Shown here in pieces: positions 1 through 64,000 of a DNA stretch of 64,000 bases. Origin of the DNA: Tatumella sp. JGM91 (GTDB lineage Bacteria > Pseudomonadota > Gammaproteobacteria > Enterobacterales > Enterobacteriaceae); NCBI RefSeq assembly GCF_018257575.1, contig NZ_JAERJP010000011.1, positions 124,001-188,000 of the forward strand, in the 5' to 3' direction. Under the pieces are notes generated by a model. That model saw only the letters and a list, made by a program, of their open reading frames with translations, had not been told where the DNA came from and did no database searches. How positions within the stretch are numbered: the stretch's first letter is position 1; the number at the start of each line of letters is the position of its first letter. The position numbers were made by a program, and so were the translations under genes.

Positions 1-2
1 TG

Positions 3-185
3 CTATCGGGTACTGCATTTAATGTTCAGGGGCCGAGTGCAACTACACAATGAGGAGATTTTTGTCTTAATGTTTATTCACCGCAGATCCCTGCACGTCA
101 GGCACTATCAGAATCAGATAAGCAATCTGCACTGAAAGCACTTGCAGGACAGATATCTGATGAAAAAACTTTGATTAACAGGTAA
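3..185 (+). pseudogene. Possible 3' remnant of an unidentified gene
   Basis: One reading frame from the window edge looks protein-like but is broken by a TGA at 54-3 to 53 (positions 51-53). After that stop it continues open to a TAA at 183-185. The last part reads roughly as an alanine- and glutamine-rich helical tail ending in DEKTLINR. There is no start codon in the second part, so it cannot be an intact small gene. It may be the decayed end of a gene lying to the left of the window, or chance. I do not recognise a family. Confidence 0.2.
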
Positions 186-763
186 CTATAGAATTCCCCT
201 TTCGTAAAACTACGCTCACCATTGGTTCATTCGATAGCCTGTATATGCCGTAAATTTTTCAATCATCATTCTTACGCAGGAATAGTTGTTTCCTCCAAGT
301 CATCTGACCAGTAAATATTGCTTATGGTGGAATTATCGAGGGTGATGCTCTGGATGATGCCAGGGTGATCGGAGTGGTGATGTTTATGGTGAAGAGTTTT
401 GAAAGGCCGGAATAGTGGGGCATGTATGGGACAAAAAATTGCCGCGATATAACTCAAACTAACAAGTGTCAGGTCGAGGGATATTGCGGCAATGCTCTGT
501 GTGCACGAACTTACTCAATATAACCTAATTAAATCATTGCATTAGGCACATTATGAATATGTCTGTGTAACGGGGCGGGGATTAATTTAGATCTGATTTT
601 TATATATTCACCCTCCTTGTGAAATACAGATACCTCAAAGCTAAAGCTATTGGTTGGTTCCTGATTGCTTTTATATTGCAGGGGGTGTTTATGATAAACA
701 GGGACAGTATGACTCTGTCCGGCAGCACGGCAGCGTACAGGCTCCCGTGCTGACCCGCTACCC
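186..763. other. Intergenic stretch without a convincing gene
   Basis: No open frame here has both a start codon with a ribosome site and a recognisable product. Just downstream of dhaKL on the minus strand is a 6-bp hairpin (702-707 with 715-720) followed by a weak T-rich stretch, which could be a poor terminator. The rest of the stretch is AT-rich and unassigned. Confidence 0.5.
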
Positions 764-2407
764 TCAATGGCGGCGGATTGCGGAAAATACTTCGCTGACA
801 GCCCGGGCTCCGGGATCAATATGACCCTGCAGGCTGTCTGCATTCAGGTAAGCAGAGCGGCCGGCTCCGGCTTTTTTCATCTCCGCTGTCGCCGCGGCCC
901 CTTTCTCTGCTGCTGCGACTACCTGATCCCAGTCAGCATTTGCTGCCAGGGCCTCCAGAGCCGGTTGCAGGGCATCAACCATGGTACGGTCTCCCGTTTT
1001 TGCCCCGCCATATTTTTTCATTTGTTCCAGTCCTGCCAGCAATGCCTTACCTATATGCTGCTGCTCTGCATATCCCTCAGCGGCCGCACTAAATAATAAC
1101 GACAGCAATACTCCTCCTGAACCGCCCATCGGGGTGGTAATACTTTCTCCCAGCCAGCGCAACAGTGCTGCCGGATCATTGAGCGGCAGTTGCTTATCCT
1201 GTACCGCCTTTACTACAAACCGTGCGCCGGTCGCCAGCGTAGAACCCGTGTCACCATCACCCACATGACTGTCCAGCCGGTTAAGCTGTTGTTCATTATC
1301 GATTAATGCCTGGCATGCTGAGACCAGAATAGCAGCAGTTTGTGCATTTTTTGACGGGGTCACCGGGCTATTTTCCGGCAGCGGGGCGGCCTGATGCCAG
1401 TGCATCTGTGACGGTGTATACACCGGCGACCAGCCGGAGACTTCCACCGGTGCCTGCAGGGCTGCCAGCAGTTGCGGGGTCAGAGGCAATACGGTCAGTG
1501 AAACGCCTTTCATATCCAGCGCACTGACCAGGGTCGCGGGGCCCTGCAGATAACTAACCCGCTTGCCTAATGGGGAGCTGAGCAGCTCCTGACTGAGTAT
1601 TGCCAGTTCCAGTGCTGAGAAACCGCCGAGATTATTTATCATCAGTAACAGATCTGATGAGTCCCCGAGATGAGATAACAGCCGTTGGGTAAGTTGCTGT
1701 ACAATTTCACGGCTGTTCTGTGTATCAAGTGTTGCGACCCCATGCTCGCCGTGAATTCCCATTCCCAGTTCACTTTTCCCTGCCGGCACCCGGTCTTCTT
1801 CATCAGACGCCGGTAAATGACAGGAAGAAAGGGCAACCCCGAGGGTCGCTGTTTTATTTAATACGGCCCGCGTCTGCTCTGTGACCTCGGTTAACGACAG
1901 GCCCTGACTGGCGGCATATCCGGCCACTTTATGGGCGAGGATGGTCCCCGAAAGACCGCGCGGCTGCGGATTGTCAGGCAGGGAGATATCATCCCCGGCC
2001 AGCACCATTTCCACCTTATAACCCAGTGCCCGGGCTTTTTCTGCTGCCAGCCCGAAGTTCAGGCGGTCTCCCGTATAATTTTTCACAATTAACAGGCAGC
2101 CCGCGTCACCGGTGACATTAATAATCGCACTGAGGACCGCATCAACCCCCGGTGAGGCAAAAATATCACCGCAGACGGCGGCCGTCAGCATACCTTTCCC
2201 GACAAAACCGGCATGCATGGGTTCATGGCCAGATCCGCCACCGGAAATCAGGGCGACCTGTTGTTTATCCCAGTCATTGCGGATCACTACCCGCAACCCG
2301 GTATCGGCTTTCAGCCGCGTCAGATTAGCATGCGGACTGGTCCGGATAATCCCCTCAAGGACATTGTCAATAATCTGGTCTTTGCTATCGTAGAAAAAAT
2401 GACTCAT
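764..2407 (-). CDS. dhaKL: ATP-dependent dihydroxyacetone kinase, fused DhaK-DhaL
   Basis: This enzyme phosphorylates dihydroxyacetone to dihydroxyacetone phosphate with ATP in the cytoplasm, feeding glycolysis. The 547 residues match the fused Citrobacter-type kinase (about 552). The N-terminal DhaK domain (about 1-330) carries the GGGSGHEP loop near residue 56 and the GMGIHGEHG motif; His219 there corresponds to the histidine that binds the substrate covalently. The C-terminal DhaL domain (about 355-547) has the DSHVGDGDTGST magnesium/ATP loop. The single-chain form uses ATP, unlike the PTS-linked DhaKLM of E. coli. No dhaM, dhaR or glycerol dehydrogenase gene is adjacent. A perfect CRP site lies about 80 bp upstream of the start, so catabolite control is likely. 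Confidence 0.95.
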   Translation of the reverse strand: MSHFFYDSKDQIIDNVLEGIIRTSPHANLTRLKADTGLRVVIRNDWDKQQVALISGGGSGHEPMHAGFVGKGMLTAAVCGDIFASPGVDAVLSAIINVTGDAGCLLIVKNYTGDRLNFGLAAEKARALGYKVEMVLAGDDISLPDNPQPRGLSGTILAHKVAGYAASQGLSLTEVTEQTRAVLNKTATLGVALSSCHLPASDEEDRVPAGKSELGMGIHGEHGVATLDTQNSREIVQQLTQRLLSHLGDSSDLLLMINNLGGFSALELAILSQELLSSPLGKRVSYLQGPATLVSALDMKGVSLTVLPLTPQLLAALQAPVEVSGWSPVYTPSQMHWHQAAPLPENSPVTPSKNAQTAAILVSACQALIDNEQQLNRLDSHVGDGDTGSTLATGARFVVKAVQDKQLPLNDPAALLRWLGESITTPMGGSGGVLLSLLFSAAAEGYAEQQHIGKALLAGLEQMKKYGGAKTGDRTMVDALQPALEALAANADWDQVVAAAEKGAAATAEMKKAGAGRSAYLNADSLQGHIDPGARAVSEVFSAIRRH

Positions 2408-2484
2408 CAGTATTACTCCGCAACAAAAAACACCGACTCTCAGTGTGAGACAGATTTATCCCCGCGGGGAAGTGCATCCCAGTT

Positions 2485-2506
2485 AATGTGATCTAAGTCA
2501 CAATTT
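2485..2506 (-). promoter_or_regulatory. CRP binding site upstream of dhaKL
   Basis: The core at 2487-2502 is TGTGA, six bases, TCACA: a perfect match to the cAMP-CRP consensus, with A/T-rich flanks matching the 22-bp site. Its centre is about 87 bp upstream of the dhaKL start codon, a spacing that fits a class I or II activator site. The gene to the right on the plus strand starts about 145 bp away, so dhaKL is the more likely target. Confidence 0.75.
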
Positions 2507-2649
2507 AATCGGTACTGATACCGGTCATTCGCAGGAAAATAGCGGCAGGGAAGTGCGCTGAATCAGCGGTAATGATGAAGACCGGCAAAGGTCGCCAGCA
2601 GTACAGAAATTGGTTATGATCCGCTGCCTGTTATTCTCCGGATCATCTG

Positions 2650-3348
2650 ATGTCTGCTATTGTCGATACTTTTATTGCGCCTCCCTGTACTGATTCGATT
2701 GAAATTCTTTATCAGGATGAGCATTTGCTGCTGATTAATAAACCGGCCGGTTTACTGAGCCTGTCAGGGAAAAACCCGCAAAACCTGGACTCAGTACATT
2801 ACCGGCTGGTGAAAGAATTTCCCGGTTGCACACTGGTGCACCGGCTGGATTTCGGCACCTCGGGAGTGATGGTCGTTGCCCGTAATAAAGCAATAAATGC
2901 GGCACTTAGTCAGCAGTTCAGTCAGCGTCGGGTCACCAAGCAATATGAAGCATTACTGTGCGGTTATCTGAAACAGAGTGAAGGAATCATTGATGCACCG
3001 ATAGCCAAAGATCCCGCCCTGTTTCCGAGAATGTCGGTCTGTGCTGTTAAAGGGAAGGTATCCCGCTCTGTTTACCGGCTGCTCGGGTATGAAACATATC
3101 CGTTAGCCGACGGGACGTTATTACCGGTCAGCCGGGTACGATTACTGCCTGAAACGGGCCGGACGCATCAGCTGCGAATTCACTGTCAGCATCTGGGATT
3201 TCCGATTGCTGGTTGTGATCTCTATGGTGGTCGTGAGCAGCCAGGCAGTGACCGCTTGCCGAGACTGATGCTGCATGCCAGTCAATTACACTTTACTCAT
3301 CCGGTCACCGGTCGGGTGGTGGATGCCGGTAGTCACTGCCCGTTCTGA
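2650..3348 (+). CDS. RluA-family pseudouridine synthase
   Basis: RNA modification enzyme that isomerises uridine to pseudouridine, probably in rRNA or tRNA. At 232 residues it has the size of RluA without an S4 domain. The catalytic HRLDFGTSG motif is present with Asp67, and the C-terminal half has the family's GRTHQLRIHCQHLG and LMLHA motifs. It resembles RluA in layout but differs enough (for example an insertion around 135-150) that I do not assign RluA itself; it may be the stand-alone TIGR01621-type paralog. It is monocistronic and converges on yaiL. Confidence 0.85.
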   Translation: MSAIVDTFIAPPCTDSIEILYQDEHLLLINKPAGLLSLSGKNPQNLDSVHYRLVKEFPGCTLVHRLDFGTSGVMVVARNKAINAALSQQFSQRRVTKQYEALLCGYLKQSEGIIDAPIAKDPALFPRMSVCAVKGKVSRSVYRLLGYETYPLADGTLLPVSRVRLLPETGRTHQLRIHCQHLGFPIAGCDLYGGREQPGSDRLPRLMLHASQLHFTHPVTGRVVDAGSHCPF

Positions 3349-3413
3349 ACTCCGTACCGTGGCTGCTGTTGCCGCCAGCGAACAGAGAGATACCCTGTCC
3401 GCCGCAGCAAGGG

Positions 3414-3953
3414 TTACCACATCAGGTCATCAGGTACTTTAAAGTCTGCATAGGGATCGTCTTCATCCTGTTCCTGAGGCGTCAGAGTACTGTTCAAAAC
3501 AATACTCCCGGCGTCGCGTTGTGCAATCTTGTCGGCGACGACGGCGGGAATAATCGCGTAGTCGGGGCGGTCTGCATGCGCAGTTATCAGACGTGCAATG
3601 GCAAGACGGCCACTGATTAGCTGAGACTGGGTGGTTTTATCGACAGTTATTTTTTTGATAAGGTTATTATCGGTGAAATTGAATTCAATATCGCCTTTGG
3701 TAATCAGTACCCGGTTCATATCAATTAACTGGCGTACCTGGGCTTTATATTCCTTAGATAATGCAGCCAGTTTCTGTTGTTCATTCAGTTGCCGGTCTCG
3801 TTCCAGCTGCGCTTTTTTATTTTCTTCTACAGCTTCTCTAGCCTCACGGGCCTGCACACGGGACTTTTTTGCGGTTCTCTGAACTTTATCCATCTTTTTG
3901 CTGGTGACGAGTCCGGCTTTCAGCATCTGTTCTTGTAAGCTAAGTTTTGTCAT
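3414..3953 (-). CDS. yaiL: YaiL, DUF2058 nucleoprotein/polynucleotide-associated protein
   Basis: The 179 residues match E. coli YaiL in length and nearly end to end, from MTKLSLQEQMLKAGLVTSKK to the conserved end DPYADFKVPDDLMW. The N-terminal half (about 15-75) is a highly charged Lys/Arg/Glu helix likely to be a coiled coil that may touch nucleic acid. The C-terminal half is a small globular domain. The biochemical role is unknown; family annotation as a polynucleotide-associated protein is weak. It converges with the pseudouridine synthase and has its own upstream region. Confidence 0.93.
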   Translation of the reverse strand: MTKLSLQEQMLKAGLVTSKKMDKVQRTAKKSRVQAREAREAVEENKKAQLERDRQLNEQQKLAALSKEYKAQVRQLIDMNRVLITKGDIEFNFTDNNLIKKITVDKTTQSQLISGRLAIARLITAHADRPDYAIIPAVVADKIAQRDAGSIVLNSTLTPQEQDEDDPYADFKVPDDLMW

Positions 3954-4271
3954 CGTAATACCTGAACATATTGAATAATTTTCCGGATTATAACGTTAAT
4001 TCGGTTGTCTGTTGCGGGTTTTGCCAGTGAATAGCAGAAATGTTTATCACAAAAACCGGTCTCAGCTGTGCTTTACAGAGAGCGACAGAGATTCAGGGTC
4101 TATACTCTGTTGCAGAGAGAGTTAAATACGTTGTAACCATGCTAACTATATGGTTAATATGGCGACCCTGTTGTCATTCTGTCGCAGACACGAAAGGAAA
4201 AAAAACCGGTGACACATTGCTGTAACCTGACAACAGGATAATTAAGCAGATAACATAAAAAAGGAAATAAT

Positions 4272-4466
4272 ATGTTGGCGAAAATGTTTTTACACGGGCG
4301 TCATTGTTACGTCGCTGTCACTGAGATGACAGAAATCGAAAATGGCCATCTGGCTGCTGGCAATAAAGAATTTATGGTTAAGCTGGCAAATGGTATGCAG
4401 GAAAAAGTGGTGATGAACCCCGACAGCCAGGCCGGTATGGATAATGGTTGTATCCGGATAGGCTGA
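4272..4466 (+). CDS. Small hypothetical protein (64 aa)
   Basis: An ATG is preceded by a good ribosome site (AAGGA, 7 bases upstream). The product has a mixed composition without a membrane segment or signal peptide and I do not recognise a family. A leader of about 300 bases without other genes precedes it. It is followed within 15 bases by the heptamer repeat, then by several hairpins. It could be a lineage-specific gene or a chance frame; the ribosome site is the main support. Confidence 0.45.
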   Translation: MLAKMFLHGRHCYVAVTEMTEIENGHLAAGNKEFMVKLANGMQEKVVMNPDSQAGMDNGCIRIG

Positions 4467-4480
4467 ACTCAGACTGATAA

Positions 4481-4536
4481 GCAGTAAGCAGTAAGCAGTA
4501 AGCAGTAAGCAGTAAGCAGTAAGCAGTAAGCAGTAA
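4481..4536. repeat. Tandem repeat, eight copies of GCAGTAA
   Basis: Eight perfect head-to-tail copies of the heptamer GCAGTAA occupy 56 bp. Because 7 is not a multiple of 3, all frames cycle through the repeat; each plus-strand frame meets TAA stops, while the minus strand can read through. The tract lies between the small gene ending at 4466 and the ryhB terminator. Perfect identity of all copies suggests recent slippage expansion and possible length variation between strains. Confidence 0.95.
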
Positions 4537-4548
4537 ATACTGTCATGA

Positions 4549-4622
4549 GCGCTGCCATCTTCTATGGCAGGCTCTGAGCTACAGCACAGTCTCCGGTGCT
4601 GTACTGTCTGCGCAACCGCAGA
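4549..4622. repeat. Series of three small inverted repeats
   Basis: Three hairpins stand in a row: TGCCAT/ATGGCA (about 4553-4569), ACAGCAC/GTGCTGT (4581-4602) and GTCTGCG/CGCAGAC (4605-4622). None is followed by a T tract on the plus strand, so they are not clear terminators for the small gene. They sit directly behind the ryhB terminator and may help end transcription on both strands. Confidence 0.5.
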
Positions 4623-4623
4623 C

Positions 4624-4717
4624 AAAAAAAAACCCGCGGTCAGCGGGCAAAGATAACTGGAAGCAATGTGAGCAATGTCGTGTCAAATAGTTGACTGTTT
4701 TAATCAACTATTCGACA
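4624..4717 (-). ncRNA. ryhB: RyhB small regulatory RNA
   Basis: Iron-sparing Hfq-dependent sRNA that, when iron is low, represses mRNAs of iron-containing proteins. Positions 4682 down to 4656 on the minus strand are identical over 27 bases to the conserved RyhB core, which contains the pairing region ACGACATTGCTCACATTGC. The 3' end is a Rho-independent terminator: CCCGC/GCGGG stem (4647-4643 and 4637-4633) and nine T (4632-4624). The start is inferred from the promoter, giving about 94 nt, close to the E. coli length of 90. The 5' part differs from E. coli: a perfect 9-bp hairpin (4712-4704 with 4694-4686) replaces the usual 5' stem. It lies between a small gene and a DUF523 gene, not in the yhhX-yhhY setting of E. 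coli. Confidence 0.93.
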
Positions 4718-4723
4718 GAGCTA

Positions 4724-4752
4724 AAGATAGTGGTAATGATTCTCAATTGCAA
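4724..4752 (-). promoter_or_regulatory. ryhB promoter with Fur box
   Basis: On the minus strand a -35 TTGCAA (4752-4747) and a -10 TATCTT (4729-4724) are separated by 17 bases. The spacer holds a Fur box at 4750-4732, GCAATTGAGAATCATTACC, which matches 14 of 19 positions of the Fur consensus. A Fur site between the promoter elements is what repression of ryhB under iron sufficiency needs. Confidence 0.85.
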
Positions 4753-4792
4753 CCCCTTTCTGTCAGTATTAACCCTTCAGATGAATTATTTC

Positions 4793-5317
4793 TCAACCGG
4801 CAAAATGTGGCAGGACCCGCGGATTGGTTTCGGTGATCGCTATTCTGGCGAGTAACTGTTCAGGGTGTCGGTGAGAAAATACTTCAATGCCATGCTGACG
4901 TAATAAAGCCGCCGCTACACCCTGGCCATTGACCTGTTGTCCTGAAAACGCTCCGTTATAAATGTGCTGACTGCCGCAGGTCGGACTGCCATCTGTCAGT
5001 AAGGCAAAACGACAACCGTGCTGCAGGGCGGTTGTCAGTGCCAGTCTGGCAGCCAGCCGATAGACCGTACTGGCATCTGTTCCGTCACTTTCCACAATAC
5101 TGGCTGCACCCGTCAGTACCTGGTCACCATTGCCGCCCCGTATTTCTGCCGGCAGACGGGGCGTCTGTAGCCCGGCTGCCACTTCAGGGCAAAAAATAAC
5201 CAGACGGTTTTGCTGGCGGAGTTGTTGCAGGGCATCAGAGACAAAAGGTTTATCGCGGCCGTTATAACGGACATTGAAACCCATCAGGCAGGCACTTATC
5301 AGTATTTTACTTTTCAT
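4793..5317 (-). CDS. DUF523 family protein
   Basis: The 174 residues carry the DUF523 signatures: ISACLMGFNVRYNG at the N-terminus, FCPEVAAGLQTPRLPAEIRGG near residue 42-64, and LLTDGSPTCGS near 105-115. The several conserved cysteines (in SACL, FCPE and PTCG) hint at a metal- or redox-linked role, but no activity is established for the family as far as I know. Similar domains are sometimes fused to YbgA (DUF1722) proteins; here the domain stands alone. Its stop codon lies about 40 bp upstream of the ryhB -35 element on the same strand. Confidence 0.85.
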   Translation of the reverse strand: MKSKILISACLMGFNVRYNGRDKPFVSDALQQLRQQNRLVIFCPEVAAGLQTPRLPAEIRGGNGDQVLTGAASIVESDGTDASTVYRLAARLALTTALQHGCRFALLTDGSPTCGSQHIYNGAFSGQQVNGQGVAAALLRQHGIEVFSHRHPEQLLARIAITETNPRVLPHFAG

Positions 5318-5402
5318 TGCTGTTTCAGGTAGTCATCCGGGAAGGGGGGATTATAACGGTTTCTAGTCCGGTGTATGATTATTTCCGCGGCTATCACTGT
5401 CA

Positions 5403-5435
5403 ATAAAAAGCCCCGTTATCTGAAAAATAACGGGG
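5403..5435 (-). terminator. Rho-independent terminator of the YqjD-like gene
   Basis: A perfect 9-bp stem, CCCCGTTAT (5411-5419) with ATAACGGGG (5427-5435) and a 7-base loop, is followed on the minus strand by a T-rich run (5410-5403). Confidence 0.85.
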
Positions 5436-5470
5436 CCGGAAGTAATGTACTAACTGTAAACAATCCGCGG

Positions 5471-5719
5471 TTATTTACGGCCGAGGAGATAACCAAACAC
5501 CACCCCGACAGCCGCCGCAATCGCGACACCGGTATAAGGTTTGTCGGAGACCTGTGTTTTGATGGTATCAGCAGCATCCCGCACAGCATAGCTTGCCTGT
5601 GAAGCGTATTTACGCGCAGCACCCTTTACTGAATGCTCAGGTGAGTCGGTGATATCACCATAAGCTTCCTGTGCAGCACCGGCCAGTTCCTGCGCTTTAT
5701 CCTGAAATTTATCACTCAT
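5471..5719 (-). CDS. YqjD/ElaB-type DUF883 small membrane-anchored protein
   Basis: This 82-residue protein has an amphipathic, CsbD-like N-terminal part (about 1-55) and a glycine/alanine-rich C-terminal membrane segment ending in FGYLLGRK (about 58-82). That end is typical of the ElaB/YqjD/YgaM group, whose members attach inactive ribosomes to the inner membrane in stationary phase. An AGGAGAG ribosome site precedes the ATG. It is monocistronic with a strong terminator. A sigma-S-like -10 element upstream fits stationary-phase control. The exact paralog cannot be told from sequence alone. Confidence 0.8.
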   Translation of the reverse strand: MSDKFQDKAQELAGAAQEAYGDITDSPEHSVKGAARKYASQASYAVRDAADTIKTQVSDKPYTGVAIAAAVGVVFGYLLGRK

Positions 5720-5770
5720 ACAGAACTCTCCTTTGTTTGACTGATTTGTTTGGCTGTTTTATCAGTTGTT

Positions 5771-5781
5771 TTTAAGTATAG
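5771..5781 (-). promoter_or_regulatory. Sigma-S-like -10 element for the YqjD-like gene
   Basis: The minus strand reads CTATACTTAAA, close to the sigma-S preferred -10 form CTATACTT. It lies about 55 bases upstream of the start codon at 5719. Known RpoS control of the YqjD/ElaB group supports the reading; the start site itself is inferred. Confidence 0.5.
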
Positions 5782-6066
5782 CAGAGGATTTTTTCCTCAT
5801 CAGGGAACCGGAATTTTCTTAAGTCAGGGTGAAGGATCTTTACGGACCAATCGGGCAGAGACAGCCCTTTAAGAAAGAACAGTGGTACATAATACCTTAC
5901 CGGCAGGCTGTTAAGCCTCCGGGCGAGGATAGCGCGCTCTTCAGGTGATAGTTGATGTATTCATGCTTTCTGCTGCCGGGCAGCAGGTGGCGGGTTATGC
6001 AACAAAATATAAAAATCTGCTACAGGAAATACCAGAAATACCTGTCGGAAAAGCCGGCCACCATGA
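5782..6066. other. Intergenic, no gene seen
   Basis: Frames present here lack ribosome sites and run into the antisense of the following lipoprotein gene. I see no RNA gene or strong hairpin. Confidence 0.5.
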
Positions 6067-6411
6067 CTATTCAGTGCCGGGGGCAGGGCAGGTCCAGGTG
6101 ACCATCAGGTTTTGCGGTGAATTAATCAGCCGGAAACGGTTATCTCCCAGTCGCTGGGCATAATAGCCTTCCGCGGTGACGGCCGCCGGAATATACAACT
6201 GGCGATCTGCTGAAATTAATGGTCCGCTGTTAATACGCACAGCATTTTTGCTGACAGTAAAATAATTCACCTGATCAAATACCCATGCATTACTGCGGCC
6301 GAGATTCTGACCATACAGGCTGGACACTTCTCCGTCACACAAACGCCCGCGGGGCTGGGAGGTACAGCCAGTGATTAATACCAGTACGGCAGCCATCAGC
6401 AGATAACGCAT
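6067..6411 (-). CDS. Putative lipoprotein (114 aa), unknown function
   Basis: The N-terminus MRYLLMAAVLVLITGCTS is a lipoprotein signal with lipobox ITGC, so the mature chain would start at Cys16 and be lipidated. Ser and Thr follow the cysteine rather than Asp, which predicts transfer to the outer membrane. The mature part contains two more cysteines (in RLCDG and TWTCP) that could form a disulfide. I recognise no family. It stands alone between two intergenic stretches, on the same strand as the DUF4186 gene. Confidence 0.7.
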   Translation of the reverse strand: MRYLLMAAVLVLITGCTSQPRGRLCDGEVSSLYGQNLGRSNAWVFDQVNYFTVSKNAVRINSGPLISADRQLYIPAAVTAEGYYAQRLGDNRFRLINSPQNLMVTWTCPAPGTE

Positions 6412-6509
6412 AACATCACCTTAGTCCATTGCGGGTAATTATCGTTTTACCGGGATCTCAAGCATAGCATTTCCGGAGGCGACAGGGTGAACGATAATAC
6501 AGCCGCGGA

Positions 6510-6893
6510 TTACTTTCCGGAGATAACAGATGGGGCGGGAGCAGTTATCTCACCCTGTAGCCAGCGGAACAGAACATCGCAGATATAACGCTGGCAGGCA
6601 TCATCTAATGGCTGACGGGCGGGAATACGGTGCCATTTTTCAAGACAGCCGCGACAACATGTTGCCGTTGCGTGCTGGGCAATAAATACCGGATGGCCGC
6701 GCATCGGGGTTTGCTTACCGTCGTTTACCGGCTCTGCCGCCGACAGCCGCTGGCGGACAAAGTCGGCGGCATGCTGCATCACCACCTCAGCACCTTTTTC
6801 CAGGCAATACTGCCGTTCTTTTACGCCAAGATGAAACCGGCTGCGAAACGGAGAGCCAGCCAGACGGCGGGATAATTGCTGATAAGAGATCAT
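6510..6893 (-). CDS. DUF4186 family protein
   Basis: The 127 residues match DUF4186, a family of small proteins with the pattern KFRSRFHL near the start, a central EPxNDGKQTPMRGHPVFIAQHATATCC stretch (about residues 58-82), and a CRGCLEKWHRIP segment. The paired cysteines (CCRGC) and nearby histidines suggest metal binding. No function is established. It is not obviously in an operon: 98 bases separate it from the lipoprotein gene downstream. Confidence 0.85.
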   Translation of the reverse strand: MISYQQLSRRLAGSPFRSRFHLGVKERQYCLEKGAEVVMQHAADFVRQRLSAAEPVNDGKQTPMRGHPVFIAQHATATCCRGCLEKWHRIPARQPLDDACQRYICDVLFRWLQGEITAPAPSVISGK

Positions 6894-7043
6894 AAAGTCT
6901 TTACCTGTACACGCGGGAATATATCACCAGTCATCAATTTTATTATGTTGTAACCTAAGCGGATAGTTTTCTGTTGTTTAATCTGGTTATCATTTGCTAC
7001 ACAGTAAATAATTATCTCCGTTAAACATATCTCAGGATGAGTG

Positions 7044-7454
7044 ATGAAAAAGATCATTGCCACAGTATTAGGCATCGTGATGCCTTTAAGCACAGCATTA
7101 GCTTTTGCGGCCCCTAATGACGGGGACGAATTCCAGATTTCATGTGCCGGACGTCCGACCATGACCATTGATCGTGCGGAATATGGTATTTCAACACTGA
7201 TGTGGGGTGATAATAACTTTCAGATTGCCGCAGGGCAGGACCGTACCCGGTTACAGGATGGTCAGCCCGTATCCATTACCCTGTTTCGTAACGGCGACCA
7301 GCTGATGGTGGATAACGCCACACAAAATACATTTTTTGTGTATGCAGGCACCACAACACTGGTGCCCTGTGAAAGAACTGACAGCCGTCCCGATCCGCTG
7401 CTGACACTTACTCCCCTGAGCTATTCAGCCGCAACTGGTTCAGTCAACAGTTAA
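7044..7454 (+). CDS. Small periplasmic protein with signal peptide, unknown family
   Basis: The product of 136 residues begins with a Sec signal peptide (about 1-23, ending near AFA-AP). The ATG at 7044 is chosen over the GTG three bases earlier because the AGGA ribosome site at 7034-7037 fits it better. The mature protein is about 110 residues, predicted beta-rich, with two cysteines (in ISCAGRP and VPCERT) that probably pair. This pattern recalls MliC/PliC-type lysozyme inhibitors, and the next two genes are murein enzymes, but the key motifs of that family are not clearly present. Treat it as unknown. Confidence 0.7.
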   Translation: MKKIIATVLGIVMPLSTALAFAAPNDGDEFQISCAGRPTMTIDRAEYGISTLMWGDNNFQIAAGQDRTRLQDGQPVSITLFRNGDQLMVDNATQNTFFVYAGTTTLVPCERTDSRPDPLLTLTPLSYSAATGSVNS

Positions 7455-7468
7455 CCGGAAACAGTGGA

Positions 7469-8404
7469 TTACTGGCGGGAACTGCTGATCACCGGATAAC
7501 CACTGAGGGTCAGGCTATTCTGACCCGCTCTGCTGGTTAACTCTGCTGTCGCTCCGATTGGCAGAGTTACAGTTTGTTGTTCATGACCAAAACTCAGGCC
7601 ATCAATAAAGGGAACGCCGCTCAGTTCCTGCAGGTATTGCCATACACTGTCCAGTGAGAAATCCTGATCATATTCAGAGGGACGGGCACCGCTGAAACTG
7701 CCGGTGATTACTGCCTGCTGACGTTGCAGGATACCCGCATGCCACAGTTGCAATAACATTCTTTCAATGCGGAACGGATGTTCATTCACATCTTCAATCA
7801 CTAAAATACCGTTATCTGTCTGTGGCATCCAGGGGGTACCGGTCAGTGAACTGATCATCGCCAGATTCCCGCCCCACAGTGTGCCGCTGACGCTGAAATC
7901 TTTTTGTTTATTTCCTGACCAGTGGATGGTATAACTTTTTTGCCTCAGAATATTACGAAAGTGCTGCAGGGTAAATTCAGACGGCGGGCTGGCGCCAAAA
8001 TTACCTGCCAGCATCGGCGCGCTGAAAGTAATTAAGCCGCACCGGGATAACAATGCCAGCTGAATGGCGGTGAAATCGCTGTGACCACAAATCGCGACCG
8101 GCTGTCCCGCTAAACGCTTTCCCAGTGCAGAATAATCAATCTGACTCAGTAACCGGCTGGCACCATAACCACCACGTACCGCGAGTACAATATCCGGCAG
8201 ATTTTCACAGTCAGCAAGGTGGTTGAGGTCAGCAAGTCGTTGTTCATCCGTGCCGGCAAATCGCTGATAGCGCCGGGTAACAACCCCGGTATTCTCCAGC
8301 CTGTAACCGGCAGTCAGCAGATAATCCAGTCCGCGCTCAGCGGCCTGCTGGTTAATACAATAGCCCGAAGGGGCGATTAATCGGATTGTAGGGTTAACAG
8401 ACAT
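7469..8404 (-). CDS. ldcA: L,D-carboxypeptidase (muramoyltetrapeptide carboxypeptidase)
   Basis: Cytoplasmic enzyme of murein recycling: it removes the terminal D-alanine from tetrapeptides released from the wall. It belongs to serine peptidase family S66. The 311 residues show the nucleophile motif GHSD (Ser109), the acidic motif IEDVNEHPFRIERML (about 203-217) and the catalytic histidine in LSFGH (His274), in the spacing of the family. The RGGYGASRLL segment near 77-86 is also typical. It is divergent from emtA across 164 bp, as in E. coli, so the pair is a conserved peptidoglycan module. Confidence 0.95.
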   Translation of the reverse strand: MSVNPTIRLIAPSGYCINQQAAERGLDYLLTAGYRLENTGVVTRRYQRFAGTDEQRLADLNHLADCENLPDIVLAVRGGYGASRLLSQIDYSALGKRLAGQPVAICGHSDFTAIQLALLSRCGLITFSAPMLAGNFGASPPSEFTLQHFRNILRQKSYTIHWSGNKQKDFSVSGTLWGGNLAMISSLTGTPWMPQTDNGILVIEDVNEHPFRIERMLLQLWHAGILQRQQAVITGSFSGARPSEYDQDFSLDSVWQYLQELSGVPFIDGLSFGHEQQTVTLPIGATAELTSRAGQNSLTLSGYPVISSSRQ

Positions 8405-8568
8405 AGCAGTAAGTTTGCAGCAAATAATTCAGACAATAGAGCCATCATGGCGAAAATAGCGGGATAAGTCACGCCTTTCAGTCCCGGGGTATTTAAGACA
8501 AACGGTAATTTTCTGCGGATGAGAAATCTGTATCATAGGCGACGCAAAATGATCAGGATAACGATAAC

Positions 8569-9204
8569 GTGAAAATAAAATTTCTTGTGCTCTCTGCCTT
8601 ATTACTGGCAGGGTGTGCCAGTGAACCACCGACGCATACAGTACAGCAAAAATATACACCACTCATTGAAGCACCGCCTTCCAGAGTACTGACCAGTAAT
8701 GATGACTGGTCCCTTTTCACCGAAGATGCTGCCAGTCATTATGGCGTTGATCAACGTTTAATCAGCGCCATTATTAGTGTCGAGTCTGGTGGAAACCCGA
8801 ATGCAGTAAGCCGTTCTGATGCGGTGGGTCTGATGCAAATAAAGGCATCCACCGCAGGCCGTGAGGTTTACCGGGTGCAGGGTAAACGGGGGCAGCCCAC
8901 CCGCAGCGAGCTGAGAGATCCGGCTAAAAATATTGAGATTGGCACGGCATATATTAGAATCCTGCAAAACAGTATGTTGTCCGGCATTCATAATCCTGTC
9001 ACATTGCGATATGCAACCATCGTCTCATACTCCAACGGAGCCGGTGCCTTATTACGCACCTTCTCCCGCAACCGCAATACAGCGATTGCGATGATTAATG
9101 ATATGACGCCACAGCAGTTCTATCGTTTTATTGAGCGCAGACATCCGGCCAGCCAGGCTCCGCGTTATTTGTGGAAAGTCACGAATGCTTATCGTGACAG
9201 TTAA
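8569..9204 (+). CDS. emtA: Membrane-bound endo-lytic murein transglycosylase E
   Basis: Outer-membrane lipoprotein that cleaves glycan strands inside peptidoglycan, forming 1,6-anhydro-muramic ends. The signal ends in the lipobox LLAGC (Cys16). The SLT domain follows, with catalytic Glu72 in ISVESGGNPNAVS, then GLMQIKAST and SNGAGALLRTFS. Length 211 compares with 203 in E. coli. Start is GTG, preceded by AGGA about 10 bases away; no ATG fits better. It is divergent from ldcA and ends in a hairpin terminator. Confidence 0.95.
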   Translation: MKIKFLVLSALLLAGCASEPPTHTVQQKYTPLIEAPPSRVLTSNDDWSLFTEDAASHYGVDQRLISAIISVESGGNPNAVSRSDAVGLMQIKASTAGREVYRVQGKRGQPTRSELRDPAKNIEIGTAYIRILQNSMLSGIHNPVTLRYATIVSYSNGAGALLRTFSRNRNTAIAMINDMTPQQFYRFIERRHPASQAPRYLWKVTNAYRDS

Positions 9205-9217
9205 TACGAGTTACTAA

Positions 9218-9257
9218 GGCTGCTGGTTAAATATCCGGCAGCCAGTCATAATTTTTT
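9218..9257 (+). terminator. Terminator after emtA
   Basis: A 9-bp stem with one G-T pair, GGCTGCTGG (9218-9226) and CCGGCAGCC (9235-9243), is followed by AT-rich sequence and a T run ending at 9257. Confidence 0.6.
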
Positions 9258-9486
9258 CTGACAGGTCGCCTTCTGCTGACTCTGTGACTATACTTACCTG
9301 CTGTACAGGATGTATTAATGTGACTGCAGGATAATTCCGGTACCATTGATGCAAAATGCCTGACAGTCTGCGTATCTGCTGCGCAGTCCATTACCTGGCT
9401 ATTAGCGGGTGAAAAAAAGCAGACAGTGATTACACTGAATAACATTGTTCTGATTTACGTAAAGTCATCAAATGTAAGGAGCTGTT
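9258..9486 (+). promoter_or_regulatory. Upstream region of the GlsB/YeaQ-like gene
   Basis: CTATACTT at 9288-9295 resembles a sigma-S -10 element, but it would give a leader of about 190 bases. Nearer the gene, AAGGAG at 9477-9482 is a strong ribosome site. No other gene is seen. Confidence 0.3.
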
Positions 9487-9735
9487 ATGGGTATTATTTC
9501 ATGGATCATTTTCGGGCTAATCGCCGGTATTCTGGCTAAATGGATTATGCCGGGAAAAGACGGTGGCGGCTTTATTATGACGGTGATCTTAGGGATTGTC
9601 GGGGCACTGGTCGGCGGCTGGATCAGTACGTTTTTTGGCTTTGGCAAAGTCAACGGGTTTAATTTCGGCAGCTTTATAGTCGCAGTGATCGGTTCGCTGG
9701 TGGTACTGTGGATTTACAGAAAAGTTAAAAGCTGA
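9487..9735 (+). CDS. GlsB/YeaQ/YmgE family small membrane protein
   Basis: The 82 residues form about three hydrophobic helices with the family pattern: MGIISWIIFGLIAGILAKWIMPGKDGGG at the start, then an ILGIVGALVGGW glycine-rich helix and a final helix ending in WIYRKVKS. The family was named transglycosylase-associated and is linked to general stress in Enterobacterales. Its true activity is not known. It is monocistronic, with a strong ribosome site upstream and a strong terminator downstream. Confidence 0.88.
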   Translation: MGIISWIIFGLIAGILAKWIMPGKDGGGFIMTVILGIVGALVGGWISTFFGFGKVNGFNFGSFIVAVIGSLVVLWIYRKVKS

Positions 9736-9804
9736 TCCCGGTAATACATTCTGCTTTGCGGGGTAACAGAACCGGCTAAACGGCCTGTTCTGGCATTACT
9801 GAAC

Positions 9805-9836
9805 AAAGGGCCATACCTCCGGTATGGCCCTTTTTG
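9805..9836 (+). terminator. Rho-independent terminator
   Basis: Perfect 13-bp stem: AAAGGGCCATACC (9805-9817) with GGTATGGCCCTTT (9821-9833), loop TCC, T run 9831-9835. It closes the GlsB-like transcript and would also work on the minus strand. Confidence 0.9.
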
Positions 9837-10037
9837 TCTGCATCTCTGATATTTCTGTCATGATAGCCGGATATACCGCTATCTCCCGCAAAAACCTCAC
9901 AATCGGCAAGCTTTAATTGACAACTGCCGGCAGGGGACTTTAAATACTGCGCTATATTACTTTCCGGCAACCCGCTTTTATTCGCCGGGCATCAGAATCT
10001 CGCGGGCCGGATATTAACGCGCAAGGAATTATCCTCC
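9837..10037. other. Intergenic, ycdY leader
   Basis: No gene is seen. AAGGAATTATCC just upstream of the ATG at 10038 supplies the ribosome site. Confidence 0.4.
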
Positions 10038-10598
10038 ATGAATGAATTTTCACTGATCTGTCGTATTCTCGGTTCATTGTATAACCGCTCACCGGCCGAT
10101 CCGGTAATGCAGCCACTGCTGACGGTAATCAGCGAAGGCAAACTACAGCAGCAATGGCCACTGGAACAGGATGAATTACTGGCGGTGTTACAAAAAAGCT
10201 GTGACCTTCCTGCGCTGGAACAGGATTATCGTGCGTTATTCGGCGGAGAAGTACCGGCAGTCTCACCGTTTGGATCTGACTGGGAAGGCGGCCCTCAGCA
10301 GGATGAGGTCCGGACATTTCTGCAACAACGCGGTATGCCTCTGAGTGAAACGCCGGCTAACCATTTCGGGGTATTATTACTGGCGACCTCCTGGCTGGAA
10401 GACCAGTCACAGGAAGATGAATATCTGGCGCAGATGACAGTGTTTGAACAGTTTTTACTTCCGTGGTGCGGGGCATTTCTTGGTAAGACTGAAGCGAATG
10501 CAGAAACGGCATTCTATCGCAGCCTGGCAGGACTCACCCGGGGGGCGATTCAGGCGATGTATGAAGAGTTGTCAGAACAGCAGCAGGAACCCCGTTAA
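10038..10598 (+). CDS. ycdY: YcdY, TorD/DmsD-family chaperone
   Basis: The 186 residues align along their whole length with E. coli YcdY (184): MNEFSLICRILGSLY at the start, WPLEQDELLAVLQKSCD near 41-57, and LLPWCGAFLGK near 136-146. It is an all-helical redox-enzyme maturation-type chaperone. In E. coli YcdY supports metal loading of the zinc phosphatase YcdX and is linked to swarming. Here ycdX is not next to it: the upstream gene is GlsB-like and the downstream gene is on the other strand. Confidence 0.93.
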   Translation: MNEFSLICRILGSLYNRSPADPVMQPLLTVISEGKLQQQWPLEQDELLAVLQKSCDLPALEQDYRALFGGEVPAVSPFGSDWEGGPQQDEVRTFLQQRGMPLSETPANHFGVLLLATSWLEDQSQEDEYLAQMTVFEQFLLPWCGAFLGKTEANAETAFYRSLAGLTRGAIQAMYEELSEQQQEPR

Positions 10599-10664
10599 TT
10601 TATCACGGTAGTTATCAGTATCCGCTCAGGGGGTGTTTTTACCGCTCTGAGCCGGATAACCCGT

Positions 10665-11231
10665 TTAACCTTGTGTCCAGTGATGAGTGCAGCGGTATAC
10701 CCAGGCCGGCGGAACATTTTTCAGCACCCGTTTCCGTTCCCAGGTAAAGTAACGCGACAGTTCTGACTGGGTAAGGGAGGTATACTGAAATTGCACGAAT
10801 ACCCCGCCCGGCGCGAGGCTTTTATGCACCGCCGACAACACGGCATGGCGAACCGGAGGGTCTAATGATAGCAGGGGAAGTCCGGAAAAAATCACGTCGT
10901 ACTGACCGTTGAGCCGCTCGGCAGAATTGGCATGCACCCTGACCCTCGGGTCGTTAATTGCTCTCAGACTGCGTACCAGTGGCGGACTGATTTCAAACAC
11001 ATCAATTTCTGCCTGTGTCGCCATATGCTTCAGCAGAACTTTCGTTAACACACCATCTCCGGCACCCAGTTCCGCGACCCGGCGGACATCTTTCCAGTCA
11101 GCACAGGCAGCCATTGTTTCACACAATGCTATCGATGATGGGGTGATACTGCCCACCTTTCGCGGATTACGAATAAATTGCTGGACAAAACCTGCCTTGG
11201 ACCGAACCAGACTAATGGCAGACGCTAGCAT
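10665..11231 (-). CDS. Small class I SAM-dependent methyltransferase, PmtA-like
   Basis: The ATG at 11231 is preceded by a textbook GGAGG five bases upstream; a longer frame starts at 11249 but lacks a ribosome site, so the 188-residue form is preferred. The Rossmann motif AELGAGDGVLTKVLL (motif I) and a DVFEISPPLV acidic loop mark an AdoMet enzyme. The N-terminal FVQQFIRNPRKVGSITPSS segment is typical of bacterial phospholipid N-methyltransferase-like and rRNA-adenine-dimethylase-like small proteins. The substrate is not clear: it could be a phospholipid, quinone-type or other small substrate. It is monocistronic. Confidence 0.75.
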   Translation of the reverse strand: MLASAISLVRSKAGFVQQFIRNPRKVGSITPSSIALCETMAACADWKDVRRVAELGAGDGVLTKVLLKHMATQAEIDVFEISPPLVRSLRAINDPRVRVHANSAERLNGQYDVIFSGLPLLSLDPPVRHAVLSAVHKSLAPGGVFVQFQYTSLTQSELSRYFTWERKRVLKNVPPAWVYRCTHHWTQG

Positions 11232-11385
11232 GCAGACCTCCATGACCAAATTAACTGTTACTACTATGTACCTGATTCCGCGATAAAGTGCCTGTCTTCA
11301 TACGGAAACTTACAATTATCAGAATAGTCTGTAACCGGGGGATGTGTGATTTTTATAGCAAAACAGATGCGATATTGGCAGGGAG

Positions 11386-11419
11386 AAAACAAGCCAGCCT
11401 GTCAGGAAAACAGGCTGGC
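11386..11419 (-). terminator. Terminator after yqeG
   Basis: Perfect 10-bp stem, GCCAGCCTGT (11393-11402) with ACAGGCTGGC (11410-11419). On the minus strand the stem is followed by TTGTTTTCT. Confidence 0.75.
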
Positions 11420-11425
11420 AGGGGA

Positions 11426-12658
11426 TTATTTAAAAAACATTACCGAGACACATAACACACCGACAATCAGCACCAGCACATTGGCCAGGGAACGGTATGG
11501 CCGTAATACAGGTACCAGCCAGCAGGAGAGGGTTGGCATAATAAACAGGATCAGTGCGATTAACGGACCGCTGATGGCATAAATCATCGACAGTGCATTC
11601 GGGTTAAGGCAACAGATAATAAACGTCACCACCGACACGATAGCCACAGATAAGCCGCGGCTCAGTTTCGGGCCCGGCTTGAAACCTGCCTGCTGCGCTG
11701 CAGAAGAGACCAGCTGAGTCGCCCCTTCGATCACACCAAAGTAGGTGCCGAGAAACGATTTAGACATCGCGACAACCGCGACAACAATCCCTGAGACACT
11801 CAGCCAGCCGGCAGAGGAAGACATCATTGACAGTGCAGACAAGATGGTCAGACCCTGCTGTTTAGCCACCTCGACATTAGCCTCCGGAATGGCCATAAAG
11901 CAGCTGAAGACAAAAAACAGCACACTCAGGCAGATAATCAGATAAGCAACCTTCATGATTTTTTTGCACTTAGCCATCGCCTGGTCATGATATTTCTCGC
12001 GCTGTGCAACAGCAAAGGTAGAAATAATGGGGGTATGGCTAAAGGCAAACACCATAACAGGGATAGAAAACCAGATGGCATGAAGGGTAGAGGGGGTATA
12101 AGTCAGACCGGAGGTCAGCAGGGCAGGCTGCCAGTGGCTGCTGAGGTAGACGGACAGGAACAGAAAGTAAGCTATCAGCGGGAAGACCAGAAAGCCCATC
12201 ACCTTAATCGTCATACCTCGTCCGGTGAGAAAGATCAGGTTCAGTACCGCGACCACTGCCAGACTGAGCAATATCCGGGTACCGTGACCAACGGTCATAT
12301 GCCTTGCCAGCTGTTCCGCCAGTGAATTAGTAATAGCAACAGCATAAATCAGTATCACCACGAAAAAAGCGACAAAGTATAACGCAGAGATCAGATTGCC
12401 GACTTTGCGGCCAAAAAACTCCCGTACTGCTGCAGTAATACCATCCTGGAGATGACCGGCTTTGGAAGCCAGAATGAACTGACATAATGCTTTATGTGGC
12501 CAGTAGGTCAGAGGCCAGGCCAGTAATGCTGTCAGAAACAACACAACTGCGCCTGCGGAGCCTAACTGAATGGGCAGAAACAGCGTTCCGGCCCCTACCG
12601 CAGTGCCATAGAGCGCAAAACTCCATAAAGTTTCTTCTTTCGACCAACATTTAATCAT
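11426..12658 (-). CDS. yqeG: YqeG, HAAAP-family amino acid permease
   Basis: Inner-membrane proton- or sodium-coupled amino-acid carrier of the SdaC/TdcC (hydroxy/aromatic) family. The 410 residues match E. coli YqeG almost throughout, including WSKEETLWSFALYGTAVGAG at the start, FAFSHTPIISTFA in the middle and the final VGVLCVSVMFF. About eleven transmembrane helices are expected. Family relatives carry serine or threonine; the YqeG substrate is less certain. It is monocistronic, divergent from a fructokinase gene, and ends in a strong terminator. Confidence 0.93.
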   Translation of the reverse strand: MIKCWSKEETLWSFALYGTAVGAGTLFLPIQLGSAGAVVLFLTALLAWPLTYWPHKALCQFILASKAGHLQDGITAAVREFFGRKVGNLISALYFVAFFVVILIYAVAITNSLAEQLARHMTVGHGTRILLSLAVVAVLNLIFLTGRGMTIKVMGFLVFPLIAYFLFLSVYLSSHWQPALLTSGLTYTPSTLHAIWFSIPVMVFAFSHTPIISTFAVAQREKYHDQAMAKCKKIMKVAYLIICLSVLFFVFSCFMAIPEANVEVAKQQGLTILSALSMMSSSAGWLSVSGIVVAVVAMSKSFLGTYFGVIEGATQLVSSAAQQAGFKPGPKLSRGLSVAIVSVVTFIICCLNPNALSMIYAISGPLIALILFIMPTLSCWLVPVLRPYRSLANVLVLIVGVLCVSVMFFK

Positions 12659-12986
12659 CTTGCGAGAGTATCCACCCGATAAATAAAAAAAGTGGGCTAA
12701 TCTACCATAATAAAAAGTTATATGTTAGACGCTGTCGCCGGACAGAAGTGTAAGAGAAATGTAACTGAGGGCCTGATTCCTGTGGTTATTGTCCTTTTAT
12801 GGCCACTCTGCACGGGAATAATGGCTTAATCAGCGGTTATGCATAAAAAATTAATAAATAAATTTTGTGATTATGAACGAACATTATTTATTTTCCGTTA
12901 TAATTCGTCGCCGTAAAAACCGGGTGTCTCTGAAGCGTCAACCGGGGTTGCCGGTGTCCCCTGACAGACAAAATGAAGGAAATAAC
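12659..12986. promoter_or_regulatory. Divergent region between yqeG and the fructokinase gene
   Basis: AT-rich from about 12840 to 12900. A TATAAT at 12899-12904 is a good -10 element for the fructokinase gene, giving a leader of about 75 bases with AAGGAAATAAC before the ATG at 12987. No clear operator is seen. Confidence 0.45.
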
Positions 12987-13934
12987 ATGAAAATTTGGGC
13001 TCTGGGTGACGCGGTAGTTGACCTGCTTCCCGTCGGCGAAATGCGCTACCAGGCTTGTGCCGGCGGAGCGCCATTTAATGTGGTTGTCGGTGCGGCCAGG
13101 CTGGCGGCAGAAACCGCGTTTATCGGCCGGGTAGGTGAAGACACCTTCGGTCGCTTCCTGAAAAAAACACTGGAAGAACAGGGTGTTGACGCGGGATATA
13201 TGATCCGCGATGCAGAACACCGCACCAGTACCGTGATGGTCGATTTAGCCGAAAGCGGCGAACGGAGTTTCTCTTTTCTGGTGAATCCATCGGCAGATCA
13301 ATTTCTGACCAGTGATGATTTGCCGCCTTTCGGTCGGGATATTTTACATTTTTGTTCACTGGCCCTGGCGGCAGAAACCTGTCGCGATACTACATTGCAG
13401 GCAGTATCACGGATTAAAGAAAACAATGGCAGTGTCAGTTTCGATCTTAATCTGCGTGAGCAAATGTGGGCCGATAAGCAACAGATGAGGCAGGTCGTCC
13501 GGCAGCAGTGTGCTGCCGCCGATATTCTGAAACTGTCTGATGATGAATTATTCTGGCTGGCTGACGATCAGAGTACGGAATTACAGCAGGCGCTGCATTG
13601 CCTGGAACCTTATCCGGCTGCCCTGAAAATTATTACCCGGGGTAAAGACGGTGTGGTGGTTATCTATCAGGGACAGACCCTGAGCTTTGCCGGCTATCCG
13701 GTGGACAGCATTGATACCACCGGGGCGGGGGATGCTTTTATGGCAGGCTTACTGGCCTGGCTGGCACGCCATGGCATGCCGGATCTCAGTCAGATCAGTG
13801 CACTTATCTCTCAGGCCAGTGCCTGTGGCGCACTGGCAACCACCCGCAAAGGTGCACTGCCGGCATTACCTACCCCGGTACAACTGCACAGCTTTATTCA
13901 TCAGTACGGGTTACTGGCTTCCTCCGGTTGCTAA
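12987..13934 (+). CDS. PfkB-family fructokinase (ScrK/CscK-like)
   Basis: Cytoplasmic sugar kinase expected to convert fructose to fructose 6-phosphate with ATP. The ATG at 12987 has AAGGA 7 bases upstream; an in-frame start 120 bases earlier has no ribosome site, so the 315-residue form is chosen. Family signatures are present: GGAPFNVVVGAARL near 25-38, the HRTSTVMVDL strand, and the anion-hole/catalytic motif DTTGAGDAFMAGLL near 240-253 with the catalytic Asp. Overall it resembles E. coli CscK. No sucrose transporter or hydrolase gene is adjacent, so it may handle free fructose; aminoimidazole-riboside kinase is a possible alternative. Confidence 0.85.
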   Translation: MKIWALGDAVVDLLPVGEMRYQACAGGAPFNVVVGAARLAAETAFIGRVGEDTFGRFLKKTLEEQGVDAGYMIRDAEHRTSTVMVDLAESGERSFSFLVNPSADQFLTSDDLPPFGRDILHFCSLALAAETCRDTTLQAVSRIKENNGSVSFDLNLREQMWADKQQMRQVVRQQCAAADILKLSDDELFWLADDQSTELQQALHCLEPYPAALKIITRGKDGVVVIYQGQTLSFAGYPVDSIDTTGAGDAFMAGLLAWLARHGMPDLSQISALISQASACGALATTRKGALPALPTPVQLHSFIHQYGLLASSGC

Positions 13935-13939
13935 ACCTG

Positions 13940-13976
13940 CCAGCCGGCTGGCGGTGAGCACCGCCGGCTGGTTTTT
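13940..13976 (+). terminator. Terminator after the fructokinase gene
   Basis: CCAGCCGG (13940-13947) pairs with CCGGCTGG (13964-13971) around a GC-rich inner part, followed by five T. Confidence 0.85.
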
Positions 13977-14073
13977 GCTGTCAGCCTTCTGTCTGCTGTA
14001 TTTGCGACCCTCGCCGCGTCCTGCCTGCTGCCCCTGCCTCGCGTCAGATCACACAATTGGCGGATTCTTTGCT

Positions 14074-14103
14074 TTGCGTCAAATCAATTGAGAACTATTC
14101 TCA
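14074..14103 (+). promoter_or_regulatory. FNR site and Fur box upstream of feoAB
   Basis: TTGCG-TCAA-ATCAA (14074-14087) has one perfect and one degenerate half of the FNR consensus TTGAT-N4-ATCAA. Immediately after it, TGAGAACTATTCTCA (14089-14103) is a perfect inverted repeat matching 12 of 14 defined positions of the 15-bp Fur consensus. The pair lies 50-80 bases upstream of feoA. This arrangement fits the known anaerobic activation and iron repression of feo. Confidence 0.8.
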
Positions 14104-14155
14104 TTATTATACCGGTCATTGACTGATACCGAATGACTGAATAAGGAATATTGCT

Positions 14156-14404
14156 ATGACAGTGACTGCCGGTCACCGTTATCTTATCCGCGCGATTAAC
14201 CCGCAAACACCGCCTGCATTCCGGCAGAGGTTACTGTCACTGGGCTTACTGCCGGGTACTGATTTTCAGGTAGTCAGGGTCGCCCCGTTAGGTGATCCGC
14301 TGGAGATCCATACCCGCACCATGAATCTGATGTTACGCCGCAGAGATTTACGCTCACTGAGCCTGGAAAGACTGCCAGCCACTGGCGGAGGCGATCAGCG
14401 ATGA
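14156..14404 (+). CDS. feoA: Ferrous iron transport protein A
   Basis: Small SH3-like cytoplasmic protein that supports FeoB. The 82 residues include the typical FRQRLLSLGLLPGTDFQVVRVAPLGDPLEI core. A good ribosome site (AAGGAATATTGCT) precedes the ATG. The stop overlaps the feoB start by four bases (ATGA), so translation is probably coupled. Confidence 0.95.
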   Translation: MTVTAGHRYLIRAINPQTPPAFRQRLLSLGLLPGTDFQVVRVAPLGDPLEIHTRTMNLMLRRRDLRSLSLERLPATGGGDQR

Positions 14405-16728
14405 GCAGAAAACCACTGACCATTGGGCTGGCAGGAAACCCGAATACCGGTAAAACCACCCTGTTCAATCAGTTAACCGGTGCCAGTCAGCGCACAGGTA
14501 ACTGGGCAGGTGTGACCGTCGAACGTAAAGAAGGTTTTTTTACTACCGGCAGTGCGCTGGTCCAGCTGGTGGATTTACCGGGGCTCTATTCTCTGACCGT
14601 GACCTCGCCAGAAGCCTCGGTTGATGAGCAAATCGCAGCGCAGTTTATTGTCGGGCATAACGCCGGACTACTGATTAATGTGGTTGATGCCAGTGCCCTG
14701 CAACGCAACTTATGGCTGAGCTTACAGTTACTTGCTACCGGAATTCCCTGCATTCTGGTGCTTAATATGATGGATGTGGCGGCACAGCGCGGCATTATTC
14801 CGGATATTCCGCGACTGGCGGCACGGCTGGGATGTCCGGTGATCCCGATGGTATCGACCCGTAAACAGGGGCTGGTGGCCCTGAAACATGCTATCGATCA
14901 CAGCCAGGCCTCACCGCCAGCCAGGCAACCGCCTGACTTACTGGCATTACCCCCGGCAATAGATCAGCTGGCATCGCAAATCTCAGCGCATATTAGTGCT
15001 TCTTTTCCGCCGGCACTTCGGCGCTGGCTGGCATTGCAAGTACTGGAAGGGGATATCTGCAGTCGGCAGTATCTTTCAGAAAACGTCCTGACAGAGACCG
15101 ATGCACTGCCGGGAGAGGAGGAGGATATTCCATTAAAAATGGCCAGGTTACGTCAGCAGACAGCGCGGCAACTGGCGGATGATGTTGTCAGCCAGCAGTC
15201 CGCCACACCGCACCTGCTGACCCGCAGACTGGACCGGATAGTCATGAACCGCTGGCTCGGATTACCGGTATTTTTTCTGATGATGTACCTGATGTTTTTT
15301 CTGGCGATTAATGTCGGCGGGGCCCTGCAACCCCTGTTTGACCTTGGTTCCGTGACCCTGTTTATTCACGGCATTCAATGGCTGGGCTGGGCCGGACAGT
15401 TGCCGTCCGGTGTGACGGATTTTCTGGCCAGCGGTATTGGCGGAGGGATCAATACGGTACTGCCTTTAATACCGCAAATCGGCATTATGTACCTGCTGAT
15501 GACCTTTATGGAAGATTCCGGCTATATGGCACGGGCGGCCTTTGTCATGGACCGGCTGATGCAATGGCTGGGATTGCCCGGTAAATCCTTTGTCCCGCTG
15601 ATCACCGGATTTGGCTGCAATGTCCCGGCGGTGATGGGGACCCGCAGTCTCGACTCCCCGCGGGAACGACTGATGACGATATTAATGGCACCTTTTATGT
15701 CCTGCGGTGCCAGACTGGCGATTTTCGCTGTTTTTTCGTCGGTATTCTTCGGTCACCACAGCGCCCTGGCGGTGTTTGCCCTGTATCTTACCGGGATTGT
15801 GGTTGCGATAATGACCGGCTTATTACTGAAATACACATTGCTGCGTGGCGAAGCCCGGCCATTTATTATGGAACTGCCGCTCTACCATCTGCCGCATATG
15901 AAAAGCCTGATGCTGCAAAGCTGGCAGAGATTACGGGAATTTGTCTGGCGGGCAGGGAAAGTGATAGTGGTGGTCAGCTTACTGATCAGTGGCCTGAACA
16001 GTTTTGCAATTAACGGACAAGTGGTCAGCCCTGAAAACCCGCCGGCACTGCAAACGGTCGGCCAGTTTATCACACCGTTGCTGCAGCCAATGGGTATCCG
16101 GCAGGATAACTGGCAGGCAACGGTTGGCCTGATCACCGGCGCGATGGCGAAAGAAGTGGTGATCGGCACGTTAAATACGCTCTATACTTCACAAATGATG
16201 GAAGAACAGTCTTTTGATCCGTCACAGTTCAGTCCATGGGAAGAACTGACAGCAGCCTGGCAAGCGACGCGTGACAGTCTGGCAGCAACCTTTAGTCCGG
16301 CGGCACTGGAAAATCCTCTGCAGGCCAGCCAGGGGGATGCAGAAATGGGGATTGCCGCCTCAGGGCTGATGCAGCAGAAGTTTGCCGGCAGTGGCGGCGC
16401 ATTTTGTTATCTGCTGTTTGTATTGTTGTATGTACCCTGTGCCTCGGTTATGGGGGCGATCACCCGCGAAAGTAATCGTTACTGGATGCTGTTTTCGGTG
16501 TTCTGGGGGCTGAGTATTGCCTGGTCCGTCGCGACAGTCAGCTGGCAGTTAATCAGTTTTCGCGAATCCCCTCTCAGTGCCGGACTGATTCTGACAGGGG
16601 TGATAGTATATAACCTGCTGCTGATACTGTTAATGTCCCGCTGTACACCACGCAGTTTCAACCCGGCCAGTCCGGCGATGGCCTGCAGACAATGTACTGC
16701 CTGTCGTGGCGGCAGGGGTTGTCACTGA
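14401..16728 (+). CDS. feoB: Ferrous iron transporter B (Fe2+ permease, GTPase)
   Basis: Main anaerobic Fe2+ uptake protein of the inner membrane. The N-terminal G domain (about 1-170) shows G1 GNPNTGKT, G3 DLPGLYSL and the G4 motif NMMD. A GDI-like helical domain follows, then two Gate regions with GFGCNVPAVMGTR (about 405-417). The 775 residues compare with 773 in E. coli. The last 15 residues are cysteine-rich (CRQCTACRGGRGCH). No feoC follows; the next gene is ecotin. FNR and Fur control is indicated upstream of feoA. Confidence 0.97.
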   Translation: MSRKPLTIGLAGNPNTGKTTLFNQLTGASQRTGNWAGVTVERKEGFFTTGSALVQLVDLPGLYSLTVTSPEASVDEQIAAQFIVGHNAGLLINVVDASALQRNLWLSLQLLATGIPCILVLNMMDVAAQRGIIPDIPRLAARLGCPVIPMVSTRKQGLVALKHAIDHSQASPPARQPPDLLALPPAIDQLASQISAHISASFPPALRRWLALQVLEGDICSRQYLSENVLTETDALPGEEEDIPLKMARLRQQTARQLADDVVSQQSATPHLLTRRLDRIVMNRWLGLPVFFLMMYLMFFLAINVGGALQPLFDLGSVTLFIHGIQWLGWAGQLPSGVTDFLASGIGGGINTVLPLIPQIGIMYLLMTFMEDSGYMARAAFVMDRLMQWLGLPGKSFVPLITGFGCNVPAVMGTRSLDSPRERLMTILMAPFMSCGARLAIFAVFSSVFFGHHSALAVFALYLTGIVVAIMTGLLLKYTLLRGEARPFIMELPLYHLPHMKSLMLQSWQRLREFVWRAGKVIVVVSLLISGLNSFAINGQVVSPENPPALQTVGQFITPLLQPMGIRQDNWQATVGLITGAMAKEVVIGTLNTLYTSQMMEEQSFDPSQFSPWEELTAAWQATRDSLAATFSPAALENPLQASQGDAEMGIAASGLMQQKFAGSGGAFCYLLFVLLYVPCASVMGAITRESNRYWMLFSVFWGLSIAWSVATVSWQLISFRESPLSAGLILTGVIVYNLLLILLMSRCTPRSFNPASPAMACRQCTACRGGRGCH

Positions 16729-16788
16729 AACCTTAGCGGTTGAAGGCCAGTACAGAATGATGTTGTATTACTTACTTTAGGAAATTCT

Positions 16789-17280
16789 ATGATCAGACTC
16801 TCCGTAGCCTTAGTGTTTGTTCCGGCAATATTGTTCGGCAGTGCGGCACAGGCCGCCACAGCGGACGCTGAAGCACAGCTTAAACCTTATCCTCCGGCTG
16901 CTGAACATATGCAGCGCCATGTCATGTTGTTGCCGGTACTTGCCGACGAACCACAGCACAGGGTGGAACTGATTATTGGTAAACAGATGCTGACCGATTG
17001 TAACCAGGTCCGGCTGGCCGGGGAACTCAGTGAGCAGACCGTCAAAGGCTGGGGCTATCCTTATTATCAGGTCAGCCTGCAGCCCGGGGCGGTATCAACT
17101 CGCATGGCTTGTGTCGATACCCCTAAGAAAAATACTCTGGTGACGCTGCCTGCGGCCGGGGAGCAATTACTGCGCTATAACAGTAAACTGCCGCTGGTTG
17201 TTTATGCGCCTGAGGGCGTACAGGTCAGCTATCGTGTCTGGCAGGCGGGTAAACAGGTGATCTCTTCTCAGGTCCGTTAA
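16789..17280 (+). CDS. eco: Ecotin, periplasmic serine-protease inhibitor
   Basis: Dimeric periplasmic inhibitor of trypsin-fold serine proteases, thought to protect the cell from host enzymes. The 163 residues start with a Sec signal peptide (cleavage near AQA-AT, residue 22). Conserved features are PYPPAAEHMQRH, the GWGYPYYQV segment, the disulfide cysteines Cys71 and Cys108, and RYNSKLPLVVYAP. The reactive site reads VSTRMAC, so P1 is Arg105 instead of the methionine of E. coli ecotin. Arg at P1 should favour trypsin-like targets. It sits 60 bases behind feoB with its own ribosome site (TTAGGAAATTCT). Confidence 0.95.
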   Translation: MIRLSVALVFVPAILFGSAAQAATADAEAQLKPYPPAAEHMQRHVMLLPVLADEPQHRVELIIGKQMLTDCNQVRLAGELSEQTVKGWGYPYYQVSLQPGAVSTRMACVDTPKKNTLVTLPAAGEQLLRYNSKLPLVVYAPEGVQVSYRVWQAGKQVISSQVR

Positions 17281-17295
17281 TCTGTTTCAGCCAGT

Positions 17296-17325
17296 AAACG
17301 GCTCCGGTGCTCACCGGAGCCGTTT
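17296..17325. terminator. Bidirectional terminator between eco and the PTS gene
   Basis: Perfect 13-bp stem AAACGGCTCCGGT (17296-17308) with ACCGGAGCCGTTT (17313-17325) and loop GCTC. It separates two convergent genes. Confidence 0.85.
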
Positions 17326-17330
17326 AACCG

Positions 17331-18710
17331 TCAGGATTTTACTGTTGTCAGTGCCAGCCCCGGTTTCAGTAACGCATACATTGCCCCGGTCACCAGGCTG
17401 CCAGTAATAATGGCCAGCAGATACAGTCCCACATGATCAACCGCGTTTGGAATAGCCAGTACAAACAGCCCGCCGTGTGGTGCCATCAGGGTACAGCCAA
17501 AATACATCGACATCCCGCCGGCCAGTGCGCCGCCTGTCATTGTTGACGGGATAACCCTGATGGGATCCCTGGCGGCAAAGGGGATAGCACCTTCTGAAAT
17601 AAAGCACAGGCCCAGAACAAAGGAGGCTTTACCGGCTTCCCGCTCCTGCTGACTGAACTTAGTTTTCGCCAGCCAGGTGGAGATTCCCATGCCGAGGGCC
17701 GGAACCATGCCTGAAGCCATAATTGCGGCCATCGGACCGTAGGTATGGGATGCCAGCAGACCGACGCCGAAAGTATAGGCCGCTTTATTGACCGGTCCCC
17801 CGAGATCAAAGCATTGCATTGCTCCCAGTAACACCCCCAGCAGTACTGCATTGGCGGTTGTCATACTGGCGAGGAAATTCGTCAGGCCGGCCATTACCCG
17901 TGCCACCGGTCCGCCCACCACGAAGATCATAATCAGCCCGGTCACCAGAGTGGCCAGTAAAGGGATCACCAGTACCGGTTTTAATGCCTCCATGGACGCC
18001 GGCAGACGGATTTTCTGCGTCAGAAAGCGGGCGGTGTAACCGGCCAGAAATCCGGCGACAATCCCGCCGAGAAAACCGGCGCCACCGGTTGCGGCCAGCA
18101 TACCGCCAATCAGGCCGGGTGCCAGCCCGGGACGGTCAGCAATCGAATAAGAAATATAGCCTGCCAGCACCGGCACCATCAGGGCAAAAGCCGCTTTCCC
18201 CCCGATATCCATTAATGCCGCCGCCAGGGTGCCCGGTTGTTTAAATGCTTCAATCCCGAAGACAAAAGATAAGGCGATACATAATCCCCCGGCGACTACC
18301 AGCGGTAGCATATGTGACACCCCGGTCATCAGGTGTTTGTAGACGGAGGGCAGTTGGTTTTTTGTCCCGCCACTCCTGCCGGAGGCGGCGGTATTGTACA
18401 CAGTGGCTGACTCGCCGGCCTGTTGCAGTACCTGCTGCGGGTTTTTCAGTGCCGCACTGGTGCTGGTGCGGTAAATACGTTTTCCCACGAAACGGGATAA
18501 ATCAGTATCAATATCTGCGGCAATAATGACGACATCTGCCTGCCGGATATCGTCATCACTCAGTAAATCCCGTGCGCCCACGGAGCCACGGGTTTCCACG
18601 TTAAGCAGGTAACCGAGCTTTTCGGCGGCGGTTTTCAGAGCCTCTGCGGCCATAAACGTATGTGCGACACCTGTAGGACAGGCGGTTACTGCAACCATTC
18701 GCTGACTCAT
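17331..18710 (-). CDS. Fructose-type PTS permease, EIIBC
   Basis: Inner-membrane sugar phosphotransferase that takes up and phosphorylates a sugar of the fructose/mannitol class. The ATG at 18710 follows AAGGTG; the longer GTG start nine bases earlier is less likely. The EIIB domain (about 1-100) has the phospho-cysteine motif VTACPTGVAH (Cys11). A linker leads to the EIIC domain (about 125-455) with GGPVNKAAYTF and FISEGAIPFAARDP. Unlike FruA of E. coli it has one EIIB domain, not two, and no EIIA gene is nearby, so it must borrow an EIIA. The upstream gene is a shikimate-dehydrogenase-like oxidoreductase on the same strand, 78 bases away. Confidence 0.88.
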   Translation of the reverse strand: MSQRMVAVTACPTGVAHTFMAAEALKTAAEKLGYLLNVETRGSVGARDLLSDDDIRQADVVIIAADIDTDLSRFVGKRIYRTSTSAALKNPQQVLQQAGESATVYNTAASGRSGGTKNQLPSVYKHLMTGVSHMLPLVVAGGLCIALSFVFGIEAFKQPGTLAAALMDIGGKAAFALMVPVLAGYISYSIADRPGLAPGLIGGMLAATGGAGFLGGIVAGFLAGYTARFLTQKIRLPASMEALKPVLVIPLLATLVTGLIMIFVVGGPVARVMAGLTNFLASMTTANAVLLGVLLGAMQCFDLGGPVNKAAYTFGVGLLASHTYGPMAAIMASGMVPALGMGISTWLAKTKFSQQEREAGKASFVLGLCFISEGAIPFAARDPIRVIPSTMTGGALAGGMSMYFGCTLMAPHGGLFVLAIPNAVDHVGLYLLAIITGSLVTGAMYALLKPGLALTTVKS

Positions 18711-18787
18711 GGAATACACCTTATATTTCAGTTCGTATTATTGGTTTAACAGGTGTTTTAAGCTTACCGGGTACAGAGGCCGGCAGA

Positions 18788-19606
18788 TTATTGTCGTGAA
18801 TAGGCGGCGGCCTCACGGAACAATTGGTTCGACGGACGAATCCCCGTATAGAGTGCAAATTGTTCAACGGCTTGAATAGCAAACACTTCCGAACCGGTGA
18901 TCACGGTTTTATTCAGTTCACGGGCACAGTTAATCAACGGCGTTGTTTCCGGCAGGGCGACCACATCAAAAACTATCTCTGCCGCCTGTATCTGCGAGAC
19001 GGAAAATGCCAGTTTCTCTGCGTCCGGGCTTCCTGTCATACCGATAGGGGTGGCGTTAATCAGTAACTGCGGTTGCAACGATGTCATATCGGTCGCTGAA
19101 CGAAAACCACAAAGCTCCGCCAGTTCCGCTGCGCTGTCGGCATTGTTACCGATCACCCAGCCGTCTTTAAAACCGGCATCTTTCAGGGCACAGGCGATAG
19201 CTTTTGCCATACCGCCACTGCCAAGCAGGACAAAACTGAGCTGATTACTGACCTGGTATTGTTTCAGCAGGGCGGCGATCGCAATGTAATCCGTATTATA
19301 GGCTTTCAGATAACCGTCAGTATTGACGATAGTATTGACTGAATTAATCGCCGCGGCGGAGGCATCCAGTTCATCGACCAGCGGAATACACTGCTGTTTA
19401 AAAGGCATTGAAATCGCACAGCCACGGATACCTAATGCCCTGACACCGCCGATAGCGGCAGGTAAATCGCGGGTAGTAAAGGCCTTATACAGATAATCGA
19501 GATCCAGGGCGTCATACAGGTAATTATGAAAGCGGGTACCGAAGTTACTGGGGCGTGCGGCCAGTGACATACAAATGGTGGTGTCTTTATTAATCTGGCG
19601 GGTCAT
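18788..19606 (-). CDS. Shikimate 5-dehydrogenase-like protein (HI0607/SdhL type)
   Basis: NAD(P)-dependent oxidoreductase of the AroE family. The 272 residues match the shikimate-dehydrogenase-like subgroup known from Haemophilus HI0607: INKDTTICMSLAARPSNFGTRFHN at the start and ALGIRGCAISMPFKQQC near 58-72, where Lys69 and Asp105 (NTDYIA) are the usual catalytic pair. The nucleotide-binding motif is LGSGGMAKA near 127-135. The subgroup has weak activity on shikimate and its natural substrate is unclear. It is not the biosynthetic AroE, which sits elsewhere in enterobacteria. It is divergent from sgrR and probably co-transcribed with the PTS gene downstream. Confidence 0.85.
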   Translation of the reverse strand: MTRQINKDTTICMSLAARPSNFGTRFHNYLYDALDLDYLYKAFTTRDLPAAIGGVRALGIRGCAISMPFKQQCIPLVDELDASAAAINSVNTIVNTDGYLKAYNTDYIAIAALLKQYQVSNQLSFVLLGSGGMAKAIACALKDAGFKDGWVIGNNADSAAELAELCGFRSATDMTSLQPQLLINATPIGMTGSPDAEKLAFSVSQIQAAEIVFDVVALPETTPLINCARELNKTVITGSEVFAIQAVEQFALYTGIRPSNQLFREAAAYSRQ

Positions 19607-19703
19607 ACATTACTCCTTGTCGCTCTGTTTTTTTCAGGTTGTCCGGACGGCAGACCACACTGATAAATTTGTTAAAACTTGTCGTCACTCTGATAATGAA
19701 CTA

Positions 19704-19754
19704 AAAAGAGGAAGGTAAAAACGGCTGTGTTTTTATTAAAGGAGTTCCTCTTTT
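19704..19754 (+). promoter_or_regulatory. Inverted repeat enclosing the sgrR ribosome site
   Basis: AAAAGAGGAA (19704-19713) and TTCCTCTTTT (19745-19754) are a perfect 10-bp inverted repeat. The right arm ends directly before the ATG at 19755, and the loop contains the Shine-Dalgarno AAAGGAG (19738-19744). In RNA it would form a stem next to the start codon; in DNA it could be an operator, since SgrR of E. coli represses its own gene. Confidence 0.6.
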
Positions 19755-21542
19755 ATGCCGGTAACACGACTTGAACAACATTATCTGAGATTACTGAACT
19801 ATTTTCCGTCACGGGATATCACTACCACCTTAGGGGCGCTGGCTGATCAGCTGTGCTGTACCAAACGGCACATGCGGTCATTACTTTTAAGAATGCAGGA
19901 TGCGGGCTGGCTGGAATGGCAGGCAAATGCGGGACGTGGTCATCAGTCGCGGCTGATCCTGCGTTGCAGCGAACAGCAGCTATTGTTAGCAAAAGCGGAA
20001 CATCTGCTGGATGACGGCGACATTGGCAGCGCCGTGCGGTTACTTGATAATCAGCAGCCGCTGGTGTCGGCATTGCTCAGGAAAAAACTGGGCTACAGTG
20101 TTCGCCAGGATCGTCAGTCTCTGCGGATCCCCTATTACCGGACCATGCCGCATCTGTACCCGGGGACCCCTCTGCGTCGTTCAGAAGCGCATCTGGTGAA
20201 ACAGATTTTCAGCGGGCTGACCCGTATTAATCCGCAAAGTGGCCGGCCGGAAGCCGATCTGGCTCATTTCTGGTCACAGAGCAGTGAGCTGAAGTGGTCT
20301 TTTCATCTGCGGCCGGCGGTCCGTTTCCATGATGGTAAAGAACTGACCAGCAAGGATGTGGTGGCCTCATTAATCCGCAGCGCAGAATTACCCTTGTTTT
20401 CGCACCTGCGGCAGGTTACGGCACAGGGCAGTCTGACGGTAGTGATTGAACTGAGCCAGCCTGATCCGCAATTACCTTTATTACTGACCGACACTGCTGC
20501 CTTGATCCTGCCAGCTGACCATGCCAGCCGCAAAGACTTTGCTGTCAGACCGATCGGCAGCGGACCGTATTTTGTCGCCGAAAATGATCAGTGGCATTTA
20601 CGGATGCAGGCATTTGATGACTATTTCGGTTTCCGCGGGCTGCTGGATGATATCGAAGTGATTGTCTGGCCTTTATCGGAACAGGGAGAGGCTGCGCCGC
20701 CGGCAGAAGCCACCGCGCGGCTGCATCCGGTTGCTCCGGCGGCATGGCTGAGTTCCAGCCTGAGTGATATCGAATACACTTCGGGGATGGCCGCAGGACT
20801 GAGCGGCCCGCCGGACGATGTTTCCGGTGAGATGTTTCCCGAAAAAGGCGGTTATTTTTTGCTCTGCGACAGCCGTTCGGCTTACTGGAAAAAACCAGAA
20901 CACCGCCGCTGGATCCGTGAAGTACTGAACCCTTACGCGCTGATCCAGCGTTTTATTGCGCCGATCCGGCCATTCTGGATCCCTGCAGGCAGCCTGTTAC
21001 CGGACTGGCTGCACTATATGGATGACGGCCCGGTGACCATTCCGCCATTTACACGCCTGTCAGAGGGCTGCGGGCAACTGACCCTGGCGTATCATCTTCA
21101 GCACCCGGAATTTGCCATGCTGGCCTGCGAAATGCAGCATCTGCTGCAGCAACACAATATTACCCTGACTCTGCTCGGGCTGGAGTATCAGCAATGGGCG
21201 CGCGGCGATGCGGAAGCCGATCTCTGGCTGGGGACGGTTAACTTTGCGGTCCCTGAAAGCTGGCACGTCGGCAGCTGGCTGCTGGGGATGCCACTGCTAA
21301 AACACTCAGTATCCGGCGGGGACAGGCAACGGTTTGCCGGCTGGCAACAGCAGTGGCGGGAGCAGACACTGGGGGCAAAACAACTGACCCGTGAAGTGAT
21401 CCGCGATGGCTGGTTACAGCCGCTGTTCCACCACTGGATGCGGCTGAAAGGTCCGGGGCAGGCACAGGGTATTCATCTGAATAACCTCGGCTGGTTTGAC
21501 TTCACCCGCGCATGGATGGTGCCGCCAGCGGCAGACAACTGA
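19755..21542 (+). CDS. sgrR: SgrR, transcriptional regulator of the sugar-phosphate stress response
   Basis: Cytoplasmic regulator that in E. coli activates the sRNA SgrS when sugar phosphates accumulate. The N-terminal winged-helix domain (about 1-110) contains CTKRHMRSLLLRMQDAGWLEWQAN, and a solute-binding-protein-like domain (about 120-500) has LRRSEAHLVKQIFSGLTRIN; the end GWFDFTRAWMVPP is also typical. Length 595 is slightly above the E. coli 551, with a longer region around 225-250. The neighbouring PTS permease is a plausible source of sugar phosphate. I could not find an SgrS-like RNA in the 148 bases upstream, where it lies in E. coli, nor setA downstream. Confidence 0.88.
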   Translation: MPVTRLEQHYLRLLNYFPSRDITTTLGALADQLCCTKRHMRSLLLRMQDAGWLEWQANAGRGHQSRLILRCSEQQLLLAKAEHLLDDGDIGSAVRLLDNQQPLVSALLRKKLGYSVRQDRQSLRIPYYRTMPHLYPGTPLRRSEAHLVKQIFSGLTRINPQSGRPEADLAHFWSQSSELKWSFHLRPAVRFHDGKELTSKDVVASLIRSAELPLFSHLRQVTAQGSLTVVIELSQPDPQLPLLLTDTAALILPADHASRKDFAVRPIGSGPYFVAENDQWHLRMQAFDDYFGFRGLLDDIEVIVWPLSEQGEAAPPAEATARLHPVAPAAWLSSSLSDIEYTSGMAAGLSGPPDDVSGEMFPEKGGYFLLCDSRSAYWKKPEHRRWIREVLNPYALIQRFIAPIRPFWIPAGSLLPDWLHYMDDGPVTIPPFTRLSEGCGQLTLAYHLQHPEFAMLACEMQHLLQQHNITLTLLGLEYQQWARGDAEADLWLGTVNFAVPESWHVGSWLLGMPLLKHSVSGGDRQRFAGWQQQWREQTLGAKQLTREVIRDGWLQPLFHHWMRLKGPGQAQGIHLNNLGWFDFTRAWMVPPAADN

Positions 21543-21545
21543 CCA

Positions 21546-21716
21546 TTACATATAGCTGCCGCGCATCACCTCACCACACAGCAGTGGCGTTTTCGGATAC
21601 TTTGGCTGCTGCTGGCTGATGGCGGTCTGGCAGCGGGATTCCGTAGAGTACAGGGCGACAGAAAAAGGCAGTACACGGGAGTGAGCAATCATCAGGGCAA
21701 CAAATCCGGCTATCAT
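21546..21716 (-). CDS. DUF1482-like small protein (56 aa)
   Basis: An ATG at 21716 is preceded by a perfect GGAGG six bases upstream (21723-21727 region), and the frame runs 56 codons to a TAA at 21546. The product starts with a hydrophobic helix (MIAGFVALMIAHSRVLPFSVALY), followed by YSTESRCQTAIS and a second cysteine. This pattern (hydrophobic start, V-LY-T--C) is that of DUF1482 proteins such as E. coli YebW. Role unknown. It is convergent with sgrR, whose stop is only three bases away. Confidence 0.7.
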   Translation of the reverse strand: MIAGFVALMIAHSRVLPFSVALYSTESRCQTAISQQQPKYPKTPLLCGEVMRGSYM

Positions 21717-21895
21717 CTGAAACCTCCGGTTATAGGATAATAAATCAGCAATTCAGAGTGTAGCTTAACCCCGGCGAATTATTGCAGCGAAAGTGTTTGC
21801 AACGGCTAACCCGGGTAACAACCCATGTCCGTAACCCGTATCACCACAGCCGCAGGGCAGCACTTTTGCTCCCCTGCGGTGATGACCGCCGCGGG

Positions 21896-23572
21896 TTAAA
21901 ACATTTCGGCCATATTCAGCTGGCTCATCAGCAGGGCATTGGCGCTGTAATCCACAGGGATGGCGATAACCGCCGGGCCCTGAACATCCATTGCGGCACG
22001 CAGCGTGCTTTCCAGCGTTTCAGAAGAAGTGACGGCAAAACCTTTGGCGCCAAAGGCTTCAGCGTAGGCTTTAAAATCAATCGGACCAAAATCCACCCCG
22101 GAGGTGCGGGCATATTTTTTGTCTTCCTGAATCGCCACCATATTGTAGCAATTATCCACCCAGATAATATGCAGCAGGTTAACGCCCAGCCGGACTGCGG
22201 TTTCCAGCTCCATACTGGACTGCATAAAACCACCGTCTCCGGACACAGACACCACTTTACGCTGCGGGTCAACCAGTGCGGCACCAATCGCCCATGGCAG
22301 TGCCACGCCCATGGTCTGCTGCCCGTTGGAGATCAGCACCTGACGGGCACGGAAACTGTAAAGGTAACGGGCAATCCAGATATGGAAGCTGCCCATATCC
22401 ACGCACAGGGTGACATCGTTATTCACGATATCCTGCATTGCCCTCACCAGCCGTAACGGATGGATGGCAAATTGCTGCAGGCTGTGACCCTTGCGCGACA
22501 GTAACTCACGTTGCTGCTGGCGTTCCTGCAAAATGGCGGCTGTGCCGCTGCTTAATATATAACGCTGATCAATCTGTCCGGCCAGCAAATCGACGGTCTC
22601 TGCAATATCGCCGATTAATTCAACATCCGGAGAGTAATTACTGTCATTTTCGGCCGGCAGCACATCAATATGCACCAGTTGTGCCGCGCCGCGGTTCCAT
22701 TTTGCCGGTTCATATTCTACCGGACTGTAACCGACAGTAATAATCAGGTCAGCATTACGCAGTAACTGGTCGCCGGCCTGGTTATTAAATAAACCGACAC
22801 GGCCGGCAAAGCGTGAGAAGTGATCCTGATCGATCACCCCGGCAGCCTGATAAGTGCTGGTCACAGGGATGTCGCTTTTTCTCAGTAACTTGCGTACGGC
22901 ATCGGCGTTACGTGTCTGGCTGGCCATCAGACCGAGCAGCAATACGGGGTTTTTGGCCTGACGGATCAGTGCGGCAACCTGATTAATCTCTTTTTGTGGT
23001 GCGCTGCCAAGTGCCGGCAGGCGTGCGCTCAGCACATGTCCGCTGGCGGGCTCGTTGACAATATCCATCGGCAGGCTGATAAATGATGCCCCCGGACGGC
23101 CAAACTCAGCGGCACGGAACCCGTTAGACAGGACTTCGGCAATCGCCGATGAGGAGGTAACTTCGGCCGCATATTTGGTGACCGGACGGAACATCGACAC
23201 GGTATCCATGGTCTGGTGTACCTGTTTCAGATGGTCCTGCCGGCTAACGGCCCCGCCGATGGCGACAAAGGGGTCACCTTCGGAGGTGGCAGTAGCGGCA
23301 CTGGTAATCAGGTTTGAACACCCCGGGCCTGAAGTGACCAGCGCCACACCGGCTTTACCCGTCAGACGACCAATGGCCCCGGCCATAAATCCGGCGTTTG
23401 CTTCCAGCCGCACCGGAACAGTGATAATCGGAGAGTCTTCCAGAGAGTCAAATACCCGGTCAATTTTCGCACCGGGGATACCGAACACATACTTAACTTG
23501 CTGCTCTTCCAGCTGAGCGACCACCAAATCTGCGCCGCATTCCCACCCGGTTTTTTTCTCAGTATCTTTCAC
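21896..23572 (-). CDS. budB: Catabolic alpha-acetolactate synthase
   Basis: Thiamin-diphosphate enzyme that joins two pyruvates to acetolactate, the first step of acetoin/2,3-butanediol fermentation. The 558 residues align along their length with Klebsiella BudB (559), including [28 protein letters not shown] and the ThDP motif [30 protein letters not shown]. Glu57 is the catalytic glutamate. The residue before it is Leu56 (VRLEANA), where relatives have His (RHEANA); this is unusual. It lies 35 bases behind budA. No regulatory small subunit is present, as expected for the catabolic enzyme. Confidence 0.94.
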
Positions 23573-23607
23573 AGTAAAATCCTTACTTAGCCGTTACGCG
23601 CAGAGGG

Positions 23608-24390
23608 TTAACCTTCCACTGACTGGATAGCCGCACTGAGATCGTCCGGATTCAGATCGGCGTTACGGAAATCGTTATCTCCGGGGAAATCAATCAGCAG
23701 TTTTTCGATAGTGCCAAACGTCAGTTTCCCTTCACTGACCTGGTAATCGAGCACATGGCCGCCGCTGCTGCGCTGCTGATTAATAAAGTGTTCGTGGTAA
23801 CCCGCCACATTAATGCCTTGCATATACTCGGGCGTCAGAAAACCAATCAGCACGCCGTCCTGGCGCTGAATATGAAATACCGGCTGTTCTTCAACAGCCT
23901 GCATCATCGGTTTATAAGGACGGTGCTGTTCCGGCACGGTACGGGTATCTACCTTTTCGAAATGACCGTCGATGCGCAGGGCACAAAACAGGTTTTTACT
24001 GGCGACCGTTTCGTCAATAATCTGATGGATCTGCTGGCGGGTATGGGGGCGGTCAATAGTATATTCATGGGTCGGGTTGAAAAAAGTCATCACCGCGAAC
24101 GGCGTTTTCTGGTCCGGGTGGGCGCTGCGTGCACTGCCATCGCTGCGTAACTGAAATACGTCACTGTTAAAAGCGATCATTTCACCATCCAGATGATTAA
24201 AGGTGCCGAGCCCGAAATCCCCGTGCTCCAGTAATTCACGGATTGTGGTATCGCCTTCATAAACACCGCTCAACAGGGCGCTCATCAGGGAAGCCTGATA
24301 AATGACATTCTCACCCTGTTTTTTTTCCAGTCTGAGTGCTGCCCGGGTGATATCGCTGATGCAGCTGCATCCGCAACTTGCTGTTTCCAT
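23608..24390 (-). CDS. budA: Alpha-acetolactate decarboxylase
   Basis: Zinc enzyme converting acetolactate to acetoin. The 260 residues contain YQASLMSALLSGVYEGDTTIRELLEHGDFGLGTFN near the start and the metal-binding histidines in GYHEHFINQQRSSGGHVLDY (about 196-215). It is the first gene of a budA-budB operon, divergent from budR. No budC (acetoin reductase) follows, so this locus by itself would make acetoin, not butanediol. Confidence 0.95.
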   Translation of the reverse strand: METASCGCSCISDITRAALRLEKKQGENVIYQASLMSALLSGVYEGDTTIRELLEHGDFGLGTFNHLDGEMIAFNSDVFQLRSDGSARSAHPDQKTPFAVMTFFNPTHEYTIDRPHTRQQIHQIIDETVASKNLFCALRIDGHFEKVDTRTVPEQHRPYKPMMQAVEEQPVFHIQRQDGVLIGFLTPEYMQGINVAGYHEHFINQQRSSGGHVLDYQVSEGKLTFGTIEKLLIDFPGDNDFRNADLNPDDLSAAIQSVEG

Positions 24391-24494
24391 GATTATTTCC
24401 TGCGGTTTTTTACTTAACCTTGTGGCCTAAAGGTTGACAGGTCACCGCAGATAATTCCAATATGATGCAGTACCCACTTTGAGACGTTTTTGAT

Positions 24495-25370
24495 ATGGAA
24501 CTGCGCCATTTACGCTATTTCGTTGCGGTGGCAGATGCGGGGAATTTCACCCGTGCTGCCGAAAATCTCGGGATATCACAGCCCCCCCTCAGCCAGCAGA
24601 TACAGAGGCTTGAACACGAAATAGGCAGCCCGTTACTGCGCCGTCTGACCCGCAGTGTCGAACTGACCGATGCCGGCCGCGTGCTATATGAAGATGCTAT
24701 TAAAATATTGAAAATGTCTGATGCCGCCTTTGAAAAAGCCTGCAGTGTCGGACGCGGGCTGAGTGGCTGGCTGCGGATTGGTTTCGCCTCATCAACGGCC
24801 CTCAATCCACGGGTGTTCACTTTGCTGCACACTTTCCGCGACCATTATCCGATGATCAATCTGCACCCCGGTGAACTGCATATGTCAGCGCTGGTGGATG
24901 AACTGCTGAAGGGAGCGATTGATCTGGCCTTTATCCGGCTGCCCTGCGCCCGCAGCAGAGAACTGGAGTACCGGATCATTGATAATGAAGAAATGGTGGT
25001 TGCGTTACCCGCTAATCATCCTCTGGCGGCGAATCATCAGCTCAGCTCTCTGGCTGAATTACGTAACGAAACGCTGATTATCTTCCCGCGCGAGATCTCT
25101 CCGGGGCTGTATGATTCGGTGATCAATGCCTGCAGTGATGCAGGTTTTACTCCGCCCAATGTTGCGCAATCACCCCAGACCACCTCGGCTATCAGCATGG
25201 TCGCCACCGGTTTTGGTTATACGATAATACCTGCGTCGCTGAGTAAAATTGATCAGGCCAACGTACGCTACCTGCCGGTAAAAGGCACTCCGCTGACCGC
25301 CCAGGTTGCACTGGCATGGCGGCGACATAATCTGAGTAAAGCCGGAGAACATTTCCTGGCGTTATTATAA
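24495..25370 (+). CDS. budR: LysR-family regulator of the bud operon
   Basis: LysR-type activator expected to sense acetate or acid and induce budAB. The 291 residues have the N-terminal winged helix (MELRHLRYFVAVADAGNFTRAAENLGISQPPLSQQIQRLE) and a C-terminal effector domain. It is divergent from budA with 104 bases between the starts, where the LysR box should lie. The terminator behind it serves the opposing gss gene and probably also budR. Confidence 0.9.
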   Translation: MELRHLRYFVAVADAGNFTRAAENLGISQPPLSQQIQRLEHEIGSPLLRRLTRSVELTDAGRVLYEDAIKILKMSDAAFEKACSVGRGLSGWLRIGFASSTALNPRVFTLLHTFRDHYPMINLHPGELHMSALVDELLKGAIDLAFIRLPCARSRELEYRIIDNEEMVVALPANHPLAANHQLSSLAELRNETLIIFPREISPGLYDSVINACSDAGFTPPNVAQSPQTTSAISMVATGFGYTIIPASLSKIDQANVRYLPVKGTPLTAQVALAWRRHNLSKAGEHFLALL

Positions 25371-25396
25371 AAAAGCCCGTGGCAGGATTGCCACGG
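25371..25396 (-). terminator. Terminator after gss (and budR)
   Basis: Perfect 8-bp stem CCGTGGCA (25377-25384) with TGCCACGG (25389-25396), loop GGAT, followed on the minus strand by GGGCTTTTTT. Confidence 0.9.
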
Positions 25397-25407
25397 ACAG
25401 GGCGGAG

Positions 25408-27285
25408 TTAACGGCTGAAATCCCTGTCTTTAATAATGCGCAGGGGTTCGATATCGCTTTCTTTTTTAATCACCAGTGTCGGGTCGGAACGCAGACAGGC
25501 TCCGCCATAGTGGCCGCCGACCGTAAAGGTACAGACCTGAATATAGCGTCCGGCCACCTGCGGTAAACACCATAGCTGCTGATAAATATTAGTCTGATGA
25601 GCAAATTTACCGGCAGTCTCATCCAGCATTTGCTCCTGATGGCTGACCAGCCCGATATTACTGCCACAGCGCCCGCCGATAGGTTTGATGGCGTAGCCGG
25701 TCTGTTGCAGTTCCTGATTTACGGTGAAATCTGTATCCAGCAGGTATTTATGATGCGGAAACAGGGACCAGAGGATCGGCAGGATAGCTTTATTGCTCGG
25801 AATAACAGTCCACAGGGGTTCAAATACCATCACCTCTGGCCGTAATAACACATCCATCAGCCGCACCTGATCGGCTTCACCGGTACGTACCGGCAGGGTA
25901 GCGGTGGCATCGTTTTCTGTTTCCTGACGCAGCTGTTCCAGCACCGTTTCCCAGGCCCAGGTTTTCCAGACACAGTTAACTTCCCGCTGGTCATCGTCAA
26001 TCAGTAATCCGGTCGCACTCCAGTGTAACTCACCGAGACCATGAAGAATTTTACTGTCAAAACCGGCATCGGTTAACGCCTGCTGCATCAGTAATGCATG
26101 ATAATTTTCTTCAGCATCCTCGTCCTGCAGAATATGGACAAACGGCAGCGCATCGCTGTGTTTCCAGGCCGCTGAAAGGTTTTCCACCAGCCGGCGACAG
26201 GGATCTTTTCCGGCACTGACTCCGCCCTGTTGCGCCCATTTCCCGAGGATCACTCCGGCTTCCGTATGACATGAAGCAGAATCGGCATTGTATTCGTACA
26301 CTTTCAGCCCGCGTTCATCCAGACAAAAATCAAGTCGTCCGGTCACCATATGGTGACGCCGCCGCTGCCATGACAGACGCAGCCGTGGCCAGAGGATTTC
26401 CGGGATATCAAACAGGCGCAACAGGGCATCATCCCGTAACACCTTATCGGTAGCGTGCAGGTACATCAGATGCAGTTCGTTGGTTGCCCTAATCAGTTCC
26501 TGTTCGGCACTGCGTGAAAGGGTGAAATACTGGTGAGGATCGGCGTTAATTATATGACCATGGCTGGCACGGATATAGGCCGACTGAACAGGATCGTCTT
26601 CATTCAGCCACGGACCGGAAAACTGGCCGTTATCCCTGATTCTGTGCGGGTGGATTGCCAGTAATTTACCGGCAGTCACCGGTTCCGGCAGGCTGTCACT
26701 GTTATCACAGGTCTGTATCATCCAGCCGAGGATTTGCGTATCGTCAAAGGTATCATCAATAAAAAACAGGCCATTCTGTCGGCGCAACGGCAGTTGCCGG
26801 GTCCACTGTTGTCCCGCGGGCAGCGGACTGTGGATAACATTCTGTTCGACAATTTGCACTTTATCGGCAAATACCCGCGTAATCATCGCGACGTGGCCGG
26901 TATCAGCAAATTCGCCGCCCTGTTGCCAGATTAATAATGCACCCGATACAGGAGGGCGCGGACAGCCGTTGGCAAAGGCCTGCAACGGCAGAATATCGTC
27001 ATTGATGACCTGGCGCAGAAAACGCAGAGAAAAAATCTCATAAGCCATTCTGACATCGGTAAACACCATACCGTAATTGAGATACAGAAAACGTCTGGCA
27101 AATTCCACGCACTGCCATTTGTAGCCCATAAATTCATTACCGAGGAAACTGCGTAATGACGAGTCATCCGGATACTCTTCACTGTCCAGTGAGTCGTAAT
27201 CGGAGGAGTAAATCGCTACGCCGCCGGGCGCGTAACCGAGCAGGGTACCGAACGGGGCGTGATTATTAGTGAGATCCACAGTCAT
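25408..27285 (-). CDS. gss: Bifunctional glutathionylspermidine synthetase/amidase
   Basis: The protein both makes glutathionylspermidine from glutathione, spermidine and ATP and hydrolyses it again. The 625 residues match E. coli Gss (619). The N-terminal CHAP amidase domain (about 1-195) has the catalytic Cys59 in KWQCVEFARRF and His in DTGHVAMI. The C-terminal ATP-grasp synthetase domain (about 205-620) has LRLSWQRRRHHMVTGRLDFCLDERGLKVYEYNAD and the glycine-rich IGGRCGSNIGLVSH. It is monocistronic and converges with budR. Confidence 0.96.
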   Translation of the reverse strand: MTVDLTNNHAPFGTLLGYAPGGVAIYSSDYDSLDSEEYPDDSSLRSFLGNEFMGYKWQCVEFARRFLYLNYGMVFTDVRMAYEIFSLRFLRQVINDDILPLQAFANGCPRPPVSGALLIWQQGGEFADTGHVAMITRVFADKVQIVEQNVIHSPLPAGQQWTRQLPLRRQNGLFFIDDTFDDTQILGWMIQTCDNSDSLPEPVTAGKLLAIHPHRIRDNGQFSGPWLNEDDPVQSAYIRASHGHIINADPHQYFTLSRSAEQELIRATNELHLMYLHATDKVLRDDALLRLFDIPEILWPRLRLSWQRRRHHMVTGRLDFCLDERGLKVYEYNADSASCHTEAGVILGKWAQQGGVSAGKDPCRRLVENLSAAWKHSDALPFVHILQDEDAEENYHALLMQQALTDAGFDSKILHGLGELHWSATGLLIDDDQREVNCVWKTWAWETVLEQLRQETENDATATLPVRTGEADQVRLMDVLLRPEVMVFEPLWTVIPSNKAILPILWSLFPHHKYLLDTDFTVNQELQQTGYAIKPIGGRCGSNIGLVSHQEQMLDETAGKFAHQTNIYQQLWCLPQVAGRYIQVCTFTVGGHYGGACLRSDPTLVIKKESDIEPLRIIKDRDFSR

Positions 27286-27523
27286 ACTTTTGCCTTATGC
27301 CTTACAGAAAAGCAGCCGCTAATCGCTGCTGTTCACAGAGAGCACCGCCGCAGTCACCTGAAGACGGGCTGACGGCGGCACATTGGCCCGGAGCAAGGTG
27401 CTGTGCCGGATGGACAGCAGATGGGGCGGGTATTATCAGCATAGCACTGTTTTCTGCCGGCGGAACCTCGATCCCCTTCCGGTAATTAAGTGACAGTGTC
27501 ACTCATTGTCTGCCGGAGGCCGT

Positions 27524-29188
27524 TCAGAGGGCGATAGTCAGTTCACCGAGCTTACTGACCAGTGCCATATTCTCCCGGTAGTCCACCGGGCAGGCGATGA
27601 CTGTCACGCCGTCTTCTGCGAGGGCACGGTTCAGTGCCGGTAACAGCTGTGCTGCTTCGGCGATCAGACAGCCGCGAGCCCCGAAGCTCTGCGCATATTT
27701 CACAAAGTCCGGGTTACCAAAATCCACCGAATCATGGGCACCTTCTTCCATATCCATTTTCCATTTAATCAGTCCGTAGCTGCCGTCTACCCAGACCAGC
27801 ACCACCAGCGGGATCTGTTCACGTACCGCTGTTTCGATCTCCTGAGAGTTCATCATAAAGCTGCCGTCACCCATTACCGCCAGCACTTTACGCTGTGGAA
27901 AAGCCAGCCTGGCCGCCAGCGCGCCGGGTAAAGAAAAAGCCATCGTTGACAGGCCGTTCGAGGTCAGGCAGGTCAGAGGCTGCCAGGCCGGGTATAGGCG
28001 GGATACCCACATTTTTATTGCCCCTGTATCGGCCAGCACAATATCATCATCCCCCATCGCAGCGCGGATATCCGCGACTATCCGCTGAGGTTTGAGGGGA
28101 AAGCTGTCATCCTGCTGACCGTTATCCAGCTCCTGCTGGCGTAACTGACGAATACGGGCGGTAGCCGGCTGACTGTGTAACGGTGCTTCCCCCAGTGCCC
28201 GGCCCAGGGCCTGCAGACTGAGGGTAATATCGGCCACAATACTGATATCCGCCACATAATGCTGATCGGTATCCGGAAGGAACGTATTGATATGGATGAT
28301 TTTTTTATCAGCATCCGGGTTCATTCGCTGGGGGGCGAACTCCTGTAACTCATAACCGACAGACAAAATCAGGTCGGCCTGATCGAACGCGAAGTTTTCG
28401 TAATCATGACGCATAAACCCCATAACACCCAGCGCCTGTGTACTGCGGTCACTGATCACCCCTTTTCCCATAAAAGTGGTGGCGACAGGCAGCTGGTAGT
28501 GTTCCGCAAAATGGGTCAGGGCCTCAGAAGCGCGGTTACGGGCGACGCCGTGGCCTGCCAGAATCACCGGGAAGCGGCTGTTACGCAGTAATTCTGCCGC
28601 CTGATGTATCGCGGCATCTTCCGGGGCTGAGCGGCCTGTCACTGAGGGCATTAACGGGGTGAGTGTTGCGTCCACCGGCATGGCTTCAACATCCTGAGGC
28701 ACCGCCAGATAAGTGGCGCCGGGACGTTCCTGCTGGGCCAGCTGAAAGGCTTTACGCACCATTTCGGCGGTGGCGGCCGGGGTATAAATAGTCTCAGCCC
28801 AGTGGGTTACCGGCCTGAACATGGCGACAAGGTCGATAATCTGATGTGATTCTTTATAAATCCGGTTCAGACCGACCTGGGCAGAAATAGCCACCAGCGG
28901 ACTGGAATCGGTCTGGGCATCGGCGGTTCCCAGCAGCAGATTAATTGCCCCGGGGCCGAGGGTTGCGGTACAGACACCGGCTTTTCCGGTCAGGCGGCCA
29001 TAAATATCGGCCATAAACGAGGCTGCCTGTTCATGACGTACCAGGATAAAACGTATTTTATCGGAAGCGGTGACAGCCCTGACAAACTTAATATTTTCCT
29101 CACCCGGAATACCAAACACATATTCCACCCCTTCTGCTTCGAGACAGGACACCATAAATTCTGCGACATTGCTGGTTTGAGTCGTCAT
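27524..29188 (-). CDS. Acetolactate synthase-like ThDP enzyme (large-subunit type, alone)
   Basis: Thiamin-diphosphate enzyme of the acetohydroxyacid-synthase/AlsS group, 554 residues. It has the catalytic Glu in [33 protein letters not shown], and the ThDP motif VMGDGSFMMNSQEIETAVREQIPLVVLVWVDGSYG. It differs clearly from budB in the same window and has no ilvN/ilvH-type small subunit next to it. An AEC-family organic-acid exporter/importer gene lies 51 bases upstream on the same strand, so the pair may handle pyruvate or a related 2-oxo acid. The product could be acetolactate or another carboligation or decarboxylation product. Confidence 0.82.
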   Translation of the reverse strand: MTTQTSNVAEFMVSCLEAEGVEYVFGIPGEENIKFVRAVTASDKIRFILVRHEQAASFMADIYGRLTGKAGVCTATLGPGAINLLLGTADAQTDSSPLVAISAQVGLNRIYKESHQIIDLVAMFRPVTHWAETIYTPAATAEMVRKAFQLAQQERPGATYLAVPQDVEAMPVDATLTPLMPSVTGRSAPEDAAIHQAAELLRNSRFPVILAGHGVARNRASEALTHFAEHYQLPVATTFMGKGVISDRSTQALGVMGFMRHDYENFAFDQADLILSVGYELQEFAPQRMNPDADKKIIHINTFLPDTDQHYVADISIVADITLSLQALGRALGEAPLHSQPATARIRQLRQQELDNGQQDDSFPLKPQRIVADIRAAMGDDDIVLADTGAIKMWVSRLYPAWQPLTCLTSNGLSTMAFSLPGALAARLAFPQRKVLAVMGDGSFMMNSQEIETAVREQIPLVVLVWVDGSYGLIKWKMDMEEGAHDSVDFGNPDFVKYAQSFGARGCLIAEAAQLLPALNRALAEDGVTVIACPVDYRENMALVSKLGELTIAL

Positions 29189-29239
29189 ACAACACCTCCG
29201 GGAGACTGGTTATCAGGTAACCCTGGTGCGGAATGCTAG

Positions 29240-30169
29240 CTACCCCCCGAGGTAGTATAATAATCCGCCCATGGTCAGAATTGAGAACAGAGTACTGAAG
29301 AAAAGAATCGACGCCATTTCCTGCTCTGCGGTTTTATACTGCACCGCCAGGATGACGCAGACTGAGGCGGTGGGGATGGCCATACTGATCACCGATAAAT
29401 CGAGCGTCTGCTTATCCGCATGCATCCACAGGGCAAGGGCCATAATCACCAGCGGTAAAATAATATTTTTGGCAATCACTGACAGGATAACGCCGCGGTT
29501 AAAAACCACATGGTAGGAATAAAGAATAACCCCGGAGGCAAACAGAGCAACACCGCCGGTGGTGCCGCCCAGCAGCTGTAATGCATTGCGGAACTGATCG
29601 GGAATATGCAGGTTGCACAGCAGTAACACCAGCGCCAGCAGCGGGGCCCACACCACCGGTTCTTTTAGCGTATGCACAATATGCTGTATAAATCCGGCGT
29701 CTTTTCTGTCAGGTGCGCCAGAGGAAAGTATCAGTAACGTCAGCGGTACCTGGAACAGGTTCATAATAATGCTGCACAGGGCGATCGGCAGGGTACTGAT
29801 GGTGCCGTATAAATGGCCGAGTACCGGAACACCGACAAAAGGCACCGCCGGGCCGGCGATTGCCAGAGCCAGTAACGCGGCAACCCCCGCGGCCTGGCGA
29901 AACACCAGCCGTGCCAGCAGAAACACCAGTAAATATCCGCCAGCCATCCCTGCCAGCAGAATCAAGGCAATTGTTCCTTGTGAGAGCAACACGGACCGCG
30001 ATAATCCCATCATTCCGGCAAATAATGTCAGGGGCAGTGCATACAGCATCACCATCCGGTTCAGAACCGCGCCTTGCCCGGCGTCAAAATCATGGTGCCA
30101 TCCGGCGACAAACCCCAGCATCAGCGTTACAACAATCGGTAACAGAGCCGCAATTATCAATTCAATCAC
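29240..30169 (-). CDS. AEC (auxin efflux carrier) family transporter
   Basis: Inner-membrane carrier of 309 residues with about ten hydrophobic helices in two repeats. The N-terminal pattern (IELIIAALLPIVVTLMLGFVAGW) and the C-terminal MAIPTASVCVILAVQYKTAEQEMAS segment are typical of the family, which includes malonate (MdcF) and malate (MleP) transporters. It precedes the acetolactate-synthase-like gene in what looks like a two-gene operon. Substrate uncertain; a mono- or dicarboxylate is likely. Confidence 0.85.
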   Translation of the reverse strand: MIELIIAALLPIVVTLMLGFVAGWHHDFDAGQGAVLNRMVMLYALPLTLFAGMMGLSRSVLLSQGTIALILLAGMAGGYLLVFLLARLVFRQAAGVAALLALAIAGPAVPFVGVPVLGHLYGTISTLPIALCSIIMNLFQVPLTLLILSSGAPDRKDAGFIQHIVHTLKEPVVWAPLLALVLLLCNLHIPDQFRNALQLLGGTTGGVALFASGVILYSYHVVFNRGVILSVIAKNIILPLVIMALALWMHADKQTLDLSVISMAIPTASVCVILAVQYKTAEQEMASILFFSTLFSILTMGGLLYYLGG

Positions 30170-30659
30170 AATATTCTCCCTGCAGATAAGCCGGTGACAT
30201 TATTTAGCATGCTGTCCGCGGCCGGCAGCAACCTATAAAGTAGTCCTGATTGACAGTTCTGTATACGGACTGAAACGGGCGCGGGCACAAACCTCCGGCA
30301 GTTATGTTGTAAGGTAAATAAATATTATCCGTGGCCATCGCCGGATAAACGCAGTGTTATATGCGCTGATCAATGCCTGACAGCAGGGACTGCTGCTAAG
30401 GGCGGGGGGCCGCAGAGTGCAGGGCTGGTCGGCAACAGGGATACTTTCAGCCAGGCGGATAAATTAATGTAAGCTGAGGTGTCAGGGCCTGTTGCCTCTG
30501 CCGGCTTCAGCTCAGAGTGTTGCGGCCGGTGTTTTTCCGCAAGCGGCTGATAAATTACCGCTGCAAATCCTCCTGGCGGAGACTATATTTACTGCACGGT
30601 AACCCTAATACCGTTATCCATCCCGTATAATTCTGTTTACTGATCCGGAAGATAATACT
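30170..30659. other. Divergent intergenic region, AEC transporter and cbpA
   Basis: About 490 bases without a gene that I can support. It must hold promoters for both flanking genes. A GGAAGAT ribosome site lies just before cbpA. I found no palindromic operator or RNA gene. Confidence 0.5.
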
Positions 30660-31592
30660 ATGGAATTAAAGGATTATTATGCCATCCTGGGCGTTGAACG
30701 TACCGACGACCTGAAAGCGATTAAAACGGCTTACCGGCGGCTGGCCCGCAAGTACCACCCTGATGTCAGCACCGAAAAAGATGCTGAAACGCGGTTTAAA
30801 GAAATCGCTGAAGCTTATGAAGTCCTCAAAGATCAACAACGCCGCGAAGAATATGACCAGCTGTGGCAGCACCGTAACGATCCCCGTTTTAATGCACACC
30901 AGTCTGGCGGACAGTCTCAGCACAGCTACGGTGACGAGCACAGTGCCGATTTCTCTGATTTCTTTAGTTCGATGTTCGGCCAGCAGGGCCGCCAGTCTCG
31001 TCAGCAGCGTCCGCAACGCGGACAGGATATTGAAACCGAAGTTGCTGTGTTTCTGGAAGAAGCACAAACCGGTGAAACCCGGACTATCCGTTATACACTG
31101 CCGGAGTATGACGTCTTTGGCTCAGTGATCCGCGAAACCCCTAAAACGCTGAAGGTGAAAATTCCTGCCGGGGTCGGTGACGGCGAGCGTATCCGGCTGA
31201 AAGGGCAGGGAGCACCGGGGAGTGCCGGCGGACCGGCGGGCGACCTCTATCTGGTGGTCCGTATTGCGCCGCACCCGTTATTTGATGTGGTGGGTAATGA
31301 TCTGGAAGTGGTATTGCCTCTCGCCCCCTGGGAAGCGGTACTGGGGACCAAAGTGGCGTTACCCACCCTGCATGACAGCATTCTGCTGACCATCCCTGCC
31401 GGTACTCAGGCCGGTAAACGCCTGAGACTGAAAGGGAAAGGATTATCCGGTAAAAAACAGCAGGGGGATTTGTACGCAGTGATCAAAATAGTGGTCCCTG
31501 CAACCACGGATGAAAAAAGCCGTGAGTTATGGCAACAGCTGGCGGAAGCCGGATCCGGCTACGATCCGCGGCAGGGATGGGGGAAAAAATAA
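30660..31592 (+). CDS. cbpA: Curved DNA-binding protein CbpA (DnaJ-like co-chaperone)
   Basis: Stationary-phase DnaK co-chaperone that also binds curved DNA as a nucleoid protein. The J domain (about 1-70) includes the HPD motif in [13 protein letters not shown]-rich linker (about 75-120) and two beta-sandwich substrate domains follow, with [23 protein letters not shown] and RLKGKGL. Length 310 matches E. coli (306). Its stop overlaps the cbpM start by one base (TAATG). Confidence 0.96.
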
Positions 31593-31900
31593 TGGCTACC
31601 GTCAATATCCGCTTTACGGTCACTGAATTTTGCCAGCATACCGGACTGTCCCGGACCGAACTGACGGAGATTATCGGGCTGGGTGTACTCCGTCCGGCAG
31701 AGCAGGAGACTCCGTCCGAGGAATGGCGCTTCGATGACCAGGCGATCGCTGCCTTTCACCGGGCACAGCGTCTGCAGCGTGAGCTGGAGCTGGACTGGCC
31801 GGGGATTGCCGTCGCATTATCATTACTGGACCGGATTGACCGGCTGGACAGGGAAAACCGCCGCCTCAGTCAGCGATTATTACGTTTTATTGCCGATTAA
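31592..31900 (+). CDS. cbpM: CbpM, modulator of CbpA
   Basis: Small MerR-helix-like protein that binds the CbpA J domain and blocks its co-chaperone and DNA-binding activity. The ATG at 31592 overlaps the cbpA stop, giving 102 residues against 101 in E. coli. Conserved parts are [26 protein letters not shown] and [28 protein letters not shown]. Confidence 0.94.
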
Positions 31901-31941
31901 TCCCGGCTGTTTCGGCCCCCTGATATGCACAGGAATCTGAG

Positions 31942-32865
31942 ATGACGATGATGCGGAGCGATAAAATGGGCAAAAAACTGTATCTTTTGCAGGTCACTAC
32001 GCCGGGCCGGATCCTTGAACTGGATCCTGACACTGGCGGATTACGAACCCTGGTTGCCGGGCTTAACACCCATCCGGACGGTATTGCAATCGATCCTCTG
32101 AACCGGCGCCTGTTTGTGACTTATATGGGGGCTGCGACCCGCGCCGATAGTTCGGAGTTTTTCCAGGCCGACGGGCGACTGGAGTCGATGACCACAGAAG
32201 GCCGTGATCGTCGTCTGCTGGCGGGAAACGGGATCTTTGTTACCGGTAAGCAGTTAATCCATGATGCGGAAAACGGTCTGTTGTACTGGTGTGACCGTGA
32301 AGGAATGCGGGTTTTCTGTGCCAGGGAAGATGGCAGTGACCTGAAGGTGCTGGTACAAACCGGCCTGTTTCCGGCCGATAGCGGCGACTATACCCGGCAT
32401 TGTGTGGGGGTGGCGATAGACAATCAGCAGGGCTATATTTACTGGACCCTGAAAGGGCCGCCGAAAGGGGGACAGGGACAGATCTTACGTGCCGGGCTGA
32501 GGCTGCCCCGCGGTTCAGAAGCCAGTAATCGTCCGGATATTGAAGTCATGCTGTCAGGACTGCCGGAACCGATTGACCTGGACTATGATGCTGCCCGCGG
32601 GATCATGTACTGGACGGATCGTGGTGACGACGCCAGCGGGGGGAACTCTCTGAACTGTGCCCGGCTGGTGGATGGCCGTTTGACCGACCACCAGATCCTG
32701 GCGCGCGGGTTACAGGAAGCGATAGCCCTGGTCAGAGATGCGGACAACCGCCGGATGTGGATCACCGACCTCGGCGGTAATGTCTGGGAATATTCCCTGA
32801 GTCAGGGGGGCCCTTTACGCAGTATCGCCAGGCTGGGGGCGCTGACGGGGATTACTTATGGCTGA
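31942..32865 (+). CDS. YWTD/SMP-30-like six-bladed beta-propeller protein
   Basis: The 307-residue product has repeated blade patterns such as HPDGIAIDPLNRRLFVTYMG, LLYWCDREGMRVF, GYIYWTLKGPP and IMYWTDRGDDAS, typical of LDL-receptor YWTD and gluconolactonase-like propellers. No signal peptide is seen, so it is probably cytoplasmic. Start is ambiguous: the first ATG has AGGA 8 bases upstream, while an internal ATG (MGKKLY, 24 bases later) has GGAG at good spacing. Its 3' end overlaps the convergent GntR gene by 14 bases. Function is not known; a sugar-lactone or hydroxy-acid role is possible given the neighbours. Confidence 0.7.
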   Translation: MTMMRSDKMGKKLYLLQVTTPGRILELDPDTGGLRTLVAGLNTHPDGIAIDPLNRRLFVTYMGAATRADSSEFFQADGRLESMTTEGRDRRLLAGNGIFVTGKQLIHDAENGLLYWCDREGMRVFCAREDGSDLKVLVQTGLFPADSGDYTRHCVGVAIDNQQGYIYWTLKGPPKGGQGQILRAGLRLPRGSEASNRPDIEVMLSGLPEPIDLDYDAARGIMYWTDRGDDASGGNSLNCARLVDGRLTDHQILARGLQEAIALVRDADNRRMWITDLGGNVWEYSLSQGGPLRSIARLGALTGITYG

Positions 32866-33580
32866 ATCCGTTGCCGCGGCTATCGGTCCTCATCCGGCGG
32901 CTATAAGCGGCAATGATCACCCGCTCCGAATGATGCAGATAATCACTCAGTAATTCTGCTGCGGTATCCGGTTGTTGCTGTTCCAGCAGAGTGGTGATCT
33001 GCCCGTTCATCGGCAGATAGGGGGAGTGCAGAAACTCAGCATCATCCAGCAGACCAAACGCCAGCCGTAATTCAGCCAGCAGGTGATCAAACAGTGCAAT
33101 AACACGCGGGCTGTCGGTCAGTTCAGCAATCGCACGGTGAAAGTCCATATTGGCAGTGCCGACCGCTGCCCAGTGTTTTTTTTGCTGATAAGCTTCTGCC
33201 TGGCTGACCGCACTGCGCATCCGTTTCACCGCCGGATGCAGCGGATACGCCAGTGACACAGCCCTGCATTCAATCAGTTTACGTACCCGGTAAATATCAA
33301 TAATCGTTTCCAGTGTCGGGACAATCACACTGACCCCGCGGTGAGGAATATGCTGCAACAAGCCCTCTTTGATCAGCACTCTGAAAGCTTCGCGCAGGGT
33401 GTTCCGCGAGACGTTCAGCTGTTCACAGAGACCGGCTTCTGACAGGTGCATCCCCGGCGCATATTTTCCGTGAACTAATTCATTTCTTAACTGATCGGCA
33501 ATCCGGTCAGCCAGATTTTGTGGGGATAACCCGGGAACAGGAGTATTAACCATAAGCTCTGCAATATTGATGATATTCAC
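32852..33580 (-). CDS. GntR-family regulator, FCD (FadR/VanR) subfamily
   Basis: DNA-binding regulator of 242 residues. The winged helix (about 20-85) includes LSEAGLCEQLNVSRNTLREAFRVLIKEGLL. The all-helical FCD effector domain (about 95-225) has the metal-binding pattern starting NMDFHRAIAEL. Such proteins usually repress transport and catabolism of an organic acid. It is divergent from an MFS carrier plus YcsI-type gene, and a 17-bp palindrome in the intergenic region is the likely operator. Confidence 0.88.
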   Translation of the reverse strand: MNIINIAELMVNTPVPGLSPQNLADRIADQLRNELVHGKYAPGMHLSEAGLCEQLNVSRNTLREAFRVLIKEGLLQHIPHRGVSVIVPTLETIIDIYRVRKLIECRAVSLAYPLHPAVKRMRSAVSQAEAYQQKKHWAAVGTANMDFHRAIAELTDSPRVIALFDHLLAELRLAFGLLDDAEFLHSPYLPMNGQITTLLEQQQPDTAAELLSDYLHHSERVIIAAYSRRMRTDSRGNGFSHK

Positions 33581-33749
33581 TTCACATTCTCATATCAGGC
33601 AGGAAAATGCCAAATAACCCGTCCTGACCAGCGGTTATCCGCTAAATGCACCTTTATGGTGCTATCTGCCCCCTTGCCTGCACTATAAAAGTGCTTCCCT
33701 GGCAGGCCGTTGCGGGCAGAGCCGGTCCGCTAGTGGAACACAGCCCTGA

Positions 33750-33766
33750 ATATTGTTCAACAATAT
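33750..33766. promoter_or_regulatory. Palindromic operator, probable GntR binding site
   Basis: ATATTGTTCAACAATAT is a perfect 17-bp palindrome (8 + 1 + 8) in the 341-base region between the divergent gntR-type gene and the MFS gene. The TTGT-N-ACAA core is of the kind bound by FCD-type GntR regulators. Nothing else is seen in 33581-33921. Confidence 0.65.
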
Positions 33767-33921
33767 GGCTGACGGAGGTAAACAACCGCCTGCAGGGGCA
33801 GGAGAATACTGGCACGGGCCTTGCTTGTGACAGTAAGACAACCAATAAAAATATATGCAGATGACCTGAAAAACGGGCCGTGTGATATACGGCCTGCAAC
33901 ACCGGACGGCAGGGGACGATT

Positions 33922-35166
33922 ATGTGGTTAAAAGAAACAAACAGCAGCGAGCGCAAGACACTGGCGGCGGCATTTATGGGGTACGGGATCGATGCGTTCG
34001 ATTCAATGATCTATACCTTTATGATCCCGACCTTTATTACTCTGTGGGGCATGAGTAAAACAGAAGCCGGATATATTGCAACCGGCGCGCTGATTTCGTC
34101 GGCGATCGGGGGCTGGATAGCCGGAATTCTGGCCGACCGTTATGGCCGTGTCAGGATCCTGCAACTGACCGTATTATGGTTCAGTTTCTTCACCTTATGC
34201 AGTGGCTTTGTCACATCCGCCGAGCAATTGTTATTTACCCGTGTGATGCAGGGGCTGGGTTTCGGCGGAGAGTGGTCGGTCGGGTCAGTACTGATAGCTG
34301 AAATGATCCGTGCGCGGCATCGGGGGAAAGCTGTCGGACTGGTACAAAGCAGCTGGGCGGTTGGCTGGGGTATTGCGGCTATCGCTTACTGGGCAATATA
34401 TGCGCTGGTGGATGCGCAATATGCCTGGAGAGTGCTGTTCTGGGTCGGGGCGTTACCCGCATTACTGCTGGTTTTTCTGCGCCGGCAATTGCAGGATCCG
34501 GAGATTTTTGTTGCTGCCCGCCGTCAGCGGCAGGCCACCGGACAATCTGCCGCCGGTTTTATGCAGATCTTTCATCCGCGGATACTGCGTATTACTCTGC
34601 TGGCCAGTCTGCTGGCAACAGGTATGCAGGGAGCTTATTATTCCGTGACAACCTGGTTGCCGACCTACCTGAAAGCAGAGCGGCACTTGTCGGTACTCAA
34701 TACCAGCGGCTATCTGGTGGTCCTGATTGCCGGTTCGTTTGCCGGGTATCTGACCAGTGCCTGGCTATCGGATTATTTAGGCCGCCGGCGCTGTTTTATT
34801 CTGTTTGCCGTCTGCGCTATTTTGCTGGTGTGCGGCTATACCTTACTGCCGATCACTAACCAGGTGATGATGATCCTCGGTTTTCCGCTGGGCTTTTTCC
34901 TGTCGGGGATTTTCTCGGGAATGGGGGCCTATCTCAGTGAACTTTTTCCCGGCCATATACGTGGTTCTGGTCAGGGGTTTTGTTATAACGCTGGCCGTGC
35001 TATCGGCGCTATTTTCCCGGGGATGGTCGGCTTTCTCAGCGGTTATATCCCGCTGGGGACCGCGATTGGTTATATGGCGGGAGGCAGCTATCTGCTGGTG
35101 ATTATCGCCTGTCTGGCTCTTCCGGAAACCCGTGGGATGGCGCTTAATCAGGATCAGCCATCCTGA
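33922..35166 (+). CDS. MFS transporter, organic-acid/sugar-acid type
   Basis: Inner-membrane proton symporter with twelve expected helices and 414 residues. MFS motif A appears as GILADRYGRVRIL near 70-82, and again as AWLSDYLGRRRCF in the second half. The start AFMGYGIDAFDSMIYTFMIPT is typical of the aromatic-acid/sialate/lactate (AHS/SHS) carriers. It is followed at 66 bases by a YcsI-type hydro-lyase gene and controlled from the divergent GntR side. Substrate unknown, probably a hydroxy- or amino-acid-derived carboxylate. Confidence 0.85.
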   Translation: MWLKETNSSERKTLAAAFMGYGIDAFDSMIYTFMIPTFITLWGMSKTEAGYIATGALISSAIGGWIAGILADRYGRVRILQLTVLWFSFFTLCSGFVTSAEQLLFTRVMQGLGFGGEWSVGSVLIAEMIRARHRGKAVGLVQSSWAVGWGIAAIAYWAIYALVDAQYAWRVLFWVGALPALLLVFLRRQLQDPEIFVAARRQRQATGQSAAGFMQIFHPRILRITLLASLLATGMQGAYYSVTTWLPTYLKAERHLSVLNTSGYLVVLIAGSFAGYLTSAWLSDYLGRRRCFILFAVCAILLVCGYTLLPITNQVMMILGFPLGFFLSGIFSGMGAYLSELFPGHIRGSGQGFCYNAGRAIGAIFPGMVGFLSGYIPLGTAIGYMAGGSYLLVIIACLALPETRGMALNQDQPS

Positions 35167-35232
35167 TCACTGTTTTCGCGGCGCGACAGAAAAAACGGTT
35201 TCGCCGCAAATACCGATATAACGGAGATAAGC

Positions 35233-36039
35233 ATGTCAGCAGATAATGATACAGCTGTATATCAGGGGGTAACCGCCCCGGTTGCCCGGGCAGCATTTCG
35301 TCAGGGGCGGGTGATGCCGACTGCCGGTATTGCCCCCGGCATGACCCAGGCCAATATGATTGCTTTACCGGCCGACAGGGCCTGGGATTTTTTGCTGTAT
35401 GCGCAGCGTAACCCCAAAGCCTGTCCGGTACTGGATGTGATAGAAGCCGGAAAAACAACGACCCCGCTGGCAGCAGGCGCAGATATCAGCCGCGATCTTC
35501 CTCTATACCGGGTCTGGCGGGATGGCGCACTGGCCGAAGAAATTGCCGATGCGTCGTCACTCTGGGCACAGCATCCGGATCTGGTGACCTTTCTTATTGG
35601 CTGTAGTTTTACCTTTGAGACACCGTTGCAGCAAGCCGGTATTGAGATCCGGCATATTAGCGCCGGTTGTAATGTCCCCATGTATCGCACTAACCGTCAG
35701 TGTCGTCCGGCGGGATGTTTACAGGGCGAAATGGTGGTTTCAATGCGGCCGGTGGCGGCGGATCGGGTAGCAGATGCGGTGGCAATCACTGCCCGCTATC
35801 CCGCAGTACATGGTGCGCCGGTACATATTGGTGAGCCTGCGGCACTGGGGATCCGTGATCTGGCGCAGCCTGACTTCGGTGATGCCGTACAGATTAAACC
35901 GGGGGAAATCCCCGTGTTCTGGGCCTGCGGAGTGACTCCCCAGGCGGCAGTGATGGCCTCGCGGTTACCTTTTGCTATCAGCCACGCTCCGGGCCATATG
36001 TTTATTACTGATATCGCCGACAGCAGCTTTCATGTATGA
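35233..36039 (+). CDS. YcsI/DUF1445-family putative hydro-lyase
   Basis: The 268 residues match the DUF1445 family (B. subtilis YcsI, D-glutamate-cyclase-like), annotated as putative hydro-lyases. Conserved stretches are [34 protein letters not shown] (about 38-70), [13 protein letters not shown] (about 120-132), YRTNRQC and [12 protein letters not shown]. The end [15 protein letters not shown] ([11 protein letters not shown]) is also typical. It likely acts on the compound brought in by the MFS carrier upstream. Confidence 0.88.
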
Positions 36040-36046
36040 CAACGGA

Positions 36047-36949
36047 TTATTCCCTGTCATGGGGGGACTGACCGGCCTGCGGGCCGGCAGCAAGGGCAGC
36101 GACAGTCTTTTCACCACTGGCATCCAGTGGCAGGTAAACCAGCAACCTCGAACCATCGCGTGGTGCTGAATACCAGTTCATCTGCTGCAGAGTAATAGTA
36201 CCAAGTTGCGGATGGTTAAAGTTCTTTATATGATTTTCGATGCTGCGGATTTCATAGTGCTGATTCCACAATTCATGAAACCGCGGAGATACGGTAAAAA
36301 AACGTTCCAGCAGCGTATCCCAGCGCGGGTCCCCGCGGTATTCTGCCATTCCGGCACGGAAATAAGCGACAAATACGGGTAACACTTTGTCTTCCCCACA
36401 GAAACGGCTGCGCCATTCGGCACTGGTCAGGTACTGATAAATACAGTTGCGATCTTCCGGCGGTACCTGATCCAGGTCGACGCCCATTAACCGGCAAAAA
36501 CTCTGGTTATAGCCAATCAGATCAAAATTAGGCCGTTCCAGTGCCGCCGGATTAGGCATCAGCGATCGTAGCAGCCGCTGGGAAGCGGGCCCGGCTTGCT
36601 GACACACGGAAGAAGGCGGCTCTCCGGGCACCGGCAGTCCCGCCAGTATAAACAGGTAGCGGGTTTCGGCCGGGGTACATTGCAGTGCCTGGCTGACCGA
36701 GGCCAGTACGGCAGCCGAAGGTTTCATCTGCCGGCCCTGTTCCAGCCAGGTATACCAGGTCACCCCGACATCGGCCAGCATGGCCACTTCTTCCCTGCGC
36801 AGACCGGGTGTCCGGCGACGGCCACTGCGCGGTAATCCAAGCCTTTGAGGATCAAGACTTTCTCTGCGGGTACGTAAAAAGGTGGCCAGCAGCTGGCGGC
36901 TGTTTCTTTCAGGAGAACTGAGGGTGGCCTGGCGGGTGATGATAGTCAC
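36047..36949 (-). CDS. XRE-family regulator with MmyB-like ligand domain
   Basis: Regulator of 300 residues. The N-terminal helix-turn-helix (about 15-85) contains RTPGLRREEVAMLADVGVTWYTWLEQGR, typical of the helix_turn_helix_31 type. A C-terminal MmyB-like domain (about 110-270) has LIGYNQSFCRLMG and is thought to bind a small hydrophobic ligand. It is divergent from a DHA2 drug exporter, with a 9-8-9 inverted repeat between them. A repressor of the exporter is the simplest reading. Confidence 0.85.
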   Translation of the reverse strand: MTIITRQATLSSPERNSRQLLATFLRTRRESLDPQRLGLPRSGRRRTPGLRREEVAMLADVGVTWYTWLEQGRQMKPSAAVLASVSQALQCTPAETRYLFILAGLPVPGEPPSSVCQQAGPASQRLLRSLMPNPAALERPNFDLIGYNQSFCRLMGVDLDQVPPEDRNCIYQYLTSAEWRSRFCGEDKVLPVFVAYFRAGMAEYRGDPRWDTLLERFFTVSPRFHELWNQHYEIRSIENHIKNFNHPQLGTITLQQMNWYSAPRDGSRLLVYLPLDASGEKTVAALAAGPQAGQSPHDRE

Positions 36950-36973
36950 TGAAACTCCTGCATAGTAGTGCCA

Positions 36974-36999
36974 GTACCAGTATAAACAGCTACTGGTAC
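36974..36999. promoter_or_regulatory. Inverted-repeat operator between the XRE gene and the MFS exporter
   Basis: GTACCAGTA (36974-36982) and TACTGGTAC (36991-36999) form a perfect 9-bp inverted repeat with an 8-base spacer. It lies 25 bases upstream of the regulator start and 57 bases upstream of the exporter start. Confidence 0.65.
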
Positions 37000-37056
37000 C
37001 CTGTTAAATTATCGTCAATACTACGGCCAGAAAGTGAATCACGCAACGGAGTTTCA

Positions 37057-38478
37057 ATGAACGCTTCACCTGCCTCGCCGGGGAAAATCGGCCTGATACT
37101 GTTATTAACCGCCCAAATGCTGCCACTGATCGATACGTCGATTACTAATGTGGCACTGGACTCTATTACCCGTTCTCTGGCGAGTACTGCCACAGATCTG
37201 GAGCTGATTGTCGCCCTGTACGGGGTGGCATTTGCTGTTTGTCTGGCCGTTGGCAGTAAACTGGGTGACAACTATGGCCGGCGGCGGGTACTGCTGGCCG
37301 GGGTGGTTATTTTTGGTATTGCTTCATTATTTTGTGGTCTGGCCGGAAGCGTCAATACCCTGTTAGTGTCGCGGACAATACAGGGGGCCGGAGCGGCATT
37401 AATTGTCCCGCAGATCCTCGCCACTCTGCATGTGACGCTGAAAGGCACTGCCCATGCGCGGGCGATCAGTCTGTACAGCGGGATCGGCGGTATCGCCTTT
37501 ATTATCGGTCAGATGGGGGGCGGCTGGCTGGTTTCGGCGGATATCGCCGGTCTGGGCTGGCGTAATGCCTTTTTTATTAATGTTCCTATTTGCCTGCTGG
37601 TATTGCTGTTCAGCCGGCACTTTATTCCTGAAACCCGTAGTGACAGGGCATCACGTATCGACTGGCAGGGCACATTGTTACTGGCAATCATTCTTTGCTG
37701 TCTGTTGTTTCCGCTGGCTCTCGGCCCCTCTCTGCACTGGCCGTGGCAAATGCAAGTGATGCTGCTGATTACTGTGCCACTGGCATTACTGATGCGTAAA
37801 GGGGCGCTGGCCCAGCAACAGCGCGGTCAGCAGCCGCTGTTACCGCCGCATTTGCTGAAACTGCCAGGGGTACGCTTTAGTTTATTGATCGCATTTCTTT
37901 TTTTCAGCTGCTGGTCAGGATTTATGTTCTGCATGGCACTGACGTTACAGGCCGGTGCCGGAATGGGGCCCTTACAGTCGGGAAACAGTTTTATTGTGCT
38001 GGGAGTGGCTTATTTTCTGTCGGCACTCTATGCCCCGAAGCTGATCCGTCGTTATTCGACGGCCCCGGTGTTACTGACCGGCATTTTAATTCAGGTCAGC
38101 GGGGTATTGGTGCTGATGATGACCCTCTGGATACTGGGGAATTCAACCGGCGCCCTGGCTATCGCCCCGGGCAGCATTTTACTTGGGCTGGGTCAGGCAA
38201 TTATTGTTAACTGCTTTTACCGGGTAGGGATGCGGGATATCCCGGCCAGCGATGCCGGGGCCGGAAGCGCGATTCTCAGTACCCTGCAGCAGGCAGCCCT
38301 TGGATTAGGTCCTGCCGTTGCCGGTGCAGTTTACCTGCATCAGTATCATCAGCAGGGCAGTTACCCGCAGGCGATGGCCGGGTTTCTGGCCGCCGAAGCG
38401 CTGGTCATGCTGATTCTGGCAGCGGCAACCCTGATAAAACGTAAATCTCTTGCAGAACTGGCACCGGCCGGACAGTAA
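37057..38478 (+). CDS. MFS exporter, DHA2 family (multidrug type)
   Basis: Drug:proton antiporter of the EmrB/QacA class, 473 residues and 14 expected helices. Motifs are LPLIDTSITNVALDSI (motif D1-like), GSKLGDNYGRRRVLLAG (motif A) and GAGAALIVPQIL. There is no EmrA-type fusion protein next to it, so it probably acts alone. Control by the divergent XRE regulator is inferred from position and the shared operator. Confidence 0.85.
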   Translation: MNASPASPGKIGLILLLTAQMLPLIDTSITNVALDSITRSLASTATDLELIVALYGVAFAVCLAVGSKLGDNYGRRRVLLAGVVIFGIASLFCGLAGSVNTLLVSRTIQGAGAALIVPQILATLHVTLKGTAHARAISLYSGIGGIAFIIGQMGGGWLVSADIAGLGWRNAFFINVPICLLVLLFSRHFIPETRSDRASRIDWQGTLLLAIILCCLLFPLALGPSLHWPWQMQVMLLITVPLALLMRKGALAQQQRGQQPLLPPHLLKLPGVRFSLLIAFLFFSCWSGFMFCMALTLQAGAGMGPLQSGNSFIVLGVAYFLSALYAPKLIRRYSTAPVLLTGILIQVSGVLVLMMTLWILGNSTGALAIAPGSILLGLGQAIIVNCFYRVGMRDIPASDAGAGSAILSTLQQAALGLGPAVAGAVYLHQYHQQGSYPQAMAGFLAAEALVMLILAAATLIKRKSLAELAPAGQ

Positions 38479-38583
38479 ATGGCGGCAGCGATGGCACTCA
38501 GGCACAGTGCTATCCGGTCAGGGGCTATTACCGGCCATATTGTGTTCGCCGCCTGCTCCCCCCGGCAGGCGGATGGGTCGTAA

Positions 38584-39519
<936 letters not shown>

Positions 39520-39532
39520 CAGGGCAGAAACT

Positions 39533-40414
39533 TCAGCGGGATTTATACTTACCGATAAGCCCCGGTACTACCAGTGACAAGACAATAATCAGACAGCCGA
39601 CAATCTGATCGATGTTGATTTTTTCGGCCAGAATCAGGTACGAAAAGACATACGCCGCCGGCAATTCGATGGTCACCAGCATACCGGCCAGTGACGGGGC
39701 GGTTCTTGGCATCCCCAGCCCGAACAGTAATACGGGCAGTATTGACGAGAATACGGCGGTTAACAGCGACCAGTAACTGTCGGTGGTAAACGGCGAAATA
39801 TCGACGTTATCTTTCATGACACAGATGGCGGTAATAAACGCCCCGAGAGTCAGTAATCTGGCCTTATCAATAACACGGCTTTCTTTGGCTATCTGTGACG
39901 ACGAAAGTATCACCAGGCTATAGCAGAGAGCCGCCCCCAGTCCCCAGCTGATACCGATAATGTTCAGGCGCATCGACCCGCGAAAGACCCCGGTGGCAAT
40001 GGCGACCCCGGTGATAATACAGAGTAACAACAGTATATCTTTACGGGCGACAGGCGTTCTTCTGATAATGGCGTTAATGAGCGGCACAATCCATGACGAC
40101 TGCATCATCAGTAATGTTGCTGTCGGGACTCCGATATAAAAGACCGACTGAAAAAAGCAGTAAGTGACGCCCAGTAGCGGCATCCCTGTAAACAAGGCGA
40201 TAGCTTTTTCTCTGGTCGGGATGGTGGCTTTTTTATTCCGGGTAAACTCCGACAGCACAAAAAACAGAATAAAAGAGAATAAGTATTGTGTGGCAATAAT
40301 GTTACTGGTGTGTGCGCCATGGCGGAGTGCCAGACTGAGTATAATCCCCGGCATGCCATAACAGATGGCTCCTGCAATGATCATTATTGCGCCAGCAGCG
40401 TGTTTATTTAACAT
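39533..40414 (-). CDS. EamA/DMT-superfamily transporter
   Basis: Inner-membrane metabolite exporter of ten expected helices. The ATG at 40414 follows AAAGGAGCAATA; a longer frame to 40456 lacks a ribosome site, so 293 residues are preferred. Two EamA repeats are visible, the second starting near GISWGLGAALCYSLVILSSS and ending with ILAEKINIDQIVGCLIIVLSLVVPG. Substrate unknown. Confidence 0.82.
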   Translation of the reverse strand: MLNKHAAGAIMIIAGAICYGMPGIILSLALRHGAHTSNIIATQYLFSFILFFVLSEFTRNKKATIPTREKAIALFTGMPLLGVTYCFFQSVFYIGVPTATLLMMQSSWIVPLINAIIRRTPVARKDILLLLCIITGVAIATGVFRGSMRLNIIGISWGLGAALCYSLVILSSSQIAKESRVIDKARLLTLGAFITAICVMKDNVDISPFTTDSYWSLLTAVFSSILPVLLFGLGMPRTAPSLAGMLVTIELPAAYVFSYLILAEKINIDQIVGCLIIVLSLVVPGLIGKYKSR

Positions 40415-40723
40415 TATTGCTCCTTTAAATAACCGATACTCCAGCCTGCCACCCACGGCTCTGTCGTTATGATTAGTGTATGCAAATGAATTAACATCAA
40501 TAATTAAGATGTTTCCGGCCGGTTATTGATAACACAGAGACCGGTACAGCCGGCAGCCGAAACCTGCCGGGAAGGGTATTGCACCATCAGTATTGTTGTT
40601 CCACTGCCCGGTCACTGGCCGGTTTCAGATGAAAACGGCTAAAGTATAGCAGCGAAAAGGTGGCTTGAGCAGGGATAATTCTGAGAAGCAGTGTAGGTCA
40701 GTGGCGGGAAAATTAACTGGCCA
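40415..40723. other. Intergenic, no gene seen
   Basis: Contains the promoter region of the EamA gene (AT-rich near 40470-40510). No terminator with a T run could be assigned to the DgkA-like gene ending at 40724. Confidence 0.4.
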
Positions 40724-41089
40724 TCAGCCCCACACCAGTACCACGGTCCACACCAGAATAGTCAGGGTTACGGCCACCAGCTGGGCGGCACCGCTGATAT
40801 CCTTTGCTCTTTTTGAAAGGGGGTGGATCTGTGAGGATATGCGGTCAACGACGGTTTCGATGGCCGTATTCAGGAGTTCCACCACCAGTAACAAGAAACT
40901 GCAGGCGATCAATAGCAGTTTTTCCAGCGGCGGGACAGGCAAAAACAGGATAATGACCAGCAGCACACTATTAATAATGATTAACTGACGAAAAGCCTCT
41001 TCCGTAGAGAGTGCATTTTTAAACCCCTGCCAGGAGTTATTGATACTGGCAGTTAATCTTGCTAATCCTTTTTTTCTGCTCAGATTCAT
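40724..41089 (-). CDS. DgkA-like lipid kinase, candidate ceramide kinase
   Basis: Integral-membrane kinase of the prokaryotic DgkA family, 121 residues, three transmembrane helices. The active-site block VVELLNTAIETVVDRISSQIHPLSKRAKDISGAA carries Glu71, Asn74 and Glu78, equivalent to E. coli Glu69, Asn72 and Glu76. Outside that block it diverges strongly from E. coli DgkA, and it is not in the usual plsB-dgkA-lexA setting, so it is probably a second paralog. It lies 144 bases downstream of the ceramide-synthase-like gene on the same strand. E. coli DgkA is known to phosphorylate ceramide in vitro, so ceramide 1-phosphate formation is a reasonable inference; diacylglycerol recycling is the alternative. 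Confidence 0.88.
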   Translation of the reverse strand: MNLSRKKGLARLTASINNSWQGFKNALSTEEAFRQLIIINSVLLVIILFLPVPPLEKLLLIACSFLLLVVELLNTAIETVVDRISSQIHPLSKRAKDISGAAQLVAVTLTILVWTVVLVWG

Positions 41090-41233
41090 AAAAATAATAT
41101 TTTCCTTGTTGCGGTCAGTGTTAACCCGCGCTGGCCGGTCAGCACCGGCAGTAACAGGGTGATTACCGCCTTCTCAGTCACAGTTCTTCGTCTGTCACAG
41201 GTCAACGGGTAATTGCCCTGTGGGGGGCTGAGG

Positions 41234-42370
41234 CTATACCGGCGATGACAGTTGTTTATGATAGATACGGTAGCGTTTATAAACCACGGCACCAATCCGC
41301 TCCAGGATAGTGCGCATTCCGCTATTCGATTCCAAAATCCACGACATTTCCAGGCAATCAATCCGGTGGCGGGCGAAAGGCTCACGTAATGCTTCGATCA
41401 GTAATAAGGCAATAACCGGCCCGAGGCGGCTGAACTGATATTCGTGACGGACGCCCATTAAAGGGACTCTGGCTGTGCGTACACCACGGATTTTCAATCG
41501 CCACAATAGCCGGGCCCAGCCAAAGGGGAACAGGCTGCCATTCAGGCCGTTAATGGCTTCATTAATATTGGGCAGGCCGACGATAAATGCGCAGGGCACG
41601 CCATTGATTTCGGCAATGTAAATCATATCATCGGGCACCAGATATTTCAGTTGTCCCCCCATAGTGGCGAATTCATGGGCAGTAAAGGGGACAAATCCGC
41701 GGTTGTGCTGCCAGCCGGAGTTGAAAATATCACGCAGCAACTGCATTTCTGCGGAGAACTGCTTACGGTCCAGACGCCGAAGGGTGACTTTGCTGCTGGC
41801 CTGTGACATCAGTTTTCTCAGTGAGTCTGAGAAACACAGGTCTGTCCTTTTCATCCGGTAGGCCAGTAAATCCGTATCCTGAGCGTATCCCTGTTGTTCC
41901 AGACAGGCAGCGTAATAGGGTTTACCGTGGTTCATCATCGCCGACGGCGGGGTATCAAAACCGTCAATCAGTAATCCGCTTTCCTGATTAATATTCAGGC
42001 TAAAGGGACCGGTAATCATCACTGCCCCTTTGGACCGCAGCCAGGCCTCTGCAGCAGTAAATAATGCAGCGAATACGGCATTATCGTCGATAGCATCAAT
42101 CATACCGAAATGACCACTCTGGTTACCGTATAACTGCTGATGCAGGCGGTCGATCTGTGCCGTAATTCGTCCGACGATATGACCATTTTTTCTGGCCAGC
42201 CACGCCTGCCATTCGATATGTTCTGCAGCCGGATTTTTGTCTGAAAGATGTTCTGCACGTTCGACAAATAAAGGAATGATCCAGTTCGGGTCATCAGGGT
42301 ACAATGATGAAGGAAAATTAATAAAATCTTTAAGATCGTCTTTATCCTGTACAGCGTCAATTTGAATCAT
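41234..42370 (-). CDS. bcerS: bCerS-type GNAT N-acyltransferase (bacterial ceramide synthase)
   Basis: The 378 residues belong to the GNAT-like family (often mislabelled dATP pyrophosphohydrolase) that includes the Caulobacter ceramide synthase bCerS, which N-acylates the sphingoid base. Typical parts are FINFPSSLYPDDPNWIIPLFVERAEHL (about 17-43), GRITAQIDRLH, GPFSLNINQESGLLIDGFDTPPSAMM (about 121-146) with PYYAACLEQQGY, and a second GNAT fold in the C-terminal half. It is divergent from the acyl-ligase/SDR/ACP/SPT operon across 612 bases, which gives the strongest support for the assignment. The family is broad, so another amine substrate remains possible. Confidence 0.78.
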   Translation of the reverse strand: MIQIDAVQDKDDLKDFINFPSSLYPDDPNWIIPLFVERAEHLSDKNPAAEHIEWQAWLARKNGHIVGRITAQIDRLHQQLYGNQSGHFGMIDAIDDNAVFAALFTAAEAWLRSKGAVMITGPFSLNINQESGLLIDGFDTPPSAMMNHGKPYYAACLEQQGYAQDTDLLAYRMKRTDLCFSDSLRKLMSQASSKVTLRRLDRKQFSAEMQLLRDIFNSGWQHNRGFVPFTAHEFATMGGQLKYLVPDDMIYIAEINGVPCAFIVGLPNINEAINGLNGSLFPFGWARLLWRLKIRGVRTARVPLMGVRHEYQFSRLGPVIALLLIEALREPFARHRIDCLEMSWILESNSGMRTILERIGAVVYKRYRIYHKQLSSPV

Positions 42371-42982
42371 AAAAAGCCTTAAATAATATTACCGGCATCA
42401 GCCAGTACCGGTCAGTAACGGGGTATTTATATAACGGATATACTCACTGCCTCAGCAGCATTATTTCTTTCATTTATCTGAATAATAACTGGCGGAAAAT
42501 ATAATTTCATATTATATCCGATGGCTATTGCTATTCTCTTGCGGATGAAAAGTAATGACAGATATTTTTATAAAGCGTTAATCGTTTGGTGCTATTCAAA
42601 ATAATAGTTAATTAATGATTAGCTCCTGTTAATCGGAGTTTAAGATTTTTTCAATCTGTTATACTGTATTTTTATCACTTAATGCCTTTGGGTGCTGTAA
42701 AACAAATCAGAGATTCACTTTTAAACTACTTCCGGTTATTGTTTACGATATGTTTAACTTTGTTCGATCGCCGATAATACAAGGTGACTTTATAATGTTC
42801 CGGTTATAGCAGGGAAGTTTAGCTGCTGCTTGTTATTCTCACGGAGGTAAGCTGAAATAAAAATATTATCCTTTAGTGCGGGAGGATTTTCTCCGGGGAA
42901 AGCACTATTCAGTGAATGTCTTAAAAAATAAAACAGTAGTTTTTCAACCAATAATATCTGTCGTCGTTGGTGAATTAAATTT
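42371..42982. promoter_or_regulatory. AT-rich divergent region of the sphingolipid locus
   Basis: 612 bases without a supported gene, clearly richer in A+T than the flanking coding sequence. It must carry promoters for the bcerS-dgkA side and the acyl-ligase operon. TATACT at 42660-42665 is a fair -10 element reading right. The AT-richness suggests curved DNA or H-NS binding. No strong palindrome was found. Confidence 0.45.
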
Positions 42983-44734
42983 ATGGCTAATTTTTCTGTT
43001 AAAGAAACCAGTGCTACCCATTCTCTTCCCATGCGTTATGCTGATTTTCCGTCGCTGACGGCAGCGTTAGATTATGCTGCCCGGGGAAACAGCGGAATGA
43101 ATTTCTATGATCGCCGTAATCAGCTGACTGAAGTACTGGACTACACTGAACTCAGGCTACGGGCAGTCTCTGCCGCCGGTCGTTTGCTGTCGCTGGGGCT
43201 GAAAAAAGGTGACCGTGTTGGCTTAATTGCCGAAACCAGCGCCGGGTTTGCTGAGTCATTTTTCGCCTGTCAGTATGCGGGGCTGATTGCGGTCCCGCTG
43301 GCAATTCCGATGGGGATCGGTCAGCGAGCCTCCTATATTACCCGGTTACAGGGCCTGATTAATGACTGCGCACCGGCAGTGATTATTAGCGGTGAAGAGT
43401 GGCTGTCGCTGGTTCGTTCGGCGATGACGCAGGGATCCGGCCCTTATGTCCTCAGTCATCAGGAGATGCGTGCCTTGCCCTGCGGCCGGATACCGCTGAG
43501 CGAACCGTCCGGCGATGATATTGCCTATCTGCAATATACTTCCGGCAGCACGCGCTTTCCGCGCGGGGTGATCATTACCCAGCGGGCGGTCATGGCCAAT
43601 CTGCAGGTCATCAGCCATGATGGCATTAAATTACGTCCCGGCGATCGCTGTGTTTCCTGGCTGCCTTTTTACCATGATATGGGGCTGGTAGGGTTTCTGC
43701 TTACACCGGTGGCGACCCAGTTATCCGTTGATTATCTGCGTACCCAGGACTTCGCCATGCGACCGTTACAGTGGCTGAAACTGATTGATAAAAACCGCGG
43801 TACTGTCACGGTGGCACCACCGTTTGGTTATGATCTCTGTTTACGCCGCAGCAGTGAGAAAGAACTGGCAGGGATGGATCTCTCCTGTCTGCGGGTTGCG
43901 GGGGTCGGTGCCGAACCTATTCCTGCGGAACTGTTAGCCCGGTTCAGTGAGCACTTTGCCGTGGTCGGCGCTAACCCGACGGCATTTATGCCCTGCTATG
44001 GGCTGGCTGAAAATACCCTGGCGGTGAGTTTTTCTGATGAAAACTGCGGCGTACAGACGGATACGATCGACCGCGATATTCTGGAGTACGAGGGGCGGGC
44101 GGCTGTACCATCTGCCCGTACCCGCGCAGTATCTGTGTTTGTTAACTGCGGTAAAGCATTACCCGGTCACCGTATTGAAATCAGAAATGAAGCCGGAATG
44201 AGACTGCCTGAGCAACAGGTCGGCCATATCTGTATTTCCGGCCCCAGCCTGATGAGTGGCTATTTTGGTGACCCGCAAATACGAAAACAACTACTGAATA
44301 ACGGATGGATGGACACGGGAGATCTCGGATACCAGTCGGCAGGTTACCTGTATGTCACCGGACGTAAAAAAGATTTAATTATCATCCGCGGCCGCAATAT
44401 CTGGCCACGGGATATTGAGTATCTGGCGGAGTCGGAACCCGAAGTGAACAGGGGCGATGCCATCGCTTTTGTGACGGAGGATCACGGGGAGAATGCCCGG
44501 ATAATCCTGCAAATCCAGTGTCGGATCAGCTCAGAAGAACGTCGTAAACAGCTGGTCCGCTCGTTATCTGCCAGCATCCAGAGCGAATTCGGGGTGGTGG
44601 TGGAGATCGAACTGTTGCCGCCCCATAGTCTGCCGCGTACTTCTTCCGGTAAACCGGCGAGGGCAGAAGCGAGGAAGCGCTGGATGACCACGGCAGTCTG
44701 TCCTGCGCTGCCGGTCCCCGGATTCGCCCCATGA
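42983..44734 (+). CDS. Fatty acyl-AMP ligase / acyl-ACP synthetase
   Basis: Adenylate-forming enzyme of 583 residues, the usual FAAL length. It activates a fatty acid with ATP and should load it on the ACP encoded two genes downstream. The AMP-binding loop YLQYTSGSTRFPRG has TSGST at 186-190. Further motifs are WLPFYHDMGLVG, CYGLAENTLAVS (A5) and WMDTGDLGY (A7), and GRKKDLIIIRGRNIWPRDIE (A8/hinge). HDMGL and the arrangement around the hinge place it with FAALs rather than acyl-CoA ligases. In Caulobacter an acyl-ACP synthetase has this role in ceramide synthesis. Its stop overlaps the next start (ATGA). Confidence 0.87.
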   Translation: MANFSVKETSATHSLPMRYADFPSLTAALDYAARGNSGMNFYDRRNQLTEVLDYTELRLRAVSAAGRLLSLGLKKGDRVGLIAETSAGFAESFFACQYAGLIAVPLAIPMGIGQRASYITRLQGLINDCAPAVIISGEEWLSLVRSAMTQGSGPYVLSHQEMRALPCGRIPLSEPSGDDIAYLQYTSGSTRFPRGVIITQRAVMANLQVISHDGIKLRPGDRCVSWLPFYHDMGLVGFLLTPVATQLSVDYLRTQDFAMRPLQWLKLIDKNRGTVTVAPPFGYDLCLRRSSEKELAGMDLSCLRVAGVGAEPIPAELLARFSEHFAVVGANPTAFMPCYGLAENTLAVSFSDENCGVQTDTIDRDILEYEGRAAVPSARTRAVSVFVNCGKALPGHRIEIRNEAGMRLPEQQVGHICISGPSLMSGYFGDPQIRKQLLNNGWMDTGDLGYQSAGYLYVTGRKKDLIIIRGRNIWPRDIEYLAESEPEVNRGDAIAFVTEDHGENARIILQIQCRISSEERRKQLVRSLSASIQSEFGVVVEIELLPPHSLPRTSSGKPARAEARKRWMTTAVCPALPVPGFAP

Positions 44735-45645
44735 ACCGTACGGTTGCCCTGACCGGCGGCACCGGCTTTATTGGCCGGTATATCGTCGGTGATTTGCTAC
44801 GACGCGGGTTCAGGATCCGCGCCCTGACCCGTACTCAGCGTTCAGCCCCTGACGCACGGCTAAGCTGGGTGCATGGCTGTCTGGAAAGTCCGCAGGCGCT
44901 CTGTGAACTGGTTCGCGGGGCCGATGATGTGATCCATTGTGCCGGTCAGGTCAGAGGCGGCAGCGAAAACGTTTTTACCCGCACGAATCTGCACGGCAGC
45001 CAGGCGTTGTTACAGGCAGCTTTGCACAGCGGTCAGTGTCGCCGTTTTCTGTTTATCTCTTCTCTGGCCGCCCGCCATCCGGAACTTTCCTGGTACGCCG
45101 CTTCTAAACACCGGGCTGAGCAGCAACTGCAGACGCTTGCAGGAGATATTTCCCTCGGTATCTTCCGGCCGACAGCGGTCTATGGCTGTGGTGATAAAGA
45201 ACTTTACCCGTTATTGAACGGCCTGTTACGCGGGGTATTACCCTGCCCGGCAGGCCATGACGGGACACTTTCTTTTCTGCACGTCAGTGATTTAGCTACT
45301 GCAGTCAGCCAGTGGCTGCTGAGCGCATCTCCGGCCACCGGTATTTATGAACTCTGTGACGGCATGCCAGGAGGCTATAGCTGGAAACGCCTGCAGCTCA
45401 TCGGGGTCAGTGTCCGCCGGGGGCCGGTATGGCGGGCCAGTATCCCGTTAACGGTGCTGAGATTACTGGCGGCGATCTCTGTGCAGTGCCACCGCGTGAC
45501 GGGGAAAGCACCAATGCTTACCCCGGCTAAAATCCGCGAAATCATCCATCCGGACTGGTCTGCCAGTAATCAGCGGCTGACTGCCGCTATCAGCTGGCGT
45601 CCTGAAGTGAGTCTCGAACGTGCTTTACGTGAGCGGCTTTTTTAA
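44731..45645 (+). CDS. NAD(P)-dependent SDR reductase, CerR-like
   Basis: Extended short-chain dehydrogenase of 304 residues. GGTGFIG at 9-15 binds the nucleotide; Ser110/Ser111 and Tyr122-xxx-Lys126 (WYAASKHRAE) form the catalytic set. In Caulobacter the epimerase-like SDR CerR reduces the keto group of 3-oxo-ceramide or the keto base in the sphingolipid pathway. Position between acyl ligase and ACP/SPT genes, with a four-base overlap upstream, argues for the same job here. The family alone would not reveal the substrate. Confidence 0.82.
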   Translation: MNRTVALTGGTGFIGRYIVGDLLRRGFRIRALTRTQRSAPDARLSWVHGCLESPQALCELVRGADDVIHCAGQVRGGSENVFTRTNLHGSQALLQAALHSGQCRRFLFISSLAARHPELSWYAASKHRAEQQLQTLAGDISLGIFRPTAVYGCGDKELYPLLNGLLRGVLPCPAGHDGTLSFLHVSDLATAVSQWLLSASPATGIYELCDGMPGGYSWKRLQLIGVSVRRGPVWRASIPLTVLRLLAAISVQCHRVTGKAPMLTPAKIREIIHPDWSASNQRLTAAISWRPEVSLERALRERLF

Positions 45646-45675
45646 TTCTCTGAACCGAGGTTTTACAACGTAGCT

Positions 45676-45936
45676 ATGCTAAATCGTGATGCTGTGATGA
45701 CCTGTATTCTGACCTGCCTGAAAAATATTGCTGACAGTGGTGTGGAAATCACCCCCGACAGCGATTTGATTAATGACCTGGGGCTGGAATCTGTCAGGGT
45801 GCTGGATTTGCTGATGATGCTTGAAGATAAACTGGATATCTCGATTCCGATTAATATCCTGCTGGACGTCAGAACTCCGCGGCAGTTACTGAACGCCTTG
45901 CAACCCTGGCTGGAGAACGCAAATGGGTCTTTATGA
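45676..45936 (+). CDS. Acyl carrier protein (dedicated)
   Basis: An 86-residue ACP with the phosphopantetheine site at Ser39 in DLINDLGLESVRVLDLLMMLE. It differs from the fatty-acid-synthesis AcpP and is probably the acyl donor carrier for the SPT reaction. Its 3' end overlaps the SPT gene by 14 bases, pointing to tight coupling. No strong ribosome site precedes the first ATG; a second in-frame ATG seven codons later is possible. Confidence 0.9.
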   Translation: MLNRDAVMTCILTCLKNIADSGVEITPDSDLINDLGLESVRVLDLLMMLEDKLDISIPINILLDVRTPRQLLNALQPWLENANGSL

Positions 45937-47095
45937 TAAATTCTCCCGTTTGAAAAACCAGCGGCAGTATTTCAGTCACTCGGGACTGAATCCGTTCGGT
46001 ACCTGCATCGATGAAGTTTATTCGGCAACTGAGGGACGTATCGGCGACCGGCGGGTAATACTCGCCGGGACCAACAATTATCTGGGCCTGACTTTCGACC
46101 CGCAGGCAATAGCTGACGGTCAGATGGCAATGGCACAGCAGGGCACCGGAACCACGGGCTCACGGATGGCCAACGGCAGCTATGGTTCCCACCTTGCACT
46201 GGAACAGGAACTGGCGGCATTTTTTGGCCGTCCGTCGGCGATTGTGTTCTCTACCGGATATACGGCTAATCTGGCAGTGATCAGTACGCTGGCCTGTCCC
46301 GGGGCAGTGGTATTAATAGATGCGGACAGCCATGCCAGTATCTATGATGCCTGCGCACTGGGCGGGGCAGAGATTATCCGCTTCCGGCACAATGATGTGG
46401 CCGATTTGGATCGCCGCCTGCAACGGCTGGGAGAGCGGGCTGCAGAGGCACTGATCATTGTCGAAGGCATTTACAGCATGCTGGGGGATGTTGCCCCGCT
46501 GGCGGAGATTGTCGCTGTAAAAAAACAGCGGGGTGGCTACCTGCTGGTGGATGAAGCGCACTCGTTCGGCGTGACCGGGCCTAATGGCCGCGGACTGGCT
46601 GAAGAAGCGGGTGTGGAACAGGATGTTGATATTATTCTGGGCACATTCAGTAAAAGTCTGGCCGCGATTGGCGGTTTTGCTACCGGCAGTAAAGAGATGG
46701 AAGTACTGCGTTACAGCAGCCGGCCATATATTTTCACCGCATCGCCTTCCCCGGCCAGTATTGCCTCAGTGCGGGCCTCTTTACGTACCATTGCCGGTTG
46801 CCCGGCATTGAGAAATAAGTTGTGGGACAACGCGAGACGTTTATACCACGGGCTGTCATTGGCCGGTTATCAGTCGGGGCCGCGCATTAGCCCGGTGGTG
46901 CCGGTGATGATTGCTTCGCAGGAGGAAGGGCTGCGCTTATGGCGTGACCTGATTGATCACGGGGTGTACGTTAATCTGGTCTTGCCCCCGGCGGCCCCGG
47001 CCGGTATGACTCTGCTGCGCTGCAGCGTCAATGCGGCGCACAGTGAACAGCAAATTGATAAAATTATTCAGGTATTTACCCGGCTAAAACAATAA
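45923..47095 (+). CDS. spt: Serine palmitoyltransferase-type alpha-oxoamine synthase
   Basis: PLP enzyme that condenses L-serine with an acyl thioester to a 3-keto sphingoid base, the committed step of sphingolipid synthesis. The 390 residues include the PLP lysine Lys244 in LGTFSKSLAAIGGF, Asp210 and His213 in VDEAHSFG, and His137 that stacks on the cofactor. The GTFSKS form, followed by GGF, resembles bacterial SPT rather than KBL (TLGKALGG) or BioF. Genetic context (dedicated ACP, FAAL, SDR, bCerS) supports SPT. Alternative alpha-oxoamine products with another amino acid cannot be excluded. Confidence 0.85.
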   Translation: MGLYDKFSRLKNQRQYFSHSGLNPFGTCIDEVYSATEGRIGDRRVILAGTNNYLGLTFDPQAIADGQMAMAQQGTGTTGSRMANGSYGSHLALEQELAAFFGRPSAIVFSTGYTANLAVISTLACPGAVVLIDADSHASIYDACALGGAEIIRFRHNDVADLDRRLQRLGERAAEALIIVEGIYSMLGDVAPLAEIVAVKKQRGGYLLVDEAHSFGVTGPNGRGLAEEAGVEQDVDIILGTFSKSLAAIGGFATGSKEMEVLRYSSRPYIFTASPSPASIASVRASLRTIAGCPALRNKLWDNARRLYHGLSLAGYQSGPRISPVVPVMIASQEEGLRLWRDLIDHGVYVNLVLPPAAPAGMTLLRCSVNAAHSEQQIDKIIQVFTRLKQ

Positions 47096-47103
47096 CCGTC
47101 ACA

Positions 47104-47136
47104 GGATTACGCATAATGATGGCGGATGCGTAATCC
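47104..47136. repeat. Perfect 11-bp inverted repeat between spt and the convergent kinase-like gene
   Basis: GGATTACGCAT (47104-47114) and ATGCGTAATCC (47126-47136) enclose an 11-base loop. There is no T tract, so it is not a classic terminator, but it sits exactly where transcription from both sides should end. Confidence 0.7.
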
Positions 47137-47145
47137 GGACAATGG

Positions 47146-47874
47146 TTATTGCCGCGGTGCATTACCGGCAGGAGGGCAGTAGCCGCGACGTTCCATAAAC
47201 TGCCCGATTGCCTGACCGGCGAGGGTAATCACCTGATTCAGGGGCTGATCGGCATCAATATCCACCACTTCTGCATTACTGAAAGTAAGCTGTGGTGTCA
47301 CCGCTATTTTTCTGGCCAGTTTTTCTTCAGAATGGTCGGGTTTTCGCTGGCAGGCAATATTCAGACTGACATTCAGTTTAATCACCATATCCGGTTGTTG
47401 CAGGGTCATCCATGCAAATAACTTACGTTCTTTTTCTGCCATCCGCTGAATAACCCGTCCGGCGGTTATCTGTTCGGGGAATGACGGACTGTCATAGCCG
47501 CCGGGCACCTGTGTTTGCGGAAAACGGTCAGTGAGTACAATATATCCTTTACGCCGGTATTTCAGCATCCTGCGAAAACGTAATAACCGTCGTCCGACAA
47601 AAGCCATAATAACCAGCGCGGATAACAGACTGACATTTGCCTGTGGTGATTTTATTTTCTTTGTATTATGTACAATGGCTTTTTTTAATGGTTTACCCAG
47701 TAAAGGTAAAGCAGATAATGCACGGCCGGTGTTTCCTGCCTGTTTACCTAAATGTACCGGCATCGCCGGGCCATATCTTCGCAGTTCATTGATCAGATAT
47801 TTACAAATCGTTGACTTTCCCGAACCATCACTGCCAATAACCGCAATTAGCGGTGGCCAACTGGAATTTATCAT
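47146..47874 (-). CDS. Thymidylate-kinase-like P-loop protein, paralog 1
   Basis: P-loop kinase of 242 residues. The Walker A motif is GSDGSGKST (about 14-22). The shared signatures with the two paralogs below are TDRFPQ (about 115-120) and RKPDH (near 180). True Tmk has DRY..S and acts in dTTP synthesis, so these proteins form a distinct branch. It is convergent with spt and divergent from paralog 2 across 258 AT-rich bases. Role unknown; phosphorylation of a lipid or head group is inference from context. Confidence 0.75.
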   Translation of the reverse strand: MINSSWPPLIAVIGSDGSGKSTICKYLINELRRYGPAMPVHLGKQAGNTGRALSALPLLGKPLKKAIVHNTKKIKSPQANVSLLSALVIMAFVGRRLLRFRRMLKYRRKGYIVLTDRFPQTQVPGGYDSPSFPEQITAGRVIQRMAEKERKLFAWMTLQQPDMVIKLNVSLNIACQRKPDHSEEKLARKIAVTPQLTFSNAEVVDIDADQPLNQVITLAGQAIGQFMERRGYCPPAGNAPRQ

Positions 47875-48132
47875 GGTTTGCTCTTTTGATAAAATAATCC
47901 CGAATATAACAGCTGTTATTTAATAATTCTGCAAAAAACAGGGCATTTTAGTGCCGGTGGTGGACAAATAGTGCTTAGTTATTATGTGATATTTATTTAA
48001 GTGATAAATAAATTAAAGTAATAACCGGAAGTTATTTTATGTTTTTGACTTTAATTGCGCATTTCAGTTTTGCTATGTTGAATATGTCTTTATTTAGAAT
48101 AAAATGATTTTTTTAATTTATGGATAATCACT
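47875..48132. promoter_or_regulatory. AT-rich divergent promoter region between two kinase-like genes
   Basis: Strongly AT-rich (for example 47990-48120). It must drive paralog 1 leftward and the paralog 2 operon rightward. No specific operator is evident. Confidence 0.4.
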
Positions 48133-48858
48133 GTGTCTGCACAGGAAATAAAAAACCTTCCTCCGTCGGCAGGGAAAATAATTGCTATCACAGGTTGTGA
48201 TGGCTCCGGAAAATCAACGCTGGCGAACAGTCTGGTGAATTACTTATCTGCATACAACCCTACAGAACTGATTTATCTCGGTCAGTCATCAGGGGCGATA
48301 GGCCGATGGCTGGGACAGTTGCCGCTGGTTGGCGGGCCGGTGGGGCGGTTTCTTTTATCCCGCGCACAGCGGGTCAGTGAACATCCCTCCCGTCTGCCGG
48401 GCAATCTGACCGCACTGGTCATCTTCTTACTTTCTTGCTGGCGAGGTTATAAATTCCGGAAAATGCTGAAGAAAGCCCGCCAGGGGAGATTGCTGATCAC
48501 CGATCGCTATCCGCAGGCTGAGGTCGCAGGGTTTCGGGTTGATGGCGCACAACTGGCGAAAACCAGTGGCGGAAACCGCTGGCTGGGCTGGCTGCGCCGC
48601 AGGGAGCAGAGGTTGTACCAGTGGATGGCCTCATACCCGCCGCGGTTGCTGATTCGGCTGAACGTGGACGAACAAACCGCCTGTACCCGCAAGCCGGATC
48701 ATCCTGCGGTGGCATTGCGCGAAAAAATAGCGGTGATCCCGTCTCTGACCTTTAACGGGGCCACCATTATTGATCTTGATGGTACTGCGCCTGCCGCCGA
48801 GATCTGTCAGGCATCGTTACGTGCCATACTCCAGCGACTGACCCCGCCAGATATGTGA
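48133..48858 (+). CDS. Thymidylate-kinase-like P-loop protein, paralog 2
   Basis: P-loop kinase of 241 residues with a GTG start (an ATG 13 bases upstream is out of frame). Walker A is GCDGSGKST, followed by the family signatures TDRYPQAEVAGF (about 119-130) and CTRKPDH (about 179-185). A hydrophobic stretch near 95-108 (LTALVIFLLSCWRGYKF) also occurs at the same place in the other paralogs and could contact membrane. It starts the rightward run of genes kinase-kinase-flippase-unknown-ytfJ-lptF-lptG. No activity is known for this branch. Confidence 0.75.
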   Translation: MSAQEIKNLPPSAGKIIAITGCDGSGKSTLANSLVNYLSAYNPTELIYLGQSSGAIGRWLGQLPLVGGPVGRFLLSRAQRVSEHPSRLPGNLTALVIFLLSCWRGYKFRKMLKKARQGRLLITDRYPQAEVAGFRVDGAQLAKTSGGNRWLGWLRRREQRLYQWMASYPPRLLIRLNVDEQTACTRKPDHPAVALREKIAVIPSLTFNGATIIDLDGTAPAAEICQASLRAILQRLTPPDM

Positions 48859-48885
48859 TGGTCAGGGAATTTTCAGGCGAAATTT

Positions 48886-49653
48886 ATGAAAACAGAAACT
48901 CCGTTCAACACCCGCCGTCCGGCTGAGTGCATTAAGGGACTGATTGCGGTGGTCGGCAGCGATGGCACCGGTAAGTCGACCCTGACAGCTGATATCGTTA
49001 ACCGCCTGAGGGTACAGCGTCCGGTGGTACGGCGCTACCTTGGACTTATTTCCGGTGAAAATGGCGACAAAATTAAACAATTACCGCTGATTGGCATCTG
49101 GCTGGAACGCAGGCTGGCGGCCAAATCTGATAAAAGCCAGCGTATGAGCAACCAGGCTCCGTCCCTGTGGGTGGCGCTGATTATGTATGGTTTTTCTCTG
49201 TGGCGGGCCGCCTGTTTGCGTAAAACGGTACGGCTGGCAGACAGCGGAGTGCTGGTGATCTGTGATCGTTACCCACAGGCGGAAATATCCGGCTTCTATT
49301 ATGACGGGCCGGGCATTGGTATCGAACGGGTCAGGGGCCGCTTACTGACACGGCTGGCCGAAAGTGAACGGCGTCTCTATCAGCAGATGGCCTCAATCCG
49401 TCCCGGACTGATCCTGCGGCTGGATATTGACGCGGATACGGCATTTTCCCGTAAACCGGATCACTCTTACGAAGAGTTGCAGGACAAAATTTCACAGATG
49501 CAGCGTATCAGCTATAACGGCGCCCGTATTATTGAGCTGGACTCACGGATCGCTTATCCACGGGTGCTGAGTAATGCATTAGCGGCAATTTCGCGACTGG
49601 CTTCTGACGGCGGTGATATCCGACAGCAGCAGGATATTTTTTATGGAAAATAG
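48886..49653 (+). CDS. Thymidylate-kinase-like P-loop protein, paralog 3
   Basis: P-loop kinase of 255 residues, 27 bases behind paralog 2. Walker A is GSDGTGKST (about 24-32), then the hydrophobic segment LWVALIMYGFSLW, CDRYPQAEISGFYYDGP (about 125-141) and SRKPDHSYEELQDKI. The three paralogs are as different from each other as separate families would be outside these motifs, so they are old duplicates with probably different substrates. Confidence 0.75.
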   Translation: MKTETPFNTRRPAECIKGLIAVVGSDGTGKSTLTADIVNRLRVQRPVVRRYLGLISGENGDKIKQLPLIGIWLERRLAAKSDKSQRMSNQAPSLWVALIMYGFSLWRAACLRKTVRLADSGVLVICDRYPQAEISGFYYDGPGIGIERVRGRLLTRLAESERRLYQQMASIRPGLILRLDIDADTAFSRKPDHSYEELQDKISQMQRISYNGARIIELDSRIAYPRVLSNALAAISRLASDGGDIRQQQDIFYGK

Positions 49654-49698
49654 CCTGATAGCCGGCCACTGTCCGGTAAAATGTGCGGACGGTAAACC

Positions 49699-51033
49699 AT
49701 GAAGCACTGGTTGCGTGACGGTGCCTTCCGTTCCCTGTTACGTAATGCTGTCAGTCTTTGCTGCGGCAGTGTGGTCAGTGCGTTGCTCGGTTTGCTGGCC
49801 TTATCCTGTGCAGGTAAAGGTATGACGCCACGTATGTTCGGCGTGCTGGTGGTTATTCAGGCCTATAACAAAGCCGTCAGTGACCTGATTAAGTTTCAGA
49901 CCTGGCAGTTTGTGGTGCAGTTTGGCACCCCGGCCCTGCAGGAGAATAATACTGGCCGCTTCCGTGAAGTCGTCCGCTTTTCATTCGGTCTGGATATCGT
50001 CAGTAGTCTGATAGCAATTACTGGCGGGATTGGTTTGTTGCCGTTTCTTACCTCCTCCCTGGGGTTAGACCGGGAAACCCTCTGGCTGGCGATGGTGTAT
50101 TGCACCTTAATCCCTTCCATGACTTCTTCGACACCGACCGGTATTTTACGCGCCCTGGATCGCTTTGATTTAATTGCGATACAGCAGGCGGTCAGGCCAT
50201 TTTTACAGGCGGCGGGCAGCGTGATTTGCTATTACTTCAGGCTCGGTTTTGCGGGGTTTATGATCAGCTGGTATATCGCTAACCTGGCAGGCGGCAGCCT
50301 TTTCTGGTGGTTTGCCGGACGGGAACTGAAACGGCGTAATATCCGTCATGCGCTGAAACCGGCCCTGTTTGGCGCGGCCAGAAACCTGCACGGGGCCTGG
50401 GACTTTGTCTGGACGACCAATATCGCTCATACCCTGTGGGCGGCAAGAAACTCATGCAGCACCGTGCTGGTCGGACTGGTCTCCGGCCCGGCGGCTGCCG
50501 GGTTATTTAAAATAGCCATGACCTTTTATGATGCTACCGGAACACCGGCCCGGTTACTGGAAAAAAGCTTTTATCCGGAAGTGATGCGGCTTGACCCGCG
50601 AACCTCCGCTCCCTGGCGACTGGGGTTACGTGCAGCCCTGATGGCCGGAGGACTGGGTATTGCTGTGGCCTTACTGGTGCTGGTGGCGGGAGAACCGTTA
50701 ATTACGGCGGTGTTTGGTCATCAGTATCTGGCGGCTTACGATTTAATCAAAATTATGCTGGGGGCCACCATAGTATCGATGCTGGGGTTCCCGCTGGAGT
50801 CGTTACTGTTGATGGCCGGAAAACAGCGGGCGTTTTTAATCTATCAGGTACTGGCCTGTTTCTGTTACCTGATATTACTGACTGGCAGTTGTTATCTGTC
50901 CGGTGTGCGGGGGGCCGCCTATGCTTACTTTGCCGGACAATGCCTGAGTATGTTGTTAACCCTGATCCCGACACTGCGTGCCTACCGTGGCCGTCACCGG
51001 CCGGGACGGATTATGTTCCGCGAGAGGCAGTAA
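49699..51033 (+). CDS. Polysaccharide/lipid flippase, Wzx/MOP type
   Basis: Inner-membrane protein of 444 residues with about 12 hydrophobic helices, typical of the oligosaccharidyl-lipid flippase group of the MOP superfamily. The start LRNAVSLCCGSVVSALLGLLALSCAGKGMTPRMFG is like Wzx proteins, in which this loop is conserved. No glycosyltransferase, polymerase or chain-length regulator gene is nearby, so it is not part of an ordinary O-antigen locus. It may flip a sphingolipid or a head-group intermediate across the inner membrane. Confidence 0.78.
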   Translation: MKHWLRDGAFRSLLRNAVSLCCGSVVSALLGLLALSCAGKGMTPRMFGVLVVIQAYNKAVSDLIKFQTWQFVVQFGTPALQENNTGRFREVVRFSFGLDIVSSLIAITGGIGLLPFLTSSLGLDRETLWLAMVYCTLIPSMTSSTPTGILRALDRFDLIAIQQAVRPFLQAAGSVICYYFRLGFAGFMISWYIANLAGGSLFWWFAGRELKRRNIRHALKPALFGAARNLHGAWDFVWTTNIAHTLWAARNSCSTVLVGLVSGPAAAGLFKIAMTFYDATGTPARLLEKSFYPEVMRLDPRTSAPWRLGLRAALMAGGLGIAVALLVLVAGEPLITAVFGHQYLAAYDLIKIMLGATIVSMLGFPLESLLLMAGKQRAFLIYQVLACFCYLILLTGSCYLSGVRGAAYAYFAGQCLSMLLTLIPTLRAYRGRHRPGRIMFRERQ

Positions 51034-51034
51034 C

Positions 51035-51883
51035 ATGGGTAAACACTGGCAAAAGTTCCCTGCCGAAACCACGGCATTATTATTTCAGGCGGTGGAAGAG
51101 GATGATGTTATCGGGGCCGGAGACAGCCTGCCGGCCTGTGCTGAATTCGGCTACCCGTCACTGGTGTTGTATGAAAACTACGCCCTTTGTCTGCAATTCT
51201 GGGAAGAGGGCTGTCACCGTAAAGAACTGCTGGCGCTGATCAATACATTTCTGAAGAACAGTAACCAGCCACTGGCGGTGCGGATGCGCTACAAATATAT
51301 CCGTGCCCGTTACAAACACCTGCGCTTTGCCCTGCGGCTGTACAGTACCGGTCACCGGCCTGGTCGTTTGCTGAATATGACGACGGTGATGCTTGGCCAC
51401 TTTCAGGATGCCTTCCGCCACGGGAATCAGGGGCAACTACGTAAATATGGCTATATCCTGCGCGGACTACTGAGTACAGCTGTCTGGTCAGTGATTGATT
51501 ATGCACTGCAGCATACGGAAATTGAGACTGAGCAGGGGTTTGCCGTTTACCGGCGGGCAGAGCTACAGCGGCTGCGGCAATTAACCACCCGCCAGACGCT
51601 GAGTGGCGCAGAATTCCATGAGCTGAGAAAAATCGTCAGCCAGCAGCTGTCCTTTTATGACACTTTGCGTTCACTGGCCCCGGAAAATATCCATGCCCGT
51701 CAGATGTCCGGATTTATGGCGGTGATTAACGGCCTGATGGGGGACCGTCATGACCAGATGGTGGCTGATAAACTGTCAGGCGGTGATATCTACGATCGGC
51801 CGGCACCACTGGACAGTGATATCCGCCGGCGTCTGGAACAGTTACTGACCGCTTTTTCCTTACCGGCAGAGGGTAACCGATGA
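51035..51883 (+). CDS. Conserved-looking protein of unknown function (282 aa)
   Basis: The ATG at 51035 lies two bases behind the flippase stop and is preceded by GAGAGG; an earlier in-frame start overlaps the flippase and is less likely. The protein is rich in His, Arg and Leu, predicted all-helical, without signal peptide or membrane segment. A block with spaced His/Arg (RMRYKYIRARYKHLRFALRLY) recalls CHAD-like helical phosphate-binding domains, but I cannot assign it. It overlaps the YtfJ-like gene by four bases (ATGA), so it belongs to the same operon. Confidence 0.7.
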   Translation: MGKHWQKFPAETTALLFQAVEEDDVIGAGDSLPACAEFGYPSLVLYENYALCLQFWEEGCHRKELLALINTFLKNSNQPLAVRMRYKYIRARYKHLRFALRLYSTGHRPGRLLNMTTVMLGHFQDAFRHGNQGQLRKYGYILRGLLSTAVWSVIDYALQHTEIETEQGFAVYRRAELQRLRQLTTRQTLSGAEFHELRKIVSQQLSFYDTLRSLAPENIHARQMSGFMAVINGLMGDRHDQMVADKLSGGDIYDRPAPLDSDIRRRLEQLLTAFSLPAEGNR

Positions 51884-52497
51884 CCCTGTTCCGCTATCTG
51901 ATACTGCTGCCATGGCTGATCATCCACGCGGCGGCGGCACATAATCTGGTGTACGGCCAGCCGGTGGCCCCGCTGCAGATCAGGGATCGCGGTCAGCTGG
52001 TTGTCAGTGCTCAGAGTATCAGCTACCGTCCCTGGGACAGTGGTGAACTGGCAGGTAAGGTGAGGGTCGTACTGGTGATGGCCGGACGCAGCACCGTAAA
52101 ACACAATGATCATCAACTGATGATCGCCGTAAAGCATGCCCGCTTTCCGGTCACGGCCTTCCAGCCGGTGATTATTGTGAATATGGACGATACTGTTCCC
52201 GGAACAGGTTATTTTGTGCGTCGGAAAATAGAAAAGCTCCAGCAACGTTATCCGTGGGCCCTGTTTGTTATCGATAATGACGGGCAGGTCGGCAGGCGCT
52301 GGCAGCTGAAGGCAGACAGCAGTGCGCTGGTTGTGCTGGATAAAGGCGGCCTGGTCCGACGGGTTGAGGAAGGCCCGCTGACAGCGGCCGACAGCCGTCA
52401 GGTATTCAGTCTGTTACAACAGCTGGTCGCCGGGGAGCGGCAGGAGGCGCTAAAACCGCGTGCTGTCATGGCGGAGAAAAACCATGGGGGTAATTGA
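51880..52497 (+). CDS. YtfJ-family periplasmic thioredoxin-fold protein
   Basis: The 205 residues match the YtfJ family (E. coli YtfJ, 184): signal peptide to about residue 20 (IIHAAAAH), then VAPLQIRDRGQLVV, the AGKVRVVLVMAGRSTVKHN segment, IVNMDDTVPGTGYFVRRKIEK and YPWALFVIDNDGQVGRRWQL. The fold is thioredoxin-like but there is no CxxC pair, so a redox role is unlikely. The C-terminal tail is about 20 residues longer than in YtfJ. It is probably a second, specialised paralog that acts in the periplasm beside the LptF/G-like proteins; the genes overlap by 14 bases. Confidence 0.82.
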   Translation: MTLFRYLILLPWLIIHAAAAHNLVYGQPVAPLQIRDRGQLVVSAQSISYRPWDSGELAGKVRVVLVMAGRSTVKHNDHQLMIAVKHARFPVTAFQPVIIVNMDDTVPGTGYFVRRKIEKLQQRYPWALFVIDNDGQVGRRWQLKADSSALVVLDKGGLVRRVEEGPLTAADSRQVFSLLQQLVAGERQEALKPRAVMAEKNHGGN

Positions 52498-53551
52498 ACG
52501 CTATCTGATGCGCGAAATAGCCCGTCAGGCGATACTGATCAGCGGCTTGCTGGTGGTGATGTTCGCCAGCTACTCGGCACAACGTTATCTGACGGAAGCG
52601 GCAAACGGGACCCTGGCTCTGCCGGTTGTTCTGGCGGTAATATTTTATAAAATAGTGATCTCACTTGAAATGCTTTTACCGGTCGGATTATATGTGGCTG
52701 CCGCAGTGGTTCTGGGGCGACTGCACACGGATTCGGAAATAACTGCATTTTTTGCCTGTGGTGGCAGTCCGTGGCGGGTGTATACAGCGGTACTGTTTCC
52801 GGCGGTGGTGCTGGCGTTGCTGGTTTCGGTGTTGTCGCTGTATGGCAGACCTCGCGCGTATAACCAGATTTACCAGTTGCAGCAACAGTCACAGTCAGCA
52901 CTGGATGTCAGCCATTTACAGGCAAATACGTTTAATCAGAATAACAGTGGCAGAATGGTGCTGGCCGCGGGGATTGATCCTGCTACCCGTCAGTTAACCG
53001 ATGCACTTATCTACTCGCGCACCGGCAATATTACCCGTTTATACCGTGCGCAACGAGTCACTGTCACTGATCCGTCCCCGCTCCGTCCCGGGGTGCGATT
53101 ACAGGCGGGCACCGCCTATCGTCTCGACCGGCAGGGCAGGGATGATAACCTGCAACATTATAATGTGTTGCAAATGGCGCTGAAACCGACGGTGATACCG
53201 CTACGCACTGGGCAGAAGTCTGCCACGGTCAGGCAGTTGTTAGATGTACCGGTCCCCGGAAATATCGCAGAATTGCAATGGCGACAAAGCCGCGGCATCA
53301 ATACCCTGATGATGGTGTTGCTTGCGGTGCCTCTGAGCCGCTGCCGCCCCCGCCAGGGGCGCTATGCCGCGCTGTTGCCATTAACGCTGGTATTTATTGC
53401 CATATTTTATGGCGGAAATCTGTGCCGTACCCTGGTGGCCAATAACTCGTTGCCGGAGATCCCCGGGGGCTGGCTGGTGACGGTGAGCATCGCCACAGTC
53501 TTACTGATGCTGATGTTCAGGGACTTTTCGTCACTGCGGCACCGTGTCTGA
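52484..53551 (+). CDS. LptF-like permease of an LPS-export-type ABC transporter
   Basis: Inner-membrane subunit of 355 residues from the ATG at 52484 (GGAG 8 bases upstream); an earlier in-frame start lies inside the ytfJ-like gene. Six helices in a 3 + periplasmic beta-jellyroll + 3 layout are expected. The LptF/G coupling segment is visible as GRLHTDSEITAFFACGGSPWRVY. In enterobacteria the essential lptFG pair sits next to pepA, which is absent here, so this is a paralog. It is likely to use the cell's LptB ATPase, as no ATPase gene is nearby. Inferred cargo: the sphingolipid made upstream. Confidence 0.83.
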   Translation: MGVIERYLMREIARQAILISGLLVVMFASYSAQRYLTEAANGTLALPVVLAVIFYKIVISLEMLLPVGLYVAAAVVLGRLHTDSEITAFFACGGSPWRVYTAVLFPAVVLALLVSVLSLYGRPRAYNQIYQLQQQSQSALDVSHLQANTFNQNNSGRMVLAAGIDPATRQLTDALIYSRTGNITRLYRAQRVTVTDPSPLRPGVRLQAGTAYRLDRQGRDDNLQHYNVLQMALKPTVIPLRTGQKSATVRQLLDVPVPGNIAELQWRQSRGINTLMMVLLAVPLSRCRPRQGRYAALLPLTLVFIAIFYGGNLCRTLVANNSLPEIPGGWLVTVSIATVLLMLMFRDFSSLRHRV

Positions 53552-54621
53552 TGGGGATTATCGAACGTTACCTGATCCGTTATCTGTTCTTCGGTTGTGC
53601 GGCTTCAGCGGCTCTGTTGTTGCCGGTTTTTTCCACGTTTAATCTGATGAGTCAGCTGGAGGATGTCACTGCCAGCGGCTATCGCTGGCCGCAGGCTCTG
53701 CTGGTGGTGGTTATGACGGTGCCGCGCACCCTGGTCGATATCGGCCCGTTTATTGCCTTACTCGGTGGTATTACCGGACTCGGGCTGCTGGCAAAAAACC
53801 AGCAACTGACGGCGATGCGCAGTGCAGGACTTTCTGTCTGCGCCCTTGGCCGGGTGATGCTATTGGCGGGGGCGATGGCGGCCGTGATATCTGCGGCGGT
53901 CGATCAGTGGATTGCTGCACCTCTGCAGCAACAGGCGCTGGTGATCAAAGCACGCGCTCAGACCGATCTGCCGGAGGGTAAAAATACCTTATGGGCGCGG
54001 CGAAATAATCAATTTGTTACCCTCAGATATCCGGATGCAGCCGGTGAGCCGTTTGATATTGAGATTTTCATCTACAATCCGGACTTCACCCTTAACCGCT
54101 ACTGCTATGCCCGTACCGCAACCCCTGAAAAAAATGGTTTCTGGACCTTGCATCAGGTCACCCGGAAACAATGGCGGCAGGGACAGGAAACCCTGAGCAG
54201 CCTTGAACAGACAGCGTGGCAACCGATACTCCCGGCGGCGCGTTTGCCGGATCTGATACAGCCTCCGGACAGTTTCTCAGTACAGCAGTTATGGCACTAT
54301 ATTGGTTATCTGCAATCCTCCGGACAACCGGACAACCAGTACCGGATTAGTTTATGGAAAAAAGCAGGACAGCCAGTGCTGATGGTGGCGATGCTGTTAC
54401 TGGCCGTTCCTTTCACTCTGAATGCACCCCGCGCCTCGGCAGGAGGGCGGCTGGCTGTCGGGGTCATTACCGGATTGCTGACCTATATCAGTTACCAGGT
54501 GGTACTGAGCCTCGGGTTACTGCTGTCATTCAACCCGCTGCTGACGGCACTGTTACTGCCTCTGAGTCTCCTGTTGCTGGCACTGATACTGCTGCGGCGT
54601 TTTGACCGGCACCATCAGTAA
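53551..54621 (+). CDS. LptG-like permease of an LPS-export-type ABC transporter
   Basis: Partner of the preceding gene, overlapping it by one base (TGATG). The 356 residues start MGIIERYLIRYLFFG, include the LptF/G segment LLAKNQQLTAMRSAGLSVCALGRVM (about 90-114) and a periplasmic domain, and end with three helices. E. coli LptG has 360 residues. Together with LptF-like it can form the membrane half of an ABC extractor that lifts a lipid from the inner membrane toward a periplasmic bridge. No lptA/C/D-like gene is seen, so a bridge would have to be shared with LPS. Confidence 0.83.
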   Translation: MGIIERYLIRYLFFGCAASAALLLPVFSTFNLMSQLEDVTASGYRWPQALLVVVMTVPRTLVDIGPFIALLGGITGLGLLAKNQQLTAMRSAGLSVCALGRVMLLAGAMAAVISAAVDQWIAAPLQQQALVIKARAQTDLPEGKNTLWARRNNQFVTLRYPDAAGEPFDIEIFIYNPDFTLNRYCYARTATPEKNGFWTLHQVTRKQWRQGQETLSSLEQTAWQPILPAARLPDLIQPPDSFSVQQLWHYIGYLQSSGQPDNQYRISLWKKAGQPVLMVAMLLLAVPFTLNAPRASAGGRLAVGVITGLLTYISYQVVLSLGLLLSFNPLLTALLLPLSLLLLALILLRRFDRHHQ

Positions 54622-54924
54622 CCGGCGGGGAGCGGCGCGCCCTGTCCCTGCGCGGGCATTTTCCCTGGAAGGGTTAAGCGACACAAAAATATACATAATC
54701 AAACATTTTTCCTGTGCTGCTGCCCGCCTGGTGCAATACGCGGTTCAGACGGGTTCCCACTGCAGCAACACAGCCTGTCAGGCTGAGCCGTTAATTGACA
54801 GTTGCGCAAAAGGTGCCTAGCTTTAGCTGCTGTATGGTGATGGCGTGACCGGCAGCATATTGCCGAAACAGACCCGGTAGTTGCTGCCAGTGACAGAGGT
54901 TTCCTGAAAGCGGGTTAATCCGGT
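54622..54924. other. Intergenic, end of the export operon
   Basis: No gene is supported. TTGACAGTTGCGCAAAAG near 54795 contains a -35-like TTGACA for the next gene, without a clear -10. No strong terminator is visible. Confidence 0.4.
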
Positions 54925-56271
54925 ATGGTGAATCTAAACAAATTCAGACAGGGGCCGCAGACGAAAGCACGGGTACTGGCATTTTTCAATATCAGGCCTG
55001 AAGAGTGGCAGCCTTTGCTCTGGTGTATGGCTTATATCTTCTGCCTGTTATGTTCCTACTATATTTTACGGCCAGTCAGAGACACGCTGGGTGTTGAAGG
55101 AGGAGTGCATAACCTGCAATGGTTATTCACTGCCACATTACTCTGTATGCTGGTGCTGAATATTCCCTTTTCGGCGTTATCCCGTTCGGTTCCGCGGCAG
55201 CGTCTTATCCCGCTGATTTATTACTTTTTTGTCATTAATTTACTGATTTTTGCTGCACTGATGTACTGGTTACCGGCCGGTGAACGGGTGTGGGCGGGGC
55301 GGTTGTTTTTTGTCTGGGTGTCTGTATTTAACCTGTATGCGGTTTCCGTATTCTGGGTGCTGGTGTCGGATTTATTCAGTACCGAGCGTGCCGGACGGTT
55401 GTTTGCCCTGATGGCAGCCGGTGCCACTGTCGGTGCTATCGGGGGCTCTTTTCTGACAACCCTGTTTGCCCGTCTGCTGAATATCAGCGGACTATTGCTG
55501 TGTTCGGCACTGCTGTTGTTATGCGCCATATTTTGTGTACGGCGGTTAATTCATCATTCCTGCGGGCTGAGCCGATCCGCTGCGACTGATACCTCAGTCA
55601 GTCGCGACAATGACGCCCCGGCCCTCGGCGGCAGTATTTTTGCCGGTATCACACATACTTTCCGTTCGCCGTACCTCAGGAATATCTGTCTGTATATGTT
55701 GTTGTTTTCCACGACATCGACCCTGTTGTATTTTCGGCAGGCGGATTTGGTCAGACATGCGTTTAACAGTGAAGATGCCCGCACCACTTTCTTTGCAGCC
55801 ACCGACCTCGCGGTCAATATCCTGACACTACTGACCCAGGTTTTTATCGCCAGCCGGTTGCTTAACCGTTATGGCACGGCTCTGGTGCTCTGTTTTCTGC
55901 CGGTTCTGACCATCATCGGTTTTTTATCGTTATCTCTGTGGCCGACCCTGCTGGCGGTCATGCTGTTCAGCATATTCCGCCGTGCCGGGAATTTTGCCCT
56001 GGCCCGGCCGGCGCGTGAGGTGTTGTTTACCGTGTTACAACGGGAAGATAAATACAAAGCGAAAAGTTTTATTGATACGGCTGTGTACCGGGCGGGTGAT
56101 CAGGTGGGTGCCTGGAGCTGGGCGGCGATGGGGGCCATCGGTATACCGGTGGCTCTGATGGCGTGGGTGGCAGTGCCTCTGTCATTACTGTGGTGGGTTA
56201 ACAGTTTATGGCTGGGACGCAGACAGCGGGTGATTGCTGATCACCATCGCCGGCAGCCTGAACAGTACTGA
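54925..56271 (+). CDS. ATP/ADP-translocase-like (TLC/NTT) membrane protein
   Basis: Twelve-helix transporter of 448 residues, related to nucleotide transporters of intracellular bacteria but in the MFS-like branch common in free-living proteobacteria. Features are the N-terminal YYILRPVRDTLGVEGG, VLVSDLFSTERAGRLFALMAAGATVGAIGGS and FRRAGNFALARPAREVLFTVL with a KYKAKSFIDTAVYRAGDQ motif. Nucleotide exchange is not demonstrated for this branch. It follows the lptG-like gene after 303 bases and may or may not belong to the sphingolipid system. Confidence 0.75.
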   Translation: MVNLNKFRQGPQTKARVLAFFNIRPEEWQPLLWCMAYIFCLLCSYYILRPVRDTLGVEGGVHNLQWLFTATLLCMLVLNIPFSALSRSVPRQRLIPLIYYFFVINLLIFAALMYWLPAGERVWAGRLFFVWVSVFNLYAVSVFWVLVSDLFSTERAGRLFALMAAGATVGAIGGSFLTTLFARLLNISGLLLCSALLLLCAIFCVRRLIHHSCGLSRSAATDTSVSRDNDAPALGGSIFAGITHTFRSPYLRNICLYMLLFSTTSTLLYFRQADLVRHAFNSEDARTTFFAATDLAVNILTLLTQVFIASRLLNRYGTALVLCFLPVLTIIGFLSLSLWPTLLAVMLFSIFRRAGNFALARPAREVLFTVLQREDKYKAKSFIDTAVYRAGDQVGAWSWAAMGAIGIPVALMAWVAVPLSLLWWVNSLWLGRRQRVIADHHRRQPEQY

Positions 56272-56319
56272 TCAGCCCTGTTCAGACTCTCTGTCTGCCT
56301 GAGGGGTTAACCACAGAGG

Positions 56320-57051
56320 TCAGTACAGGGTAATCAGTTCCAGAGACGCTACCTGCTGTTGCCAGCGCTGAAACTGCTCTGCCTGTGCAGCCGTCAGTGG
56401 GGCACCGGTCACCAGTAACCATTTTTTATCGGGGAAAGTCACCGGGGCCGGGGTGGCAGCGGGCCGGGGAAGAACATCCAGCCGCAGACCTTTTCCGGTC
56501 CGTTTCAGCGCTTCGAGCCAGACTTCACAAGGGTCTGCCAGCAGCCAGCCGCCGATCAGAATATTATCGCCCGCGACTTTTTTATCACCCTCCAGACAAA
56601 AAGAAGTGTAGGCAATAATAATACCGTCGAGGATTTCCCGCAGGGTGAGCATGGCCGGAATGTTGGCGGAGAGTTGACTGCGCAGCGGGCGCAGAACCTC
56701 AGTCACCAGTTCCGGCCGCGGATATTCGCGGCCAGCGTCATAAACTATCTGGCGCAGTGCATCGATTTTTCCCTCTTTCAGGCGTTGCAGCATCTTTTCC
56801 TGCAGGGACAGCCAGTTATTGGTCAGGCCGGTTTCCGGGCGGCTAAGCAGGGGTTTTACCTGACTGACCGGTACCCCTTTTCTTAGCCAGTCGAGAATTT
56901 TCAGGGCCAGCCGGACATCATCATCTGTGTACAGGCGGTGCCCGCCTTCGGTCCTCTGCGGGGTCAGTAAGCCATAACGACGCTGCCAGGCGCGCAGCGT
57001 GGTCGCATTTATCCCGCACAGCCGGGAAAATTCACCAATCGAGTAAAACAT
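56320..57051 (-). CDS. mlrA: MlrA, MerR-family regulator
   Basis: Regulator of 243 residues, the same length as E. coli MlrA, which activates csgD and thus curli and biofilm formation. The MerR helix-turn-helix (about 1-70) reads YSIGEFSRLCGINATTLRAWQRRYGLLTPQRTEGGHRLYTDDDV. The C-terminal part (about 75-243) is the MlrA-type B12-like domain without the metal/drug cysteines of MerR. A sigma-S-like -10 element (CATACTTT at 57080-57073) about 22 bases upstream fits stationary-phase expression. It converges with the TLC-like gene. Confidence 0.9.
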   Translation of the reverse strand: MFYSIGEFSRLCGINATTLRAWQRRYGLLTPQRTEGGHRLYTDDDVRLALKILDWLRKGVPVSQVKPLLSRPETGLTNNWLSLQEKMLQRLKEGKIDALRQIVYDAGREYPRPELVTEVLRPLRSQLSANIPAMLTLREILDGIIIAYTSFCLEGDKKVAGDNILIGGWLLADPCEVWLEALKRTGKGLRLDVLPRPAATPAPVTFPDKKWLLVTGAPLTAAQAEQFQRWQQQVASLELITLY

Positions 57052-57072
57052 GCAGTACGCCGGTTAAAAAAT

Positions 57073-57080
57073 AAAGTATG
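57073..57080 (-). promoter_or_regulatory. Sigma-S-like -10 element of mlrA
   Basis: The minus strand reads CATACTTT 22 bases before the mlrA start. It overlaps a small inverted repeat AGTAT-N5-ATACT (57075-57089). mlrA is RpoS-dependent in E. coli. The remainder of 57052-57400 shows no gene. Confidence 0.45.
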
Positions 57081-57400
57081 TAATATACTACGAAATTTAT
57101 CTGTTCTGTTAGCCGCTGCAGGGCAACCGGCCAGTGACTAATCAGTTTTTCATCGACGCAGTGACTGGCGAAAAAAACCGCCACCAGCCGGTTGCCGGTG
57201 CGGTAATCGTTTTTCCCGGGACCTGACCAATTACCCGCAGAATATATCCGGATCTGAAAAATTCTCGATCCGGATCAATATATTATTCCCGGCGGGCAGT
57301 AACCTGTGGCGCTTACATAGTGTGTTCGGAAATGGTGGTTTCAGGTGGTGACTTTCATCTCCGGACAGGATAAGCATTCTGTTTAACCAAAGGCTAAGAT

Positions 57401-57910
57401 GTGTTGATTCGCAGTGCCAGACCTTCCGATGCAGAGCCGCTGTCTCTGTTAGCAGAACGTACCTTCCGGGATACTTTTCAGGACGGTAATACAGCACAAG
57501 ATATGGAACTTCATTGCCGGGAAAGTTACGGTAAAGCAATTCAGCTCAGGGAAATCCAGACCCCCGGCCAGGTCACTCTGGTCTGTGAAGATCACGGAGA
57601 GCTGGCCGGATATGCCCGGCTGCGGTGGGAAGAGTTTCCGGCCTGTATCAATAGCCAGCAAGCGGGTGAAATTCTGTGTTTGTATATGGATAAGCAGTAT
57701 CATGGTAGCGGCCTGGCCCATGACCTGATGCGCGCCTGCCTGCGGGAACTTGAGCAGAAAGGTTCAGATATTGCCTGGCTTGGTGTATGGGAGCATAACC
57801 CGCGAGCGATCAGTTTTTATAAAAAATTCGGCTTTACTGAAGCAGGCGAACATATTTTTCAGGTTGGTTCAGATCCCCAACGGGATATTATTATGATGCG
57901 AACACTGTAG
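57401..57910 (+). CDS. GNAT-family N-acetyltransferase
   Basis: Acetyl-CoA-dependent acetyltransferase of 169 residues. GTG start with AAAGG 8 bases upstream. Motif A is LCLYMDKQYHGSGLAHDLMRACL (about 95-117), with the pyrophosphate loop reading QYHGSG rather than the classic Q/RxxGxG/A spacing; motif B is FYKKFGFTEAGEHIF. The family acetylates small amines or protein N-termini; the substrate is open. It stands alone and converges with the PTS operon. Confidence 0.85.
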   Translation: MLIRSARPSDAEPLSLLAERTFRDTFQDGNTAQDMELHCRESYGKAIQLREIQTPGQVTLVCEDHGELAGYARLRWEEFPACINSQQAGEILCLYMDKQYHGSGLAHDLMRACLRELEQKGSDIAWLGVWEHNPRAISFYKKFGFTEAGEHIFQVGSDPQRDIIMMRTL

Positions 57911-58102
57911 CCGGGAACGCTGACGATCATTGCCTGACTTTGCAGAAAATATGACCGGGGGCAGGGGAGAGCGCCTTGCCACCCGGTGTAACTGTATTTT
58001 CAGCGAGGCGTTGAGCTGTGGAGATGATATAAGTCTGCGTGAGCAGAGATCAGACTGTTTTTTATCCCATAGCAAAAAACGCCATATCAGGTGTCAATAT
58101 CA

Positions 58103-59209
58103 TCAGCTTATTTTTATATCATCCATATGGATATCCTCTTCTTCAGAACTATCATCTGTCATAACGTCACGCGGCACGTTTTTCTTGATAATGGCATAGA
58201 CGACACCAGTGACAAGGATATTGACCAGTAATGCCATAACACCTGCCATAGGTTGTGACATGGTAGGTATCATCAAAACCCCGCCAAAGGGTACTGTTGC
58301 ATCAGCACCATATACCATCGTGATAGCGCCACCACAGGCACCGCCGATGGCTGCGGCAGAAACACCGCGAACAATATCATTCATCACTATAGGTATGGAC
58401 CCTTCGACAATATTCACAATGCCCATCGGAACTGCCGATTTTAATGTTTCGATTTCTGCGTTGTTATAAATATTTTTACGCAGCAGCCGGGCAATAAAAT
58501 AAGCGAGTCCGAAACCAACAGGTGTTGCTGTATTAACCAACTGCAGGGCAGTAATGGGCTCATTGATGCCCTGAGCCTGGAGTGTCAGAACGAAGGCAAA
58601 ACAGGTTTTATTGATCGGGCCGCCAAAGTCGACAATACACAAAGCACCAATAACCGCACCCAGAACCAGATTAGAGGAAGTCCCCATATTTCGCAGCAAA
58701 GATGTCAGAGCATCGGTAAAAATACCAATAGGTGTTCCTATAATATACAGCATGACCAGACAGCTGATAACCGATGCGAAAAAAGGCACAATCAGTGTCG
58801 GCATTAAACCACGGGCCCAGTCCGGGACTTTCACATTTTTAATAATCGTAACTGCTATATATCCGGCAATGTAGCCGCCGATCATACCACCGATAAACCC
58901 CGCACTAATCTCATTCGCGGCCAGTCCTGTGACAAAACCCGGCGCAATACCGGGTTTACCGGCGATAGAGCCGGAAATCCCGATAGCGATAACCACCGGT
59001 AAAAGTCCCAGCGCCCTGGCGCCCAGGGTGGCAAAAGCCTGCCATAAATCAAACTGGCCCGGCAATAAAGTCTGCTGAACAGTTCCTCCGAGGCCCATCC
59101 CGATCGCAATAATAAAGCCGGAACCGCAGACAATGGGAATTAAAAAGGAGATAGCCGTCAGCAGATGGCCTTTAGGGTTCGCTGCTTTCCATATTTTTTT
59201 TATACTCAT
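58103..59209 (-). CDS. Fructose-type PTS permease, EIIC
   Basis: Last gene of the six-gene PTS operon. The 368 residues form the EIIC domain only, with about nine helices and the family motifs GGPINKTCFAF (substrate region) and NIVEGSIPIVMNDIVRG. It pairs with the separate EIIB encoded just upstream. The C-terminus ends in an acidic tail (TDDSSEEEDIHMDDIKIS), unusual for the family. Confidence 0.88.
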   Translation of the reverse strand: MSIKKIWKAANPKGHLLTAISFLIPIVCGSGFIIAIGMGLGGTVQQTLLPGQFDLWQAFATLGARALGLLPVVIAIGISGSIAGKPGIAPGFVTGLAANEISAGFIGGMIGGYIAGYIAVTIIKNVKVPDWARGLMPTLIVPFFASVISCLVMLYIIGTPIGIFTDALTSLLRNMGTSSNLVLGAVIGALCIVDFGGPINKTCFAFVLTLQAQGINEPITALQLVNTATPVGFGLAYFIARLLRKNIYNNAEIETLKSAVPMGIVNIVEGSIPIVMNDIVRGVSAAAIGGACGGAITMVYGADATVPFGGVLMIPTMSQPMAGVMALLVNILVTGVVYAIIKKNVPRDVMTDDSSEEEDIHMDDIKIS

Positions 59210-59256
59210 AACTTACACCCTTTAATTTATATTGGGTAAGCATTAGTGAATAACTA

Positions 59257-59565
59257 TCAACTGACTAATGCACTGAGTTTTTCGATCAGTTTGTTCGGCG
59301 ATTTGACTGCGATTTCGGTGGAAACTTTAACGATTTTTTTCCCCGCGAAACGCTCTTCTCCGGAAATCTGCACGTCAGCAGCTAACAGCACGATATCTGC
59401 GCTGGCAATTTCATCAGCAGTCAGGGGATTTTCGATGCCAATGGTACCCTGGGTTTCGATCTTCACATTATGCCCGGCCTTTTTGGCGGCAATCTCAATC
59501 TTTTTCTGCGCAATATAGGTATGTGCAATGCCTACGGTACAAGCAGTAACGCCTACAATATTCAT
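59257..59565 (-). CDS. Fructose-type PTS EIIB
   Basis: Cytoplasmic phosphocarrier of 102 residues with the active cysteine Cys9 in GVTACTVGIAHTYIAQ. It receives phosphate from EIIA and passes it to the sugar in EIIC. The gene lies 47 bases upstream of the EIIC gene. Confidence 0.92.
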   Translation of the reverse strand: MNIVGVTACTVGIAHTYIAQKKIEIAAKKAGHNVKIETQGTIGIENPLTADEIASADIVLLAADVQISGEERFAGKKIVKVSTEIAVKSPNKLIEKLSALVS

Positions 59566-59647
59566 CGGTATTCTCCATAATGTTTCAATGTTTTTAACTT
59601 ATTGCATCACGGGCGAAATCCGCTGCCGGATAACATCAGCGGTGATG

Positions 59648-60106
59648 CTATTTATCTTCAGAATTAAATAACTGAATAATTTTTTTTGGTTCCGTTTCCT
59701 TAAGTAATCTGGATATGATTTCTTCATCGGCCAGTGAGGCTGAAACCTGTGCTAATAAACGGATATGGGCAGTGTTTTGATCTTCCGGGCGAACAGCAAA
59801 CAGGATAATACAGCGGACATCGCTGCCATCCATCGTTTCCCAGGGGATTTGTTGCCGGGTGCGTCCGATAGCCAGGGCAGTACGGGCGACTCCCGATGAT
59901 TTTCCATGCGGAATAGCAATATGATTTTCGAAACCGGTTGAACCCTGGGCTTCACGCAGCCATACATCGCGGATAAATTCATCTTTGTTAATTATGGCAC
60001 CATCCCTGACTAACATATTTGTAAGTTCTTCGATGGCTTGCTGTTTGGTTGTGGCCATCATCTCTGAACAGATATTATTGACAGAAAGCACTTCGGAAAT
60101 ATCCAT
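59648..60106 (-). CDS. Fructose/mannitol-type PTS EIIA
   Basis: Phosphocarrier of 152 residues with the phospho-histidine His67 in FENHIAIPHGKSSGVAR. It is the only EIIA of the operon, so it probably serves both the fructose-type EIIB and the ascorbate-type EIIB; the EIIA domains for the two classes belong to the same superfamily. Confidence 0.92.
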   Translation of the reverse strand: MDISEVLSVNNICSEMMATTKQQAIEELTNMLVRDGAIINKDEFIRDVWLREAQGSTGFENHIAIPHGKSSGVARTALAIGRTRQQIPWETMDGSDVRCIILFAVRPEDQNTAHIRLLAQVSASLADEEIISRLLKETEPKKIIQLFNSEDK

Positions 60107-60181
60107 AACTTACCTTCTTTACTAATGGGTGATAGTTAATTACCGTATATACACCATGACCTGAATATATTTCCTGTGGTG

Positions 60182-60859
60182 TCAGTGGTCAGTCTGGTTT
60201 CGGAATATATCCAGCATTCTATCCCATGCCAGCCCGATATCTGAATGCAAAGAAAACAGGCCGGAGGTTCCAACGATATATACATCCACCCCTGATGTTG
60301 CGATCCTGGCGAATGTTTTTTCATTACATGACCCGTCAATTTCAGTCAGGTAGTGGTAATTATTATTCTCACGCATACTGATGAGTTTTTTTATTTTTCT
60401 CAGTGACTGCGGGATGAATTTCTGGCCTGCGTAACCGGGGTCTACGGACATCACAGTCACTTTGTCCAGCAGGTGTGCATATTCACTAATACTTTCTGCC
60501 GGAGTCGCCGGGTTAAGCACCACACCACATTTTCTGCCGGCATCTTTAATCAGATTAAGCAGTCGAAATATTTTGTTATTCGCCGTCTCCGGGTGGAAGC
60601 TGATAATGTCAGCGCCGGCATTCAGACACAGGGGAATAATATCTTCCGGATGGTTAACCATCAGATGGACATCAATAGGGACTGTAGTGATTTTTTTCAG
60701 ATTCTCAATAAAGAAAGGGGAGAGGGTGATATTACGGACATAGTTACCATCCATAATATCGACATGATAAAAATCGGCTTTGTTATTCATTGCAAGGATC
60801 TGTTCTCTGAACTGTGTCAGGTCCATACACATTAATGAAGGTGAAAATTTTGCATGCAT
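60182..60859 (-). CDS. AlsE-like ketose-phosphate 3-epimerase
   Basis: TIM-barrel epimerase of 225 residues, closer to E. coli AlsE (allulose-6-phosphate 3-epimerase) than to Rpe. Shared stretches are KFSPSLMCMDLTQFREQI, DFYHVDIMDGNYV, LTLSPFF, DVHLMV, KVTVMSVDPGYAGQKFIPQ and DGSCNEKTF, holding the metal ligands His, Asp, His and Asp. In the operon it would turn a ketose phosphate made by the PTS into fructose 6-phosphate or a pentulose phosphate. Confidence 0.88.
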   Translation of the reverse strand: MHAKFSPSLMCMDLTQFREQILAMNNKADFYHVDIMDGNYVRNITLSPFFIENLKKITTVPIDVHLMVNHPEDIIPLCLNAGADIISFHPETANNKIFRLLNLIKDAGRKCGVVLNPATPAESISEYAHLLDKVTVMSVDPGYAGQKFIPQSLRKIKKLISMRENNNYHYLTEIDGSCNEKTFARIATSGVDVYIVGTSGLFSLHSDIGLAWDRMLDIFRNQTDH

Positions 60860-60883
60860 AAATTGCCTCCCGTATAAAATGAG

Positions 60884-62146
60884 TTAGTTAAAAATTGTCA
60901 TAATATGACTCAGGATAATCCCGATAATGCCGAAATCAGCATCACCAAAGGTGGTGGAGCTCAGCCCCATATTGCCCATCATCGGTAACAGAATGGCTGG
61001 CAGGAACGAAATCAGCAGGCCGTGGGAAAAAGAGCCGGCCACTGCACCGCGGCGCCCGCCAGTGATGTTGCCGTAAACCCCCGCCGTTGCACCGCAAAAA
61101 AAATGCGGAACCAGCCCGGGGACGATGACACTCAGACCGAACAGCGGGCAGAGAAACATACTTACCAGCCCTGCAGAAAAACTGGACAGAAATCCGACGA
61201 TGACTGCATTGGGGGCAAAAGGGAAAACGGTCGGACAGTCCAGCGCGGGTTTTGCATTTTTCACTAATTTGTCAGCAATACCTTTAAACGCCGGTACAAT
61301 TTCAGCTATCACCATACGTACGCCTGCCAGAATGATATAGACGCCAGCGGCAAAAGTAAGGGACTGAATAACGGCGAAGATAATATAGTTCTGACCTGCG
61401 CTCAGGGTTTCTTCAACAAAGGATTTACCCGCAACGGTCACTAACACCAGAAAAAGGGCCATCATGGTGAGTGCTATTGCGACAGACGAGTCTCGCAGGA
61501 AGTTCAGGGAGTCAGGAACCTTAACCTCTTCAATCGAAGGGCTTCCTTTCCCTGTGACTTTACCAATAAGGGCGGCGAGCAGGTAGCCGGCTGAGCCAAA
61601 ATGCCCCAATGCGAGGTCGTCAGAGTGAGTAATTTTCCGGGTAAAGGGCTGTAGAATGGCCGGTGAAATAACCATCATTGCGCCAAGAGTGATTGAGCCG
61701 GCTGCCACCACAATGGGAGCTGACAAACCTCCGGCAGATAAGACCACGGCCAGCATTGCAGCCATATAGAGCGTATGATGCCCGGTCAGGAAAATATATT
61801 TCAATGGTGTCAGGCGTGCGAGGAGGATATTGATAAGCATCCCTGATACCATAATCATGGCGGTAGCAGTACCGTAATCTTTCTGTGCCAGGACCGCCAT
61901 GGCATCAGTATTAGGAACGACGCCCTGAAGGTGGAAAGAGTGTTCAAATAACTGACTGAAGGTTGTTAATGTACTGGCGATGATACCTGCACCGGCAGTC
62001 AGAATAACAAAACCCATTATTGTTTTTAATGTACCGGCAATAATTTCAGAGATGGCTCTCTTTTGTAATAATAGTCCGGTCAGTGAAAACACGCCGACCA
62101 ATATCGCCGGTGTCCCTAACACATCGTAAATAAGGAACTGAAGCAT
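60884..62146 (-). CDS. Ascorbate-type PTS permease EIIC (UlaA/SgaT family)
   Basis: Inner-membrane EIIC of 420 residues, about eleven helices. It has family patterns such as LLQKRAISEIIAGTLKTIMGFVILTAGAGII and AVIVGFLSSFSAGLVSMFL. It lies between the frameshifted EIIB and the epimerase gene. The true sugar is unknown; UlaA relatives also carry non-ascorbate substrates. Confidence 0.88.
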   Translation of the reverse strand: MLQFLIYDVLGTPAILVGVFSLTGLLLQKRAISEIIAGTLKTIMGFVILTAGAGIIASTLTTFSQLFEHSFHLQGVVPNTDAMAVLAQKDYGTATAMIMVSGMLINILLARLTPLKYIFLTGHHTLYMAAMLAVVLSAGGLSAPIVVAAGSITLGAMMVISPAILQPFTRKITHSDDLALGHFGSAGYLLAALIGKVTGKGSPSIEEVKVPDSLNFLRDSSVAIALTMMALFLVLVTVAGKSFVEETLSAGQNYIIFAVIQSLTFAAGVYIILAGVRMVIAEIVPAFKGIADKLVKNAKPALDCPTVFPFAPNAVIVGFLSSFSAGLVSMFLCPLFGLSVIVPGLVPHFFCGATAGVYGNITGGRRGAVAGSFSHGLLISFLPAILLPMMGNMGLSSTTFGDADFGIIGIILSHIMTIFN

Positions 62147-62202
62147 AATATACTCCGCGAATCAGATGACGAGCCTTCAAATGTTTTCTTCCAGAATATC
62201 TG

Positions 62203-62441
62203 TTATTTTTTATTATCCAAAAGATTACTCAGCCCGAAGACCTTTGCAGAATGGCCACTGAGATGGCGGGCAATATCTTTTGCGCTGAGGATAATATCAG
62301 CCACTTCGCTTTTTGCAGAGCTGACATCTGTGTGGCTGACATCTGCCTGTCTGTTTGTCTCTCGCAGGATTTTTTTACATTCATTTCGACAATAAAGCTG
62401 CTGCCTGGTCCGTTACCACATACAATCAGTGCTTTATTCAT
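62203..62441 (-). pseudogene. Ascorbate/lactose-type PTS EIIB, frameshifted at A7
   Basis: The first gene of the operon starts at 62441 with MNKALIVCGNGPGSSFIVEMNVKK, the normal start of this EIIB type with active Cys8. At the run of seven A (plus-strand T at 62370-62376) the zero frame leaves the family and ends at a TGA at 62229-62231. One base back (-1), the frame continues as a normal EIIB (ILRETNRQADVSHTDVSSAK and on) to a TAA at 62203-62205, giving 79 residues. The run is a perfect A AAA AAA slippery heptamer in the zero frame, so -1 frameshifting or polymerase slippage could restore the protein; a real mutation or a sequencing error is equally possible. Confidence 0.85.
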
Positions 62442-62948
62442 TGTGTTTCCCTTTTATATGTCTTTATGTCTGGCCTGACTAATCCTGTCATTTAAAGTTA
62501 TTTCATATGTTTTCCGGGCATCCGTCCCGTACCGCCGCAGAGTTATAAGTTTTATCTGTTTATCGGCTGGCTGGTATATAAGAGTCAGTTTATTATTACG
62601 TCTTTCGTGTTCCATTAGTTAATTTTAATAGCTGCTGTTTATATTTTTCCCCTCAGTCCGGGAGATGTCTGTAAGGTTATCCGTTATATCAGCAGGTGTG
62701 TTTTTTTAATGTGTTCTTATTACTGATTATATCTTCCCTCTGAACCCCGATATGGCGAACTATAAACAGTCAGACAGAACACAACTGTGATCAGACTCCC
62801 GAAGTTAGCGCTAACATTCCGGAGAGTTAAAATTTGGGTTGCGGGTAACATAATTTAGAATGTTCTTACACCTGTCCTATACTAAGTTATACTATCAGCC
62901 GTAGATAATGGTTCTCAATTTCCTGTTTTTTAAACAGTCGGAGTTTTT
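62442..62948. promoter_or_regulatory. Divergent control region of the PTS operon and its LacI-type regulator
   Basis: 507 bases without a gene. It contains the 12-bp palindrome at 62804-62815, a partial CRP-like TGTGA (62786-62790) and a Fur-like stretch GATAATGGTTCTCAATTTC near 62905-62923 of uncertain value. Promoters for both sides must lie here. Confidence 0.5.
62804..62815. promoter_or_regulatory. LacI-family operator
   Basis: GTTAGCGCTAAC is a perfect 12-bp palindrome with the central CG step typical of LacI/GntR-class operators. It lies between the divergent PTS operon and the regulator gene. Confidence 0.65.
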
Positions 62949-63998
62949 TTGCAAATTTCAGACGCAGACAGTAGTCCGAAAGAAAAACGCCGCAAGGGGA
63001 CGGGTAAAATTACCCTGACGGAAGTGGCTGAGTTCGTCGGCGTGAGTGCAATGACTGTCTCGCGGGCATTGAGAATGCCTGAAAAAGTGAATTCCGAGCT
63101 GCGAGCCCGTATTGATGCAGCCGTCCGTCAGCTTGGTTATGTACCGAATCTCCAGGCACGTAATCTGGCTTCGGTACATTCAGATCTTATACTGGTTGTG
63201 GCCCCGGCGTTTTCTTCACCGGGCTTTTTAACAATATCAGAATCATTGCAGGCTGTGCTGTCCGGACAGGGGTATACCATGATGCTAATGGAATCCGGTA
63301 ATGATGGCCGCACTGAATATAAAGCTTTTGAGAAAATTCTTGCCTACAACCCGGCGGCGATTATTCAGTTTAATACTGACACTATCGACAGCTGCAGCCG
63401 GCTGCTGTCACATACTGAGGTACCGATACTCGATATTGGTGCGCTGAATCCGCATTCGGTCGGGATCAGTATCGGCGTGGATTATGCTAAGGCAGTCAGA
63501 ATGCTTGTGACACAACTGTCTGCCGCCTCTTTAAAAAATATTGCGTTGCTTTGTACCCCCGCGAACAACAGGATGTCTCGTCAGATATTGAGTGGCTGGA
63601 ATACAGCTATGCTTTCCCTGAATCGTTCTCCGCACAGGGTAGTAGCCACTCATCTGCCTTCAGCTATCACCACCGGGCTGAATGTGTTCAGCGATCTGAT
63701 GATTACCTGGAGTGACCTCGACGGGTTAATTTGTACCTCGGATGAAATAGCCTGTGGGTGTATGATGGCCTGCCATAATGCAGGTATAAAAGTCCCTGAT
63801 ACTCTTGCCATTGCCAGTCTGGGGGGAAGCAGCTTATCAAAGGTATGTTCTCCGTCTTTAACGACAGTTGAGTTCCCCTGGCATGATATCGGAAACAGGG
63901 CCGGCAAAGCCCTTCTCGATTTGCTTAATGATGTGCCCGGTGACAAATATATTGAAATGCCCGGTGTGCTTAAAGTCAGGGCAAGTACACCCGGTTAA
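62949..63998 (+). CDS. LacI-family transcriptional regulator (GntR-like subgroup)
   Basis: Repressor of 349 residues. TTG start with CGGAG five bases upstream; no ATG fits. The helix-turn-helix (about 20-45) is LTEVAEFVGVSAMTVSRALRMPEKVN, and a periplasmic-binding-protein-like effector domain follows, most like gluconate GntR proteins (GYVPNLQARNLASVHSDLILVVAP). It is divergent from the PTS operon, which it should repress until the sugar (or its phosphate) is present. The gene is complete, ending two bases before the window edge. Confidence 0.9.
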   Translation: MQISDADSSPKEKRRKGTGKITLTEVAEFVGVSAMTVSRALRMPEKVNSELRARIDAAVRQLGYVPNLQARNLASVHSDLILVVAPAFSSPGFLTISESLQAVLSGQGYTMMLMESGNDGRTEYKAFEKILAYNPAAIIQFNTDTIDSCSRLLSHTEVPILDIGALNPHSVGISIGVDYAKAVRMLVTQLSAASLKNIALLCTPANNRMSRQILSGWNTAMLSLNRSPHRVVATHLPSAITTGLNVFSDLMITWSDLDGLICTSDEIACGCMMACHNAGIKVPDTLAIASLGGSSLSKVCSPSLTTVEFPWHDIGNRAGKALLDLLNDVPGDKYIEMPGVLKVRASTPG

Positions 63999-64000
63999 TT

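Follow-up and report, generated by a model that had tools for sequence, protein, structure and literature searches.

A conserved block around a predicted ceramide gene set in Tatumella

In the window, a 64,000-nucleotide stretch of the Tatumella sp. JGM91 genome, five genes for the synthesis of ceramide, a lipid more familiar from animals, had been predicted to lie together at 41234–47095. All five were found there (Table 1), with the predicted motifs (TSGST, YAASK, ACP Ser39 and PLP Lys244) and, by ORF coordinates, overlaps of 4 bases between aasR and cerR and 14 bases between acpR and spt; cerR and acpR are separated by 30 bases. Each member is orthologous to an E. coli B gene (59–75% identity), and together they form a complete predicted set for ceramide synthesis. 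The proposed extent was cut short, as comparison with related genomes defined a conserved block at 40724–54621.

Several neighbours were considered and rejected as members. An MFS/TLC-like gene (54925–56271) has a homologue in all six genomes of the genus, three of which have no spt above the cut-off; it nonetheless adjoins the block in genomes G000 and G005. The LysR, EamA, MlrA-like and PTS-like neighbours do not adjoin the block in G005 (40 kb compared).

Table 1. Genes of the conserved block, their predicted products and the evidence for each.
Gene	Predicted product	Position	Strand	Evidence
dgkA2	Second prokaryotic diacylglycerol kinase, separate clade	40724..41089	-	PF01219 (107.9 bits, cut-off 22.3); tree; linkage to spt
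cerS	N-acyltransferase (bCerS / Aca / YghO), predicted tandem GNAT fold	41234..42370	-	75% vs E. coli B YghO
aasR	Acyl-ACP synthetase, fatty acyl-AMP ligase family	42983..44734	+	NF006624, fatty acyl-AMP ligase model (827 bits, cut-off 600); 70% vs E. coli B homologue
cerR	NAD-dependent epimerase/dehydratase-type reductase with YAASK	44731..45645	+	PF01370; 59% vs E. coli B homologue
acpR	Dedicated acyl carrier protein, Ser39	45676..45936	+	PF00550; 68% vs E. coli B AcpR
spt	Serine palmitoyltransferase	45923..47095	+	NF047599; 75% vs E. coli B Spt; tree
yghT-like	P-loop kinase-like protein	47146..47874	-	TIGR00041 (26.2 bits, below cut-off 83); 59% vs E. coli B YghT
yghS-like	P-loop kinase-like protein	48133..48858	+	TIGR00041 (24.8 bits, below cut-off); 70% vs E. 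coli B YghS
yghR-like	P-loop kinase-like protein	48886..49653	+	PF02223 (25.6 bits, cut-off 27); 62% vs E. coli B homologue
yghQ-like	MOP-family flippase	49699..51033	+	PF01943 (33 bits, cut-off 28.2); 69% vs E. coli B homologue
CHAD-like	All-helical protein	51035..51883	+	AF2 pLDDT 92; structure comparison
YtfJ-family	YtfJ-family protein	51880..52497	+	PF09695 (161 bits); signal-peptide-like start (by eye)
lptF2	Second LptF-type permease	52460..53551	+	PF03739 (170 bits); 26% vs member of other pair
lptG2	Second LptG-type permease	53551..54621	+	PF03739 (212 bits); 26% vs member of other pair

Assignment of Spt, CerR and CerS

The PLP enzyme had been predicted to be of the SPT type, and a pre-set test of its grouping with KBL or BioF favoured SPT. 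It scored 606.7 bits against the curated serine palmitoyltransferase model NF047599 (cut-off 500), compared with 329 bits for BioF and 288 bits for glycine C-acetyltransferase, both under their cut-offs (426 and 460, respectively). In a tree of 35 rows, built by a quick method without bootstrap and with some long branches, Spt clustered with gamma-like, alpha and Bacteroides SPTs (21 rows on the SPT side; support 94), apart from 14 other alpha-oxoamine synthases; the three of those 14 that we scanned were all glycine C-acetyltransferases. In agreement, the nearest solved structures were serine palmitoyltransferases (best E 4e-120). A published rule for recognising SPTs looks for acpR directly upstream of spt and aasR nearby (PMC9386255), and in the window acpR is immediately upstream of spt, with aasR close by. 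These enzymes belong to a common fold family, and Spt does give sub-cut-off scores to the KBL, BioF and CAI-1-type models, so that one might propose such a synthase and a product other than a sphingoid base. This is highly improbable: only the SPT cut-off was exceeded, the tree separates the groups, and genes for AcpR, AasR, CerR and CerS are linked to that of the PLP enzyme. A KBL or BioF identity was rejected on model cut-offs and tree separation, and by curated model and tree Spt classifies as a serine palmitoyltransferase.

CerR is an epimerase-type SDR with YxxxK, encoded inside the spt operon, and by these family features is the predicted ceramide/3-oxo-sphinganine reductase. The divergent gene, originally described as a GNAT acyltransferase, kept that description in its predicted structure and not in its sequence family: Pfam GNAT models, searched to E 5, matched neither CerS nor YghO. 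The AF2 model of CerS (mean pLDDT 82; residues 127–150 below 50) matched solved tandem GNATs at E of about 1e-14 to 1e-13 and TM of about 0.55–0.6. CerS is thus predicted from its model to be a tandem-GNAT protein, and is the orthologue of E. coli YghO. YghO is the product of the named aca gene of BL21, a published homologue of the Caulobacter acyltransferase (PMC9386255); CerS is linked to the Caulobacter protein through YghO rather than by head-to-head comparison.

Enterobacterial counterparts and occurrence

Sphingolipids had been thought unexpected in most Enterobacterales, a view that found no support here. A publication already describes these five ceramide genes from E. coli BL21, with Spt, AasR and AcpR assayed; the E. 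coli B/BL21 locus lies between glcC and pitB (yghO, ECD_02851–02854 and neighbours; PMC9386255). Searching 5426 complete E. coli genomes gave spt matches in 4077. The E. coli B locus agrees with the window in the order of the five ceramide genes and in the divergent direction of cerS, and it has homologues of YghR/S/T, the flippase, the CHAD-like and YtfJ-like proteins, LptF2 and LptG2, at 45–75% identity. It differs in its chromosomal neighbours, in having no dgkA2 adjoining yghO, and in an inverted second half that places lptG2 beside spt. In Rahnella aquatilis (CP042359.1) and Klebsiella michiganensis (NZ_CP106839.1), plasmid-borne loci carry the same 14 genes, dgkA2 included, in the same order and orientation, and their Spt proteins are 81% and 79% identical to that of the window.

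We compared 84 loci, a selected sample because the genome scan behind it was limited to the best 80 of 542 matches, scoring a gene as present by tblastn at E ≤1e-6 over >40% of the query; loci end at contig ends or 10 kb, so some genes scored as absent may in fact be there. Among the Enterobacterales-type loci of this sample, with which we grouped the similar locus titled Martelella alba (L058, which ends before cerS), YghR/S/T homologues were found in 32/32, and the flippase, CHAD-like protein, YtfJ, LptF2 and LptG2 in 31/32 (L035 is without five genes in its 21 kb).

Occurrence is patchy: a sample of 343 genomes from the family of the window included just 31 with spt, and 3/6 genomes of the genus have it above the cut-off, while in E. 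coli K-12 eight genes of the locus are missing, with IS5 in their place. Such a pattern would suit a block that is intact yet silent or rarely expressed, giving little or no sphingolipid in culture. We consider a silent block unlikely, as every reading frame is open, the overlaps are tight, and the retention of spt matches across E. coli suggests use. Our preferred reading, with a probability of about 0.85, is that 40724–54621 directs the synthesis of a ceramide-based lipid and its transport to the outer membrane. Against this reading, the parts of the literature consulted contained no mention of ceramide from wild-type enterobacteria.

Kinase-like, flippase and Lpt genes of the block

YghT, YghS and YghR are mutually paralogous (33–40% identity), and YghR found nothing among solved structures beyond weak thymidylate kinase matches (E 0.02–0.04). 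For the CHAD-like protein, whose start at 51035 was picked from homologues (the ORF opens at 50978), there was no Pfam match at E ≤0.001, a match at 0.0087 being at chance level and under its cut-off. At the head of the VIA list its model gave Z 12.5 with 6qv5, and 6qva scored 11.4, both titled CHAD, values that helical models reach by chance; further rows of the list were 3e0s (11.8), 6rn5 (11.2), ygiF (7.9) and a next row at 6.5. Foldseek placed 6qv5 at E 0.27, and Pfam CHAD was unmatched. Loose Pfam thresholds gave no useful match for the CHAD-like protein, CerS or the P-loop proteins. The genome has four LptF/LptG genes, with 26% identity between pairs; by sequence LptF2/LptG2 are an extra pair distinct from the LPS pair, and their sphingolipid cargo is putative.

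A second DgkA linked to spt

The gene for DgkA2 lies on the cerS strand, 144 bases beyond the end of cerS, and is one of two DgkA copies encoded by the genome. In a quick tree without bootstrap, made from rows of ~120 residues and with several long branches, DgkA2 formed its own clade (SH-aLRT 99). It retains in alignment AFR, E..N.AIE..DR and RAKD, which we take to be catalytic residues of the DgkA family. Counted at E ≤1e-35, a threshold set to omit housekeeping DgkA and at which diverged copies could be missed, DgkA2 was present in 16 of the 343 family genomes and in all 16 lay about 5.2–6.4 kb from spt (hypergeometric 2e-19 by genome and 1e-10 by genus, uncorrected for shared ancestry). 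This second DgkA, forming a separate clade next to spt, is what is new here; the ceramide genes themselves are of an already known kind. Among the papers listed, seen as titles and abstract starts with few subscription papers, none connected a copy of DgkA with a ceramide locus in bacteria.

Fifteen of the 31 spt genomes are without dgkA2. In the 84-locus sample, limited by its scan to the best 80 of 542 matches, it was not seen in the stretches covered for 14/32 Enterobacterales-type loci; these 14 include L058, which ends before the dgkA2 position, and all three loci titled E. coli (L027, L042 and L062). With so many spt loci and genomes showing no dgkA2, the overall pathway cannot depend on phosphorylation by this kinase.

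DgkA2 may be a ceramide kinase or a diacylglycerol recycler. E. coli DgkA recycles diacylglycerol from other head-group transfers of this kind, and DgkA2 might do likewise, sparing ceramide and recycling the diacylglycerol left when phosphatidylethanolamine or phosphatidylglycerol donates the sphingolipid head group. The retained family residues, in a family named for diacylglycerol, fit this role, and our search for Caulobacter head-group genes covered CpgB alone. Against it, Pfam recognised no phospholipid-using head-group transferase in the block, and housekeeping DgkA was retained in 11/11 DgkA2 genomes among the 17 chosen for this check (10 of the 16 DgkA2 genomes, G005 and six without DgkA2), so that recycling would not require a copy of its own. 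We regard recycling as possible but rather doubtful.

Comparison with the CpgB route

For DgkA2 as a ceramide kinase, the comparison is with the bacterial ceramide kinase CpgB, with which it would share the proposed phosphorylation step. The small membrane DgkA family, to which DgkA2 belongs, is to our knowledge unrelated to CpgB. In the same 84-locus sample, limited by its scan to the best 80 of 542 matches, CpgB-like genes occurred in at least 15/52 other loci (a lower bound, as P. luteola CpgB lies just outside its locus stretch) and in 0/32 Enterobacterales-type loci, and no locus of the 84 had both a CpgB-like gene and dgkA2. The window holds no CpgB-like gene at E ≤1, the query being a P. 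veronii CpgB-like protein presumed orthologous to Caulobacter CpgB; the genome's sole DAGK_cat gene, on another contig, matches this protein only at E 0.7. CpgB has the GGDG motif in common with eukaryotic ceramide kinases (PMC10331486).

Caulobacter crescentus CC_1152–CC_1168 shares with the window the five ceramide genes, LptF2, LptG2 and a potential flippase; a transport role for the last three is a proposal of that study rather than a tested result (PMC11324152). The Caulobacter cluster also encodes CC_1160 (CpgB), a ceramide kinase, together with other genes for phosphorylated head groups (CC_1161, 1159, 1158, 1153 and 1152; same source). We tentatively suggest, at a little under even odds, that Enterobacterales swapped a CpgB-type ceramide kinase for a dedicated DgkA copy, a new and unrelated class of ceramide kinase that, encoded just after the ceramide synthase, would supply ceramide phosphate to the second Lpt system with YghQ/R/S/T assisting.

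Proposed pathway and implications

By homology to published proteins, AasR would adenylate a free fatty acid and load it on AcpR Ser39, Spt would condense acyl-AcpR with L-serine to 3-oxo-sphinganine, and N-acylation by CerS and reduction by CerR, in an order disputed in print, would yield dihydroceramide. These steps draw on assays or mutants in E. coli B or Caulobacter, from which activity in Tatumella is presumed. Acting at the inner membrane, DgkA2 might then phosphorylate the hydroxyl of the ceramide, although its substrate could alternatively be diacylglycerol. YghR/S/T and the CHAD-like protein, judged on fold or weak family scores, may handle the phosphorylated head group, and the YghQ-like flippase could turn the lipid over. 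LptF2/LptG2, with the cell's LptB and bridge, would deliver it to the outer membrane, although their cargo could be another lipid. The DgkA-family kinase, P-loop proteins, flippase and LptF2/LptG2 point to a modified lipid for the outer membrane. A dihydroceramide-like product had been predicted; the complete synthesis set agrees with its formation, but given the kinase, flippase and LptF2/LptG2 in the block, dihydroceramide is probably an intermediate rather than the end product.

The core ceramide set, being of a known kind, is unsurprising alone, and the interest lies in the surrounding genes. The putative-only annotations of yghQ, yghR, yghS and yghT in E. coli gain the context of a sphingolipid locus, and K-12 yghO, still annotated as a putative DNA-binding regulator, is the orthologue of a proposed ceramide synthase. 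DgkA2 is a testable candidate for the missing ceramide kinase, and if that reading is true, K-12 YghQ/R/S/T would be orphans that survived loss of the remaining locus. Provided that the product is real, numerous natural E. coli strains might be capable of making a sphingolipid of the outer membrane for which K-12 has no genes at this locus, and this might bear on LPS dependence.

The five ceramide genes are of a known kind

The original prediction described a five-gene ceramide set in this enterobacterium (genome size 3.5 Mb), and its coordinates, motifs, overlaps and divergent arrangement were all borne out in the window. The PLP enzyme had been called an alpha-oxoamine synthase of the serine palmitoyltransferase (SPT) type, and a curated model, structures and a tree agree on that identity. 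Spt scored 606.7 bits on the curated SPT model (cut-off 500); its scores on the models of bioF, glycine C-acetyltransferase, 5-aminolevulinate synthase and alpha-hydroxyketone autoinducer synthase were each under the cut-off. The nearest solved structures are SPTs. In a tree of 35 proteins built by a quick method, Spt grouped with 20 other SPTs (17 gamma-like, two alpha and one Bacteroides), with a support of 94 against an outside group of 14 other alpha-oxoamine synthases; all three of these 14 that were scanned are glycine C-acetyltransferases. The best named matches listed (Serratia, Pantoea, Erwinia, Mangrovibacter and similar) are ∼80% identical to Spt. Elsewhere in the order, a locus of genome G048 (L001) encodes an Spt just 54% identical to that of the window, and genome G143 of the family sample has two spt genes over the cut-off at separate places.

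Family assignment was clear for the acyl-AMP ligase, the epimerase-type reductase and the ACP. CerS matched none of the Pfam GNAT models; its AlphaFold2 model (mean pLDDT 82, single weak stretch 127–150) matched tandem GNAT structures with E about 1e-14 to 1e-13 and an rmsd of 6–7 angstrom across both domains.

PMC9386255 reports that in alpha-, beta- and gamma-proteobacteria spt occurs together with genes for an ACP and an acyl-ACP synthetase, and that acyl-AcpR is the preferred substrate of the Spt enzymes from Caulobacter, E. coli B and Sphingomonas wittichii. According to the same paper, Caulobacter and E. coli BL21 each carry the five genes as a cluster, with yghO as the acyltransferase gene in BL21. 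The E. coli B counterparts share 75% (CerS), 70% (AasR), 59% (CerR), 68% (AcpR) and 75% (Spt) identity with the window proteins. Matches to spt at ∼70% DNA identity occur in 4077 of 5426 complete E. coli genomes (covering ≥80% of the gene in 4047), and spt scored over the cut-off in 31/343 sampled family genomes (16/154 genera); the set is therefore sparse in the family and common in E. coli. While the enzyme identities stand, the view that such a set is unexpected in Enterobacterales does not, since it is published in E. coli BL21 and belongs to a known kind. The order of acylation and reduction is disputed in print (PMC11087976; PMC9386255).

In E. coli K-12 MG1655, the same place holds yghO, an IS5, a shorter yghQ, yghR, yghS and yghT, and the eight genes that separate yghO from the yghQ homologue in E. 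coli B are absent from the annotation there. IS5-linked loss of these eight genes is the simple reading. The K-12 annotation lists yghO as a putative DNA-binding regulator.

Coordinates of the features discussed (window positions unless an accession is given)
Feature	Position	Strand	Remark
dgkA2	40724-41089	-	second DgkA-family gene
cerS	41234-42370	-	
aasR	42983-44734	+	
cerR	44731-45645	+	
acpR	45676-45936	+	
spt	45923-47095	+	
CHAD-like gene	51035-51883		
MFS / ATP-ADP-translocase-like transporter	54925-56271		adjoins lptG2
Gene run	58103-62146	-	some PTS-like and epimerase-like (translations only)
LacI-type regulator-like ORF	62949		translation only
K-12 locus from yghO to yghT (L181)	NC_000913.3:3129043-3134823		annotation

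The conserved unit exceeds the five genes

The original prediction was incomplete in extent. We compared the loci of E. coli B, of two plasmids and of 29 named genome contigs, 32 of Enterobacterales type in all. The core five were complete in 31, and 31 carried the flippase, CHAD-like, YtfJ-like and LptF2/LptG2 genes; YghR, YghS and YghT homologues were present in all 32, and dgkA2 in 18. In a genome of the same genus (G005), the block from dgkA2 to lptG2 has the same order and is followed by the MFS/TLC gene. Across the 40 kb compared, the window's remaining neighbours are missing or weak there, except for an MlrA-like gene ∼15 kb past lptG2, versus 1.7 kb in the window. Of the six genus genomes, three had no spt over the cut-off, and plasmid-borne copies occur in Rahnella and Klebsiella michiganensis. 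This patchiness, the plasmids and the unlike flanks would fit horizontal transfer. The transporter gene adjoining lptG2 has a homologue in 6/6 genus genomes, with or without spt. One of the 32 loci (L058) is on a contig titled Martelella alba, of an alphaproteobacterial genus, yet is of Enterobacterales type; the title may be wrong.

LptF2 and LptG2 share 26% identity with the genome's other pair. In the Caulobacter spt region, extra LptF/LptG/LptC and a flippase were proposed, not shown, as sphingolipid carriers to the outer membrane (PMC11324152). The CHAD-like protein gave a confident all-helical model (pLDDT 92), for which VIA ranked 6qv5 (CHAD; Z 12.5), 3e0s (11.8), 6qva (CHAD with polyphosphate; 11.4), 6rn5 (11.2) and ygiF (7.9) at the top, with the next entry down at 6.5; 3e0s, 6rn5 and ygiF are presumably CHAD proteins. 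As Foldseek itself gave 6qv5 an E no better than 0.27, the modelled CHAD fold is no more than likely; such a protein could bind phosphorylated compounds. It matches no Pfam family, and its E. coli B homologue is annotated just 'hypothetical protein'. YghR, YghS and YghT are mutual paralogues (33–40% identity) that scored under the cut-offs of thymidylate kinase models.

DgkA2 is a candidate ceramide kinase

The genome has two DgkA genes, 42% identical to each other. In a 47-row tree, a branch with a support of 99 set the 29 DgkA2 copies apart from the other 18, of which 17 are housekeeping and one is beta-proteobacterial. The DgkA2 copies retain the family-common residues plus invariants of their own. 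Searching the 343 genomes with the window protein (E up to 1e-35) found dgkA2 in 16 (9 genera), all within the 31 spt genomes, and not in the other 15 of these. In 16/16 genomes dgkA2 lies on the spt contig, 5.2 to 6.4 kb away start to start, and it adjoins cerS in 18 named loci. The hypergeometric probability of this co-occurrence is 2e-19 by genome and 1e-10 by genus, both ignoring relatedness.

Caulobacter CpgB is an assayed ceramide kinase (PMC10331486). In a selected sample of 84 loci (genome-contig matches being the best 80 of 542), a CpgB-like kinase was seen in at least 15 of the 52 other loci, in 0/32 Enterobacterales-type loci, and together with DgkA2 in 0/84. Four Pseudomonas/Azotobacter records have a DAGK_cat gene ∼7–10 kb from spt, assuming that the P. 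luteola contig numbering agrees. Place and family lead us to infer that the Pseudomonas genes are CpgB, as does PMC11324152, according to which at least 13 of the 17 Caulobacter genes have orthologues in P. luteola and A. vinelandii. The one DAGK_cat gene of the Tatumella genome is on a different contig and matches the CpgB-like protein at no better than E 0.7, which makes YegS its probable identity.

E. coli DgkA has long been used in the laboratory to phosphorylate ceramide. Given this use, the dgkA2–spt linkage, the lack of any locus among the 84 with both DgkA2 and a CpgB-like kinase, and the assayed CpgB activity, the leading idea, at a probability of roughly 40%, is that DgkA2 may be a ceramide kinase. 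Close behind is that DgkA2 may instead recycle diacylglycerol; a point against a ceramide kinase is that DgkA2 is missing from E. coli and from roughly half of the loci. This candidate new ceramide kinase is the part of the locus worth testing.
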